A stretch of DNA of 64,000 bases, from NCBI GenBank assembly GCA_907163375.1, contig CAJQUW010003082.1, forward strand, positions 62,001 through 126,000. Direction: 5' to 3'. The position numbers and the translations under genes are program-made. The stretch comes from Prostheceraeus crozeri (Eukaryota; Platyhelminthes; Polycladida; Euryleptidae). How positions within the stretch are numbered: the stretch's first letter is position 1; the number at the start of each line of letters is the position of its first letter. Under the pieces are notes generated by a model. It saw only the letters and a program-made list of their open reading frames with translations, had not been told where the DNA came from and searched no databases. Positions 1 through 64,000 of this stretch are shown piece after piece.

Positions 1-3000
1 CATAAATAGTTTAGCTAATTCTAATATAGTGAAACCAATGAAATTAAACTTATCATGTTTTACAATGCTTCTTCTTAGATGAACAGCACAAAGTTCATCA
101 CTGAATCTAGTAGTTCTTTTATATGTAGGTTTCCTTGTTAAATTTTGAAATCTATCTCTATCATAAACTATTTCAATATTTTGTCTATTACGCACATTTT
201 CTAAAGTCTTACCATAAAATGCATTATTCATTAATTTGAAGAAAACGTTTCCAAAATCATCTTTATTTCTTTTAGCTATTTTACGTTTTTCAATATTGAA
301 CTCTATATAATTTTTTAACCATTTAGATTTTCTATACTCTAGTTTTCGATGTATTTTGGTGAGAATCATGCCATGATTTAAATACCAATCTAGCATTCTT
401 CCTTCAACAACATACTTTCCTTTATTGCTTTGTGTTAACATAAGTTTTTTTGTTGGTCTGTATTTTTTCGGAATTATAGATTTTTGATAATCTGAAAAAT
501 CTTCTATATTGGGAATTTTGTTTTCTGGACAGAAAGGATAATATTTTGTTGCTTCTTTTATATAATCAGGATATACTAAATCAACTTCATATACATAACC
601 AAAATTATTTTCACCATCATATGTTCTTTGATAAACAAGATTATTACACCATGTCATTTCACCTGTTGGTAATTCTTGTATCATGCAAGAAGAATATAAG
701 CTATTAAAATCATAATATAATAAATAGTTTTCTCTCATGAATTCATCAATTGCATTTTCACGTTCTACTCCTTCTCGTTTCGTTCGAAAAATTTCTAATA
801 TTTTTTCTTTTTCTTCTGGAGATAAAGGTTTCATTATTCCATATTCTTGTGGATTTACTTTCTTATTATAACATTTAACATATCTATTACCTAAAACTGA
901 TGAAACTCCACCTCTAATTCCAGATTCAAAAAATAATAATTTATCATATGTATTTTCTTTATAATGTTTAAGTTTAACGGACTTTGTCCTAGAGCCATCG
1001 GCTTGAACACCAGTATGTTTTAATCCTGCTAGCCATGTTAAACCTGGTGTACAATAACAATAACATGGATCTATTCCGTAATATTCTAAACACATATCAC
1101 GAAAGTTTTCAAAAAGATCAGCTAGTATTAATACATCTATCTGTAGATATTTCATTGTATAATCATACATTGTTTTACAATTTAACTCTCTCCAATTTTT
1201 TTCAGCTTCTGCATAATCTTCTTCAGATAATTGTGATTGTTTTAATGTTGATTTAAATTTATTTATTGGAGGAAGTTGTTCTTCTTCCATAATTTTATTC
1301 ACAGAATTAAAATCTCCAGTTATGTACTCATACGGAAATATTCCTTTTAAAGGTTTTAAATTATATTTATTTAATATTTTACATTGTTCAGGTTTCAAAG
1401 TTTTTCCCATAACATCTAATGAATAAGGAGTAAAAAATCTAAATGCATCTAAAATTCTAATACAACCTAATTGCATTGAAAAATATTCTTCTTCTTGTTT
1501 ACATAGTACATTTATTTTTTGTTGTTGTAATTTTTCAGATGAAAATAAATCTTTCATTACTAGATGGAAATCATATTTAGAACCATTATAGAAATATAAA
1601 GGAACAAAGTTATATTTAAATTTGTTAGCATTAAGATTACAAGAATTATGTGCTGCACCTCTATATAATCCATTTAGATGATCATGATGTTTTACTTTAT
1701 CAATATATCTACCTCTGCCAGTTTTATATTTATTTGTAAAACCTTTTCCACAGTAATAACAATTTATTTCATCATAAAATTCTTTTATTTCTTCATCCGT
1801 TAATGGTATCATTGGTTTATTTGTTTCAAGCAATTGTGAAAAACGTCCTTGTAATTCTTCTACTTTCTTTGTAAACATTTCTGAACTGTCTTCACCATAG
1901 TATTGTAAATATTCTGATTTAAATAATTCAGGATAATTCGAATGAATGTACATTCCCCAACATAATGGTTTTTGTTCAAATAAATATTTTTCTTTACTTT
2001 GTTCAGTTGAACTTTTTCCAGGCGCACTTTTTTCAGAATTATAATTTTCAGAATTATAATTTTCAGAATCGGGTGAAGCCCTGGAACTTTCCGTTTTATT
2101 TTGTGTCATATTAACATTATATGCTTCAAAATCACAATAAATAGTAAAGGGTACTTTATTTTTAAAATACCATTTATTATATTCTAAATAATCATCTTTA
2201 GGAAAAGTATTTTGAACTGCTTCGTTTTGTTGACAATTCTCCAAATGTCTATTCATTTCTTCTAAAGTTCTAAAACTTGTCATACATTGAAGACAAGGAA
2301 AATTTTTATTATCTGAAGTTTTTGTAAATATAGAAACATCTTTACACAATATAAAATGACCCTGATAATATAATATATTCGCTTGTGCTGGTTGTTTTGA
2401 CTGTTCTAATTTTACAAATTCATCTTTATATATTTCATGTGTTTCATTAATTTCTTTTGTAAGATTAAATGTATTTTGATAATAATTTTGATTTAATATT
2501 TGTAACTGATAAATATATTCTTTATCATATTGTTCTTTATATTGTTGTAGACATTTTTTTAAAGATTCATTTATTTTTTGTTTGGTTTCATTTTCTTCAT
2601 TATTTAATTCTTTATTATTTTCTTCATTTAATTTTTGAATTGTTTCTATCTTATTTTGATATTTATGGTGATATTCTTGTAGTAACATTTTTGTTTGTTG
2701 TTGATAATCTATTTTACATTTTTGTAAACTTTTATTTAAATTTTCTAATTTTTGTTGGTATTCTGAAGATAAAGATGAATATTTGTAATTATAATCATCA
2801 GTACGTCCTTTATAATTATTATGATTAATCATTATTGGTGATAGTGTTTTAACAAGTTCAAATTTTTCAGTACATATTATATTTCCTTGGTAAAAAATAT
2901 TATGATGCATGTAATTTCCTCTATCATTATATACTATTTCTGATTGGCATAAATTTTTATTATTCAAATAAAATTTTTTTGAATCTGAGTAAAGTGGAGT

Positions 3001-3975
3001 AATTTTACCAATAGAAACATAATTCACATTTAATTCAAAAACATTTACTTCAATTAAATTTTTATTCTTTTTATGAAACTTTAGTAACCTATTATAATCA
3101 TATGGAAATTCATCTAAGCCATCAGAAAGATCAAATTCACTTATGTATTCTTCTTTATTGTAATGACTTAGTCTTTCTTTATGATATTTTGCAGGATGTA
3201 AATGTGCTATAATACTCCACAGAAAACAATAATCATCTTCATTTTTTATGTTGATTAATTGAGGTGAACTGAAAGGTAAAGGAACATAACTACCACCAGT
3301 ATTATTTTTATATTTATCAATTACTATTTTCTTAGATATTATTTTAACAAATCTCCAACCAGATTCACGTAACTGGGCTTCAATTATACAATTTTCTAAT
3401 TTAAGTATCATCGATTCAAATATGGGTTGTATATCATTTACATTATGAATTTCTTGCGAATTTGTAAAATGTCCTTGTATTATTTCTTCAGGAATTCCAT
3501 CAGGTCCATTTTTTGTATAAAGTACTTCTACATTCATATAACATTTGAAAGATTTCTTAAATATATTATAAAAGTTGGTTAGAATATCAGAAAAAGTTTT
3601 ATCGGTTTCATTATATTCAACCGATTCAACCGATTCATTAAATAAATATTTTATATCTGTTACGGCTTCATCAAATTCATCTATTTCGTTAAATTCATCA
3701 GTATCGCTAAATAAATATTTTATATCTGTTACGGCTTCATCTTCACTATTAAAAACTTTTTTATATTCCGAATGTGAATAATCATCAAACATTTTTTTAA
3801 CTTTTATATCAGTAGGCAATGTTTCTAGATAGTTTTTATAACTATTTAATTTTAATATATTTCCTTCATCAACTCGTTCTACATTTTGTAAATGCATTTT
3901 ACTTTGTAGATGAGATTGATAACTTCTTTTTGTTTGTAACTTTTTTTTACATAAGACACAATAAAATGTTTTCAT
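1..3975 (-). CDS. polB: Protein-primed family B DNA polymerase, Polinton/adintovirus type (C-terminus beyond left edge)
   Basis: The leftward frame is open from an ATG at 3975 to the window edge, 1325 codons, so the C-terminus with the YxDTD motif is not seen. It would replicate the element from a protein primer. Visible in order: a C2H2-like finger at residues 6-24; an N-terminal module with CFLWSI at about 245 that is shared with the polymerase at the right end of the window; a Gln/Lys-rich coiled coil at about 395-505; a second C2H2 finger at about 558-580; exonuclease motif I CDFEAY near 612; NGSKYDFH near 740; polymerase motif A DFNSLYSSCM near 1090, where family members usually have SLYP; and motif B KLMNNAFYGKT near 1250. 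Two GC-rich palindromes add codons to the frame near 979-1008 and 2069-2093. It lies next to the leftward ATPase. Family assignment is secure; activity is unknown. Confidence 0.93.
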   Translation of the reverse strand, partial: MKTFYCVLCKKKLQTKRSYQSHLQSKMHLQNVERVDEGNILKLNSYKNYLETLPTDIKVKKMFDDYSHSEYKKVFNSEDEAVTDIKYLFSDTDEFNEIDEFDEAVTDIKYLFNESVESVEYNETDKTFSDILTNFYNIFKKSFKCYMNVEVLYTKNGPDGIPEEIIQGHFTNSQEIHNVNDIQPIFESMILKLENCIIEAQLRESGWRFVKIISKKIVIDKYKNNTGGSYVPLPFSSPQLINIKNEDDYCFLWSIIAHLHPAKYHKERLSHYNKEEYISEFDLSDGLDEFPYDYNRLLKFHKKNKNLIEVNVFELNVNYVSIGKITPLYSDSKKFYLNNKNLCQSEIVYNDRGNYMHHNIFYQGNIICTEKFELVKTLSPIMINHNNYKGRTDDYNYKYSSLSSEYQQKLENLNKSLQKCKIDYQQQTKMLLQEYHHKYQNKIETIQKLNEENNKELNNEENETKQKINESLKKCLQQYKEQYDKEYIYQLQILNQNYYQNTFNLTKEINETHEIYKDEFVKLEQSKQPAQANILYYQGHFILCKDVSIFTKTSDNKNFPCLQCMTSFRTLEEMNRHLENCQQNEAVQNTFPKDDYLEYNKWYFKNKVPFTIYCDFEAYNVNMTQNKTESSRASPDSENYNSENYNSEKSAPGKSSTEQSKEKYLFEQKPLCWGMYIHSNYPELFKSEYLQYYGEDSSEMFTKKVEELQGRFSQLLETNKPMIPLTDEEIKEFYDEINCYYCGKGFTNKYKTGRGRYIDKVKHHDHLNGLYRGAAHNSCNLNANKFKYNFVPLYFYNGSKYDFHLVMKDLFSSEKLQQQKINVLCKQEEEYFSMQLGCIRILDAFRFFTPYSLDVMGKTLKPEQCKILNKYNLKPLKGIFPYEYITGDFNSVNKIMEEEQLPPINKFKSTLKQSQLSEEDYAEAEKNWRELNCKTMYDYTMKYLQIDVLILADLFENFRDMCLEYYGIDPCYCYCTPGLTWLAGLKHTGVQADGSRTKSVKLKHYKENTYDKLLFFESGIRGGVSSVLGNRYVKCYNKKVNPQEYGIMKPLSPEEKEKILEIFRTKREGVERENAIDEFMRENYLLYYDFNSLYSSCMIQELPTGEMTWCNNLVYQRTYDGENNFGYVYEVDLVYPDYIKEATKYYPFCPENKIPNIEDFSDYQKSIIPKKYRPTKKLMLTQSNKGKYVVEGRMLDWYLNHGMILTKIHRKLEYRKSKWLKNYIEFNIEKRKIAKRNKDDFGNVFFKLMNNAFYGKTLENVRNRQNIEIVYDRDRFQNLTRKPTYKRTTRFSDELCAVHLRRSIVKHDKFNFIGFTILELAKLFM

Positions 3976-4077
3976 TTTTTATTTTTTAAAGAAAAAATTT
4001 GTGTTTTAGTTTTTTTTTAAAAAAAAATTTTTGTTTTAATTTTTAGAGAAAAAAAATACTAATATATCTGCAAAATC

Positions 4078-4100
4078 GTGCGAAGCCCTAGGACCTTCGG
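4078..4100. repeat. GC-rich dispersed palindromic element between polymerase and ATPase
   Basis: A GC-rich island in an otherwise nearly pure A/T spacer. It contains GAAGCCCTAGGACCTTCGG, a near-palindrome related to islands at 2069-2093 and 8280-8341 (shared GAAGCCCT). It sits just after the ATPase stop and before the polymerase start on the leftward strand. Confidence 0.6.
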
Positions 4101-4120
4101 TTTGATTATGATAAATTTGT

Positions 4121-5662
4121 TTAATTATTAAGTATTTCACTAACACCATTTATTAATGGTTTTATATCATTAAAAGTTTTTTTGGCTTCAACAAATGTAG
4201 ATTTGGCATCAGAAAATGTAGATTTAACATCAGATATTATTGGTGTTGCTTTTCTTAAAGCGTTTCTAACATCATTTATTGCAATTTTTAAATAGTTTAA
4301 TGTTTCATTATCTTGTAATCTTTTTGGTATTGGTATACCAAATTTTGCATTTAAATAATGATCAAAATAAAAATAAAATGTATCAGGAATAATTTTTAGT
4401 GGTACTTTTGCTTCAGACTCTAAAAAGATAATTATTTGTTCTATAACTTGATTTGATAAATGTTTTGTATTTGCATACATTCTAATATCAAAATCTTGAG
4501 AGTTATTATAGATTTCATGTTCGGTATCTACTAATATATTTAAATCTTTATCATATACTTGCATATGTCCACTTATGGTGTCAACACGTATTATTCCATA
4601 TTTATGATGTGTATAATATGATAAAGGCATATTCATTTTATAATTTTTATTGATATCATTAAAGAATGCTGCATTATTTTGTGTAGTTGTAAAAAATGTT
4701 TGAATGTTTTCTCTAATCTTATTATCTACATCACAAGCTTTATGAGCTAATACAACTATTTGAATATTTTGATGTCTTCCTTTTGTAAATATTTCTGACA
4801 TATTTTTTTGTTTTGATAAACTTGCAACATCATCTAAAATTAATAAAGATTTATTTTCAGGTGTACCAGCAAAACTTTCCATATCTTGTAACTCATCTAA
4901 TTGTTTATCATTATAGACGTTTGTAAAAGTTGGCCATTCAGAAGTATGCATACAAAAAATATGTACTTTTGTTTCATCCTTATAATATTGGTTTATATAT
5001 TTTTTAATAAACGTAGTCTTACCACTTCCAGTTTTACCGTAAACAATGAAATGTAAATTTTCTTGATACATTTTACCTTGTTTAATATTTTTATTATTAG
5101 TTTTATCCTTAATCTTATCTTCCTCAGTCTTCCATCCTTCAAAAGTTTTTTTTTCTTGGTTATAAAAAATTATTCTCTTTTGTTCCTCTGTTAGAAAGTA
5201 ACCCCATTGATTTCCAATACATATAACAAGATGATAAATAAAAAATATTAAAATACATGCTAACAATATTTTTATACAATGAAATTTTAAAAAATTCCAA
5301 AGACGTGTAAGATCTGATTGTGGTATTTTTTTATTAAGAGATGAATTAGGGGGTAGTGTCTCTAAATATTTTTTATCTATATTATTATATATATTTTTAT
5401 CTATATTATTATATATATTTTTATCTATATTATTATTATATTTAGTATTATATATAGGATTATCTACAATATTATTAATATCTTTTAGATTCGGATCTTG
5501 AGGGGTTAGTGTATCTTGAAACTCAGTGTTATTCATATAATTATTTATTATTTCGTTTATTGCATTAAGAGATTTATGACGACTTAGATTACTTTTATTA
5601 CTTTTATTACTTTTAATTATAACCGGTGAATATAAATCTTCCAAATTTTCGTTTTTATTCAT
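4121..5662 (-). CDS. FtsK/HerA-type (A32-like) genome-packaging ATPase
   Basis: A 513-aa protein. Walker A GKTGSGKTT lies at residues 209-217, Walker B LLILDDV at 273-279, and a sensor-like QIVVLAH at 301-307, the pattern of the A32/FtsK-HerA packaging ATPases of Polintons and related double-jelly-roll viruses. It would drive DNA into the capsid. The N-terminus is unusual: a low-complexity Asn/Ile/Lys region with three near-identical copies of NNIDKNIY (about 77-98), then a hydrophobic segment at about 129-149 that looks like a membrane anchor. The C-terminus has short repeats (KSTF, KKTF). Start at 5662 follows an A/T-only leader. It is co-oriented with the polymerase, about 145 bp away. Confidence 0.92.
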   Translation of the reverse strand: MNKNENLEDLYSPVIIKSNKSNKSNLSRHKSLNAINEIINNYMNNTEFQDTLTPQDPNLKDINNIVDNPIYNTKYNNNIDKNIYNNIDKNIYNNIDKKYLETLPPNSSLNKKIPQSDLTRLWNFLKFHCIKILLACILIFFIYHLVICIGNQWGYFLTEEQKRIIFYNQEKKTFEGWKTEEDKIKDKTNNKNIKQGKMYQENLHFIVYGKTGSGKTTFIKKYINQYYKDETKVHIFCMHTSEWPTFTNVYNDKQLDELQDMESFAGTPENKSLLILDDVASLSKQKNMSEIFTKGRHQNIQIVVLAHKACDVDNKIRENIQTFFTTTQNNAAFFNDINKNYKMNMPLSYYTHHKYGIIRVDTISGHMQVYDKDLNILVDTEHEIYNNSQDFDIRMYANTKHLSNQVIEQIIIFLESEAKVPLKIIPDTFYFYFDHYLNAKFGIPIPKRLQDNETLNYLKIAINDVRNALRKATPIISDVKSTFSDAKSTFVEAKKTFNDIKPLINGVSEILNN

Positions 5663-5705
5663 TTAATATTTTTAAAATAAAAATTTAGGAATTATTATTT
5701 TTTAA

Positions 5706-5835
5706 TTCCGGACTCGCATTCTTACACTCTTATGAGTGTTTTTAACCTCTGTAGAACCTCCGGAATGTGTCGGACTTTTTGTTCCTATACTCAAAAGAAG
5801 TATGTTCCGAACCTCTCCTCTCTTCCGGAATGCTT
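5706..5835. repeat. GC-rich islands upstream of the ATPase
   Basis: A non-coding stretch rich in short inverted repeats: ACTCTTATGAGT, several TCCGGA-type blocks and GGACTTTTTGTTCC. It resembles the dispersed palindromes found elsewhere in this element. It may also contain the ATPase promoter, but I see no decisive motif. Confidence 0.5.
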
Positions 5836-5900
5836 AAGAATATTTTAATAAAATAATATTTTATTCTTTATAAAAAAATAATATTTTAATATATATAAGA

Positions 5901-6000
5901 TTATTTTAGTTGAAATACAACTATTTTAGTTGAAATACAACTATTTTAGTTGAAATACAACTATTTTAGTTGAAATACAACTATTTTAGTTGAAATACTA
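5901..6000. repeat. 20-bp tandem repeat, five copies
   Basis: Five direct copies of TATTTTAGTTGAAATACAAC. Each unit contains the inverted repeat TAGTTG..CAACTA, so the array can fold into hairpins. The last copy differs at two bases. It follows the zinc-finger gene on the leftward strand. Confidence 0.9.
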
Positions 6001-6002
6001 AT

Positions 6003-6087
6003 ATAAATTATTATTTTGACATAAATTATTATTTTGTCATAAATTATTATTTTGGCATAAATTATTATTTTGACATAAATTATTATT
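6003..6087. repeat. 18-bp tandem repeat overlapping the zinc-finger gene 3' end
   Basis: Four to five copies of ATAAATTATTATTTTGAC with substitutions at the last bases. Read leftward, the proximal copies encode NNNLCQ repeats and the C-to-T variant at 6037-6039 provides the stop codon. Confidence 0.8.
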
Positions 6088-6971
6088 ATGTTGATTATTA
6101 TGTTGATTAAGTTTTGGAAATAGTGTTACATGTCGCTGAAAATTTTTCTTTAATATAATTTTTTGACAACCTCTACATTTAACTTTTTCTTTTAAACAAT
6201 CCTTACACTGATATTTACTATCATAAAACTCTGTCTTAGGTTTAGTAATTTGACAACTTGTACATTGTCTTGTAGAACTTATACAAGAATTATAATGATT
6301 AGTAATTCCTTGAATTGTAAAATATTTATTACAATTACGACATAACTGATCTTTTAATTTATCTTTTTTATTTTTTTTAACCTCTTCTGGTTGTTCGCAT
6401 AATTTTAAATGACGTGCAAAATTTTTTGATGTTATATTTTTATTACATCCGGAACATATTTTTTGTTATTACTTTCAACAAATTGATTTTTATCAATATA
6501 ATTATTTTGTGCTACATTATTATTTTGAACAAAAGGATTATTTGGAACAAAAGGATTATTTTGTGCTACATTATTATTTTGTGCTAAATAATTATTATTA
6601 TTTTGCCTAGGTGTATTTATTCTAGCAGTATTTTGCCTAGGTGTATTTATTCTAGCAGTATTTTGCCTAGGTGTATTTATTCTAGCAGTATAAAGATTTT
6701 GTTCTTTATCTGAAATAAATAAATGCTTTAATCTTTGTAATGGTTGCTCTGATTGAATATTATTATACTGAATACTATTATTAGGTTGAATATTATTCTG
6801 AATACTATTATTAGGTTGAATATTATTAGGTTGAATATTATTAGGTTGTATATTATTAGGTTGTAATTGATTCATATGCATACCACATGGTGTGTTTTTC
6901 ATATGAGAATATAATAGTGTTTGATTTAAAAAACGCATATTGCAAACTTGACAAATTTGAGTCATTTCCAT
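6037..6971 (-). CDS. Zinc-finger protein, frameshifted
   Basis: The first frame (6971 to 6432, 179 aa) starts with a C2H2 finger at residues 7-28 and continues with Asn/Gln-rich repeats (QPNNI copies) and three perfect copies of a 10-residue unit, TARINTPRQN. Near 6462, at a run of six A, the zinc-binding pattern jumps to another frame that stays open to a TGA at 6037. That second part holds at least three more CxxC or C2H2-like units (CSGCN, CRNCN, CTSCQ, CKDC, CRGCQ). I therefore read one gene of about 310 codons broken by a small indel; a sequencing error at the A-run is the alternative. A nucleic-acid-binding role is inferred only from the fingers. Confidence 0.7.
6601..6690. repeat. 30-bp tandem repeat, three copies, coding
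   Basis: Three identical direct copies of a 30-bp unit containing TTGCCTAGGTGTATTTATTC, encoding the TARINTPRQN repeat of the zinc-finger protein. Identity at the DNA level indicates recent expansion. Confidence 0.9.
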
Positions 6972-7059
6972 TTTTTTTATTTTTATTAGGAAAAATTTTA
7001 TTTTTTATAATTTATGTATTTTTTATAATCAGAAAAAATTTTATTTTTATTGTTTAAAA

Positions 7060-7839
7060 ATGATGTTACCAAATGTTGGTGGAGGTGCATATATCCCGAA
7101 TAATCGTGAATTAGAAATAGAGATAGAAAATTATATCATGAAAACTGGAGACGTTTTATCTGGTCCATTGCATCTTTCTATTCTTCCACAACAAAATACA
7201 GAGTTAACAAATAAACAATATGTTGATACGCAAATCAATGAATTAAAAGAAAAATATATAAACGATGTTTTGGTTCCACTGATGAATGAATTAAAGTTGC
7301 TTAAACTTAATGATAAATCATTAAACGAAAAATTATTAAAACTTGATAAAAAGGATAGAGAGCTAGAAGCAGATATAGCAAAACTTTTTAAAAAGATTTC
7401 AGAACAATCAAAAATTTTAATATTACTTTCTTTAAATTTAAAATCTGCAGTCATTAAAAATAAACATCAGATAAAAATGTTAAAAGAACAATTAGAAGAT
7501 GAAATAGAAAAACTACCTGAAAGAATTAAAAAAAATTTAAAACAGTTACAAACTACATTCCAAAAAAGTGTTGATGAATTGAGTTCTAAAATTACTCAAC
7601 AAATGAAAAAGATGAATAGAATAATAAATGAAGTAAACTCACTTAATGAAAAAGTTGATAAAATGAAAACTCTTAAAATCAATTTAGAAAATGAATTAAA
7701 GAAAAATTTACAAGAAAACTCTAAAGAAAATAAAGAACAGTTAGATGCTGTTAAAAGACAATTAGATGTTCTTAAAATTAAGTTAAATGCTCTTAAAACG
7801 GCGTTGAAGATTAATCAGCAGAAAATGCAAGTTAATTGA
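7060..7839 (+). CDS. Coiled-coil protein with phage-fibre-like N-terminal motif
   Basis: A 259-aa protein starting after TTTAAAA. Residues 27-58 read MKTGDVLSGPLHL then NKQYVDTQI, the pattern (GDxxSGPLxL ... KQYVD) typical of trimeric tail-fibre and receptor-binding proteins of phages. The rest, about 58-259, is almost continuous heptad-like coiled coil rich in Lys, Glu and Leu. A trimeric spike or fibre role is an inference. The TGA at 7837-7839 is followed in the same frame by 35 more sense codons, also coiled-coil-like (VQQAINKVISKLL), before a TAA at 7945. The original gene was thus probably about 295 codons and has acquired an early stop, unless the stop is read through. It diverges from the zinc-finger gene. 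Confidence 0.75.
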   Translation: MMLPNVGGGAYIPNNRELEIEIENYIMKTGDVLSGPLHLSILPQQNTELTNKQYVDTQINELKEKYINDVLVPLMNELKLLKLNDKSLNEKLLKLDKKDRELEADIAKLFKKISEQSKILILLSLNLKSAVIKNKHQIKMLKEQLEDEIEKLPERIKKNLKQLQTTFQKSVDELSSKITQQMKKMNRIINEVNSLNEKVDKMKTLKINLENELKKNLQENSKENKEQLDAVKRQLDVLKIKLNALKTALKINQQKMQVN

Positions 7840-7947
7840 AGAGAAATTAAAGTACATCACACGCTGCTTGACGCAATAGATAAAGTGCAACAGGCAATTA
7901 ATAAAGTTATCTCGAAGTTGTTAGATATTCATAAACGTAAATCTTAA
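7840..7947 (+). other. In-frame continuation after the TGA of the fibre-like gene
   Basis: Thirty-five sense codons in the same frame as the preceding gene, with the same coiled-coil composition, ending in TAA. It supports an early nonsense mutation or readthrough in the fibre-like gene rather than a separate gene. Confidence 0.6.
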
Positions 7948-8089
7948 ACGAGTATTGTAAATATTAATTTAAATATTTTTTACCTACAAAAAATAAAAAT
8001 CATAAAAAAATATAAATATAATTTAAAAAATATATATATAATTTTAAAAATATAAAAGTATAAATATATAAAAGTATATAATTTTAAAA

Positions 8090-8263
8090 ATGGATAAAAT
8101 TAGAGCTAATAATTTTAAAAGAATTAAACAATTAGAAGAGTTGATTAAAGAAAGAAATATTATGAAAGAAAATCATAGAATAAAAAGAATGATTGATGCA
8201 GGTTTGGTTCCTGATAAAGTTAAACCAAAAACGCAATCTGCAAAAGTTAAGAACAAAAAATAA
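8090..8263 (+). CDS. Small basic protein, 57 aa
   Basis: ATG at 8090 in TTTTAAAAATGG context, the same leader style as the other rightward genes, and TAA at 8261. The product is lysine-rich and probably helical (EELIKERNIMKENHRIKRM). I do not recognise it. A small basic protein among virion genes could be a DNA-condensing core protein, but that is inference from position and charge. Confidence 0.6.
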   Translation: MDKIRANNFKRIKQLEELIKERNIMKENHRIKRMIDAGLVPDKVKPKTQSAKVKNKK

Positions 8264-8279
8264 ACATTTTTTTTATAAT

Positions 8280-8341
8280 GGACATCGGTTCATGGGTCAA
8301 CGGAGATGTCTTCCAGGGCTTCGCGCTTCGCGCTTCACCCG
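8280..8341. repeat. GC-rich palindromic island
   Basis: A GC-rich block between the 57-aa gene and the next gene: GACATC..GATGTC inverted arms, then TTCCAGGGCTTCGCGCTTCG. The core AGCCCTGGAAGACATCTCCG (reverse strand) recurs at 14.1 kb. No function is apparent. Confidence 0.65.
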
Positions 8342-8357
8342 TATTTATATTTTTCCC

Positions 8358-8370
8358 AAAAAGTCAAATT
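8358..8370 (+). promoter_or_regulatory. Candidate promoter motif AAAAAGTCAAATT before the 182-aa gene
   Basis: AAAAAGTCAAATT ends 12 nt before the ATG at 8383. The identical 13-mer ends 13 nt before the capsid gene ATG at 9069. Same motif and spacing before two likely virion genes suggests a shared late-type element. Confidence 0.5.
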
Positions 8371-8382
8371 TATTCCTAAAAA

Positions 8383-8931
8383 ATGCCTATAATTTATAAA
8401 CACAATCTTAAACATTTTGCTTCAAATCAAAAAATTGCTCATGAACCACGTATGAATCCTGTTTATCATTATGATAATAGAGAAACAGTCGGAACAGAAA
8501 AGTTCCTAGGCACCGCAGGTGCCGTCCAAAAAGAAGGGGATGGCATCTTTTCTGGTATTGGTAGTATCGTTAACTTAATTAAAAATAATAAAGATTTGAT
8601 TACATCTGCTGCAAAAGGAGCAGCTGCTATAGGTAGTACAGCTAGTGCAATATCAAATGCTGTTAAATCACAAAACGAATTAAAACAACTAGAAGCTATT
8701 CGTAAACTCAAGAATGATTCTGAAGAACTAAAAAAATTAAAAAAACTTTCAGAGGAAACAAAAAACAAAATTGCTAACATAGCTGTGGGGGGTGAAACCT
8801 TGAGGAGCGGAGCTCCGTCTAATAGTAAACATAATGAAAAAACAATTGAAGAAATAAGAGGTAATGGCGTGAGCAGCAACCTTCGGTCTAACCAGCAAAG
8901 CTGTAGCGGAGCTGGTCTAGCAAAATTCTAA
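8383..8931 (+). CDS. Hydrophobic minor virion-type protein, 182 aa
   Basis: Residues 52-95 form a Gly/Ala/Ile/Ser-rich hydrophobic or amphipathic stretch (DGIFSGIGSIVNLI, then AAKGAAAIGSTASAI), followed by a Lys/Glu coiled coil (about 97-130). Such a membrane-active stretch next to a capsid gene is reminiscent of the small membrane-interacting minor capsid proteins of adeno-like and Polinton-like viruses; this is inference. Three GC-rich palindromic blocks lie in frame and supply residues near 37-48 (FLGTAGAV), 135-146 (ETLRSGAP) and the whole C-terminus from about 161. The stop codon is inside the first unit of a 23-bp tandem repeat. Confidence 0.7.
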   Translation: MPIIYKHNLKHFASNQKIAHEPRMNPVYHYDNRETVGTEKFLGTAGAVQKEGDGIFSGIGSIVNLIKNNKDLITSAAKGAAAIGSTASAISNAVKSQNELKQLEAIRKLKNDSEELKKLKKLSEETKNKIANIAVGGETLRSGAPSNSKHNEKTIEEIRGNGVSSNLRSNQQSCSGAGLAKF

Positions 8932-9011
8932 AATTATATTTAGTAAAATTCTAAAATTATATTTAGTAAAATTCTAAAATTATATTTAGTAAAATTCTAA
9001 AATTATATTTA
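8922..9011. repeat. 23-bp tandem repeat, four copies
   Basis: Four copies of AAAATTCTAAAATTATATTT plus AGT. The first copy contains the stop codon of the upstream gene. The array separates that gene from the capsid gene. Confidence 0.85.
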
Positions 9012-9042
9012 ATAAAAATTTTTTTCTATCTGTGAGAAAAAC

Positions 9043-9055
9043 AAAAAGTCAAATT
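9043..9055 (+). promoter_or_regulatory. Candidate promoter motif AAAAAGTCAAATT before the capsid gene
   Basis: Second copy of the 13-mer also seen at 8358-8370, again 12-13 nt upstream of an ATG. Confidence 0.5.
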
Positions 9056-9068
9056 ATTTCTTATAAAA

Positions 9069-10403
9069 ATGTCTTCGCTTATCGAAAATAAATTTAAATT
9101 AGATGATCCCCCGTTCACCAGTTACAATCAAAAAAAGAATGACTATATAAGAATTGCTATGAATCCCGGATCTTCCAGTAGAGTAAACACTGGAGGAGAT
9201 TTAATCTTTGAAGTTGATAATCAGCAGAGTTATTTATATTTACCTGATTCATTTTTACACTGTGAATATTCTTTATATAGTGATGCTAATTTTACAACAC
9301 CATTACCAGATACTGATAATATTACACTAGAGAATAATTTTTTCCCAAGTTTATTTACACAAATGCGTTTAGATGTTGCAACTCAAAATATAGAAACAAT
9401 AAGTGATTCTCCAGGTGTAATTGATACAATGCTTAGATTTATAACAATTGGTGAAAATAATAAAAAGTATGAAATCGAAGGTTGGTTTCCTGATACTAAT
9501 GATGGTATAATTATTGATGATTTAACTCACGCTGGAACAGATGCAGCAGGAATTGCGAAAGATGTAGAAAATATTGCAAAACATTTAAATAAAACAAATA
9601 ATGAAGCATATAAAGAAAGACGTGAATTTAACAAAAAAAGTAAACAGACAGTAAATTGGTCATTGTCTCCATTATTCGGTTATTTAGATTATGATAAAAT
9701 ATCATATCAATTAAAATTTAAATTAATAATTCATCGTACAGCAAATAATGAATTAATCTTTTTTGGTAAGACTGGGAAAAAAGCATATTTAAAAATTGAT
9801 AGACTTGAATGGTGGATTAAGCATATTACTCCTAGTTTAGAGATTGAAACAGCTATTGCAAAAAGATTAAATACTAACAAACCAATTCCAGTTAATTTTC
9901 TAAAGAGAACAGCTAGTTCAGTAACTTTTTCCGAACAAAGATTTAACTGGCATTTTACTAGAACTGCGAATACCCCAAGATATTTATTACTAACATTTCA
10001 AAGAAATAATTCTCCAAGTTTTGATAAGAACAATAATATCTTCCATATTAATACAATTCGAAGTTTACAAGTTTCATTAAATCAAACTCGATATCCAATT
10101 GATCCATTAAGATTCGATGATACCAATAATCAATTTATGGAAGGATATGATTCTTATAGAAATCTTTGTATAGAATTTGGAGTTGAACCACAATTAACTC
10201 CTGGAGATTGGAGACATTTATATCCAATTTTCTGCTTCGATTTAAGTGCACAATCTGAAGATATTATTAAAAATGGTTGTGATGTAACAATTAATATTGA
10301 AAAGAAAGATTCCACAACTTCATTGATGGCTTATGGTTTATTGCTAGGAGATACAAAATATTCTATTGAAGTTCTTAATGGGAAGATGGTTAGGATCGGC
10401 TAA
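9069..10403 (+). CDS. Major capsid protein, double-jelly-roll (hexon-like) type
   Basis: A 444-aa protein in the position and size range of Polinton/adintovirus hexons. The pattern fits: an N-terminal strand region with YLYLPDSFLHCEY (about 58-70), then SLFTQMRLDV (about 96-105) where Polinton capsids usually have a short 'SLFSQVDV'-like stretch, and a later charged strand KIDRLEWWIKHITPSLEIE (about 246-264). No cysteine-rich or enzymatic motif is present. It would form the pseudo-hexameric capsomers. The start follows the AAAAAGTCAAATT motif. The TAA lies inside a GC-rich island (GATCGGCTAAAGCGC), suggesting that a dispersed element supplied the present C-terminus or stop. Assignment rests on pattern and neighbours; a structure prediction would settle it. 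Confidence 0.8.
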   Translation: MSSLIENKFKLDDPPFTSYNQKKNDYIRIAMNPGSSSRVNTGGDLIFEVDNQQSYLYLPDSFLHCEYSLYSDANFTTPLPDTDNITLENNFFPSLFTQMRLDVATQNIETISDSPGVIDTMLRFITIGENNKKYEIEGWFPDTNDGIIIDDLTHAGTDAAGIAKDVENIAKHLNKTNNEAYKERREFNKKSKQTVNWSLSPLFGYLDYDKISYQLKFKLIIHRTANNELIFFGKTGKKAYLKIDRLEWWIKHITPSLEIETAIAKRLNTNKPIPVNFLKRTASSVTFSEQRFNWHFTRTANTPRYLLLTFQRNNSPSFDKNNNIFHINTIRSLQVSLNQTRYPIDPLRFDDTNNQFMEGYDSYRNLCIEFGVEPQLTPGDWRHLYPIFCFDLSAQSEDIIKNGCDVTINIEKKDSTTSLMAYGLLLGDTKYSIEVLNGKMVRIG

Positions 10404-10612
10404 AGCGCTAAAGCGCTAAAGCCAGAGGAGCTTTGCTCCGATAGGTTAATTAAAATTTTTTTCATAACAAGAATAGATTAAAATTTTTGTTAACTTAAAA
10501 ATTCTTAACTTAAAAATTCATAACTAGAATAGATTAAAAAATTCTTAACTTAAAATTTTTTCATAACTAGAATAGATTTAAATTTTTGATAACTTAAAAT
10601 TTTTTATTAAAA
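10399..10612. repeat. Intergenic: GC palindromic island, then A/T repeats
   Basis: First AAAGCGCTAAAGCGCTAAAG and GAGGAGCTTTGCTCCGATAGG, close copies of islands at 11.1 and 14.4 kb. Then diverged direct repeats built from TAACTAGAATAGATT and TTAACTTAAAAATTC up to the next gene. No coding frame is seen. Confidence 0.75.
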
Positions 10613-11098
10613 ATGTCGCAAGCGAAAAGTAATATTAATAATAAAACTGTTGAACTAAAATTACGTAATATTGTTGACAAAAATACCCCTAAAACTATTA
10701 CGATTAATAAAAAAACGTATTACATAAGTAAACCAATGATAGAGAATATTCAATTACAAGAAGAAAAGAATGGTGGGATTCTTCCATTAATTCCACTAAT
10801 AATAGGTGGCATAGCTGCAGCAGGAAGTGTTGCAGGTGGGACAGCTGGTATTGTCCAAGCAGTAAATAAAAATAAATCAGAGAAGGCAGCATTAGAAGAA
10901 CAAAAACGTCATAACAGAGAGTTAGAGAAAGTTGCTAGGGGTGAAGGAGTAGTAGATAATTTTATTAGTAAATTAAAATTAGTTGATGAAGGAAAACGAG
11001 TTCTTAAAAATATTCTCCACAATGTTGATGATTTAATTGAAATTAAAGAAACTAAAGATGGTTCTGGAATATATCTAAGTCCTAGTATGATAAGGTAA
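10613..11098 (+). CDS. Hydrophobic minor virion-type protein, 161 aa
   Basis: An N-terminal basic/polar part (1-50) precedes a Gly/Ala/Ile-rich stretch at residues 54-83 (GGILPLIPLIIGGIAAAG, then AGGTAGIVQAVN) and a Lys/Glu helix (84-110). The LPLIPL-Gly/Ala-AGIxxAVN pattern resembles short membrane-associated virion proteins that I associate with Polinton and adintovirus gene clusters; I would not name it further. Position between capsid and integrase genes supports a virion role. A palindromic island directly follows the stop. Confidence 0.65.
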   Translation: MSQAKSNINNKTVELKLRNIVDKNTPKTITINKKTYYISKPMIENIQLQEEKNGGILPLIPLIIGGIAAAGSVAGGTAGIVQAVNKNKSEKAALEEQKRHNRELEKVARGEGVVDNFISKLKLVDEGKRVLKNILHNVDDLIEIKETKDGSGIYLSPSMIR

Positions 11099-11103
11099 TA
11101 ACC

Positions 11104-11155
11104 TGAGGAGCTTCGCTCCGATAGGCTAAAGCCTCAGAACCTTTGGTTCTTTTCG
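11104..11155. repeat. GC-rich palindromic island
   Basis: Contains GAGGAGCTTCGCTCCGATAGG (hairpin GGAGC-TTC-GCTCC), GGCTAAAGCC and AGAACCTTTGGTTCT in a row. The first two recur at 10425-10442, 14398-14430 and 14478-14510. Confidence 0.75.
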
Positions 11156-11204
11156 GTAAAACATTCATTTTATTTTATCTTTTAAATTTTTTTTATCTTT
11201 TAAA

Positions 11205-12548
11205 ATGGATACCGCAAATTCCACAAATTCAGAAAATTTAATTAAATTAAAAATTGCTAATTTAGATTTATTAAATTATCTATTAAACAAAAATAAAAAC
11301 TCAAACTGTCAGCATATTGGAGGTGACAAGAACACAGTTCCATACCACTTCGGTGGTGATATACAAAAAACATTAGAAAACTTTCCTGGATTTATTTGGA
11401 GTAAATATTCGAAAGAAAAACATCTTCCTGGTCATTCATATACTGGTCCAGGAACTCGATTAGATATAAGACTAGATGAGAATAATAATCCGAAACCAGG
11501 TGAAGAACCAATAAATAGAGTAGATGCCGCCGCTTACAGGCATGATTTAGCTTATCGAAATCATGATCTAAGTTCTCGACATGCAGCTGATAAGAAGATG
11601 ATTCAAGAATTAGATAGTATTCAGAATCCTTCCTTTAGAGAAAGAATTGAAAGAATGTTTGTTAAGAAAGCTTTACAAGCTAAAATATTATTCGGTCAGG
11701 GTTTAAATGAAAATCATAATTCAGACGTTTATGCATCTGAAATTCATAAAGAATATAGAAAGCCTAAATATTTATTAAAAGTAAAAGTATTTAATAAAGA
11801 TGATATTTGGAGTGCTGATCTTATTCATATGCCGAATGAAAGGAACCGAACCGAAGGTTCTAAGACAAAGTCTGACTACAAATACGCATTGACCGTTATA
11901 GATTTATATACACGATATGCTTGGGTAAAACCTTTAAAAAATAAAAGTGGTCTTTCAGTTAAATATGCGTTTGAAGAAATCTTTAAAGAAAGTAATAGAA
12001 AGCCAAAAAAATTGTTTGTTGATAAAGGGTCGGAATTTTATAACAGAAATGTTCAGCCACTATTTGAAACTGTTTATTCAACTGAAAACGCAGGAAAAGC
12101 TATAGTGATAGAAAGATTCAATCGGACGTTGAAAAATATAATTTTCAAAAAATTTACTCAGCAAGGAAATAAGAAATGGTTAAAAATATTACCAGGAATT
12201 GTAGAGCAGTACAATAATAAAGTTCATTCAGGTATTGAAGAAACCCCAAAGAATGCTTCTGACGACCCTGATTTAATACGAAAGAAAATATTCGAGAATA
12301 ATAATTTGAATGAGAGTAATCCGAATTTGCAGAAACTTAAGCCGAAATTTAAAATTGGAGATAGAGTTAGAATATTTAAATATAAGAACAAATTTGAAAA
12401 AGGCTTTGTTGGCTATTGGACTAAAGAAATATTTGAAGTTTGCAAAATAAATCAAAGTTATCCGATTACTTATGAAATTAAAGATTTAGATAATGAGGAT
12501 ATCAGAGGCCGTTTTTATCAAAATGAATTACAGAAAACAGAGCTTTAA
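11205..12548 (+). CDS. Fusion of parvovirus-type phospholipase A2 domain and rve-type integrase
   Basis: A 447-aa frame with two catalytic modules. Residues 73-130 match the compact PLA2 fold of parvovirus VP1: calcium loop YTGPGT at 79-84 and catalytic AAYRHDLAY at 109-117. This would open membranes during entry. From about 175 the frame becomes a Polinton-type integrase: SEIHK/ DDIWSADL with Asp205, FVDKGSEFYN with Asp273, VIERFNRTLK with Glu303, and a C-terminal SH3/chromo-like tail (KFKIGDRVRIFKY at about 382). The Asp273-Glu303 gap is 29 residues, shorter than the usual 33-35, so strand transfer may be impaired. Residues 211-224 are an insertion coded by a GC-rich palindrome. Faces the protease gene tail to tail, 44 bp apart. 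Confidence 0.88.
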   Translation: MDTANSTNSENLIKLKIANLDLLNYLLNKNKNSNCQHIGGDKNTVPYHFGGDIQKTLENFPGFIWSKYSKEKHLPGHSYTGPGTRLDIRLDENNNPKPGEEPINRVDAAAYRHDLAYRNHDLSSRHAADKKMIQELDSIQNPSFRERIERMFVKKALQAKILFGQGLNENHNSDVYASEIHKEYRKPKYLLKVKVFNKDDIWSADLIHMPNERNRTEGSKTKSDYKYALTVIDLYTRYAWVKPLKNKSGLSVKYAFEEIFKESNRKPKKLFVDKGSEFYNRNVQPLFETVYSTENAGKAIVIERFNRTLKNIIFKKFTQQGNKKWLKILPGIVEQYNNKVHSGIEETPKNASDDPDLIRKKIFENNNLNESNPNLQKLKPKFKIGDRVRIFKYKNKFEKGFVGYWTKEIFEVCKINQSYPITYEIKDLDNEDIRGRFYQNELQKTEL

Positions 12549-12592
12549 CCTTTAGGTGGCGCTTTAGCTAGCTTCGCTTGAGTTATAGATTG

Positions 12593-13045
12593 TTTAACTC
12601 TAACATAATATCTAGAAATGGTACTCCTTTTTGTAATTTAAATAAAACATAAAGACATAATTGTCCACAATAAGTTGTTCCCGGTTTTTGAATTTGAAAA
12701 GTATTGTATGTTCCCGTTCCAAGTAATTCTTTTACTTCATTTGTGGGTGGAAGCCCGTATGAGTCAAAATAATAATTATCTCCGTTTTTACTAAAGATAC
12801 CTGCTGACCAATGTACGCCGTTTTGGTCTGAAGTGTGAAGATTCGTTATGAAATTTACAATTATTGATGGAACTTTGTTCCGCGAACTGAAGGTTCCTGT
12901 TGGCCTATTTTTTTAGGAATTGTAATTCGTTTCTCATTAGAACATGAAAATTCTTTATTCCTAATTGATTAGCAATCTTATTTAAATCGAAATTCGTTGT
13001 TGTCTGTGTTCCATATAATTTAAAAAACTCATTTATGTTGCTCAT
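12593..13045 (-). CDS. Adenain-type cysteine protease, frameshifted
   Basis: From an ATG at 13045 the leftward frame gives a typical N-terminus and stops at a TAG just after a run of seven A (12908-12914). Beyond that run, a different frame carries the catalytic set of the adenovirus/Polinton maturation protease: His in GVHWSAGIF, Asp in YYFDSYGLPP, and Cys in YCGQLCLYVLFKL, then a TAA at 12593. A one-base change at the homopolymer separates the two parts. The family cuts capsid precursors. Just downstream of the slip, a GC-rich palindrome (GGAACTTTGTTCC, 12869-12898) lies within the coding part. Either a decayed gene or a homopolymer sequencing error. Confidence 0.85.
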
Positions 13046-13089
13046 TTTATAATAAAAAAATTTCTTAAGGGAGCCCCTAGAAGTCAGAG

Positions 13090-13260
13090 GGGGGGTATTG
13101 ATTTAAAACTGTTCTCTAATGATGTCTTTCCTTACTACTTAGTCAGAAGGGGTATTAATTTAAAACATTTTTATAATGATGACTTTCCTTACTACTTGGG
13201 GGAGGGGGGTATTGATTTAAAACTGGTCTCTAATGATGTCTTTCTTTACTACTTATTCAA
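13090..13260. repeat. Tandem repeat of about 60 bp, three copies
   Basis: Three diverged copies of GGGGTATTGATTTAAAACTG followed by TCTAATGATGTCTTTCCTTACTACTT. G-runs of 4-7 start each unit. Confidence 0.8.
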
Positions 13261-13379
13261 TTTTGAAATGATTTAATTTAATCTAAATTTAAACGTTACA
13301 TTGTTGCATTGTATTAGTAAAGTTGGTGTTTCGTACATCTTTTATCAATAGTAAGTCATTACTCATCAATATGTGTCAA

Positions 13380-13475
13380 TTCTTTATTCCCAATTGCTTA
13401 GCAATCTCATTTAAATCGAAATTTAATGTGGTTTTGTTTGCCGTATATTTTTAGAATGTCTCTAATGTTTCTCAT
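13380..13475 (-). pseudogene. Duplicated fragment of the protease gene 5' end
   Basis: Leftward from ATG 13475 the sequence matches the first 30 or so codons of the protease at 13045 (shared blocks ATTCTTTATTCC, AATTG.TTAGCAATCT, ATTTAAATCGAAATT on the + strand) with substitutions and stops. A partial tandem duplication that has decayed. Confidence 0.75.
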
Positions 13476-14102
13476 TTTAAATGGAATAAAATCTATTTCA
13501 GAACTTTCTCAAAAGAATTAGCGTGTAGCAGCTGCTAAAATTGTTTCAGCTGATAGGGGTGAAGGAAATCACAGACAATAGCGCATAATGCGACTTGTGA
13601 AATCTCATTCACACTATGAAAACAAAAGAACAAATACAATCTAAACACAATAGACATATGAGAGAGAAGAGAAATGAATGAGCATTTCTCTTCATTTTGG
13701 GTTTCCATAACAATCATTCATGCGACATTGCTTGAATGGAAAAATACACCAACTGTCGCGCCGATGTCAGAAAGTTTGTCGATAAATGTGTCGACATGGC
13801 GCGACAGTTGGTGTATTTTTCCATTAGCGTTCAAGGTCATTCTATTAAAAGCATATGGGAATTATTCTCATTGAAGACAAGAAATTGTTTTAAATAATGC
13901 ATGTCATTGTGAATACAATATTCCTGTAACAGACAGGAACGAGAGAGAGAGAGAAAGAAAGAAAGAAGACACGCTGCTCCGTAAAAGTTTAATTGAGATA
14001 ACGAAGGATATATTCTTGAGGTTCCTTCCACTTTTGTTTCTTCCATTTCTGAAGTTCCTTCCATTTTTGTTCCTTCCATTTTTAAAGAAATATTTTTAAC
14101 GG
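13476..14102. other. Non-coding, with a hairpin and microsatellites
   Basis: No supported gene. Holds the hairpin at 13735-13825, a GA/GAAA run at 13940-13968 and tandem TTCCTTCCATTTTTG-like units at 14025-14080. Confidence 0.6.
13735..13825. repeat. Hairpin with about 33-bp arms
   Basis: Left arm 13735-13768 (AATGGAAAAATACACCAACT then GTCGCGCC) is nearly perfectly inverted at 13793-13825, with a 24-bp spacer containing GTCGATAAATGTGTCGAC-like symmetry. Non-coding; could be a foldback insertion or a remnant of a terminal structure. Confidence 0.85.
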
Positions 14103-14690
14103 CAAAGCCCTGGAAGACATCTCCGATGTCCCGCTAGTCACATGATATATTTTAAAAACCTGAAAGATGGATAAAATTCATGAATTTGAAATTCTCAACT
14201 TTTATGATTTTTTTCGCTGTCCTTGAACGGTCATGATTTTGGCGGGGGTGAAAAATGACATAATCACAAATTTGAGATTCTTAACTTTTATGATTTTCGG
14301 TGTCCTGGAACGGTCATGATTTTGGGGGGTGAAAAATGTCATAATCACAAATTTGATTTTGAAAAATTTGAAAATTGGGTATTTTTAAAAACGCCCAAAT
14401 CGGAGCGAAGCTCCTCTGGCTTTAGCCGATTTATGAATTTAGGTCTTCATAACCTGAAAAAGGGTTCAAATACATGAATCGGCTTAAGCCAGAGGAGCTT
14501 CGCTCCGATTTATGTCGTTTTTAAAAGTACCATTTTTCAAAAAATGGTACTTTTTTGAATGGACTAAATTCATGAATTTAGGTCTTAAAAACCTGAAAAA
14601 GGGACTAAATTCATAAATTTATGTCGTTTTTAAAAGTACTAATTTTTTTGATTTTATGGTGTCCTGGAACGGTCTTTTGTCCATTACTAT
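14103..14690. repeat. Repeated A/T-rich tail with palindromic islands; possible terminal repeat of the left element
   Basis: Contains two copies of GAACGGTCATGATTTTGG with flanking TTTTATGATTTT and AATCACAAATTTGA, a third GGTGTCCTGGAACGGTC at 14651, and paired blocks TTCATGAATTTAGGTC..AAAACCTGAAAAAGGG. Palindromic islands at 14103-14135, 14398-14430 and 14478-14510 belong to the same family as those inside the virus-like genes, so the element extends at least to here. I cannot test whether this is its terminal inverted repeat because the left end lies outside the window. Confidence 0.55.
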
Positions 14691-14881
14691 CGTGTCTTGA
14701 TTCGATTAAGCCAGTGCTTTTCAACCCGTGAGACTATAGTCTATCGATATAGATCTATAGATATCCGCATAAGTGCGGATGAAAAAATAATTTGTGCGGA
14801 TGGCAAGGTCAGTGAATCATGGTGGAGCCGCTGCCGTAGCAGAAGTGCAAAAATTGTCGCTGTCCGACAATACAATACAAA

Positions 14882-15098
14882 GATGTACAGTCATTGAATG
14901 TTTAGACGATGGAGATCTACTCAGTCAATGTGTTCTATAAGTCACGTGGTTACAATCTGCAACGAAGAAAAGGTTATTTAAATACTACGTATAAGCAAAG
15001 TTATACGTATAAGCATTGTTTATACGTAGTATTTAAATAACCTTTTCTTCGTTGCAGATTGTAACCACGTGACTTATAGAACACATGTACAGTCATTG
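14882..15098. mobile_element. Foldback element with 64-bp arms inside the hAT
   Basis: An almost perfect inverted repeat: TGTTCTATAAGTCACGTGG through TACTACGTATAA at about 14929-14992, and its inverse at about 15017-15082, around a 24-bp loop. The 14-mer ATGTACAGTCATTG occurs directly on both sides (about 14883 and 15085), which looks like a target duplication or is part of the element. Confidence 0.8.
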
Positions 15099-15249
15099 CC
15101 TCTGCAAAGAAGACTATTCTGCTTGAGAGACGACGTAGCGCCCCCTGCTTTGGACTGCAGTTCGACGAGACTGCTTACTTGCTTAAGGTAGTCCGTCGAT
15201 CTCGACGACAACGACTTTCTTCCTCGATGTTAAATGGATGAATGACGTT

Positions 15250-16007
15250 GGGTCCTATTGGCATTGGGCATGTGTGCGTTGATAGCTTCGAAGATCAGCC
15301 AGGGAAGCACAGCCGCGTCCACAGTGCCGCACGCGTGTGTCCCTCCCTGTGTTAGGTGGCGCATGGTTCCACTCACGTCTCGCGATGGCCGTTGCACGGT
15401 GCCAGTCACTGAAATGTGAAATGGTCTGCTCCGTCGTTCAACGCATTACGCACGTACTTCTGTCAGCACTGAGCCTCTCAAAAGCTGTTGAATTTCTGTA
15501 GGGAGGCTATGAGGTTGTCGTGGAATCGCTTTTTTTGTCCTCCTGTCAATCTCTTACCGGTCGACAGCTCGCTGAACATTACCACACGTGGCATTCTGGT
15601 GTCATGTTGGCGAGCAACATGCCCAGCGAAGTTGAAGTGCACGGATTATCACTTCTAATGAGCTGACGTGATATCTACGACGAATCTCGACGTGTGACGC
15701 TTCGTTCCACCAGTGTAGACCGAGTATTTATGCAAGCATTTGGTGTGGAAAGGAGTTTCCGGAAGTGATGTCGATGCAGTGCCCAGGTCTCAAAGCCATA
15801 CAACACCACGGAGATGCAGATGGTTTTGTAGACCAGTATCTTTGTGTGGACATTGAGCTTGTGATTGCAGAACACTCGCTTCGACAATTTCTTAAAAGTA
15901 GAAGTTGCAAGTGTGTTGTGTCTATCCATCTCGATGTCTATCGTGCATTTGTCGGAGAGCACGACAAATGAATCGACGAGACTACTGACATGACGAGAGA
16001 TGCTCAA
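15250..16007 (-). pseudogene. Non-LTR retrotransposon fragment, reverse transcriptase C-terminal end
   Basis: Leftward translation of 16007-15675 gives KLSKRVFCNHKLNVHTKILV and CISVVLYGFETWALHRHHFRKL, the region after the YADD active site in many LINE polymerases. Further left, other frames give GHVARQHDTRMPRVV and GKRLTGGQKKRFHDNL, the usual C-terminal tail. Frameshifts separate the parts. It is a 3' fragment only, with no active site. Confidence 0.8.
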
Positions 16008-16640
16008 TCGGTTGCATATGTGCGCTTTCCAGACAACGAGAAAATCGCTTTCCAGATCAACGGAAATTGTCGATCACTATTTGTTTTGTTTCCCCATCGA
16101 CGTGGATACTACTGCAACAAGTATTTTTGCAAAATGGGACAGTTTCTTCTCCGAACACGATATTCAATGGTCGAAATGCAGAACCGTTTGCACTGATGGA
16201 TGGAGGGTAATGTTCGGCAATCGAAAAGGGATTGTTGCGCTAATAAAGCAAGTTGCACCAGAAGTAGTCAGTTTACACTGTGTTATACACCGCGGGGCCT
16301 TGGTGGCGTGAAAAATCTGGGAAAAGAGGAAAGCAGGTTGCTTGTTAGAGTACTTTCAGAAAGTTGTCGATGATATAATGTACAACCCCAAGAAAATTCG
16401 TGCTTTCAACGAACTCGTGAACTAAAGTAGCAGTCATTGTCAACTGTGCCATTCGGAAGTGAGGTGGTTATCTCGCGGAAGAGTGACTGAGAGGGTATGG
16501 AAATTGAGGCAGCAACTTCTTGATTGATTCAAAGAGCACAATCACATGAAAGCTCTTCCATATGAGGATTTGTTTTGACTTCCCCAATTGGCGTACAAAC
16601 AGTTGGTACGCGTGTAAAGCGTCTGTTCAAATCGGCCCGG
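16000..16640 (+). pseudogene. hAT (Buster/ZBED-like) transposase remnant
   Basis: 16000-16311 encodes KCRTVCTDGWRVMFGNRKG and APEVVSLHCVIHRGALVA, the catalytic-core region of hAT transposases of the Buster/ZBED5 type. After a stop, other frames to about 16600 give EVRWLSRGRVTERVWKLRQQL, the next conserved block. The gene is clearly broken. It belongs to the enclosing hAT element. Confidence 0.8.
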
Positions 16641-17654
16641 CGTCGTTAGGGAAGACTTGACATCATCACATGTGGATTCGGCTGAAGTGAGCTATTGATA
16701 GAAACTGCAAAGTCGTTGGGAAAAACTTCAAAACATTTGTCACTGTACTCTATGGTTATCGCGCTGCAGCTGAGTGATGGTCCTAGTTGAAGACGATGAA
16801 GTGCGATGGCAATTCAATTTTGAACTATCATACTGCGTGGATTATAGCTTAAAGAAGAAACGACTATGAGCTTTGGTTCATCGCTGATGCTTTACATTAA
16901 GGTGATCTGTAGTCATGTCGCGCGGAATATCGAATTCTGATAGACAGCATCTTATCAGTGCTTCTCAAAATGGGCGAAAATTGTAGAATTGGCAAGAGAA
17001 ATTGGGGTCAATCGCAGGTCTTTTTACCGCATAATGAAAATTTTCAGTCGCGCTGAATCTTTGCCTCCTAGTTGTGGTCGTATTTACATCATGCACTTGC
17101 TTGATGAGAATATGCTTCAGTTTACCGCATGTGAATAGACTGTAGAGAACGTAGAGTAGCTGCTTTAAAAATAGATCAGTTAGTGGGAATTACCACAGCA
17201 CACGATTGGGGAAAGACAACGCAATGATCACGTGACAACTAAAGCCGTCGAGACAGACGAATTGCAGGCGTGCCAACTGTTATGCAGTTTGTGACAACAG
17301 AAAAAGGAAAAGGTATAATGACATGAAAGGATATGGGTTATTTACTGACTGCAATGATCGAATATGGAATGATTTTTTCTTGTAGTCTAGGATTGTTTTG
17401 CATCAGTATTCAGCTGTAATTGTTGATGAATTGATTCTGGTTGAAATACCCTTAAGTTCTTCATTGTTTGTCAGCATTTCCTCTTATAAATCACATTCAC
17501 TATAATTCCATCATCTTGAATCCCAACTAAAGCTGTAATTCCACACAAGTGTGCTTGAATACCTCATATCCATGCTCTTGTTTTGTTGCATTCTCTTACT
17601 TCGTTTGATATGCCTCGTGGTTTAATAAATGACTAACTTGACAAAGAGATATCA
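16641..17654. other. Rest of hAT interior, no intact gene
   Basis: Decayed sequence. A helix-turn-helix-like stretch (IVELAREIGVNRRSFYRIM) can be read near 16980-17040 but I cannot assign it. Confidence 0.4.
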
Positions 17655-17819
17655 TTGTTTTCGAACTTCGTGAATTATCTATGTGAATATTTTATTATTA
17701 AAGATGCCGGTATTCGTATAGAAAAGTCTTACCAATTTTTTAATATGGTGCGGATGAGTTTTAAGTTATTTTTAAAGGTGCGGATGACCCACGAAATGGT
17801 TGAAAAGCATTTGATTAAG

Positions 17820-18788
17820 TCACTTGGGTCTGTTTCAAAAAATTAAGTGCAAAACGTTTGCATGTCAGAAAAGCTCCGAGTCCGCAAATACATTGTTAAT
17901 GAGCATTAATTACTGAAGTCTGAACACTGTCAAGTGGTCGCATTCTGATAGACAGAGGTAGGGCCCGCTGCGGGCATCTCGATTTTTGCGGGCAGTGGGC
18001 ATTCGCCTACGGACGCGGGCACGGGCATGTACAATAATGGCTTAATCAACGAATTCATACCCGATCAGTGGATATGCAGGTACGGATTCATGCCTGTCTA
18101 CATGATGTAGGCTAAGCTTGTTACATAATTGAATGCAAGCACATCGTATTCTTTAGTCACTATTTTTTTAAAGGCTAGACCTAAGCCTGTTAGTATTCTA
18201 CATATAGGCCTTATGCTGTGAACGATGGCATTTCTGGAATTTCGCTCAACAATGAATAGGATCGCGCCTAAGTTAAGTCTTTAAGGGCCCTGAATGCTAC
18301 GAGTTTCTTCTGCTTTCATTCTTCCCATACTATTGAAGCGTAAATTGAATTTAAAATAAATTATTGCTCTTTGCTGTATGTTCATTGCTCCAATTATGGA
18401 AGTTAGTGTATTTGTGTCGGAGTTGAAAAACTCCACTCCGGTGCTTCGGGAGTTCGAATACAAGCACTAGCTATGAAGAGCTACACAACTGCAGAGATTT
18501 TCAAAACTGGTAAAGAAAATGAAGTCAATGAAGTGATCGTTGAAAACATTAAACCAAGTGATTAGAATAGTCATTTACAGGCATTTGTTGTGCTTCACGT
18601 GGCAGATGCAATTTCAGGTTGGACAGAAACTATTTCTACGATTCGAATCGTTGTTTATGGATAAATATCGTCTGAAATGGATGAAATGAATGCTGAAAGC
18701 GCTGAACTAAGTGATAAGATAGTCATTGACAGGTCTATGATGAAAATTTTGTCATTTGGTGGTTGGCTATGCAGATCTAACTTATCAC
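17820..18788. other. Non-coding spacer before the satellite
   Basis: No gene supported. A GC-rich block with repeated GCGGGC units at about 17965-18025 looks like a transposon end. The rest shows no clear structure. Confidence 0.5.
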
Positions 18789-21700
18789 AGTCACAATTGT
18801 GACGAGATATCTATTCATTGATCATGATTGCAAGTCACAATTGTGACGAGATATCTATTCATTGATCATGATTGCAAGTCACAATTGTGACAAGATATCT
18901 ATTCATTGATCATGATTGCAAGTCACAATTGTGACGAGATATCTATTCATTGATCATGATTGCAAGTCACAATTGTGACGAGATATCTATTCATTAATCA
19001 TGATTGCAAGTCACAATTGTGACGAGATATCTATTCATTGATCATGATTGCAAGTCACAATTGTGACGAGATATCTATTCATTGATCATGATTGCAAGTC
19101 ACAATTGTGACGAGATATCTATTCATTGATCATAATTGCAAGTCACAATTGTGACGAGATATCTATTCATTGATCATGATTGCAAGTCACAATTGTGACG
19201 AGATATCTATTCATTGATCATGATTGCAAGTCACAATTGTGACGAGATATCTATTCATTGATCATGATTGCAAGTCACAATTGTGACGAGATATCTATTC
19301 ATTGATCATGATTGCAAGTCACAATTGTGACGAGATATCTATTCATTGATCATGATTGCAAGTCACAATTGTGACGAGATGTCTATTCATTGATCATGAT
19401 TGCAAGTCACAATTGTGACGAGATGTCTATTCATTGATCATGATTGCAAGTCACAAATGTGACGAGATGTCTATTCATTGATCATGATTGCAAGTCACAA
19501 TTGTGACGAGATATCTATTCATTGATCATGATTGCAAGTCACAATTGTGACGAGATATCTATTCATTGATCATGATTGCAAGTCACAATTGTGACGAGAT
19601 ATCTATTCATTGATCATGATTGCAAGTCACAATTGTGACGAGATATCTATTCATTGATCATGATTGCAAGTCACAATTGTGACGAGATATCTATTCATTG
19701 ATCATGATTGCAAGTCACAATTGTGACGAGATATCTATTCATTGATCATGATTGCAAGTCACAATTGTGACGAGATATCCATTCATTGATCATGATTGCA
19801 AGTCACAATTGTGACGAGATATCTATTCATTGATCATGATTGCAAGTCACAATTGTGACGAGATATCTATTCATTGAACATGATTGCAAGTCACAATTGT
19901 GACAAGATATCTATTCATTGATCATGATTGCAAGTCACAATTGTGACGAGATACCTATTCATTGATCATGATTGCAAGTCACAATTGTGACGAGATGTCT
20001 ATTCATTGATCATAATTGCAAGTCACAATTGTGACGAGATATCTATTCATTGATCATGATTGCAAGTCACAATTGTGACGAGATGTCTATTCTTTGATCA
20101 TGATTGCAAGTCGCAATTGTGACGAGATATCCATTCATTGATCATGATTGCAAGTCACAATTGTGACGAGATATCTATTCATTGATCATGATTGCAAGTC
20201 ACAATTGTGACGAGATATCTATTCATTGATCATGATGTCAAGTCACAATTGTGACGAGATATCTATTCATTGATCATGATTGCAAGTCACAATTGTGACG
20301 AGATGTCTATTCTTTGATCATGATTGCAAGTCGCAATTGTAACGAGATATCTATTCATTGATCATGATTGCAAGTCACAATTGTGAAGAGATATCTATTC
20401 ATTGATCATAATTGCAAGTCACAATTGTGACGAGATATCTATTCATTGATCATGATTGCAAGTCACAATCGTGACGAGATATCTATTCATTGATCATGAT
20501 TGCAAGTCACAATTGTGACGAGATATCTATTCATTGATCATGATTGCAAGTCACAATTGTGACGAGGTATCTATTCATTGATCATGATTGCAAGTCACAA
20601 TTGTGACGAGATATCTATTCATCGATCATGATTGCAAGTCACAATGGTGACGAGATGTCTATTCTTTGATCATGATTGCAAGTCACAATTGTGACGAGAT
20701 ATCTATTCATTGATCATGATTGCAAGTTGCAATTGTGACGAGATATCTATTCATTGATCATGATTGCAAGTCACAATTGTGACGAGATATCTATTCATTG
20801 ATCATGATTGCAAGTCACAATTGTGACGAGATATCTATTCATTAATCATGATTGTAAGTCACAATTGTGACGAGATATCTATTCATTGATCATGATTGCA
20901 AGTCACAATTGTGACGAGATATCCTTTCATTGATCATGATTGCAAGTCACAATTGTGACGAGATATCTATTCATTGATCATGATTGCAAGTCACAATTGT
21001 GACGAGATATCTATTCATTGATCATGATTGCAAGTCACAATTGTGACGAGATGTCTATTCATTAATCATGATTGCTAGTCACAATTGTGACGAGATATCT
21101 ATTCATTGCTCATGATTGCAAGTCACAATTGTGACGAGATATCTATTCATTGATCATGATTGCAAGTCATAATTGTGACGAGATATCTATTCATTGATCA
21201 TGATTGCAAGTCACAATTGTGACGAGATATCTATTCATTGATCATGATTGCAAGTCACAATTGTGACGAGATATCTATTCATTGATCATGATTGCAAGTC
21301 ACAATTGTGACGAGATATCTATTCATTGATCATGATTGCAAGTTGCAATTGTGACGAGATATCTATTCATTGATCATGATTGCAAGTCACAATTGTGACG
21401 AGATATCTATTCATTGATCATGATTGCAAGTCACAATTGTGACGAGATATCTATTCATTGATCATGATTGCAAGTCACAATTGTGACGAGATATCTATTC
21501 ATTGATCATGATTGCAAGTCACAATTATGACAAGATATCTATTCATTGATCATGATTGCAAGTCACAATTGTGACGAGATATCCATTCATTGATCATGAT
21601 TGCAAGTCACAATTGTGACGAGATATCTATTCATTGATCATGATTGCAAGTCACAATTGTGACGAGATATCTATTCATTGATCATGATTGCAAGTCACAA

Positions 21701-24700
21701 TTGTGACGAGATGTCTATTCTTTGATCATGATTGCAAGTCACAATTGTGACGAGATATCTATTCATTGATCATGATTGCAAGTCACAATTGTGACGAGAT
21801 ATCTATTCATTGATCATGATTGCAAGTCACAATTGTGACGAGATATCTATTCATTGATCATGATTGCAAGTCACAATTATGACGAGATATCTATTCATTG
21901 ATCATGATTGCAAGTTGCAATTGTGACGAGATATCTATTCATTGATCATGATTGCAAGTTGCAATTGTGACGAGATATCTATTCATTGATCATGATTGCA
22001 AGTCACAATCGTGACGAGATATCTATTCATTGATCATGATTGCAAGTCACAATCGTGACGAGATATCTATTCATTGATCATGATTGCAAGTCACAATTGT
22101 GACGAGATATCTATTCATTGATCATGATTGCAAGTCACAATTGTGACGAGATATCTATTCATTGATCATGATTGCAAGTCACAATTGTGACGAGATGTCC
22201 ATTCATTGATCATGATTGCAAGTCACAATTGTGACGAGATATCTATTCATTGATCATGATTGCAAGTCACAATTGTGACGAGATATCTATTCATTGATCA
22301 TGATTGCAAGTCACAATTGTGACGAGATATCTATTCATTGATCATGATTGCAAGTCACAATTGTGACGAGATATCTATTCATTGATCATGATTGCAAGTC
22401 ACAATTGTGACGAGATATCTATTCATTGATCATGATTGCAAGTCACAATTGTGACGAGATATCTATTCATTGATCACGATTGACAGTCACAATTGTGACG
22501 AGATATCTATTCATTGATCATGATTGCAAGTCACAATTGTGACGAGATGTCTATTCTTTGATCATGATTGCAAGTCGCAATTGTGACGAGATATCCATTC
22601 ATTGATCATGATTGCAAGTCACAATTGTGACGAGATATCTATTCATTGATCATGATTGCAAGTCACAATTGTGACGAGATATCTATTCATTGATCATGAT
22701 TGCAAGTCACAATTGTGACGAGATATCTATTCATTGATCATGATTGCAAGTCACAATTGTGACGAGATGTCTATTCTTTGATCATGATTGCAAGTCGCAA
22801 TTGTGACGAGATATCTATTCATTGATCATGATTGCAAGTCACAATTGTGACGAGATATCTATTCATTGATCATAATTGCAAGTCACAATTGTGACGAGAT
22901 ATCTATTCATTGATCATGATTGCAAGTCACAATTGTGACGAGATATCTATTCATTGATCATGATTGCAAGTCACAATTGTGACGAGATATCTATTCATTG
23001 ATCATGATTGCAAGTCACAATTGTGACGAGGTATCTATTCATTGATCATGATTGCAAGTCACAATTGTGACGAGATATCTATTCATTGATCATGATTGCA
23101 AGTCGCAATGGTGACGAGATGTCTATTCTTTGATCATGATTGCAAGTCACAATTGTGACGAGATATCTATTCATTGATCATGATTGCAAGTTGCAATTGT
23201 GACGAGATATCTATTCATTGATCATGATTGCAAGTCACAATCGTGACGAGATATCTATTCATTGATCATGATTGCAAGCCACAATCGTGACGAGATATCT
23301 ATTCATTGATCATGATTGCAAGTCACAATTGTGACGAGATATCTATTCATTGATCATGATTGCAAGTCACAATTGTGACGTGATATCTATTCATTGATCA
23401 TGATTGCAAGTCACAATTGTGACGAGATATCTATTCATTGATCATGATTGCAAGTCACAATTGTGACGAGATATCCATTCATTGATCATGATTGCAAGTC
23501 ACAATTGTGACGAGATGTCTATTCATTGATCATGATGTCAAGTCACAATTGTGACGAGATATCTATTCATTGATCATGATTGCAAGTCACAATTGTGACG
23601 AGATATCTATTCATTGATCATGATTGCAAGTCACAATTGTGACGAGATATCTATTCATTGATCATGATTGCAAGTCACAATTGTGACGAGATATCTATTC
23701 ATTGATCATGATTGCAAGTCACAATTGTGACGAGATATCTATTCATTGATCATGATTGCAAGTCACAATTGTGACGAGATATCTATTCATTGATCATGAT
23801 TGCAAGTTGCAATTGTGACGAGATATCTATTCATTGATCATGATTGCAAGTCACAATTGTGACGAGATATCTATTCATTGATCATGATTGCAAGTCACAA
23901 TTGTGACGAGATATCTATTCATTGATCATGATTGCAAGTCACAATTGTGTCGAGATATCTATTCATTGATCATGATTGCATTCCACAATTGTGACGAGAT
24001 ATCTATTCATTAATCATGACTGTAAGTCACAATTGTGACGAGATATCCATTCATTGATCATGATTGCAAGTCACAATTGTGACGAGATATCCTTTCATTG
24101 ATCATGATTGCAAGTCATAATTGTGACGAGATATCTATTCATTGATCATGATTGCAAGTCACAATTGTGACAAGATATCTATTCATTGATCATGATTGCA
24201 AGTCACAATTGTGACGAGATATCTATTCATTGATCATGATTGCAAGTCACAATTGTGACGAGATATCTATTCATTGATCATGATGTCAAGTCACAATTGT
24301 GACGAGATATCTATTCATTGATCATGATTGCAAGTCACAATTATGACGAGATATCTATTCATTGATCATGATTGCAAGTCACAATTGTGACGAGATATCT
24401 ATTCATTGATCATGATTGCAAGTTGCAATTGTGACGAGATATCTATTCATTGATCATGATTGCAAGTCACAATCGTGACGAGATATCTATTCATTGATCA
24501 TGATTGCAAGTCACAATTGTGACGAGATATCTATTCATTGATCATGATTGCAAGTCACAATTGTGACGAGATATCTATTCATTGATCATGATTGCAAGTC
24601 ACAATTGTGACGAGATATCTATTCATTGATCATGATTGCAAGTCACAATTGTGACGAGATATCTATTCATTGATCATGATTGCAAGTCACAATTGTGACG

Positions 24701-25649
24701 AGATATCTATTCATTGATCATGATTGCAAGTTGCAATTGTGACGAGATATCTATTCATTGATCATGATTGCAAGTCACAATCGTGACGAGATATCTATTC
24801 ATTGATCATGATTGCAAGTCACAATCGTGACGAGATATCTATTCATTGATCATGATTGCAAGTCACAATTGTGACGAGATATCTATTCATTGATCATGAT
24901 TGCAAGTCACAATTGTGACGAGATATCTATTCATTGATCATGATTGCATTCCACAATTGTGACGAGATATCTATTCATTAATCATGATTGTAAGTCACAA
25001 TTGTGACGAGATATCCATTCATTGATCATGATTGCAAGTCACAATTGTGACGAGATATCTATTCATTGATCATGATTGCAAGTCACAATTGTGACGAGAT
25101 ATCTATTCATTGATCATGATGTCAAGTCACAATTGTGACGAGATATCTATTCATTGATCATGATTGCAAGTCACAATTGTGACGAGATATCTATTCATTG
25201 ATCATGATTGCAAGTCACAATTGTGACGAGATATCTATTCATTGATCGTAATTGCAAGTCACAATTGTGACGAGATATCTATTCATTGATCATGATTGCA
25301 AGTCACAATTGTGACGAGATATCTATTCATTGATCATGATTGCAAGTCACAATTGTGACGAGATATCTATTCATTGATCATGATTGCAAGTCACAATTGT
25401 GACGAGATATCTATTCATTGATCATGATTGCAAGTTGCAATTGTGACGAGATATCTATTCATTGATCATGATTGCAAGTCACAATCGTGACGAGATATCT
25501 ATTCATTGATCATGATTGCAAGTCACAATTGTGACGAGATATCTATTCATTGATCATGATTGCAAGTCACAATTGTGACGAGATATCTATTCATTGATCA
25601 TGATTGCAAGTCACAATTGTGACGAGATATCTATTCATTGATCATGATT
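18789..25649. repeat. 44-bp satellite array, about 156 copies
   Basis: Direct head-to-tail copies of a 44-bp monomer made of GCAAGTCACAATTGTGACG, AGATATCTATTC and ATTGATCATGATT. Each monomer holds the perfect 14-bp palindrome GTCACAATTGTGAC plus GATATC and TGATCA. The register at 18961 and at 25561, exactly 150 monomers later, is identical, so there is no net insertion or deletion. Variants recur in blocks: GATGTCAAG for GATTGCAAG, AGTTGCAATTG, GATGTCTATTCTTTG, and a GCATTCCACAATTG monomer at about 23977 and 24945. No open frame spans it. Confidence 0.98.
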
Positions 25650-25830
25650 CCTGTGACAACTGATGTGAGGTGGTGAGGGGTTGTGATCCTGCCAATTGAC
25701 ACAGTTGCATGTAAGCATCTCGTTTCTCAGTTTGTGGAGCACAGGTCTAGTTGACCTAGGGTCGTAGGTTGGAATCCTGCCAGCCGCATTTCTTTTGCAT
25801 GGCAATTTGATCTATCGCTTATTTCATTTC
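25650..25830 (+). repeat. tRNA-derived SINE-like unit, copy 1, at satellite edge
   Basis: Begins at the last satellite monomer with TGTGACAACTGATGTG, then GATCCTGCCAATTGACA, then a degraded tRNA-like part with anticodon-arm AGGTCTAGTTGACCT and B-box-like GGTTGGAATCC, and the tail TCTTTTGCATGGCAATTTG. Matches copy 2 at 26440-26620. Confidence 0.8.
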
Positions 25831-26400
25831 ATTCTATTGTTACTAAACCGAAGCTTTTTCTACTGCTATTCGCAACTTTGAGCATGGATATAACGTTGTC
25901 TGAAATTAAAACACGAATGTTGAAAGCGTTGAACGAAATGATTAATGCAAACTTTTTTTATAAAAATGCACATGATTGAATTTTGTTTTTTTAGGGTGGC
26001 TTGACGTAAATTTAGAACTCGTTTGGACAGGAGCTATTTTCATTATTTGAAGCTTCTTGTATGGATATCATATTGTCTGAACATTACAAAACTAAAGTCA
26101 AAATATGTAAATTATGTGATTACAAAGTCCATCATTGTTTAGAATGATGAAAAATTTAAATTTCTTAAATGTTTGACTTTGTAGAACGAGCTTTCTCGAA
26201 GATATACTATGCTTTTTCATATCATTTTCTATTTAATATTTCATCCAGATATAATATTTAATACAGAGGAATATAATTATAATATTAATGACGTCTATTT
26301 CTTAATGACTATTATTGATGACGTCTAATTGCATTCACGACATGGCTTAAGATGCTTTGGTGGACAATCGATCCCCGCTACTTGCATTAATGTCGGCGGT
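25831..26400. other. Spacer between two SINE-like units
   Basis: A/T-rich, no gene and no clear repeat recognised. Confidence 0.5.
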
Positions 26401-26620
26401 CACAATTATGACGTGTTATTTATTCATTGATTATTATTGCCTTGACAACTGATGTGTGGTGGAGAGGGTTTGATCCTGCCAATTGACAGAGTCGCGTAAG
26501 TGGCTCGTAGCTCAGTTGGTTAGAGCACAGGTCTAGTTAACCTTGGTCGTAGGTTCGAATCCTACCAGCCGCACATCTTTTGCATGGCAATTTGATCTAT
26601 TGTGTATTTAATTTCATTGT
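26400..26620 (+). repeat. tRNA-derived SINE-like unit, copy 2, with one decayed satellite monomer
   Basis: Starts with a degenerate monomer (GTCACAATTATGACGTG, TTATTCATTGATTATTATTGC), then CTTGACAACTGATGTG, GATCCTGCCAATTGACA and the tRNA-like region. The order monomer, linker, tRNA head, tail equals that at the right edge of the array. Confidence 0.8.
26500..26573 (+). repeat. tRNA-like head of SINE (Thr AGT-like anticodon arm)
   Basis: A box TAGCTCAGTTGGTTAGAGC, anticodon stem-loop AGGT-CTAGTTA-ACCT with AGT in anticodon position, B box GGTTCGAATCC and 3' CAGCCGCA. The acceptor stem has at least one mismatch, and the same tail follows in every copy, so this is a SINE head rather than a working tRNA gene. 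Confidence 0.7.
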
Positions 26621-29560
26621 TGTTAATTATACACCCCAGTAATAGGAATAGCTGGGGATTATCAAATGTGATGACAATCAAGGTCAGACAAAAATGTTTC
26701 AAGTAACAAGGAAAACAGAAAGAATGAAAATGAACAGGCGGACATATCATAGAGAAAGACACAATACCATCAAAAGTCACTATTTGACAATTTTGACATA
26801 GATATTGCAAAGGAATATTGCTGAATCGAGTTGGATGCTAAACATTCCGTTATTGCTAGCGTTTCTGTAAATTTAGTTTTTTATCAACATTTTCATGTCA
26901 TCTGAATTTCATTAAATGTAAGTTCGAATTTCCGTTTACTTTCCGAGCATCATCGCACTCGACTCATGAATGAAAAACAACAAATTTCAACAAGCAACAA
27001 ATTTCGATAAAATTACAAAACGTATCTAATTTAGGTAGCTTAGCCACCTTGTGAACGGATGACAGTTTGAATTCTTTGCAGGATGGTGTTAATGAATTTT
27101 TTGCATGCCTATGATATTGAAAAACCTCTGTGGTGCCACGCAAGGCTTGATTATCTCTTGAATCAGCGAAATCTTGCCAGAAACGTCGATCTCAGATAGG
27201 CCTACCTAGGGCAAAGTGTTTAAGGTCATCGTTAGAATGAAGCAATTGCTTCTTAGAAGTGGTTGTCTACTGAACACGTTACCAAAGTTTCATAGTATCA
27301 AATTTTTTGGAAATTTTACAGATTTTTAGCATATACATGTAATGATATACTGAATCTGTCTTCTTGGCAATTCGTAGTCGCTGCTCGTCCGCGATTTCCA
27401 CATGATCATCATTATTCTTCAATAATTGTACAGTTTTTGATTTGATGTGAAATCAACATGTTTGAGAACAGTGGTAGGCATATCAGAAGGTACAAATTGA
27501 TGCACTTGTTTAATCTCTAGGAGTAGGCATATTCAAAATGTTAAAGCGGGCATTGATTCATGTGCTTAGTTATTCGGATGAAGCTTTTTTGACATACGGT
27601 AAACTAGGGCGAATCAGACATTGTTGGTAAAAAATTTGTTTATTTGCTCAATGATAGCCACTATGACATGATGACATGTCAGTGGTAGGCAACCAATTTG
27701 TGGTAGTGATGACTTACAGATCTAGGTGATTACATCACAATTGTTTGTACTGTATCGGCCGTTAGATGAATCGAATATCTATTATGATGAGTCTGACACC
27801 TTAGTTGCAATATTTTTTATTTGAGTCTTTAACAGAAGCTAAATAATCAAATTTTGATCAATTTAGAAAAGCTGTTTCTTCAACCGAAATTTATATTTAT
27901 CATGAATTAAAAATGTCCAAAAAACTACGCTACGTTTATTTTATGATATTAGCTACACAAAAACAATGATTTTTATGGGTGTACGCTGGACTCACCTGCT
28001 CGCACCGAAAATTTTCGAAGTCATGCTGAAGCAATTATTAGTAGGCCTATAGGTGAAATATAATTTGTTAAAATAAAGATAGCCTACATATTCGCAAGAG
28101 GAGCAACAGCGGGGTATTCACAGCGAAATAATAAAAATTCTGAGAGATTTTGCGGCAAAAAATAATTTGTCATGAACTTGAATGCCCAGTAAATTTCCGT
28201 CTTGAAAAAATGCAATTCATGTCTATTAGATTCTTGGAGTAGGAATAATGAAAATATTGCATTAGGAAGTTACTTTTGATCAGCCCTATATATGTGCATT
28301 TTTGTCATCATCGTGAAGCAGCATGAGGCAATCAGTATTCATTAGTCTATACTGCACTTTGAAATGCTTAATACCGATGTCAGATGAACATGTGGTGTAA
28401 TTAATTGATAATTATTCTCAACGTCTAGAGAAAAACTTGAATGAACAGCACTCGAAATTTAATTGGGGTAAGTGATCAAACCAAAAGTGAAACGTTTTGT
28501 GGTTTATTCTATATAGCTTTATAATACAAATTTCGGTTGAAGGCCTTTTGTGAATTGATGCAGCCTATGATGTTCCAACCGATGAAATCAAAGCTGCGTC
28601 ACAAATGCCTTCATCTGCATCTGAATGTTTCGTGTTGCTTCCCTTTTCCTGTTGTGAATATGATTTTACTTTTCAGTGATTTGCCAAAAGTCGAGGAACT
28701 ATTGTATTAATTGCTCAATATACTCGAATGCAATTAATACAAAGTATCTGCAGCTTAAGGCTGGAGCGTCATTCATCATTTTTCATTATTTCATCACTAA
28801 CAAAACAGTCATTTACGTGATACATCAATAATTTAGTGACAACATTTCAGAATTTAACTATTTCTTCATAAATTGTTATCTCAACACGGATCATCAAATA
28901 CTGCTATTGATCATAGAAGGAAATACAAGGGAATACTCTCATGTCAATAAAAAAATTATTAAATTTCACATAGGATGCTTTCATAATCAGATGAAAAAAT
29001 TAGGACTAAAATAGTATATAATGTAGGTATAAGGTCTATCATGTTTCCAACATACATTCATGAATGGAAATCTAAAACTGATCAATGAATGTATGTACAA
29101 CTGGTTATCAATAAGAAAATGGAGTAAGCTGATTTCTAGATTCGATACAAAGATTATCAGATCTAGATATACAAAGATTTTCAGACGTTCAGTGGGCAAA
29201 AGTTTGTAAACACCTTCAGATACAGTACATGAATGCAATCATAAGTCCCCCCTTAAATCGTATAGAGTGGCTTGGAGTCGTCTATTAAGTACATCAATTA
29301 ATTTCTATGCCAAATCAAATCTAGCATTTAAACCATAGAAATGGATCCTCATCTCATGTTTTTGTCTTCTAGATGTCTACGGATAACTATGTGATTTTTC
29401 ACTACTTCATAGTTTTGACATAGCTATTCAGTCCCTTCAATTCAATATTTCAATACTATTCTGTTGTCAATTGCGATATCAAATAAAACTGCTTATAAGA
29501 GGTGGCGAAAAAGTAATATCACAGCTGTCGCCACAAATCATGATTCCATACTTCCCTTAT
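26621..29560. other. Long A/T-rich non-coding region
   Basis: About 2.9 kb with short frames only, none resembling a known protein. I see no convincing repeat or RNA gene. Confidence 0.5.
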
Positions 29561-29660
29561 ATAGTTACTTTGACCTAGGGATTCCAAAATCCCAGAAAAT
29601 CTCAATCCCGAAATCCCGGGATTCCGTCGGGTTGTGCAACTCCCGAAATCCCAGGATTAA
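29560..29660. repeat. ATCCCGGGAT-type repeat block
   Basis: Several copies of AATCCC/GGGATT in both orientations (GAAATCCCGGGATTCC, CCCGAAATCCCAGGATT). Related blocks occur at 29860-29900 and 31590-31625, flanking the Merlin-like region; they may be ends of an older transposon. Confidence 0.45.
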
Positions 29661-30187
29661 TTTATAAATGTAGTTGTTATTTTGGTTGTAATTTACAGAT
29701 GTTTTACTGCTTCGCTAGTGGAAATCGAATAGATTTTCGAATACTTTCCGATATCTTTCTTTAATTGTTAATTCGACATTGTAGCCTACATGTTTAGCAT
29801 ACTTGTGTGATCGTGCTTGCGCCCTTTATGTTTTCTAGTGATATGTACAGGGTAGATATACCACAATCCCGGAAAATCTTGGTCACGGGATTCCGGGATT
29901 GCCATGACAATCACGCATCTTAATAACATGAGATGCCGGGATGTGGGAATAGCAAAAATTCGGAATTACCAAACATCGGTTTACTTTTAATATTGCAATT
30001 GACAAGTCAACTTGAAGTTTATTTCGCTTTTTGCACAAATTGACAACAGCAACGTTGAGAGTAACAGGGTAGCGAATTCCTGATTTTTGCACTTTCAATC
30101 TTCAATTTCCTGAGATTCGGAATTGGTAGAGTGAAGACCTGAGATTAGAGCCTGCCTTCAATTCCACAATCCCAAGCTCGCGATTGC

Positions 30188-31271
30188 CACTAGGTGACAT
30201 TGCCACGCGTTTTTCACGCGTAATTACGGAGCATTCCAAACATCCGTGGTCAAGGGCAGTTACGTGCGGGTACAACTATGATAGTGTGGTCCCTAAAATT
30301 CGCCTGGTCATCACCGACTCGTCAATTTGAACGATGACACCAGGTCCTCCAATTTGTATTGGGTGAGTCACCAGATGGTGGTAGCAAATATCCCTGAAGT
30401 AGCTGTACCATTGCACAGAAGTTTGAATACAAACGCCGACTAACTCAGATGCGGTGGTCACTGAAATCTCGTGAGACCAAAGATACAAAAGTAGAATAAA
30501 GTCATTCGACGACAGCTTGTGATCTTCCAAAAAACTCCCTTTTCGAATGGAGACTTTGTAGCTCTTATGCGATGGACATCTCCATATGTCATTCATCTGT
30601 GTCACTCCTGCCAGTCTTGACACAGGTCATCGTACGAGTGCAATACTCCATCTGACATACTGGAGGATCAACTCTTATGATACCATGATGGCGAAGAAAA
30701 TCATTTGCGGTAGCCTCGTCAACACATAGGGAAGCGGCGTCAGTCAACTTCATGGTCGGCGAAAAAGTGGCTGCTCGCCAAGCGTGCGACATTCAGCACA
30801 CCGGGTGCGTTGCCATGGCAATGATGACGATGATGACGAAGTGCAAGAGAGGTTACACGTTTACTACAAGCCCTGCAATGTCGGCAGTATGAGGGACCAC
30901 ACTATCATAGTTGTACCTACGTGCGTACATACGCGCTGCACTAAGAGTCAGCAATCACGTGATCTGATGCAGTCAAAACATGGGAAATGTTTATGAATAC
31001 GCACAGGCGAGCGATTATAGTTTGCGTTATAATCTACAGTTGTCTGCGTTGCCGCTTGAACCATGGATGAACCGCTAAGCATGTTCTGTCTTCCCTGAGC
31101 CTGAAATTGAGGTCCTATCACATTGTTTAGCCTCTGATACATTCAGACACATGAGACGCAAAGTCTATATAACAGGACTCCCAACATATGTTGCAGTAAT
31201 GTCACGCGTAACCACGGATGTCAAGGTCCATGTGCAGTGGCGCGTAATTGAGCGTTGCATGTCACCTAGTG
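30188..31271. mobile_element. DNA transposon region with Merlin (IS1016-like) remnant and nested inverted repeats
   Basis: Outer inverted pair CACTAGGTGACAT (30188-30200) and its inverse (31259-31271); inner pair GTACAACTATGATAGTGTGG plus TCCCT (30270-30294) with its inverse at 30892-30916. Flanks CGCGATTGC and CCCGATTAC agree at 7 of 9 bases, in line with the 8-9 bp duplications of Merlin elements, but this is weak. Transposase remnant lies between the inner pair. Confidence 0.65.
30276..30792 (-). pseudogene. Merlin/ISXO2-like transposase fragment
   Basis: Two leftward frames. The first (from 30792) carries a zinc-ribbon-like part ending CQMEYCTRTMTC; the second (from 30623) reads IWRCPSHKSYKVSIRKGSF, WYSYFRDIC and IGGPGVIVQIDESVMTRR, the N-terminal half and first catalytic Asp of the ISXO2/IS1595-like DDE fold used by Merlin. 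The frame ends at the inner inverted repeat, so the rest of the catalytic domain is deleted. Confidence 0.8.
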
Positions 31272-32400
31272 CCCGATTACAGAATCATTTTTATGCCTTT
31301 TTACCATATGCTAGGCTAATGCTGTGAAGAACGAGGTCTAATCCCGGTATTGTGAAAGCTCATCTTCAAATTGATCAGACATTCAAGTTTTGCTAGCTTT
31401 GGCAAATAAAAAGCTCAAATTTAAGTCTCGACCTTTATTGAAAAAGGCCTCATTACTGGATCATTGGAAACGTAACGTTGACGATTACATTGAAGTGTGA
31501 ACTGCCTATATCTATCATGTAGGGATTTCTGGCAGTTTTATCTTGGCCAAATTGTCTTACTTAGACGGAATGCAGCTAGACTGTCAATTTCTCAATCCCG
31601 CGATTTCGGGTTCCCGGGATTGGAACCCCTACAGATACCCAATGCGTTTAAATCGAGTGAGATCCGATGAATTGTTCAGCCATCCTAAATTTGAGGTTGA
31701 TTTAAGAAACCCCTGCAAACTTGCATGCCTTAACAGAATGACAGAGCGTGCAAGTGAGTACATTGGGGGACAACTTAAGCATTTTTGAACCAACTAGGGC
31801 TCCGATCCGGTGGTACCGAGACGAATACGGATCACAACTTTTATTTACCGGATCGGATCTAGATCATGTCCCTGATCGGATGCGATGATCCGGCAAAAAG
31901 CTGAAATATGATCTTCTGCAGTATACAAGGACTGATCAAGGTCATGTTCACGGTAAAGAGACACAGGCATTGACATCCGCAACGAAACGAAAGACAATTT
32001 ACAATTTTTCAGGAGGTCTAACGCATCAAATGTGCCCAAATACTTGGAGGAAATAAACACACATTTTTCTCTTCCTCTGGAAGAAGAAACCCAGAGGCTA
32101 GAGAACATCCAGATGCTTCTTTTTGTTCATCATGCCCTCACACACATGAAGCCTCTCAGCCACATGCGAGAACATGATTCCTCACAGAACTTTCTCAGGG
32201 CGCTTCACTTGTCGTCCATGATTTGTATCTTAAGGATCTTGAGGATCTAAAGAAAGCGCAATGACGCTCACCAAAGTATTCAAAATTGAGACGAGATGCA
32301 TTCAATGTTCAAACAAACATTCGCACAAGAAACTAAAATTATATTGGCGAAGAATTGGTAAAAAAATTTAATCGTTGCAATTGGATTGCCTGAATTATCA
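31272..32400. other. Non-coding, short unassigned frames
   Basis: A GATCCG/CGGATC-rich palindromic stretch lies at 31800-31895. Frames of 70-90 codons at 31845-32250 have no recognisable product. Confidence 0.4.
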
Positions 32401-32639
32401 TATCCAAGGGCTATCATCGATGCCGAAAGGTGCATTTACATCAGTATGCGAGCGATTTGTCATCCGAAGAAAATCTCCTCAAAAATTGTATATCAGTCGG
32501 GTCCTTTACAGCACGATCTTTTTCTCGCTTCATGCTGCAGATTAAAATGAAATCGACAGCAGGCCTACTGCATGAAAGCTTTGTGCTTTACTCGAATATT
32601 TTGAAACCAATTTTGGACTAATAGCTCATAACTTCATTG

Positions 32640-33096
32640 CTACCTTTGAGAAATTTAAGCTTGGACGTTGCTTGGATATCTGTAGTGGTTCCAATTCGAC
32701 CATTGAAGAAAAAAGACTCATGAAAATTGTGAATAACAGTGTGGAACCATGGTCGTCTGAATACAAGATCAAAGTTCGAGTATACTACAAAACTTTGAAG
32801 TTGTCATCTGCTGTTAAAACGAAGCACAACAAGAGGCCTTCTACTGATCACGTTGTGTACCAATACCAAGGTTCGGTCAAAGCAACATGAAAACAACGGC
32901 TCGATAAAACAACATGTTTTGGAAACCCACAAAACAAAGTCAGCAACACAAAAACATCATAAAGTCAGCAACAATACTGGCCAAATTCTCCGACAGAACT
33001 CAACTTCAAATTGCTGAGGTAATCTTAATAAAGGAGAGGGCACCCATATTGAACAAGAGGGACTTGAGATTGACTAGACAATTGAAGATTTTTTGA
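32640..33096 (+). pseudogene. Penelope-like retroelement C-terminal (GIY-YIG) fragment
   Basis: In successive frames: KVRVYYKTLKLSSAVKTKH and STDHVVYQYQ (32760-32870), then QIAEVILIKERAPILNKRDL and LTRQLKIF to 33096. This is the order seen at the end of Penelope-type proteins, where the GIY-YIG endonuclease closes the protein. The central GIY-YIG motif itself is lost to frameshifts. Moderate confidence. Confidence 0.55.
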
Positions 33097-34370
33097 CTTA
33101 TCTTTCTTTGTTGTGATATCAGAATTAGTTGGTTTAGATCATGGAATTCTAGAGGAGCGGAAGCGAAAGCTGCTGAAGGAATGAAGTGGTCGCTCATGAA
33201 CGCAGGCCGAGGCTTTGTCAGTAGCATATCGAGTTGCTTCTTTAATACGAGATTGTAAAGTCAGCTTGCATATCGTCGTCATCGTGCAAAAATGGCGTAA
33301 CTCAAAAAAGCATGATTCGAGAAAATCACGAAAAACCGTTTTTCTCTGAAAAAATCTATATAATCAAGACAAATCAAGTACCATTGTATAGAGGACAACA
33401 TCACAACTTCGAATATATAGCTTTTATTCCCAATAAAAGCATCTGTTCTGACAAAAAAGTTGCAAAAATGAGACACGCCATTTTCATTCTGAAAAAATCG
33501 TCGTCAATGTTATGTTACGCCATTTTCTTATTAGCATTTTATTGAGTTTTCTGTTACTTTGCAGGCATTTTTGCCATAGCTTGATGAAAATAGACGCATA
33601 ATTTTTTTTACATGGACAGCATTATCACTATTAGGCCTAAGAAATAAGTTGACTTAATTAAAAAAATAAGTAAGTCATTAATCTGAAAGGTACATGAAAG
33701 TTTATTGAAAACTTGAAAACCATGGAATAATGATTCCTTAGGAGGTAATTATCAGAAGTCAACTAATCCAGAATGCATGGTTCATAGTTTGTCATTATCC
33801 TGAATTCTACAGGTATGATATGGGTAGAGTTGCAGTACCTTTAGTCTCACAGCTCAATTGTTGCTTATTGATTACGCTACTTTCTTCTGCTCGTAGATAA
33901 TACCTTTGGCCATAATTTACTGTAGTTTCAACCTACCCATACGATACACGAAGCCTATAAATTACCGCAATGAATAAAAGCGATTATTTTAGCGGAATTG
34001 TGTACATGCGCATGTATGAGTATGTGTCACATGCATCCCAGATGTAGTGAAAAATATATAAATCTTGAATCTTGAATCTCTTGATTCATCAGAAAATGTT
34101 GATGTTTCATATACAAAGCAACTTACACGGAACAATGAGTAAAAATTCACTAACTTAAAAAGAACCAGAACAGGAGTGCAGTATTCGATGATGAAAAGAT
34201 TGAAATGTCATTACTTACATGTATCAGAGTATTCAGCAAAATGGAACACACAGCATGCCATGATATTTGTTATACACTGTAGGGAAGGTTGTCATAGAAA
34301 GAATGATAATCTGGATTAATAACTTTATTTATTTCTTGCAAGTCTTTTAATTTTCTTCGGGAGATGGGGA
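33097..34370. other. Non-coding; includes a small inverted-repeat element
   Basis: CAAAAATGGCGTAAC at about 33286 is inverted as GTTACGCCATTTTC at about 33515, bounding a 240-bp possible MITE. Otherwise I see no gene. Confidence 0.5.
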
Positions 34371-35423
34371 TCAAACTGGAATATAGATCTTGTAATTGAG
34401 AGATGCTCTTTCGGTTTCTGTGTGCAGAAGAGTGAAACCTGTTGAAGTATCATGAGATTGTGGAAGCTTATGGAATATATCGCCGGAGGGATCACATCTA
34501 TACTCTTTCACTTCCGATACGTTTGGGTCACCTTTCGTATAGCCTGGTCGGACGGATGCTCGTGTCTGTATTTCTTCATTATTTTTGAAGAAACTGTAGG
34601 ATAGATAATTGCACTTGAAAGGAGAAGGATTCTTCCTTGCAGATATAACCAAATTACAGTATTCTGCGGGCACATGTAGGTCAATATTATTTTGGAGTTT
34701 CTCTATTTTTGAATGAGCAGAATCTACCACCATCTGTGTATGTCCTTTCTCTAGGTATTTAAAAAAATGATTTTATTCACTTTTGCCCATTGTGAAACGG
34801 AAGAAAGGAGAATGCAATTTCGATTTTGTGACCCGCACCCATCACTCCAAATGAATTTTGTTTTCAATTCTTTCTCACATGTGAGCTGATTATCAAGATA
34901 ATCAATTCAGCAATTAGTGAAGTTGTTTGCTGATAGACCGCCGTTTATTTCAGTCCAAACATAGCAATGGATATCTTGGCTAGAGTTGTTGTAGATAGTA
35001 TAATTGTGTAAGTTCAATTTTGTTCTAAAATACAAAAAACTTGCATTCAACTTCGGAATTGTTCGGACCGCTTGAACATCAGCAGTTATAGCAATCAAGG
35101 CTCCACCGCGGGCTTTTGCATTTTCTTTGTATCTATTCGTTTCATAACTAGCTAGCACTGTCTTTCAATTTCAAGTGGAGTGAATAAGTTTCATCATCAG
35201 TGCTTCCTTGTTTATGACTGTTGCAAACATCACATTGGTCTTTAAGGGGTTGAAATATTTCGACGTTTCTTTCTTCGATGCGTTGTGTGAGAAACATTGA
35301 TAATGTTACCATTTCTGTCAGTTTTGATGGTAGTCGTAAGTCTTGACATGGTGAAAATAACAATAAATTGACTGATACAATATATTCTAGGCATCGAATG
35401 GGAATATTCAACGAATGAGTCAT
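34371..35423 (-). pseudogene. Transposon-associated DDE-like protein remnant (KDQCDxC family)
   Basis: Three leftward segments in order: PLKDQCDVCNSHKQG with DDETYSLHLKLKD (35423-35148); ITADVQAVRTIPKLNASFL and FRTKLNLHNYTIYN (35158-34907); and DSAHSKIEKLQNNI, ARKNPSPFKCNYLSY-FFKN (34733-34371). I recognise the series from a large, poorly named protein family in invertebrate genomes that looks transposase-derived. The central acidic motif region between 34907 and 34733 is in other frames. Frameshifts and stops make it a pseudogene. The superfamily name is not certain. Confidence 0.6.
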
Positions 35424-35861
35424 AAGTCCACTGTCTTAATAAACTCTCACTTTGATCGGTACTGCTGCTGTGTTTTGCTGAAATTAGAAATTCTGGAAAC
35501 TGTTACTAGAATTCTGTCATAAAGAACTTGAGGTTTATGCTTTGAAGGTTGCTTCCATTGGGAATCCATTTTTGTCAAAAAACAATTGAAAAAGGGGAAA
35601 TCTAAAGATGGCAATAAATATATGAAAATAATAACCCGAATGAAGGCAATCAAAACTAAGGATGTAAGGATTGCCTTCCTTCAGATTATTAGTTTCATAT
35701 ATTTATTGACATTTTTATATATTACATAGTACTGTCGAATAACTATGCAGCATAGCTATAACATAGCAGTTATGAATATTTCTTATTGATAGTGTAGTAT
35801 ATAACTAAATTAGCTTTATTGTATAATTCATGCTGTATATCGTCGTTGCTACTTACCTACA

Positions 35862-37441
35862 CTGTAAATCGCTCAATACCAATCACATACGAAGGATGCA
35901 TACCAAAATATTTTTTCGGTATGTTTCTCTATTCTCTTGGTATATATTTGTATGCTTTTCGTATGTCTTTTCAAGTGTGGCATGCTTTACATACTAAAGC
36001 CATACCAGCACAATGTTAAAAGAAAGCATCAACCATGTCCAAAGTATGTTGATTTAAGGCCCTTTGTCAATAAAGATCACACTAATGTTACTACTGTTTT
36101 GTAAGTAGTGAGATAATGACATTCAAGAGTCAAACTTGCAATAATGAATTCGATTTTAATACACGTAATTCTAAAGTTTTTTTTTTATTTTTTTTAACCA
36201 TCAACAATTATGCATTATGTAATTTCCAAAATAAGCATATTATCAATCCGAAATAAAAACACATTATATATAATTCATGAACGCAAAAATAGTCATGTTT
36301 GAGATATATATGTATAAGTCAACATGATTGCACGAAAGATATCGTTAATATGAATTGATGTTTATCAGCTTGGTTCATAAAGTAGAACTAACGAAATGTC
36401 CTGTTACAGTTGCTAGACAAGTAGCAACGACGACATAGTCATGGAGCATTAAATTCACAATACATCTAATCTAATTAAATATCACTCTTTCAAAAATATA
36501 TATTCACGACTGGTATTACTGAAAAAAAGATATTTGACAGTAGTATGTAATACATATAATTTTTTGCCGTGTGACTTAAAGCTGCTCATACTAAACGCAC
36601 ACAAATGAAGACCAATTTTCATCGGGTCTCGTATATAAAGCATACCAACAAGTCGTATTTCAGTGTAAAATAGCCAATCACAGATAGAATAGTTCGTATC
36701 GCTACATACCAATCACATACGAAAGTAAGTGAGATGTGGTATGAAAACATACCAGATCTCTGTAAACATACTAGAATCTCGCATCAGATGTTAGTTTCAA
36801 ATTGTATGTGATTTTGGTATATGTTTGTATGCAATTTTCGTATCCATCGATTTACAGTGTAGTAGCATTAACAGGACACATAGTTAGCTCTTTTTATAGA
36901 AACAAATTGATTGACATCAATTTATTCTGTAGTAATAAGTGTGCAACCATGTTGACTTATATATCTCAAACATAACTATTTTTTCGTTCATGAATTATAA
37001 TGTGTTTCTATTTCGGATTCATAATATGCTTAAATCCTAAATTACATAATGCAAAATTGTTGATGGTTGAAATTATGAAACATTTAGACGTCGTTATGGG
37101 AATGTCCTGGCTTCTATTGATTATTCATGAAATGCCTTAGACTTACATGTATTAAAATCGAATTCAGTATTGTAAGTTTGACTCTTGAATGTCATTATCT
37201 CACTACTTACAAAACAGTAGTAACATTAGTGGATCTTTATTGACAAAAAGCCTTAAATCAATATACTTTAGACGTCATTTATGCTTTCCTTTAATATTGT
37301 GCTGGTGTGGCTTTAGTATGTAAAGCATACCATACTTGAAATATCATACGAAAAACATGCAAGCGATACAGAAATAAACCAAAAACATATTTTGTCATGC
37401 ATCCTTCGTATGTGATTGGTATTTGATCGGTTTACAGTGTA
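35862..37441. mobile_element. Non-autonomous DNA element with arms of about 480 bp, internally nested
   Basis: CACTGTAAATCG at 35862 is inverted as TTTACAGTG at 37433-37441, and similarity continues inward for about 480 bp (for instance AATACCAATCACATACGAAG, the AAGTAGTGAGATAATGACAT block, and AAAACACATTATATATAATT) to about 36340 on the left and 36940 on the right. The central 600 bp contain another end-like sequence (CCAATCACATACGAAAG at 36708, GATTTACAGTGTAG at 36856), so a related shorter copy sits inside. No coding capacity. Confidence 0.8.
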
Positions 37442-39270
37442 CGATCTTATTAGAAGCAAGCGTGGCGACATGGGCGACATCGGGAATTTTCAGGTCGGTT
37501 TAATTGCTAAACTCGATGACAGTCGAGACACAACATTTACTGAATCAAAAGCAATCACACAGCTTCAACCCAAAATCAGTAGAAAACATGAACTACCGCA
37601 ATACAGCCTGTCTTCACATTTCAATCACCTCACATTTGACGCACAACACACTTATTAATATCACTCACCTTTTTATAAACCTTCACACAGGCTGCTGTTT
37701 AGCACTTACATCGACCGTTAGAAGGCGCTGGACGCCGAAGGCCCTGTCCTTCTTTTAAATCATAACTTAATTTGATAGACCAATAAAGTTTACCGAGAGA
37801 ATCCTGATATTTTTAGTGCTGTCTTGAACTCTTTAGAAAATAGCCAACCTCTCTTGCCGCTCTGTCAACTATATCCATGCAATAGCCCATGGAAAGATCC
37901 AAATCCACTCATTTCCATTCCCGTCATTTACCGCATGAAAGAGGTATAGATAATTCTCCTCTATTGTGTTTATATCACTACAGTAATGGTGTCAAATTAC
38001 CATTTCTTAACTTACTGAAATCCAAATTTCAAGCATAGATAGAACGATAATTTTGATTTCTATATTTTTTTGACATATAGCATGATTTCGTCATGCTTGT
38101 GATAGCTTCTTTTCTGATAGCGCCATTTCTCTATAACCGCAGACAGAATTGCATACCCTGTCACCATCTATTTCGTCATATGTTGCTCTGCAACTGGTCT
38201 AAGCATTCAAGATACATGCCTTGTATATAATCATATTCAAGATAGCATGACCTAATCTTCATAAGATGCATAAATGGTCCATCCTAATCTAATGGCATCC
38301 AAAGTCTATCAACCAATATGTATCTAAAAATAGTGAAGCTATTTGTGGCTGGCATGTAGATTCGTGATGAAGAAAGGGTGAACTTACACCAGCATCAAGT
38401 GTCAATACCATCAAACACAAAGCCGTACATTTATTGACATTATTCGAAATATGCTAAGAAATCGCAGTCGCGCTTGATGGGTTCAGTGGCTCAGTACTAG
38501 GACTAATATAATACAGAAAATAGGCGTGTGCGAGTGTTTCCAAATATTTTATTACTTGTGCGCAGTTTGCATTTATCTCATTCTTAGGAATCAAATTCCA
38601 TTACACGTCTGTCCTCTTCTCCTTCTGAAAGTTAGGAAATTCTCCTTTTCTTTCATCTTTTCTAAGGTTTAATCGGAAATGGCGGTCAAATTAAAATCAT
38701 GTGCAGAAGAGATATTAGCAACTCATACGCGCTGTTTTTCTGTTGAAGTCTTCCTATATTTTGAAACATGGTCGCTTTGACTTCAATCACATTATGCATA
38801 ACTTGTGAGCAACAATGATAATGACAGATTCTCAGCGCATGCATTGTAGAGGTTTTTCATGACAAATGGAAAATGCAATAAACATTATGAAATGTGCCGA
38901 CCTGAATATTTAACTGCTAATGGCAATTAGATGAAAATCTGCTTTCGTCTTCAAATAATCAATTCAACGGCTTTGTCTAACACCTAGGTGACATCTTCTT
39001 AAGAAATACTAAAATACATACTTCCCATCTTCAGCCTATAATGCTCATGGAAACGTCTGCCAAAACAAAAACTGCTCCCGATTTCCTGATGTATTTGTCG
39101 TCATTTGAAAACTTCATTAAGAGTCTTCTTGACATCTACCAGAAGTTGAATTGATAACTGACAAATGAGAAGCATACAAAAATGAAGAAAGATCGCATTC
39201 CTTCAAACTCTACATGTATTTTGCATTGGAAATTTTTTTGAAAGGAAGTCAAGTAATATATTATAAACTT
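37442..39270. other. Non-coding region
   Basis: No gene recognised in 1.8 kb. Frames near 37416-37758 are short and without family resemblance. Confidence 0.5.
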
Positions 39271-39399
39271 GTACAAAAGGTTGGTCAATATATTTCGACT
39301 ATTTATACCATAGCCATTATCAAGAAAAACCATTTTCTTTTTTTTCTTGATAATGGCTATGGCATAAATAGTCGAAATATATTGATCAACCTTTTGTAC
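39271..39399. repeat. Foldback repeat with 59-bp arms
   Basis: GTACAAAAGGTTGGTCAATA through ATTATCAAGAAAAA (39271-39329) is inverted at 39341-39399 with two or three mismatches and a loop of about 11 bp. An (AAGTA)n-like stretch follows at 39418-39438. Confidence 0.9.
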
Positions 39400-40078
39400 G
39401 ATTTTACAATAAATTACTTAAGTAAGTAAATAAGTAAGGCGCTTATTCACAAGAGATTGAAAATCATACATATCGCTTGAAATACAAAGATAATATATAC
39501 CATTTGTATGCAAGAGACAATTATTCGAAATTTACAAGTAAACATCCATACGGAATGAATGTGAGTTGTTGTCTTTCAGTTCTGCAGTGAGGTAAACACA
39601 ACTGACCACTGTATCTCAGTCTCTCAGGAATCAATGATGAAGAGGATGATTGACATTTTTCTCACATTTTCTGAAGTAACCGACAGTAGCTTTCTCAAAA
39701 ACATGCTTAATACTTTCAAAATCGATACATTGACAACGAGATCCACAAATCAAAGTGTGTGCTCGGTTTTGTCCGTTCTAACATACGTATGTGGCTTGAA
39801 AAAAGTTTACCGTAAATTGGACATCCGTAAATAAACAATGACAAAATTAGCGATTTGTATACAATTTTCAAATCGTTAACACAAGGTGTCTTCTTAAGTG
39901 CTTTTAAAATATACAGACGCTGAGATGCACGTTTCAATACTGAAAAAATCTGGTCGTCCTAGACAAGTTTCTCAATTATCACAAACCCCAAAATATTCAC
40001 GGATTCTCTTTTTACATATTTACAAATAGATAAACCATGATCAATATCACGCGAACAATTGTCATCAGCAGACCTTTT

Positions 40079-41003
40079 TTATACAGAGTTTGGTACATTT
40101 AGAAAAATTGATCGAAAACCCCATGTTTGAAATCGCGGACTCAAAAACGGGTACGCTAGAAACAAAATTGAAGTTACGCATTCTATTACATTGACATCAT
40201 CAGCGTACATGACAAAGGTCGAGTTCAGACATTTTGATGAGAGAAGGCCCATATAGGAACCAAACAGATATGGTCCCATCACTGATCCCTGCGGGACACC
40301 TGAATGAACATCAAAGAGAGGACCTGAAATATTATACAAAATAACAAACTGTTTTCGATTATTGAGGTAGGATTTCAACCATAAGAGAAAACCATGATTA
40401 AAGCCAGCCGAGTTCAGGTAATTTAGCAAACGATTATCTCTTAAAGGATCAAATGCTTTCGATACATCGAGTGAGTACAGGTGTACAGCAGAAATATCAG
40501 AAGAATCAAGACTTGATGTAATAGTATCAACAATACTAATCAGAGCGCTGGTGGTTGAACCAAGAGGACAAAAAGCTTGTTGTTGAGCAATATACAAGCA
40601 GATAAGTTTAACATGATCTAAGATGAGTTGCTCAAATACTTTCAAAATAACCGATAACACAGATGTTGGTCGGAAGTCTTTAATTGCCGGCTTTGATCTC
40701 TTTGGCACTGGTGATAGTCTTCCAATTTCAAACGCTGATGGAAACTTTTTTCTCAGCAATTGACCGATTGAATATCATGGCTAAAGGTTTGCATAGCCAA
40801 TTAGCGCCCTCTTTTAAAAGTCGCGGAGGGACTCCATCGGGCCATGATGACTTATTCGTAATCAGATGTGCAAGCTTCAAGAAAATTTCCTCCATTGATC
40901 TCACCAAACTAAAGTCGGCGTCGTTGATTAAATCCAGGGGAACATCGTTTTGATTGAAATTGGAAAAAAATTCACCAGACAAAGCCAGTTTGGTCAATTC
41001 CAC
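40079..41003 (-). pseudogene. LINE reverse transcriptase core (frameshifted)
   Basis: Two overlapping frames cover fingers and palm of the polymerase: LSPVPKRSKPAIKDFRPTSV, the DVSKAFD Asp, GVPQGSVMG and MYADDVN. All catalytic residues are present but the frame is broken near 40730 and the thumb is in a separate frame. Normally reverse-transcribes its own RNA at the target site. Confidence 0.85.
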
Positions 41004-41158
41004 TAATCATGTGAATCAGGCTATCCATTCCACTCTTGTTGCTTTTACTGCGAACATCATTTACAACATTCCATATATAGGCTGAGTCGTAAAAAACCTC
41101 GTTTTTTCCTTAAATCTTTATTATCAATTACAAAGTCATTTCAAAATTCACGAATTCC

Positions 41159-42186
41159 CTAAACATAGTCACCTCTGGCTGCAATAACTCTTTCCAAGCG
41201 CTCTTCCAGCTCTTTCAATGCCTTTTCCATTCGAAGTGTTGTAAATTTTGGAAGTTCTTCATTCAAAAAGTCATGGATTTCATGCACAACAACGAAATCA
41301 CTTTTTCTTTCGAATTCCAGTCTTGGGAAAGCGTAGCAATCGTACAAATTACAGTCAGGACTGTAGGGTGTTGCTTTAATAACCGTACATTTTTTTCAAT
41401 CAGGAAATTTGTGGTGATTGCAGATACGTGTGGTCGTGCGTTGTCTTGAATCAGTCGAACGTTTTGAAACAATATGGGCTGAGGCAATGTCTTCAGATGA
41501 TTTTCCAGATTTCTTAGGAATTGCACGTATCTTTCGGAGTTGATAGTCTCGCATTAACGCAAGATCTCAAAGTAATGGTGGCCTGTCTGTGATAGAGCCA
41601 AGATAAATATGACTTTTGCTTCCGTGGATGTTCTTTTGGCAGTTTTGACAGGAGGAGAATCGCCACATGGAGTAACCCAGCTTCCGATAGCATTGCGTGG
41701 ATTCATATTTCGCAGGTAAATCCATTTCTCGTCTATTGTAATCAAATTCTTTCTTGTTAAACGCGACTTCAGTTGTTCGAGCATATCTTGGTACCTTTCA
41801 TACCTGACGGCCTTGTTATATGGAGTCAATTGATGAGGACCCCAACGAGTATGAATCCACATCTTCTCCAGATTTTCGCTTAGGATTCTCTGTGCCATTG
41901 ATTGAGTGATGTCAACAGTTCGTGCGATTGCTCTTGTTGACAAGCTGTTGTTATCATCAATCAAACGTTTGATTTCTTCTACTTTTTTATATCGTTCGTC
42001 GGAGTAATTTCTGCCACTAACATCGATTCGGCTGAAAGTGCATCTGTTTCCTTCTTTGAATTCTTTGCATAATTCTTGTATACTTCTGATACTTAATGAT
42101 TGATCTGGCCAGGACTGCATTAGGATCGTGTGGATTTCTGTAGCTGTATAGTTGCACCTTCTGAGAGATTCAATAAAGAAATACAT
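41159..42186 (-). pseudogene. mariner transposase, one stop and one frameshift
   Basis: From 42186: paired helix-turn-helix region (SIRSIQELCKEF, LSTRAIARTVDITQSMAQRI), WGPHQLTPYNKAVR, first catalytic Asp in LITIDEKWIYL, in-frame TAA at 41554, then second Asp in LIQDNARPH. A frameshift near 41375 leads into YSPDCNLYDCYAFPRLEF with the third Asp. Asp2 to Asp3 is 34 residues, the mariner DD34D signature. About 342 codons in total, the family length. Not functional as it stands. Confidence 0.92.
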
Positions 42187-42299
42187 TTATCCTTTCGTAC
42201 ATTCCATGCTGAATGCCAATATTATTGACAATTGAGATGATATTGTCAAAGTGGCTAGAAATTTTGCAATGAGGAATTTCAATAATTTGTCATAGATGA

Positions 42300-42722
42300 A
42301 TTTACTACAATAATCGATACGACTATGTAGATATCTGCTCAATTTGAATGCAATTTTACGTCTTCTTATTGACGTCAATTTTTCAATACGACTATGTAGA
42401 TATCTGCTGAATTTGAATGCAATTTTACGTCTTCTTATTGACGTCAATTTTTCAATACGACTATGTAGATATCTGCTCAATTTGAATACAATTTTACGTC
42501 TTCTTGTTGACGTCATTTTTTCAATACGACTATGTAGATATCTGCTGAATTTGAATGCAATTTTACGTCTTCTTATTGACGTCAATTTTTCAATACGACT
42601 ATGTAGATATCTGCTCAATTTGAATACAATTTTACGTCTTCTTGTTGACGTCATTTTTTCAATACGACTATGTAGATATCTGCTCAATTTGAATGCAATT
42701 TTACGTCTTCTTATTGACGTCA
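42300..42722. repeat. 69-bp tandem repeat, about six copies, with 138-bp higher order
   Basis: Unit AATACGACTATGTAGATATC through TTATTGACGTCAATTTTTC, 69 bp. Two versions alternate (GCTGAATTTGAATGC..TTATTGACGTCAAT versus GCTCAATTTGAATAC..TTGTTGACGTCATT), giving a 138-bp dimer. Because 69 is a multiple of three, both strands show accidental 23-residue repeat frames. TGACGTCA is a perfect palindrome in each unit. Confidence 0.95.
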
Positions 42723-43413
42723 ATTTATATAGTCATTTATTATAGTCTTTTTCAATGAAAGAACGCGGTTTTTACGACTCAGCCTATATGTTTGTTGGAT
42801 TCTCGGCTTTTGTTAGTCCACATCAACTTAGTCTTCTCTGTTTCCACTTTTACCTTTTCTTTGTAGTGTTGGAAAAGATCCTATTTCTTTGCTCTGCAAG
42901 CGTCCCATCTTTGGTTGATAAGTGATTTCAACAACGTGGTTACCCAGGGTTTATCCCGATTTGACATTATGACATTTTCACAAGGAATTAGATCCATAGC
43001 CTTGCTGAGGTATTCGTAGAAGTGCATACACATATTGTCGACATTTTCTTCACAGTTTAAGAGAGAGTCGAAATCAAGTGTGGACAAGAAGTTATTTTTT
43101 TATATTTGACGAACGATAGTCCGAAACCGAAAAAGACCGCTCGAAAGCAAACTCATCAATCTGGCTCTGAGGGCTCAAAATCACACAATTGCGGTCAGAG
43201 CTACTGTAGCAGACCAATACACGCAGAATCTTCATACAATGCGTCCAAATCATGGGTTACCCAAATGTGACCAAGAATCGATGACAGTCTCGTTGATGAC
43301 ACAACTTTATTTGTAAAATTGAAGTCAATTGAAAAAATCAGTTTGAAAGTCATTGAAATCACCATTGATAGTTTTTTTGGAGCAATGAAAATCGAAACGA
43401 CGAAATCTGTCAC

Positions 43414-44180
43414 GGCCAGATGCGACTAACACGAGGTACTGATTTTCTTGAAGTGCAAAGTGGCAAAATGTTAGAAATTTATAATCTTGCATCTTTAGAG
43501 GATGTTAAAATGATACTTGCCTCAGAACGCTGCAATATGTCAATTTTTGACAAAACATGATGAATACAAATTTTGCTGATATACTTTCTAAGGATAAAAT
43601 CAATTTTGATTATTCAAAATGACTTGACTACTTCAGTTATCGTCGATGATCAAAATTGTGATACTGCTCCTGATTCGACTATCTCTTCTTTTGCACAAGT
43701 TTAGATCACTGGATCGCAGAGGCTGAATGTTTGTTGATTCACTCAGTGAGGTTTTACTCGAACACACATGAGGTTGCGAATAAGGCTGCTCGAACAATGG
43801 CGAAATGAATCTTGTTTTAATCCGATTTGTGGTCGCTTGAACGTTTTTCATCGAACAGCACAAACTTAGTAAAAAAGTAGACTGTGAATATTATTTTCTT
43901 CTGAGGTGATGGTAAATGATATGATTCATGTATCCAGCCATCATCCCATAACTCTCTTTAAGAACTACAACCTGTTATCCCCGTGTGCGAGTATGTGTAT
44001 CGCATGAAACTACATTAATCAAATAAAAATCTTCGACATATTGTGGAATAACCGTAAAGACATTGATTGCAAACTGCAAAGCGTAATGCCGTCATACCTG
44101 GAACATATAGTCATAATGATCAGAAAAATTAGCAGGAGATTTTAAGTAACCTGGTTGTTGTACGAGATGTTGACCTTTCG
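43414..44180. other. Non-coding, probably decayed LINE 5' part
   Basis: Continues upstream of the endonuclease fragment but no frame is recognisable. Confidence 0.4.
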
Positions 44181-44700
44181 ATCGGAAAGATATTTTTGAG
44201 CCACATTCAGAACTTCTGATAAGTGAACAGAGAAGGTCAAGGTACATGCAGCTGCATAGAAAGTTGTCGACGAAGAAATTAAGAATTACATTAATATGTA
44301 GCCCCAGAATGCAGTTTCGGTTTCATATCCACCATTTTGAATTTTGGTCATTTTCACGAAAAGGGCTAGCCGTATGATAATCTCTTAATTGTATTTGGAA
44401 AGAGCAGGTCAAATTGCATAGGAAACTGCTGACGAAATTGATGGGAATTTTTTTCAAATTCAGCAGCAGAATTGAGTTGCGGTTTCAGTGTCCGCTATTT
44501 TTACGAAAGGGTTGACCGTATGATCTTCGTTCAATTTTATTTGAAAATCGCCGTTCAAATTGCATAGGAAGCTGTTGACATAATGCTTGGGAATTCTTTT
44601 AATCTAGCACTAGATTTGAGTGTCCACCATTTTGAATTTTCGTCATTTTCTCTAAGAAAGCTAATTGCGTGATTTTTAAACTATTTTTTTCGAAAATTTC
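44180..44700. repeat. Diverged tandem repeat of about 170 bp, three copies
   Basis: Recurrent order: CAAATTGCATAGGAA(A/G)CTG, GACATAATG/GACGAAATTG, GGAATT, GAGT(T)GCGGTTTCA/TTTGAGTGTCC, CACCATTTTGAATTTT, GTCATTTTC. Heavily substituted; non-coding. Confidence 0.6.
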
Positions 44701-45039
44701 ATGCAAAAATACATTAGAAATCGTTTGGAACACAATAGGATATTTTTAAAATTAAATCGCCTCTCCTTCACACCGTAATGGGTAATTCGTGATTCTTAGT
44801 TAATTTGTTGATTTCACGGAAATGTGCGTCGCTCACTTGTTAAGTGAAGAATAAGTAAAGAAGAAAATTCGGTCAGGAGTGCTACATTAAAGAAAATACC
44901 CCATTCGAAAAATTACCGAAAAGTAAGTAAGATAGTCTCCCATGTTTTTTCAATTGAAATGGATATCAGGCAACAATTGTTTTCAGGCATCTATCTACCA
45001 TAAGTATCTGCCAGCTACTTCCAGGATATTATCTATTTC

Positions 45040-45425
45040 TAACTTGTAATCATCAGCGAACTTCTTCAATTTCTCTTTATTTCTGAAGCCCCAATGTTGG
45101 CTTCTTTCTTATCTTCATAGATTCAGTTTCTATATGAAATGTAATTTTGTTATCATCGCTTAAATAAAAGCTCTAGATTCTTCTATTTCCATATATGCCT
45201 TGTTTTATCCACCATATTCTCCGTGCACAATGCATAGTCGATGACTGCTGTCGGTTCTCCTCTTTCCCATTTGCCTACCGTCACATCTGCTGTATTTAAG
45301 ATACATCATCCTTCAATTTCTAGCAAATCTTCTACAACATTCGTATTTTTTTCTTCCGCAAAATCAACACTGATGTCTTCTATTATTATTATCATTGCTT
45401 TTTCGTATTCGTCTATTTTCTTATT
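45040..45425 (-). pseudogene. Possible LINE endonuclease fragment
   Basis: Leftward frames give QLNKKIDEYEKAMIIIIED and then TVGKWERGEPTAVIDYALC, which resembles the C-terminal endonuclease strand region of LINE proteins (T..R....S.IDY.L). Stops follow. Weak assignment. Confidence 0.4.
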
Positions 45426-45427
45426 CA

Positions 45428-45477
45428 GCTGCAATCGAATCCTACCAGCCGCACATCTTTTGCATGGCAATTTGATA
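45428..45477 (+). repeat. SINE tail fragment (5' of Tc1 insertion)
   Basis: ATCGAATCCTACCAGCCGCA, then CATCTTTTGCATGGCAATTTG: the B-box half and tail of the same SINE as at 26.5 kb. It stops at the Tc1 left end, and TCATTGTTGCTAAT after the Tc1 right end matches the next part of the 26.5-kb copy, so the Tc1 landed in a SINE. Confidence 0.8.
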
Positions 45478-45479
45478 TA

Positions 45480-45684
45480 CAGTCTACGACATTTTATTAG
45501 AACCACCCATTTTTTCACTTTTTCATCTGTAGCCATCAGTAATCGTCATGATATGGAACGCCCTTCGCAATATATTAAGCCGACATATGTAAACAACATA
45601 GTAGAATATTAGCGTATTTTGATAAATAATGCGATGACCAGACAATTTTATTTGAAAATTGACCGCGACATTTTATAAGGACCA
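45480..45684 (+). repeat. Tc1 left terminal inverted repeat
   Basis: From CAGTCTACG to ATAAGGACCA; inverse at 47701-47906. Confidence 0.93.
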
Positions 45685-46129
45685 CATCTGGCTTTCATAT
45701 TGACAACCTGCATTTTTGAATTGATTAGACTTCCTGATGCATACTCAATTGCCTGACATTCATAAGAAACTTTGTGAAGCTCAAATATCTAATTCAATAG
45801 CAATATTCACGATGTATCCTACTGCCTGCTGATGATTTCTGATTTGCTTCTCGCCCTTCGGTAGTTTCTGGTTAACGGAGCAAACGTCGCGCATTATCTT
45901 TCACCACGCATGCGCTTCTAGCCATCAAGAAAGCTGCTAGTAATTGACAAATCGATTCTTGTTGTAGCCCAGCAGTCTATGCAGTCCCAGATATCTATGG
46001 GTGTGACGTAGCCTCCAGTGTATCATTCCTTTATGTATGCATGCGGCTGGCATTGCGTGGTGTTTGCCCAAAGAAGCAGGCTGCTGTGTGAACTGTTAAC
46101 CGCGTCCTGACTTCGACTGTGACTTTATC

Positions 46130-47408
46130 ATGGGTAAAAAGACCGATCTTACGAAAGAGAAAGTGGCTGAGATAGAAGTTCTTTCACGTGAAGAGTTCTC
46201 ACAACGTGAAATTGCTACTCGCTGCAATGTTTCAAAATCGTCGGTACTTCGTGTTCAACGAGCTATGACTGCTGGAACATCCCACACATCAAATCGGCGA
46301 AGTCGGTGCGGTGCAAGACAAAAGTCCACACCACAAGATGACCGATTTGTTGTGCGCACTGTTCGGAAGGAGGGACTCATTACTTCGTCCCAGTTACGAA
46401 GCAGGTGGCAAGCATAGAAATTGACAACAATAAAACCTTTAGAATGGAAATTAAGCGTCATGCAATGCACAATAACGGCACATAAATCGCACGCATTTTT
46501 ACTTAGATGCACCTGCCAACGTCTGTATCATTGGGTTAGAATCAGTCACATGAGTAAATCGAAGCTTTTCATTGGTTCTTCATGCCCCTACTCAGTTCCC
46601 CCGGATGTGCCACGACCTTGAGTCCTTCCATTCTAGCGAACTTCAGATAAACAGTTTATTTCTATGGTGGCAAGAGCGTGGTGTCGATGTTACGTCACGC
46701 ACTATTCAACGACGTCTTCGTGAAATGGGCTGTCATTCCGTTCGCCCTCGTAGAGTTCCGCGGTTGACACCTCAAATGAAACTGAAAAGACTTCAATTCA
46801 CCCGCCGCCATGTAGATTGGAGCGTCGAAAAGTGGCGGAAGGTTGCATTTAGTGATGAGTCCAGCTTCGAATGCCAACATGCTACTAGTCAGCGTGTTTG
46901 CCAGACACCTGGATCGCCTGCTCCTGTCTTTCAGCGAGTCAAGCACCCTACCAAAGTCATGATTTGGGGCATGTTTTCCTTCAATGGGACAGGAAGGCTA
47001 CATGTCTGCGAAGGATCAATTAACTCAGCTTCTTACTTGCATGTTCTGCAGACGAGGATGCTTCCGCAACTCAATGACTGGTTCCCGGAAAACGATGGAA
47101 TATTTATGCAAGACGGGGCACCCTGCCACACAGCCCGTGTGGTGAAGCAATATCTGAGTGACAACATCACTTTATTGGAGTGGCTGGGCAATAGCCCTGA
47201 CTTGAACCTTCTGGAAAATTTATGGGCTATTATAAATAGACGCCTGGCAGCACAGACAATCACGACGAAACAGCAATTGATTACTGAAATCATTCGAGTT
47301 TGGCATAATGATCCAAACATTTGTGGCATGTTGCAAAATTTGGTGGATAGCATGCCACGACGAATTGCTAAGGTCATCGAAGCGAAGGGTGGCCACACCA
47401 ATTATTGA
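46130..47408 (+). pseudogene. Tc1 transposase, split by a MITE
   Basis: Part one, 46130-46412: first helix-turn-helix (LSREEFSQREIATRCNVSKS) and linker to TSSQLRSRW. Part two, from 46667: GVDVTSRTIQRRLREMG, nuclear-signal-like basic stretch, first Asp in VAFSDESSFE, second Asp in FMQDGAPCHTA, and SPDLNLLENLW with the catalytic Glu about 34 residues on. Without the 254-bp insert and one copy of its 8-bp duplication the two parts are in the same frame, about 338 codons, the normal Tc1 length. So it was probably intact until that insertion. Confidence 0.93.
46413..46666. mobile_element. 254-bp MITE with 8-bp target duplication (hAT-type)
   Basis: GTGGCAAG occurs at 46405-46412 and 46667-46674. 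The insert begins CATAGAAATTGAC and ends TTTATTTCTATG, a 9-bp inverted end. No coding capacity. An 8-bp duplication fits the hAT superfamily, but the ends do not match the hAT at 14.7 kb. Confidence 0.9.
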
Positions 47409-47700
47409 CATTTGTAATTTCTTGTTTGTTGTGAACGAACTCCATTCACACCTAGTTCGTTGTTTTGCATTTTTACATTTGTGGACGTTAATACGTGATA
47501 GCAATTTTTTTCATAGTCTTCTCGGATCATTTGGTATTCTGAATGCATGAATCAATTATTGGCGAATATTTTTAAGTCCACGAAGCCTCTAGATCAATAG
47601 TAAGTGTATGATAAAGCACTATTTCTTCAAATTATTCGAATGCAAGATGAATAGGAGAAAAATATCCCTTGTCATGAAAGGTTTCAATTTAGGTGAAGCC

Positions 47701-47906
47701 TGGTCCTTATAAAATGTCGCGGTCAATTTTCAAATAAAATTGTCTGGTCATCGCATTATTTATCAAAATACGCTAATATTCTACTATGTTGTTTACATAT
47801 GTCGGCTTAATATATTGCGAAGGGCGTTCCATATCATGACGATTACTGATGGCTACAGATGAAAAAGTGAAAAAAATGGGTGGTTCTAATGAAATGTCGT
47901 AGACTG
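47701..47906 (-). repeat. Tc1 right terminal inverted repeat
   Basis: Inverse of 45480-45684, followed by TA. Confidence 0.93.
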
Positions 47907-48779
47907 TATCATTGTTGCTAATCAGACCGAATACTATCATTTATAACGACAAAATGTACATATTTTAGCAATTGCATTTCTTGGATGTCTGCGTGGATCC
48001 ATGGTCGGGATAGCGATTTTCCTGGGAGGATCAGCATCGCTGTGTGCGTGCGGTCAAGATTGAGGACCTTTTGCATCCCTTCCGATAACCAATCAAATTT
48101 GCTCACATTGATTATAAAGAATATAACTAAGACAGCAATTGCGTCTCAAATAATGACCGATAATACCTTACAGGCATCTCACTCTCTCTCTCATTCCAGT
48201 TTTACAATTTAATGTTTCGTGATGATATTTAAAGCACCGGCTGTGCGGTTCAACCAGCAGTTTGAATTTTACACAACTTACTGATACACATCTACTCGAT
48301 GACACTTGATAATATTCTAATACACCTGAGTCTTTAACACAATCGATGTCGTTGGTTGACGATGTATTTAAGAAAACTTGAGAATGCACGCAGACTGATT
48401 CTAGTGGCTGTTTAAGGAGACAGCTTTAGCGCTGTCCTGATGTGTAGTATATGAGATGATGCACCATATTTTGTAGCTTATTTATGCAGCAACGATGGGG
48501 AAGTTGTGGTATATTCTCCTTTTCCTTAAGAGTGCATCAGGTGAGATTATTTGTCTTCGTGAATGTAATATAGATGTCCTACCTCTTTATTTGACCTGTA
48601 AAACAGATTATTACTCGCGCGGGTGATGATATTTACTCCAATGCATTAGAAGGAATGTAGTCTATGCCAATTATGAGTGCTCTTGTCCTTATTTAGCATC
48701 AATTTAGATTGGATCTGTGAATAAAAATTGATATCATTGGTCACGCTAAACTTCTATTCAAATATTCCTGATAATCATA
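47907..48779. other. Non-coding spacer
   Basis: Starts with the distal part of the SINE interrupted by Tc1, otherwise no gene or repeat recognised. Confidence 0.5.
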
Positions 48780-48920
48780 GACGTGTCAATCACAATATGT
48801 CCTCGATCATCATAGACATGTCAACCACGATATGTCCTTGATCATCATAGACGTGTCAATCACAATATGTCCTCGATCATCATAGACATGTCAATCACAA
48901 TATGTCCTTGATCATCATAG
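48776..48920. repeat. 35-bp tandem repeat, four copies, alternating
   Basis: Unit ATCATAGACGTGTCAATCAC then AATATGTCCTCGATC. Copies 1 and 3 have GACGTG..CCTCG, copies 2 and 4 have GACATG..CCTTG, a 70-bp dimer. Confidence 0.9.
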
Positions 48921-49319
48921 CACGTCGGCAAATACAATTCTCTACGCAACTCGTGCATGAGATTGCGTCATCACAGTATTCGAACTCGTTAGATTTAGAT
49001 ATGGGTTCTTATTTAGATTTTGCGTTCTATATATTTTTCGTATTAACGATTGTGTTGTGAAAAATGGAGACTGCAGAAACTATAGAACGTAGCAGCTGTC
49101 GTGACTGGATGGAAGCAAAAAAGCGAGTTGTACATTGATCTGAAAATTATCAAGCGCAGTTTCTAAATCATAGTTCATGACACATTCGTCCATCTTCTTA
49201 TATCATGTATGTAGATCCTATATATATAGTGGGTATGTGAAGATAGACCTCCATCAACATTTCTTCTAGTCATCAACCTAATTTCTTGTTGATTGAAGAT
49301 TTTCCTTGATAGCTTCATG

Positions 49320-49972
49320 ATCCAGTCACTTCTCTTGCCAAGGGAAGGTGAAACAGGGTTGACAAATCAACTGAAAATAGTTGGAAATTTTTGTGATGAA
49401 AATGGATTGACCATTAATTTCGATAAAACAAAAGTAATGATGAATTGCATAACAATGATAGTATCGTAATAAATATTGATAATGTTATTGTAACTATAGT
49501 TAATGAATTTAAATACCTTGGAATGTGGATCTTTAAGAACAACAAAAAGCATATTGATTGTTTTGCAAAAAAGGTTAAGCGTGCTCCATATATAACTGAA
49601 AAGAAATTAACAGAATTCGGCCATGCAAATGAAAGTATCGTGAAGAACACATTTAAAATGTCAGCATTGACATATTGTGCTAAATTTTGTTGCTACAAAA
49701 ATCTAAATAGCATTATTAAAATTCAATATCAATTTTATGGGAACCACTACCATTTGCTAAAATCAAACCTGTACTATTCCTTGATCGGAGAATTTGGACT
49801 TTTTCTAGTCGAATTCTACTTCTATAAGGCTGCGATCACTTCTTGGATACAACTAATAAGTAATGAAGAAAGAAATTTGACTAGAAAAATGCATACTGAA
49901 ATTGATAGCCATATGAATGATTCTCAATACTGCTACACATGCAGCATCACTCAGACGCTGAAAATAGGTTAA
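49320..49972 (+). pseudogene. LINE reverse transcriptase thumb fragment
   Basis: Upstream frames give FCDENGLTINFDKTKVM (49390-49440); the frame at 49445-49972 continues with VNEFKYLGMWI, KKVKRAPYITEKKL and a C-terminal tail. This is the part immediately after the polymerase active site in LINE proteins. The active site and the rest are missing. It is in the opposite direction to the LINE at 40 kb. Confidence 0.7.
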
Positions 49973-52390
49973 TATGTTTCAAAAATATGAGTTGTAGGTT
50001 GTCATCAACCTTTATGCTACCACAAATTTTGCTGAAAAAAGTCGACCAATCACATTTATGGCAAAATCAAAATACTAAAGATAAAAAATGATGGAAAAAT
50101 GCACGCGCAGTACTCTTTTTCAATACTTCCGTGGATCGACAGTGAGAAAGATAGTGGCAACCCCGGTCATTCTTTTCCATTAATCTTTATCAGGATTAAT
50201 TAATTGTGTACTTTGGTAATCGGTTTATTTGTCATATCCACTTGACCTGACCCACTTCTTTAAAAAAACCTGAACTGAAAAATAATGTTTCTCCATATGA
50301 AAGTACACTTGTAATGTTATAGATATTTTCGCTTTAATTTATATCATTTTTGGAAGATGATAGGGATGTGTTAACTTCCATTTTAATTAATCAGATTGTA
50401 ACTATGGTAGATGAGATAAACGTTATTTCCAAAAGAACTATTTAGTATTATAATTATGGAAAGTAACGCTAGATCATCTAGCGTAATAGTACGTTAAGTT
50501 GGGAAGGTCAATCTTTCGTAAAAAGTGGTCAACTATTTACGCAAGGTTGCGACAGAAATGTTTGCTTTGTAGCGTTACTTTTACCTAATAAGTTTCCATG
50601 TTTTACGAATTAGTTTCAAAAAGTGTAGCCAAATATGGGACGTTAATTTTGCGAAATTTAACGAAACCGTGTTATGCGGGTAAAAACGCTTCTGTTATTG
50701 AAATTGTTCTACTACTCCTTCCTTGTGACATTTTTATCAAACCTTAGTTTTCTCTACTTAATAGGCCCACATGCTTGGAGTTGTCACAATTATATGTCCA
50801 TAATCATTCCATCTAAATAATAGAAAATCTGGGTCATGAACAAAATGAATTCACCTTCTAACTTTTCGCGAATGTTTTAGTGGAGCATTGCCAGTTTGCT
50901 TCCCCTAGTTCGAATAGACTGCTTTGAGCCCATTTATGCCGGCTATATGAAAAACGGTGAATGGACGAAATTTAGTTTTGATTCCTAGCATAACAAATGC
51001 TAATGAATCCCCACATAAATTTTAGACTTTATACCATTATGGTCATAGATATCTGACATGTACTAAATTTAGCACATCCGGGATTAGCATAGCATCAATA
51101 GGCTGAAACTGACAATCAAAAAGGATATTTGTAGGATCGCTGAGGAATCTTTATTACTGCATGGTATTTATCTTCATGCATGTAGTTACTACAGCTACTA
51201 CAGCTGCTACGACCGGATTTTGCTGTTCTTTTGTAGTCGAATGGATTGTTTGGAAGGCGATTCTTTCAGAATGTTCAAATACACGATATGCCCAGATTTT
51301 CTTTCAATAAATGAAAAGCGCGCGGACCAGAAAAAAAGTTCTCCGTGGTTATTGACATCTCTTGTTCCGGGTATCGATCCTTCAATGTTTTTCGCCAAGG
51401 TTTACGAACAGCGTTACCGCTTTTCCCAAATCATATTCCTGTGGCCTGTTCGACATGTTCAGGCTACAGCTCCATCCACAGTCAGTAACCAAGGGGGGAC
51501 GCCAAGATCCAAACTTTGTCCAAATCTGATGGGTTTACCTGCTATGAGCTGTTTGCATCCATGGCGACCGAATTATTTCACCATTCATTCATCAAAAAGT
51601 GAAACTGTTTCACTCCGACGCATTCATGAGAAATCCTTTATTCAATTTTCATTTATGTCACTCAAATGCCGGATGTGCTAAATTCCGAACATTTGACTTA
51701 AAAGTTATACAGTATATGCGTTAAGCGATATTTCAGTAGTGTGGCGCCTTGGATGAAAAATCTGCATTAAGAATAAACGTCATTGATGCAAAGAAATTAA
51801 TTTAACTAGCCTTCGTGGTACAATTTACTCATCAGCCCTCATTTTGAAAATATTCAAAAATTTAAAATGTGCCTGTTGCGTTCAAAGACTATATTGCATA
51901 ACTTTTAGACGTTCAAAGAAATTATAGCAACCTGAAAAGTACTAGTCTTTGAAAATTAGTCAAATGCAGCTCTGTATCTAGGAGAAGAATTGATTCAAGC
52001 TTTATTAGTTTTATGTTTAATAATAAGCACAACCGGCATAAATGGGTTAATCCAATCATAATCGATTGCTGGAATTTTCTTGTCAACACATACCATGTAA
52101 TCTGCGCAATCTAGTCATCTTCCCAAAGAGGTGAATGATTCAAGGTTATGAATCTTAATCGAAATGACTTACTTCGAATGTTTAGCACTCACCACCAAGG
52201 ATTGTCAAATATAATATTCACGCTTTGTTCCTATCGCAGCTTGCTTTGTCAATCTTGCGATCACTTTCTTGAAAATGTCCATATTTCTATCATGTGGGGC
52301 TATAAACATTTTTAAAAATTTGTTATCGCATATCGTAGTCAAACCATTTTGATAGTAAAGATTCAACTCAATCTACATGAAAGTACACAC
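49973..52390. other. Non-coding; weak inverted pair
   Basis: CCCATTTATGCCGG (about 50930) and CCGGCATAAATGGG (about 52030) are inverted and could bound a decayed 1.1-kb element. A 153-codon frame at 51220-51681 has no recognisable homology or codon signature and I do not call it. Confidence 0.45.
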
Positions 52391-52396
52391 ATCTGC

Positions 52397-52793
52397 CCAT
52401 ACGCAGGATATCCTGCGTGCTGCTAAATCAACCTCTTGATTCCATTCTGTGGCCAGAGTCCGATTTCTTCTTGCATGTGTGTTTCACTTATCCATCAAAT
52501 AGATAGAAAACGTTCAATTTGACAACATTCTTTTAAATATCAAAGCTTCAACGATGATTATGTTGAAAAATAACATTTGATTGAATTTTTATATAAAATG
52601 CCAGTAATTTTGCCATTACAGAACAACTACTAAATGTGGAAAAATGCAAAATTGTGCTGCTAAGTATCAGATGAGCGTTGAATTTGTCGTAGAACCACAG
52701 AAAAATTATGGTGACAAAGAGGTGACCTAAAGTAAAAATTTAGAAAATGTCCTCTTGCAGGAAATCCTGCGTCTGAGCGTTTATGGGTTGATG
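52397..52793. repeat. Possible MITE with palindromic ends
   Basis: CCCATACGCAGGATATCCTG at the left, with an 18-bp perfect palindrome ACGCAGGATATCCTGCGT; the right end reads GCAGGAAATCCTGCGTCTG and AGCGTTTATGGG, an imperfect inverse. Non-coding. Confidence 0.5.
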
Positions 52794-55015
52794 GACAAAC
52801 CACAAACCAAATGATCGTATTGTATAAAGTGACTTCTGCAATTTTCAGATGCACGGCAAGCTGAATTTGCAGCTTTTCAAACAATTTTGGAGTGAAAGCA
52901 ATTCCTTCCCTGTGGGAGCGTCGCTTGCTAATATCAAACGATTATCTGGTGAATTACCGATTTTGTGGCTAAATTTATAGTTTTTCACATTTTCTTGATT
53001 TAACTATCGAAAGATGTGTAAGGTCGCCTTTATTGCTTTATAAATGCGTCTGAAATCCAAAGCTTCAGGTGGCGAATAAGTTGCTATAGCCAATTGATAG
53101 ACATTTTCTTACTCACATGTGCTGATTTTTCGCCAACACACGATACTGTAGTAACTACAAGGTTGGACCTTGGGTTTTGGATCGACCTCGAGTAAGAATT
53201 ACAAAACTTGGGTCTTATGTATGTCAATGTGCATATATACAAATCATGCAAGTTATAAATATTAATATTTTGATTTAATCAAAGGAGAACTACATGATAA
53301 GAGCATAAACTTCTAATTTTTTATCAAAATTCCACTCAATTCACAGAACATTTCAAATAAGAAATATTTGTGGTTATTAGCTATTTCAAATAAAAAGGGG
53401 CTGACAATACCTCGCATTGAACGTATGCATATTGTATTTGCTGTAAGCTTTCATGTACTCGTACATGTACTTTATTGCATTTGTGCATTTGAATTTTTAT
53501 GCATTTCATATATTTTATATCTTTGCAGTTATCTTCACACCCTTAAACTGTCTTCGATATTCGATGATTATTCAAAAATGAATCCATTCCAATTTCGTAT
53601 TCTAAATGTGTTTAACTGCGCACTTACAACTCAGCTATAATACTCATTAAGTCAGTTTGTACGATCGTATTTCTGAATGATACAATGAAAACAATTGGTT
53701 TGTAATGAGCAATGTCTCAATTACGAGTATAATTAAATCAAAGATCTTCAATTTGTCAGAATATCAGTGTAGGTTAAATTAAAGGAAAGCTTTACAACGT
53801 AATACGTGTAGGCTACTTAGGCTACTAATTACAGCTATTGTAATTAAAAATGGTTTCCCACTAATACCACACATCTCATGGGCCCAATAGGAATTTTGGC
53901 CTGTAAAAGAATCTTATTAGCACAAAATACAAAGAATGCACTTCGTTTACTTGATTTCATTCATCTATTGAAACTTAGGCTTGGGTTTTGGGTTTAACTA
54001 TGGGTAACTAAGTGGCAATTAATAGAAAAGTTTGCATTCTAGCTTCATATGAAAACACATTACATGCTCAATCTGATCAGTGAAAATGCTAATTTTTCAA
54101 ATTTACAAACGATTTTAAACTAAAAATGTATATTTTCCATGAAATGTTGTGGTGAATACTATGAAATGATTTTAAATATTTGTTTTTGCTGTAGGATCCT
54201 GATTGTCAGGAGATGTTATGCAAATCTTTATAACCAGATTCCCTATTCTTAATTATCAAAGACAACCACCAAAGTCTATTTGCTATTGTATGGGAAGGAG
54301 GTAAGGGGAGAAATTAGAGCCTCACCAATAGGAGCGGAAAGCAGGGACTATTAGAGAAAATGAGAGAGAAAATTGAAATGAAAATTGAGAACGTTGAGCT
54401 CTGAGTTTCGAGCTATCATCGGCGAACTTTACAAACGAGCATTCTAAAAAATATGATTGAATGTTAGCATGACATCAGGTATCTGATAATAATAATAATA
54501 TGCCACATTTCGAAGTGACAGATCCATAACGATGAAGAGTCAACGACAGAAACCAACAGCATGTAGATTTACGAACCGCAATCCATCCAAAACAATTTGA
54601 ATATTTGATTGATTATGCAGTATGAATTTAAGTCTTCATAGAAACGAGGAAGAGAATTCATTAATGATTCAAAGTTGAAGTCTATGAATTCATTCTTATT
54701 CAATGTTTTCTAATTTCATACAGCTAGTATTATATATCATTTATCTTACATCCTTTATATTATCATCTATTTGAATTTTGATTTTCTTTCTACAAATAAA
54801 GTGTGACAATCACACTTGACCTTTCCACCTATTTACAAGCTGATTTCCAATTAAGACAAAATAATCATATCTTTAGCTTGTTCCGAACAATATTTTGCCA
54901 ATTGTATATCCGAGGCTGAGTGAGAGTGGTTGCTAGAGTGTTTTACATGTAGCTCCGATGGAAATTTTTACAATGACATGAAATTGATTTGCAATTTTAT
55001 GTAAAAATTTATGAC
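52794..55015. other. Non-coding region
   Basis: A/T-rich, no gene recognised. Frames are below 90 codons with no family resemblance. Confidence 0.5.
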
Positions 55016-55019
55016 ACGC

Positions 55020-55046
55020 TAGATCAAATTGCCACGCAAAAGACGG
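55020..55046 (-). repeat. SINE tail fragment, reverse orientation
   Basis: AGATCAAATTGCCACGCAAA is the reverse complement of the SINE tail TTTGCATGGCAATTTGATCT with one change. No tRNA head is attached. Confidence 0.55.
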
Positions 55047-56200
55047 CGTCAGGTATTTCTTGGCTCGACGACCACACACATTATTCTTTTTCCATGCTTG
55101 TGCATTATCTTTCCTGGCATGCGTCATAGCTTGAGAGATTCGTTTTTTCCGTTAACTGTATTCTCGATAATCGCAAAGCACACTGAGTATGTATTTTTAA
55201 CATGTAATCACTTGATTGAAATTTGTAAAACTGTGATGTGCTTTACTGCTATGTCCAAAATAGAGGAGCTTTCTCAAGTTAGATTTTCTTTTATTCATAT
55301 ATGAGGTCGTCTGATTGTGTAACTGATTTGTGTTGTACAACATATTACTTTGTATATCACATTTTCATGGAAACACAAATAATTGTCTTTCATAGACTAT
55401 TTTCTTTTATTCATAAATCACATACCTTGCAATGATGAAACATGGTACAATTAACACATGAATCAATCTTTGCAAGAGTAGAATGACTGAAAGTACAGGA
55501 ACATGTTGATAAAAAGGGAATGACAGGCCCTCAGCAGTCTCGATGGCTGTCAAGTGGTTCTTAGTCGCCGACAGATTTAATAATTGCTTCAATTAGTCAC
55601 ATACTCATACAAGAATATAGCGAATTTTAGCAAGCATCTCTGAATGTGTGCTTTATCAGGCTTGTGATAGAAGAATGAATTCTACCAATTTTGTAGTGCA
55701 TGTTCTTATTTCGCACATCAATCATAAATATCACGTGCTTTCAAAATTTTAACAGTAGAACTATAATGACATCGCAAAATGTTGTAGAATATAAATTTGG
55801 CTTGATTTATCAGTGTCGGACGCTGGTAATGATCATGCTAATGAGTATGTGACCACTAAAATGAGAACTAACCAAAACTCAGAACTAGCCCCAAAACTAA
55901 AAAATAACCCTATCCTTAAGAAAGTCAACTTTATCTGAACACCATAAAATTGTTTTCGGAATAAAGAATTCGATTCAAAAAATTTATAAACAAACTGACT
56001 TTTTAGAAATTAATAATTAATGCTGTTACTCCGGACTAGTCTCAAGCACTGCGAACCACCATTAAAAAGCATCACTGTAGCTCCAGATTTATCCAAATAA
56101 AATGAACAACCGTGCTTACACTCGAGGAAAAACATGAAAACAAACCGAAACTTTCTTCTTACTTTTATCAAGCTGTCTTTTTCATTTCTTAATTTTAGTA
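55047..56200. other. Non-coding region
   Basis: No supported gene or repeat. Confidence 0.5.
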
Positions 56201-56269
56201 AATATTATCGCATTGATAAGATATACCAGTAGTAAGTAAAACTCCACTTCTGGACCGCGCAAGATGGCC

Positions 56270-57860
56270 GCCATCGCTGAGTCCCCCCCCCCTCTGGCAC
56301 GGCAGAGTGTCGTGGTCGGCCGCCGTGGTGCTTCGGGTCTGAGTCCCCCCCCCTGGAACGACGGAGGTTGTAGTCTGTCGTGGTGTGTCGGCCAGGTGGG
56401 TTCACGTTCACAACATGTTCGCTGACTCCCCCCCCCTCTGCAACGACAGAGTGTGAGACTCGGGTAAGTTGGTCCGACCGCCTGGTTGACGTGGGCGACC
56501 GTCTAGGTTGACGTGGGCGACCGCCAGGATTAGTCTTGAGGCTATAGTGTGTGATGTTTTTGGTGCAATCTGCTGAATGTTGGGTTGTAAAATGGGTTGT
56601 TTCGAGTGGAAGGAGTGGTCGGATGAGAAAACGGAGGTCGGATTCGTATTCAGCGTGAAATTCTGCATCGGTAGGGTGAGTTTCAAGTCAATCGGTGAGA
56701 AAACATTTTCAACATTTTTCGAAAAACGACAGAGTTAGAATTTGGGACGTTTTGGTGTGTAGCGTCAAAACGAAGCATCGGATGAGAAAACGGAGGTCAG
56801 ATTCGGATTCAGCGTGAAATTCTGCATCGGTAGGGTGAGTTTCAAGTCAATCGGAGAGAAAAAATTTTCGGCTGACGTCCCCCCCCCCTGGACAGCTTGC
56901 TTCGATTTTGGCTTCCAGTGGACGGATTTTGTCGTGCGATAGCTCGTTTGAAAGCTAAGAGTGAGACAAATTCAGTGAAAGAATCGGCTTGTTCCTATCT
57001 GTCTTCGTTCAAAAGTTAGAGCGGTTACAAGATTTTAGGTCGGAGCTCGCTCACCTGAAAAAATCCTATGTGTCAGAGTGGCTTTGTATGGGTAAAATTT
57101 TGAAAATTTTCCAAAGTGTGGAATTTCGACCTGGGACCGTCACCAAAACATTTTTCATCAAATTTCACTGACCTCCCCCCCCCCGACAGCAATCTTCTAA
57201 CTTTGGTTCTAGTGGACGGATTTTGTCTTACAGCTACTCGTTTGAAAGAGGAGAAAAAACTGCTCGACAACATTTTTTTTGCGAGTCAATCGGACCAGCC
57301 GTTCAAAAGTTAGAGCGGTTACAAGATTTTAGGTCGGAGCTCGCTTACCTGAAAAAATCCTAAGTGTCAGAGTGACTTTGTATGGGTAAAATTTTGAAAA
57401 TTTTCCAAAGTGTGGAATTTCGACCTGGGACCGTCACCAAAACATTTTTCATCAAATTTCACTGACCTCCCCCCCCTCTGGACAGCTAGCTTCTAACTTT
57501 GGTTCCAGTGGACGGATTTTGTCGTGCGATAGCTCGTTTGAAAGCTAAGAGTGAGACAAATTCAGTGAAAGAATCGGCTTGTTCCTATCTGTCTTCGTTC
57601 AAAAGTTAGAGCGGTTACAAGATTTTAGGTCGGAGCTCGCTCACCTGAAAAAATCCTAAGTGTCAGAGTGACTTTGTATGGGTAAAATTTTGAAAATTTT
57701 CCAAAGTGTGGAATTTCGACCTGGGACCGTCACCAAAACATTTTTCATCAAATTTCTCTGAACGAGGGGGGGAGGGGGGGAGTCAGTGAAATTTGATGAA
57801 AAATGTTTTGGTAAAGGTTCCAGGTCGAAATTCGGAAGTTTTAAATTTTTCAAAATTTTC
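56270..57860. repeat. C/G-tract repeats with about 295-bp tandem units and a terminal palindrome
   Basis: Runs of 7-10 C occur at least six times (56285, 56345, 56430, 56880, 57175, 57468). TTTCGACCTGGGACCGTCAC recurs at about 57124, 57418 and 57714, spaced 294-296 bp; an earlier pair of TCTGCATCGGTAGGGTGAGT is about 158 bp apart. At the right edge the unit meets its own inverse around GGGGGGGAGGGGGGG (57766-57780). No gene is supported. Confidence 0.85.
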
Positions 57861-58068
57861 ACCACACTGGAGCTCTCACACTTAGGAATTTTTTCACTTG
57901 TGGCATGTTACATGGACATGTGCTGACGGACCAACTTCCCGTGGTCATATGAGAATGGTTCAGGTGTCATATTGTAAAGAATGATGAGACGAATCGTTTG
58001 CAACAAACCGCATGTCGCTACGATGAATACTTTCGGAGATAGAGCCATTTTAAGTTTTCTTCCGAGCA

Positions 58069-58076
58069 TATATAAA
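58069..58076 (+). promoter_or_regulatory. TATA box upstream of the 380-aa gene
   Basis: TATATAAA about 25 bp before TCACTTCATC, an initiator-like sequence also seen as TCATTTCA/TCATTCAA behind the other three TATA boxes of this locus. A possible donor GAG|GTAAGC at 58118 suggests a 5' leader intron before the ATG at 58686. Confidence 0.6.
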
Positions 58077-58685
58077 CCCCCGACAACGTAAGTCTGATCA
58101 CTTCATCGAAAGACGAGGTAAGCGCCGGTCGTCGCTCTGAGCTCCCGATATCGGGTGTTTCAAAGGACTCTATCTTTTGAAGTAGGCAAGCTATCTTGTT
58201 ACTTCAAAGTTTGTATGATAGAGTTTGATAGTGTCTTTACTACTGATAAAATTTTTTAAAAGTAGTATGAGTAGTAAAATGCGGAATTTTTTAAAAATTC
58301 TTAATTTTCACTTTTTTCAAAGTTTTAACATATAGACTAAGGTTTTCAAGTATCCTGAGTTCAAATCTGCTATCAGATTTGAAATTCAACTAATTCTAAG
58401 GCAGCTTTGAGGGGTTAGATCCCAGCTACTGATCACTACCTTTGACTCGGCGTTCCTGTTACCACTTCGGGGCAGTGACAATGATGTCTTCAGCTGTAAA
58501 GAGCGGGTATCGGGGAAGATCTCTCACTTCCCTAGTGATCAGTACAAGGCCTTCGGGCTGTCGACGGGATCGAGTGCCACTCACTACACTCTTTAGGAAT
58601 ATGACTGTACTACATGATTCCAAACTTATACAAATTTCATTATCTTACAACTATTAACGATAAAAACAGAAAGTACCATATCAAA

Positions 58686-59828
58686 ATGTCTGTGTGCGGT
58701 CGTATAAATCGCAGTGCGGACGCCAAGACTCATGTCAAGAAGGCGGGCACCGGCCACATGATTATCTTGAATAGGGTTGCGTGCGCGAAGTGTAGAGTGC
58801 TGAAGGGTGATGAGGATGAGGCGCGTTTTTACAGAGTGCATGCTGACTGTAGTGGTGGTTTAGTGACTGATTTGAGATTTACGCAGTTGATTGTGGAAGA
58901 GAGGGAGCGAATGTTGGCGATCGAGCGAGAGGGTAAGGTTGAGAATTTTGTTGAGAATGTTGTTGAGAATGATGAGTTGGCGAGAGCGGTTGCGTCGTCG
59001 GAGGGTGAGATTGGGCGAAAGAGAGTGCTTGAGAGTGATGATGAGGATGATGTGGATTTAGATAGGGAGCGTGTGAGGAAGCGTGTGAGGAAGTTGAGAT
59101 CTTCGTCATCGGAGGTGTCAAACATCGTCATCACCGACCCCCCGAAGAGCTCATCTTCCCCAAAAGTGAAGAGTGGTGGGATTCGTGTGCAGTCGGCGAG
59201 GTGGTTGAAGGATGAAGAGAAGAGGCATGTTTCGCAGCAGATGGCGCATGATTTGTTGGTGAATAAGTATGAGAGTTTGAAGAAAGTGAAGGATGAAGTT
59301 GTGAAGGAGTTGGATGAGTTAAAAAAGAAGGAACTGAAGTCGAAGGAGGTGGCGGATGAAAACATTAGAATGAGGCGTTGTGTGACTGATTTGAAGAATA
59401 AGACGCGAGAGTTGGAAGAGAAGAATGATGAGTGTGAGAAGAGGGCGAGTGCTGCGGAGAGAAGAATGAGAGATGCAGAGGCGAAGTTTGAGGAGATGAT
59501 GAAGGAGATGAGTGTGTTGAGAGCGAGGAATGTTGAGTTGGAGAGGACTGTGGCTCGGCGGGGTGATGAGAGGCAGGCGTATGAGAAGTTGGAGCGCATG
59601 AGGGATGAGTGGAAACGTGTGAATGAGGATCGTTTGTTTGAGTTTCACATCCCTATTCGGGATAATCATTTGGCCGGCGAAGTACTCGTCAATCAAAGTC
59701 TCGACGAGTCCATCCTATGTTACAATGGTCATCCCACGAAAAAGTGTCTCCATGCCAGCCTGAGAATGCGCGGCCATCTACACAAATTTTCGATTCGGAA
59801 ACGCGCGAGACTACCAAAGGATGACTAA
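58686..59828 (+). CDS. Acidic/basic coiled-coil protein, 380 aa, unknown
   Basis: Starting at the ATG in ATCAAAATGT context rather than an upstream ATG at 58614. Residues 1-60 contain Cys and His that could bind zinc (CGRINRS, CAKCRVLKG, HADC). A Ser/Asp/Arg-rich segment follows (about 115-160: LESDDEDDVDLD then RKRVRKLRSSSS), then a long coiled coil (about 185-320). The last 60 residues differ in composition and match, at protein level, the antisense translation of the first part of the same gene (PIRDNHLAG versus PIQDNHVAG). A GT-AG intron begins 4 nt after the stop. I do not recognise the family; nuclear regulatory or structural roles are guesses. Confidence 0.7.
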   Translation: MSVCGRINRSADAKTHVKKAGTGHMIILNRVACAKCRVLKGDEDEARFYRVHADCSGGLVTDLRFTQLIVEERERMLAIEREGKVENFVENVVENDELARAVASSEGEIGRKRVLESDDEDDVDLDRERVRKRVRKLRSSSSEVSNIVITDPPKSSSSPKVKSGGIRVQSARWLKDEEKRHVSQQMAHDLLVNKYESLKKVKDEVVKELDELKKKELKSKEVADENIRMRRCVTDLKNKTRELEEKNDECEKRASAAERRMRDAEAKFEEMMKEMSVLRARNVELERTVARRGDERQAYEKLERMRDEWKRVNEDRLFEFHIPIRDNHLAGEVLVNQSLDESILCYNGHPTKKCLHASLRMRGHLHKFSIRKRARLPKDD

Positions 59829-59832
59829 CTTG

Positions 59833-59893
59833 GTAAGTGAAAAAGTAAATAAGATAGTATATCCTATTCTAATACATATCATTTTCATTGCAG
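59833..59893 (+). other. Probable short intron after the stop codon of the 380-aa gene
   Basis: Donor TG|GTAAGTGAAAAAG and acceptor TTTTCATTGCAG|ATC, 61 bp, the same size class as the two introns of the polymerase gene nearby (67 and 59 bp). It would lie in the 3' leader, or join an alternative short frame. Confidence 0.6.
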
Positions 59894-59929
59894 ATCTTTG
59901 CCCGCCTTCACCACCCCATCACGTCACTC

Positions 59930-60071
59930 CCGAGAACGAACCATCGGCTCTCTTAAGGGCCACCTAGGGGCAAGACATGATAGAACCTCCACGCGGTTTG
60001 CCCTGGGCAGTCTTCGGACTGGCGAATACTATCATTAAGTTGAAACTGCTATCAGTCAACTTGAACGTTGC
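59930..60071 (+). promoter_or_regulatory. Histone-type 3' end block, copy 1
   Basis: Stem-loop GGCTCTCTTAAGGGCC at 59946-59961 (6-bp stem, 4-nt loop), followed by ACC as in histone mRNAs, then CAAGACATGATAGAA at 59971, a purine-rich block in the place of the histone downstream element. Further hairpins: CAGTC-TTCG-GACTG (UUCG tetraloop) and AAGTTGA..TCAACTT. Nearly identical to copies 2 and 3. Confidence 0.75.
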
Positions 60072-60086
60072 GTCGCGTTAGAGGGG

Positions 60087-60093
60087 TATATAA
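60087..60093 (+). promoter_or_regulatory. TATA box of the 88-aa gene
   Basis: GTATATAAACC; repeated CATTT initiator-like units 25-35 bp downstream; the ATG at 60126 implies a very short leader. Confidence 0.7.
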
Positions 60094-60125
60094 ACCACTG
60101 CCTCTCATTTCATTTCATTTCAATC

Positions 60126-60392
60126 ATGCAGACGCCGAACAGTCAAGTCAGCTCTCCTCGCGGACCGCAGTTAAGGCCGCGAAATTTATTTGAGGAGTTT
60201 GTCAGGCTAGAGGAGCAAGACAGAGTTTTTAATAATCTTGCTCGGATTGGCAATCCGATGACAGCAACTGCTGTCAATCCAACGGAATGGCGCTACATTC
60301 CACTTTTTAGCCATGTGCCAGTTAGTGTGGAAGTCGACAGTGCTACCAAAGAGAGAGTCAAAGACTCTCTCAGCAGAATTGTTAGGGTGTAA
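60126..60392 (+). CDS. 88-aa protein, unknown, histone-type mRNA 3' end
   Basis: Compact gene: TATA box 33 bp before the ATG, and a histone-like stem-loop 29 nt after the stop. The product has a Pro/Ser/Arg N-terminus (TPNSQVSSPRGPQLRPRN), then a helical acidic part (LFEEFVRLEEQD) and a possible strand region (WRYIPLFSHVPVSVEV). It is not a histone and I know no homologue. Size, promoter and 3' end match the 84-aa neighbour, so the two are likely co-regulated. Confidence 0.7.
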   Translation: MQTPNSQVSSPRGPQLRPRNLFEEFVRLEEQDRVFNNLARIGNPMTATAVNPTEWRYIPLFSHVPVSVEVDSATKERVKDSLSRIVRV

Positions 60393-60399
60393 GATGACG

Positions 60400-60545
60400 T
60401 TACTCCCGAGAACGAACCATCGGCTCTCTTAAGGGCCACCATGGGGCAAGACATGATAGAACCTCCTCGCGGTTTGCCCAGGGCAGTCTTCGGACTGGCG
60501 AATACTATCATTAAGTTGAATCTGCTATCAGTCAACTTGAACATT
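60400..60545 (+). promoter_or_regulatory. Histone-type 3' end block, copy 2
   Basis: Stem-loop GGCTCTCTTAAGGGCC at 60422-60437, ACC, then CAAGACATGATAGAA at 60447; the TTCG hairpin follows. Only a few substitutions relative to copies 1 and 3. Confidence 0.75.
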
Positions 60546-60610
60546 ATGCAGTCGATTGCCATCCCTGAAGCATTCTGATTCGCTGTTGAGCAATTCATTG
60601 TTGAAAACCC

Positions 60611-60617
60611 TATATAA
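60611..60617 (+). promoter_or_regulatory. TATA box of the 84-aa gene
   Basis: CCTATATAAGCC with CTCATTCAA about 28 bp downstream and ATG at 60659. Confidence 0.7.
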
Positions 60618-60658
60618 GCCAGAAGATTGTAGCGCTTCTCATTCAATTTGAAGTCACG

Positions 60659-60913
60659 ATGGAAGCGACATCTACCCACAACATTCCCGTCTTCACTGAT
60701 GAAGACAACACTATTCCCGAGTTCATCATCCTCGACGAGTGGGATGAAGAGGATGAGAAGAAGGGGAAGATTAAGAAGATCATTTGGACGGATGAGGTAT
60801 GGACTCCGAATACCACCCGCATCCGAAAGGTGCCAGATGCACCAGTACGACCTCGGCGGTATAGGGTCTATGACAACCTAACCGTCATACCCATTGACTA
60901 TTCCAGTCAATAG
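60659..60913 (+). CDS. 84-aa acidic protein, unknown, histone-type mRNA 3' end
   Basis: TATA box 42 bp upstream, histone-like stem-loop 31 nt after the stop. The middle is strongly acidic then basic (LDEWDEEDEKKGKIKKIIW), the C-terminus is Arg/Pro-rich (APVRPRRYRVYDN). No similarity to the 88-aa neighbour despite the near-identical 3' blocks. No known family recognised. Confidence 0.7.
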   Translation: MEATSTHNIPVFTDEDNTIPEFIILDEWDEEDEKKGKIKKIIWTDEVWTPNTTRIRKVPDAPVRPRRYRVYDNLTVIPIDYSSQ

Positions 60914-60924
60914 TCAACTTAATT

Positions 60925-61072
60925 GACACCGAGAACGAACCATCGGCTCTCTTAAGGGCCACCATGGGGCAAGACATGATAGAACCTCCACGCGGTTTGC
61001 CCTGGGCAGTCTTCGGACTGGCGAATACTATCATTAAGTTGAATCTGCTATCAGTCAACTTGAACGTTGCAA
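60925..61072 (+). promoter_or_regulatory. Histone-type 3' end block, copy 3
   Basis: Stem-loop GGCTCTCTTAAGGGCC at 60945-60960, ACC, CAAGACATGATAGAA at 60970, TTCG hairpin and AAGTTGA..TCAACTT stem as in copies 1 and 2. Confidence 0.75.
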
Positions 61073-61400
61073 ATGAAGTTCGGTGTAATACTTCCTTTCG
61101 ACGGGCGTTCCTGTAAAGGGCGGCGGTGAAACCCGTAGCTATGTATACCGCAAGGGACATTCGGCAATGGTCAATCTTGTTAAACCTCTCTGCGTCATGT
61201 TTGCAAGTGATTGCCTCTGTCTCAACGCAGTATGCATTCGCGTCAGGGCGACATTTAGCCAACTGTCGAAGGTTGCCTAAAACTTTCCATTGCATACGTT
61301 ATGAGAACCATGAGTTCTACCTGTCTCTATCAATGAGACGAATTGATGAATGGAATGAAATGGGAGGACACTCACGCGCCACACGCAACATAACACACTT
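61073..61400. other. No clear gene
   Basis: A 95-codon rightward frame (61126-61413) lacks the TATA box and the stem-loop of its neighbours and runs into a repeat, so I do not call it. Confidence 0.4.
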
Positions 61401-61401
61401 C

Positions 61402-61812
61402 TCTCTTCCGTAGTCTAACAAGCTCTTTACACATGGATCGCAGTCGATTGCTATCCCTGTATCAGAAGTGTAAGCTATCTTAATTTATTTGACACTATTT
61501 CATCTACCATCATCGTCCATATGAAATGTTTTAAGATTTACAAGTTAGACTAAGCGTGCTACTATTTCCAAATGAAAAAGTATACATGGTTAAATCATCC
61601 ACTTAAGCCCATCCGTAGTCTAACAAGCTCTTTACACATGGATCGCAGTCGATTGCTATCCCTGTATCAGAAGTGTAAGCTATCTTAATTTTATTTGACA
61701 CTATTTCATCTACCATTATCACCCATATGAAATGTTATAAGATTTGCAAGTTAAACTAAGCGTGCTACTATTTCCAAATGAAAAAGTATACATGGTTAAA
61801 TTATTCACTAAA
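61402..61812. repeat. Direct duplication of about 207 bp
   Basis: CCGTAGTCTAACAAGCTCTT begins at about 61408 and again at 61615; both copies run through GCAGTCGATTGCTATCCCTG to AAAGTATACATGGTTAAAT with few changes. Part of it (CAGTCGATTGC.ATCCCTG) also follows histone-type block 2 at 60551. Confidence 0.85.
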
Positions 61813-61866
61813 ACCCCATTCAAGTAAGTCAGTATGAAAGCAAAGATAATACGAAATAAACATTTA

Positions 61867-62304
61867 TTATGGCATGTATTTCAAAAGGTCTTCATCGTCA
61901 ATATCGTCCCAGAGTCTGGCTTCACATAGATCACAAAAACAGTTGAGCTGCTTTAAACGTTCTTCTGCAGCGTCCCTCACTTTCTCAATGTACGCCCACT
62001 CCGCCACGGTTCGCGGTTGGGAGTTAGGGGTGTACCACTCCCATATTTGATGCAAGTGCGACTTGCTGGTCATCTCCATCACCCCTTCGGCATCATATTG
62101 TAAATATTTCCACCGTATGCCTGTTAGGTCGGGCAACTCCTCTTCATCCTCCTCCGATAATGATAACTTTCGTATATTGTCCAGTCGGTACACCTTCTCC
62201 ACCTTCGCCTTTCTTGGTGCATTTGGTGTAACGAGCACCTTTGCTGATGTACATGGAGAGGAGAACTCCAATGCGGTATTTGGTGTTGTTGGAGGACTTG
62301 TCAT
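61867..62304 (-). CDS. 145-aa acidic protein, unknown
   Basis: Leftward gene with a Ser/Thr/Pro N-terminus, an acidic patch (LSLSEEDEEELPDLTG), a Trp-rich middle (HQIWEWYTPN) and a Cys-containing acidic end (CFCDLCEARLWDDIDDEDL). AATAAA overlaps the stop codon, so this gene uses ordinary polyadenylation, unlike the three rightward genes. It is divergent from the polymerase gene with about 290 bp between starts. I see no LxCxE motif. Family not recognised. Confidence 0.7.
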   Translation of the reverse strand: MTSPPTTPNTALEFSSPCTSAKVLVTPNAPRKAKVEKVYRLDNIRKLSLSEEDEEELPDLTGIRWKYLQYDAEGVMEMTSKSHLHQIWEWYTPNSQPRTVAEWAYIEKVRDAAEERLKQLNCFCDLCEARLWDDIDDEDLLKYMP

Positions 62305-62417
62305 GTTGTCTTTGAAATGCTGACTTTGAATAATGATAACTTTAACATTTTTCTAATTCTTAAGTATACACAAGCAGCCAATCAGAATGAACATCCAATG
62401 AATGAAGAGAATGAAAG

Positions 62418-62425
62418 TATATAAG
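62418..62425 (+). promoter_or_regulatory. TATA box of the polymerase gene
   Basis: GTATATAAGC; TCATTTCACTC initiator-like sequence about 25 bp downstream; a leader of about 150 nt precedes the ATG. Confidence 0.65.
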
Positions 62426-62597
62426 CAAAGTGACATTCGTGTCATTTCACTCTGTCTTTGAGACGCATAAGTGAACGGTTGTCTAGCGAATTCTGTTATT
62501 ATTTGAGGCGTGCAAGTGAATTCCAAATTTGAGACGTATTATTTGAGTGAAGTCTCTATCTTGTTGAAGTATCAAGCTTAAACATAATTTCGTTGAA

Positions 62598-64000
62598 ATG
62601 GTAAGTTGAAAATTTCTTCACTCATCTCCCTCAAACGTGTGGCTAATAGCATCTTCCTCAATTTCAGGCATCAACTTCATCACCAACACCCTCCCTTCTC
62701 GAGGAAAGTTTAGAGTTGTTGAGTCAAAGTAGGTTGTAACAATACACTGAGACTTGAACAGAGATGATAGAATGATTTCTCTTTCAGGTGATGTGAGTTC
62801 CAGCTCAGGACTCTCGCGACAAGGCAACGAGTGGGAATGTGCCGACTGCGGACATATGTTTACAAGGAAGCACAGTCTCCTTCGACACATCAAACAACGT
62901 GTGTGTCAACGCAAAGCGGCGTCAATCTCCGGAGGTGAAGTTGATTCTGACGATGACATCTCCTTTCCTTGCGATTTGTGCCCTCTTTCTTTTGATAGTC
63001 ACTTTCAGCGATCTTCGCACAGACTTCAACACACGCATGCAAATGATCACTACACCAACGGTACCTCTACCATCTCCCTCATTAATGTTTCCCATAATAA
63101 TTTAGTACGCGACTACTGCATGGAGTCCAATACTCAAATAGTAGATTTTCCTGAGTGGCTCCTTCAAAATTCAAACATTATCGAAGCGCTCTTCAACAAT
63201 TTAGACAATTTTAGAATGAAGGCGCTCATCTACCTTAAACTAAAATATATTAAAATAGATTTTCAAACGGGTCAAGTGACGGAGAGAATACAGTTTCATG
63301 TTCCTTCCTCTTCCGCAACCGAAGTTGTAGACTGCGAGTCTTGGCTAAATTTTCACATTCAATGTTTAAAATCAAATGTAGATAAATTCAATCAACGCGA
63401 CAGCGCTCTCATTTTTGATGGTGTGGACTCAGCCATATTCAAAATTTCCCTATTAGAAAGTCATGCAGCTCGAGGCACATTTAAACTACCAAAAACGTTG
63501 TATAATAAGAAAGCTGTCATCAATGTTGATTGTAAATCACAGTGTTTCAAATATGCAGTCCTATCCATCCTTCACTATAATGATATCAACGCGCATCGAG
63601 ATCGCATCTATAGCTATAGACAGTGGGAGGATGAACTAGACTTTGAAGGTTGTGATAGTAACAACATGAAAATCAAAGATGTAGAAACGTTCGAAAAACA
63701 TAATAAGATTAAAATTGTCGTTCACGTGTGGGAGAAGGGGTTGAAGGGTGCCCGCTATAATTCACGTTCAACTTGTTATGAACGTGTAGTCAACCTCTTA
63801 TTAGTAAAACAAGATGATAGCGAGGAATGGCACTACTGTGGTATTCCCAAAATCTCTCGCTTGTACACTCACTTGGGGCACTCTAAAAGAGGTGAACATT
63901 TTGTATGCGACCGCTGCATCCGCTCCTTTTGGAGTAAAGATAAATTTGAAACTCACTATGAATGGTGCAAGCGAGGTAAATTACAAATGGAACGCATGCC
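62598..64000 (+). CDS. polB: Polinton/adintovirus-type DNA polymerase, N-terminal part, spliced (runs off right edge)
   Basis: Exon 1 is just the ATG (62598-62600). Intron 62601-62667 (GTAAGT..TTTCAG), exon 62668-62728, intron 62729-62787 (GTAGGT..TTTCAG), then an open frame to the edge; together they read without a stop, at least 425 codons. Visible: C2HC finger WECADCGHMF..H (39-61), C2H2 finger FPCDLC..H, an N-terminal module with CFKYAVLSILHYN and the IYSYRQWEDELDFEG block, HYCGIPKISRLYTHL, and finger FVCDRCIRSFW..H..C. This order is that of the N-terminal half of Polinton polymerases; exonuclease and polymerase motifs must lie beyond the window. The same module is in the polymerase at the left end, but sequences are strongly diverged. 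Confidence 0.85.
62601..62667 (+). other. Intron 1 of the right-hand polymerase gene
   Basis: GTAAGT donor directly after the ATG, acceptor CTCAATTTCAG; 67 bp. Confidence 0.7.
62729..62787 (+). other. Intron 2 of the right-hand polymerase gene
   Basis: GTAGGT donor, acceptor TTCTCTTTCAG; 59 bp, with an in-frame stop just inside the donor so it must be removed for the long frame to be made. Confidence 0.7.

Follow-up and report, generated by a model that had tools for sequence, protein, structure and literature searches.

The histone-type stem-loop is a hairpin normally reserved for histone messages. Cleavage of the HDV type leaves a 2',3'-cyclic phosphate, and in HDV the first P1 pair at the cut site is G.U. 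Histone mRNA is cut mainly 5 nt and to a minor extent 7 nt behind the stem-loop (excerpt of PMC6303110), and in C. elegans 3–6 nt behind it (excerpt of PMC1924863). The HDV-like theta ribozymes of gut phages are proposed, in an excerpt of PMC10879173, to substitute for a protein enzyme at RNA 3' ends. In a laboratory fusion, a histone stem-loop RNA was followed by an HDV ribozyme in order to obtain uniform 3' ends in vitro (excerpt of PMC12775136). No earlier report of a coupling of stem-loop and ribozyme was found in the literature searched, and the Maverick/Polinton literature searched reports neither HDV-like ribozymes nor histone 3' ends.

The window analysed here is a stretch of 64,000 nt from Prostheceraeus crozeri, in which stem-loop and HDV-like ribozyme follow each of three consecutive genes (Table 1). 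With a probability of roughly three in four, the mRNAs of these genes themselves produce 3' ends that are histone-like and lack a tail, by means of the stem-loop and self-cleavage of the ribozyme, bypassing U7 and CPSF73. This view is backed by the anatomy of the units, their conservation and covariation, their resemblance to the 3' ends of host histone mRNAs and the presence of a host SLBP; from the sequences we infer self-cleavage, SLBP binding and the lack of poly(A).

Table 1. Features of the locus (window positions).
Feature	Position	Strand	Description and basis
TATATAA box upstream of ORF1	58069..58075	+	direct reading
ORF1, 380 aa	58686..59828	+	Cys-rich N-terminus, long coiled coil, small C-terminal part
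Predicted 61-nt intron, ORF1 3'UTR	59833..59893	+	GTAAGT...TTGCAG; sequence reading
Histone-type stem-loop, unit 1	59946..59961	+	CUUA loop, then ACCTA; pattern and Rfam model
HDV-like ribozyme, unit 1	59967..60035	+	predicted cut 59966/59967; Rfam models, pair alignment, descriptor
Hairpin directly 3' of ribozyme 1	60037..60062	+	counterpart in unit 3 forms in energy fold
TATATAA box of ORF2	60087..60093	+	motif reading
ORF2, 88 aa	60126..60392	+	homologous in sister subfamilies
Histone-type stem-loop, unit 2	60422..60437	+	then ACCAT; pattern and Rfam model
HDV-like ribozyme, unit 2	60443..60511	+	predicted cut 60442/60443; Rfam models, descriptor
TATATAA box of ORF3	60611..60617	+	motif reading
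ORF3, 84 aa	60659..60913	+	ORF reading
Histone-type stem-loop, unit 3	60945..60960	+	then ACCAT; pattern and Rfam model
HDV-like ribozyme, unit 3	60966..61034	+	predicted cut 60965/60966; Rfam models, descriptor
Convergent 145-aa ORF	61867..62304	-	AATAAA, no stem-loop (contrast)
DNA polymerase B-like gene, first part	62790..63998	+	C2H2 finger; continues in locus L046; same element

The three genes belong to a Maverick/Polinton-like element. Its DNA polymerase B-like gene has an Endonuclease VII domain over the cut-off, and homologues carry the precomputed PF03175 (e.g. P0029 and P0030). A chromodomain is over the cut-off in an element ORF, with the integrase core beyond the piece read. The C48-like protease match reaches 18.6 bits against a cut-off of 20.7, and the capsid-like ORF, which has no Pfam match, was named by eye. 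ORF1 has two homologues at E≤0.001; its structure prediction is of low confidence (mean pLDDT 64.9, pTM 0.26) and consists mostly of one long helix (174–312). Searches of IMG/VR gave no match with a polymerase B fragment and 37 pattern stretches, none confirmed, with a polymerase B alignment. The one IMG/VR stem-loop match (L045) lies in a phage coding sequence without a ribozyme and was taken as chance.

The sequence-only reading of this DNA had placed a histone-type stem-loop behind each of the three genes. GGCTCTCTTAAGGGCC is indeed exact at all three tabulated starts on the plus strand, and allowing up to three mismatches adds no match in the window (0.05 expected from shuffles). The distances from the stop codon given earlier were reproduced: 29 nt for ORF2, 31 nt for ORF3 and, once the predicted intron is removed, 56 nt for ORF1. 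With the intron, the ORF1 distance is 117 nt. The AATAAA claimed for the leftward neighbour was also found, overlapping the stop codon of the convergent ORF. The stem-loops have a 6-bp stem (GGYYYY/RRRRCC) and a 4-nt loop with U at loop position 3. They are followed by ACC; the 5' flank is AUC in the window subfamily, departing from the usual A-rich one, versus AAAC in many sister units. The Rfam Histone3 covariance model, which the earlier reading had proposed to search with, matches all three copies (18.9, 18.1 and 18.1 bits, E 0.06–0.12), but every score lies below the cut-off of 34 bits. A default gathering scan of the window with Rfam lists tRNA as its sole entry.

Stem-loop and CAAGACATGATAGAA are both contained in a 152-nt direct repeat (59918–60069, 60394–60545 and 60917–61068), of which copies 2 and 3 are 95% and 91% identical to copy 1. 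CAAGACATGATAGAA is exact at 59971, 60447 and 60970; with up to three mismatches it has nine matches, which is not above chance. It does follow each stem-loop as claimed, but starts 9 nt past the stem-loop, which is 6 nt past ACC and not 9–10 nt past it. This block supplies the P1 and P2 strands of a 69-nt HDV-like ribozyme fold, in which both crossing helices, the trefoil loop L3, P4 and the catalytic cytosine are all present. The ribozyme is HDV-like by structure, and self-cleavage is predicted from it, 5 nt 3' of the stem-loop in the window units. In unit 2 an A replaces the U of the cut-site G.U pair.

For each window copy, two Rfam HDV models give an end-to-end alignment. Their scores (21.4–26.8 bits; best 26.8/44 and 25.9/50) are below the gathering values of 44–50, which are library thresholds and do not define the structural class. 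An HDV-fold descriptor, composed after the sequences were known, finds three sites in the window, which are these units, and none in 60 shuffled windows; it matches 28 of 42 element loci and misses 14. Energy folds free of pseudoknots form the stem-loop and not the whole ribozyme, and are only slightly more favourable than shuffles (z -1.7 to -2.0). In two of three cases, CCA(U) of the flank is paired with (A)UGG at the site of the cut. The J4/2 strand of sister families has one more nucleotide before AA (ACUGAAU) than that of the window (GCGAAUA). Beside the units, in 58000–58700 and 61040–61870, no Rfam match was obtained at E≤1.

Base pairs were counted in 30 units (29 distinct), hand-picked among the better-kept and mostly taken from a table of 45. 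Damaged units, e.g. those of L020 and L024, were excluded; in the same table, no stem-loop was recognised at four places and the stem-loop was misplaced in two rows. The nested double pseudoknot P1/P2/P3/P4 with P1.1 is present in this alignment and in the descriptor. For 30 pairs including the stem-loop, standard pairs make up 96.0% of 869 cells, versus 24.7–44.4% when the partners are slid. Two-sided changes in the stem-loop, P1, P2 and P4 amount to 49 cells versus 18.0 after shuffling, a value reached by none of 500 shuffles; independent change events are few because the aligned rows are related. Covariation is not supported by the number of pairs with a two-sided change (6 versus 5.3 shuffled, reached by 227/500 shuffles) or by further pair types (15 versus 17.7, reached by 500/500).

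The catalytic C of J4/2 is present in 30/30 aligned units, while both neighbouring positions vary. In L3, the U and both C residues are each found in 30/30 units and the G in 29/30. The cut-site pair of P1 (columns 34/72) is GU in 23 and AU in 2 of the 29 distinct rows, with one gap and three unpaired rows, window unit 2 among the latter. The distance from stem-loop to predicted cut (n=30) is 5 nt in 14 units, 4 nt in 13, 2 nt in two and 9 nt in one. Many sister units have ACAC or ACAU after the stem-loop, versus ACCAU or ACCUA in the window, and in units with intact ORFs the stem-loop commonly lies 19–31 nt behind the stop codon. Stem-loop and ribozyme are retained at ORF1 identities of 20–24% (6 of 11 relatives aligned) and ORF2 identities of 48–55% (5 of 6 aligned); ORF2 compared with sister subfamilies has a dS of 0.86–1.40 and a dN/dS of 0.27–0.44.

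GGCTCTCTTAAGGGCCACC, the stem-loop tag of the window, has 11,984 exact copies in the genome, and the reversed pattern has none. The Histone3 model yields nine genomic matches over the cut-off, seven of which (L017–L023, 34.3–36.1 bits) are element units. The remaining matches, L015 and L016, were classed as orphans and rejected as histone genes, no histone frame being present in the 600 nt upstream. A ribozyme follows 60 of 69 distinct strictly paired stem-loops, 48 by a regular expression that proved too strict and the rest among its 21 remaining stem-loops read by eye; this coupling rests on fetched units and is no genome-wide rate, because loci were mostly fetched for a matching stem-loop. 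The nine without a ribozyme are six host histone genes (L056, L058, L060/L084, L061, L088 and L089), L015, L016 and L045. With model R1 run over 16 sources, complete element units score 97.6–112.2 bits (four matches), and one match cut short scores 59.7. Host histone stem-loops reach 18.2–20.7 bits, L015 30.1 and L016 21.6; since the phage chance match scores 22.0, a bare stem-loop is indistinguishable from chance by this score.

The six host histone genes comprise four H3, one H2A and one H1, and no ribozyme was found behind their stem-loops. The histone-cluster pieces examined contain H3-like frames only. GGCCCT-CUUA-AGGGCC is the stem-loop of the four H3 loci having one, and GGCCCT-UUUA-AGGGCC that of the H2A and the H1 gene. 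The window stem-loop differs from the H3 stem-loop by one pair and has the identical CUUA loop; that of element unit L090 is exactly the host H3 stem-loop. The first loop base C, earlier considered unusual, is that of the host H3 loop. A motif upstream of the stem-loop is common to host histone genes and elements. The SLBP domain is represented in the host by two matches over the cut-off on C10478 (52.7 and 32.9 bits), which jointly span the profile; the weaker one has a TGA inside.

In the proposed mechanism, each gene would carry a two-part module, a histone-type stem-loop as putative SLBP site and, 4–5 nt on in most aligned units, the ribozyme. As the polymerase passes, the ribozyme would fold and cut just 5' of its first G. 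The mRNA would then end in the stem-loop plus ACCAU or ACCUA, which corresponds to the cut position in histone pre-mRNA. Once bound by SLBP, this RNA would be translatable without a poly(A) tail, and U7 would not be needed. Its 2',3'-cyclic phosphate may protect it from uridylation and 3' trimming, and the mRNAs may in this way be freed from S-phase decay. Linkage to S phase need not follow, since an end made by a ribozyme may differ in behaviour from that of a histone mRNA.

The sequence-only reading had assumed histone-like processing, in which SLBP binds the stem-loop and U7 snRNP binds CAAGACATGATAGAA. Its stem-loop is of the histone type, but its U7 element is made up of the P1 and P2 strands with conserved pairing, and the U7/HDE reading was rejected as highly improbable. 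The stem-loop, ACC and stop distance fit it, and CAAGACATGATAGAA is purine-rich. Purine-rich stretches also lie behind the stem-loops of the orphan L016 (ACAAAGAAAAA) and of H1 (GTTGAAAAAGC), and U7 sites may therefore exist in the host. However, both halves of CAAGACATGATAGAA are paired in the ribozyme fold, sister units show two-sided changes there and alter the block yet keep its pairing, and by eye no similar block is found at that place in the six host histone genes. A weak search of the genome (65 of 574,164 candidates scored) gave no U7 snRNA over the cut-off (best 23.9/34 bits); low-scoring U7 matches also arise in 12 of 14 control genomes.

It is unlikely that the ribozyme cuts while the stem-loop, without SLBP, is a mere structural cap or ribozyme helper. 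A lone hairpin can shield a 3' end, the 5' flank in the window family is not the usual one, and the alternative pairing connects the flanks of the stem-loop with the cut site; the near or complete identity with the host H3 stem-loop, the shared upstream motif and the histone-like stop distance argue against it. HDV-like ribozymes of mobile elements are known to act at 5' ends (excerpt of PMC3774820), and the units sit between genes, as they would if the ribozyme served the downstream RNA by freeing the 5' end of the next transcript in the manner of R2 and other retrotransposons or by splitting a polycistronic RNA. This is scarcely probable. Units 1 and 2 are followed by a TATATAA box after 51 and 99 nt, which suggests a separate start for the next gene; no such box occurs in the 160 nt behind unit 3. 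A histone stem-loop would be purposeless in such a role. That the ribozymes are decayed, inactive relics is equally hard to credit: the Rfam scores are low and some genomic copies are damaged (the first unit of L020, for example, has lost sequence at L3/P3), but the invariant catalytic C and the helices are kept across subfamilies despite an ORF2 dS of about 1.

Neither the stem-loop nor the ribozyme is of a new kind; the novelty lies in joining them in a predicted protein-free route to an SLBP-type end. If true, self-processing by stem-loop and ribozyme would have HDV-like ribozymes take part in forming mRNA 3' ends and would make stem-loop function testable alone, without U7, CPSF73 or a 3'-OH. 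Thousands of element copies could then compete with histone mRNAs for SLBP. Somewhat favoured is the broader view of a further natural 3'-end route for animal mRNAs, independent of both poly(A) and U7, in which an attached HDV-like ribozyme releases the histone stem-loop. The virus-like element would have captured the histone tag and joined it to its own RNA nuclease, obtaining SLBP-dependent export and translation for some of its genes and perhaps escape from replication-coupled decay.

Replication-dependent histone mRNA ends resemble these units in the 6-bp stem, the 4-nt loop, ACC/ACA and the predicted cut 4–5 nt behind. In contrast, the genes here are non-histone, there is no U7 element, the cut is predicted to be made by a ribozyme in cis, and a 2',3'-cyclic phosphate is expected where histone mRNAs have a 3'-OH. 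With HDV-like ribozymes (HDV, CPEB3, R2, L1Tc) the units share the nested double pseudoknot P1–P4, L3, P1.1, the catalytic C of J4/2 and a (predicted) cut 5' of P1. They differ in scoring below the Rfam cut-off, in lying behind the ORFs of a DNA element, so that the RNA left 5' of the cut would be the one that functions, and in the coupling to a histone stem-loop. The Maverick/Polinton likeness lies in DNA polymerase B with the Endonuclease VII domain, the chromodomain ORF and, tentatively, the C48-like protease and the capsid-like ORFs. Theta ribozymes, as described in the excerpt of PMC10879173, are likewise HDV-like and proposed to act at an RNA 3' end instead of protein enzymes, but these are phage tRNA 3' ends and the ribozymes are minimal, without P4. 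The fusion of stem-loop and HDV ribozyme in the excerpt of PMC12775136 is engineered, whereas the layout described here is natural and genome-borne.

A pattern search of the window found three exact copies of the histone-type stem-loop GGCTCTCTTAAGGGCC, each followed by ACC and, 9 nt past the stem, by the purine block CAAGACATGATAGAA. Stem-loop and block are parts of a 152-nt direct repeat; its second and third copies share 95% and 91% identity with the first copy. Each copy lies behind an ORF (380, 88 and 84 aa, respectively) and the three ORFs are dissimilar. The distance from the stop codon to the stem is 117 nt for ORF1, 29 nt for ORF2 and 31 nt for ORF3. Removal of a predicted 61-nt intron reduces the first value to 56 nt, closer to the range of the other two. 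The sequence-only reading's description of this arrangement and of the unlikeness of the gene products is confirmed, with the correction that the block starts 9 nt behind the stem-loop, 6 nt past ACC.

Two crossing helices result within the repeat, one from pairing of GGGGCAA with UUGCCCU, the other from pairing of the intervening AUGAUAG with CUAUCAU further downstream. Inside these lie ACC-UCC(A/U)CGC-GGU, then CAGUC-UUCG-GACUG and then GCGAAUA. We take this plan to be that of an HDV-like ribozyme (P1, P2, P3 with L3, P1.1, P4 and J4/2), and the Rfam alignments bear the layout out. Both Rfam HDV models match units 1, 2 and 3 (the stem-loop and ribozyme behind ORF1, ORF2 and ORF3) at full length but under the cut-off: RF02682 with 26.8, 22.2 and 26.8 bits (E 0.02–0.24, cut-off 44) and RF00094 with 24.8, 21.4 and 25.9 bits (E 0.4–2.8, cut-off 50). 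A descriptor of the HDV fold, composed after the sequences had been seen, matches only the three units in the window, nothing in 60 dinucleotide-shuffled windows and 28 of 42 element loci among the relatives. The units almost certainly adopt this fold. The purine block, earlier interpreted as a U7-binding element, is located inside it and therefore belongs to a ribozyme, not to a U7 site. The U7 reading is thus rejected, and the one that replaces it is more surprising. Energy folds of two of the three units pair the flank preceding the stem with the cut site; this alternative fold is a possible off state. In unit 3, the CCAU/AUGG pairing could hold the ribozyme off.

Base pairing was counted in an alignment of 30 selected units (29 distinct, 107 columns). 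Standard pairs occupy 96.0% of 869 pair cells, compared to 24.7–44.4% with slid partners. Two-sided changes are present in three stem-loop pairs and in one pair each of P1, P2 and P4. The cells with two-sided changes (49 vs 18.0 shuffled) and the covariation score (0.180 vs 0.107) were reached in 0 of 500 shuffles each, whereas pairs with two-sided change (6 vs 5.3) and further pair types (15 vs 17.7) are not above shuffles. The covariation amounts to a handful of events between subfamilies, because the aligned rows are related. More telling is the catalytic cytosine, which is C in 30/30 units with both neighbours variable. In L3, U, C and C are each found in 30/30 units and G in 29/30.

According to the accessible text of PMC4035085, HDV-like ribozymes cut immediately 5' of the ribozyme domain. 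The predicted cut is therefore 5 nt past the stem-loop in all three window units; 30 aligned units of this genome have spacings of 5 nt (14 units), 4 nt (13), 2 nt (2) and 9 nt (1). Histone pre-mRNA is cut 5 nt behind the stem-loop (minor site 7; PMC6303110) and C. elegans histone mRNAs end 3–6 nt past it with a 3'OH (PMC1924863), again in the accessible text. Thus, the ribozyme would be in register for a histone-like end.

In four of the best 30 histone loci of the host (H3 in all 28 with a frame read), the 250 nt after the stop include a histone stem-loop, in each case GGCCCT-CUUA-AGGGCC. One H2A gene and one H1 gene have GGCCCT-UUUA-AGGGCC. The C at the first loop position, which had been regarded as unusual, is accordingly that of the host H3 loop; C. 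elegans histone loops also start with C (accessible text of PMC1924863). The likeness of host and element extends ~15 nt upstream of the stem, with GUGAACGC or GUGAAAGC followed by AAAC or AACC in the histone genes and GAGAACGC..AAAC or GAGAACGAACC in the elements. The exact host-type stem-loop GGCCCTYTTAAGGGCCAC occurs 41 times in the genome, including the element unit L090, where the exact H3 stem-loop is followed by ACCAU and a ribozyme. No ribozyme is present behind the stem-loop of six host histone genes, which score 18.2–20.7 bits with the covariance model of the complete unit vs 97.6–112.2 bits for complete element units. The host genome contains two matches to the SLBP domain, the weaker one with an internal TGA; a weak search for U7 gave no match over the cut-off. 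By eye, many loci without a stem-loop (in L053-L082) diverge within ~10 nt before its place, the pattern that reverse transcription of histone mRNAs starting shortly upstream of the stem-loop would give. No histone frame was found in the 600 nt upstream of the orphan stem-loop L015.

The exact tag GGCTCTCTTAAGGGCCACC occurs 11,984 times in the genome (2.05 Gb), a figure that counts tags, not elements; the reversed pattern occurs 0 times. A Histone3 search of the genome gave 52 matches (75 of 295,389 candidates scored). Of 30 matches fetched, 28 are further element units and not histone genes. These have GGCTCTTTTAAGAGCC (GGCTCTTTTTAGAGCC in one case) with a ribozyme behind, and many have a second unit, GGTCTTTTTAAAGACC, close by. 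Readable proteins upstream of sister units are homologues of ORF1 (far ones 20–24% identical) and ORF2 (48–55%). Between the window family and others, ORF2 shows dS of 0.86–1.40 and dN/dS of 0.27–0.44; despite this divergence, unit identity is 75–80% in five comparisons. The stem-loop and the ribozyme are a real, conserved double module. At L001 and L005, units near-identical to those of the window lie behind ORF1 relatives only 20–24% identical to ORF1, and the module therefore seems to move or to be homogenised between genes.

L046, the 9.5 kb of contig that follow the window, encodes a DNA polymerase B that includes an Endonuclease VII domain. It also holds a C48-like protease (score slightly under the cut-off), an apparent integrase ending in a chromodomain, and capsid-like and further ORFs named by eye. 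This gene content points to a Maverick/Polinton-like element. Of 7,995 candidates scored against the polymerase, 1,123 are relatives at E<=0.001, with identities up to 83% except for one 98% entry listed without source. It occupies two overlapping frames, and this element copy is therefore probably broken there. Neither the stem-loop, with up to 3 mismatches allowed, nor the unit model has a match in L046, and AATAAA is present on both strands between the polymerase gene and its neighbour. Ordinary poly(A) may thus serve the other genes of the element; AATAAA is no commoner than chance in L046. Within the DNA read, the units serve the three short genes only.

Coordinates of individual features in the window, in L046 and at other genome loci
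Sequence	Positions	Feature
Window	4121-12548	Different virus-like element with A32-like ATPase and double-jelly-roll capsid-like ORF; a single ORF combines an integrase core with a phospholipase A2-like domain
Window	56240-57800	Outside the gene cluster but close to it: C-run repeats and a recurring GGTCGGAGCTCGCT motif (read directly)
Window	60037-60062, 60513-60538, 61036-61061	Hairpin AAGUUGA..UCAACUU after each ribozyme, possible terminator or promoter part; counterpart in a sister subfamily (L021)
Window	60937-60970	Unit 3: potential pairing between CCAU, ahead of the stem, and AUGG across the cut site
Window	61407-61816	Two copies of a ~205-nt direct repeat, in the stretch from unit 3 to the leftward gene
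L046	1950-2573	Polymerase continues in second overlapping frame
L046	2724-2737	AATAAA on both strands, polymerase gene and neighbour convergent
L015	1501-1547 (minus)	Top-scoring (38.2 bits) among the Histone3 matches listed for the genome; H3-type stem-loop, CAAAC before
C82 (L049/L050)	218700-223200, 230300-234900	Inverted element parts separated by ~12 kb; 4.5 kb align at 99.6% identity
C9 (L047/L048)		Similar arrangement to L049/L050, 96%

TATA boxes are located 51 nt past ribozyme 1 and 99 nt past ribozyme 2. The sequences show layout, fold, conservation and likeness to host histone ends. In the mechanism proposed, transcription of each gene would read through stem-loop and ribozyme, the ribozyme would then cut the nascent RNA, SLBP would attach to the end freed by the cut and the resulting mRNA would be translated without poly(A). 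Judged from sequence, the probability that SLBP-type mRNA ends are produced through self-cleavage in this way is roughly three in four. Self-cleavage in this ribozyme class leaves a 2',3'-cyclic phosphate. Given such a predicted end, the trimming and uridylation that initiate histone mRNA decay may be blocked on the element mRNAs.

In the accessible text of the respective sources, HDV-like ribozymes free the 5' ends of retrotransposons (PMC3774820) and those of phages are proposed makers of tRNA 3' ends (PMC10879173). The literature searched, which excluded most subscription papers, yielded no earlier report of a natural histone stem-loop with an HDV-like ribozyme, no report of this combination for HDV-like or self-cleaving ribozymes in Maverick/Polinton elements, and none including a ribozyme for the histone stem-loop or SLBP in transposable elements, viruses or non-histone genes. 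An HDV ribozyme has been joined behind a histone stem-loop in a laboratory fusion (accessible text of PMC12775136). The order of stem-loop and ribozyme in that construct is the same as in the window, where the combination is natural.
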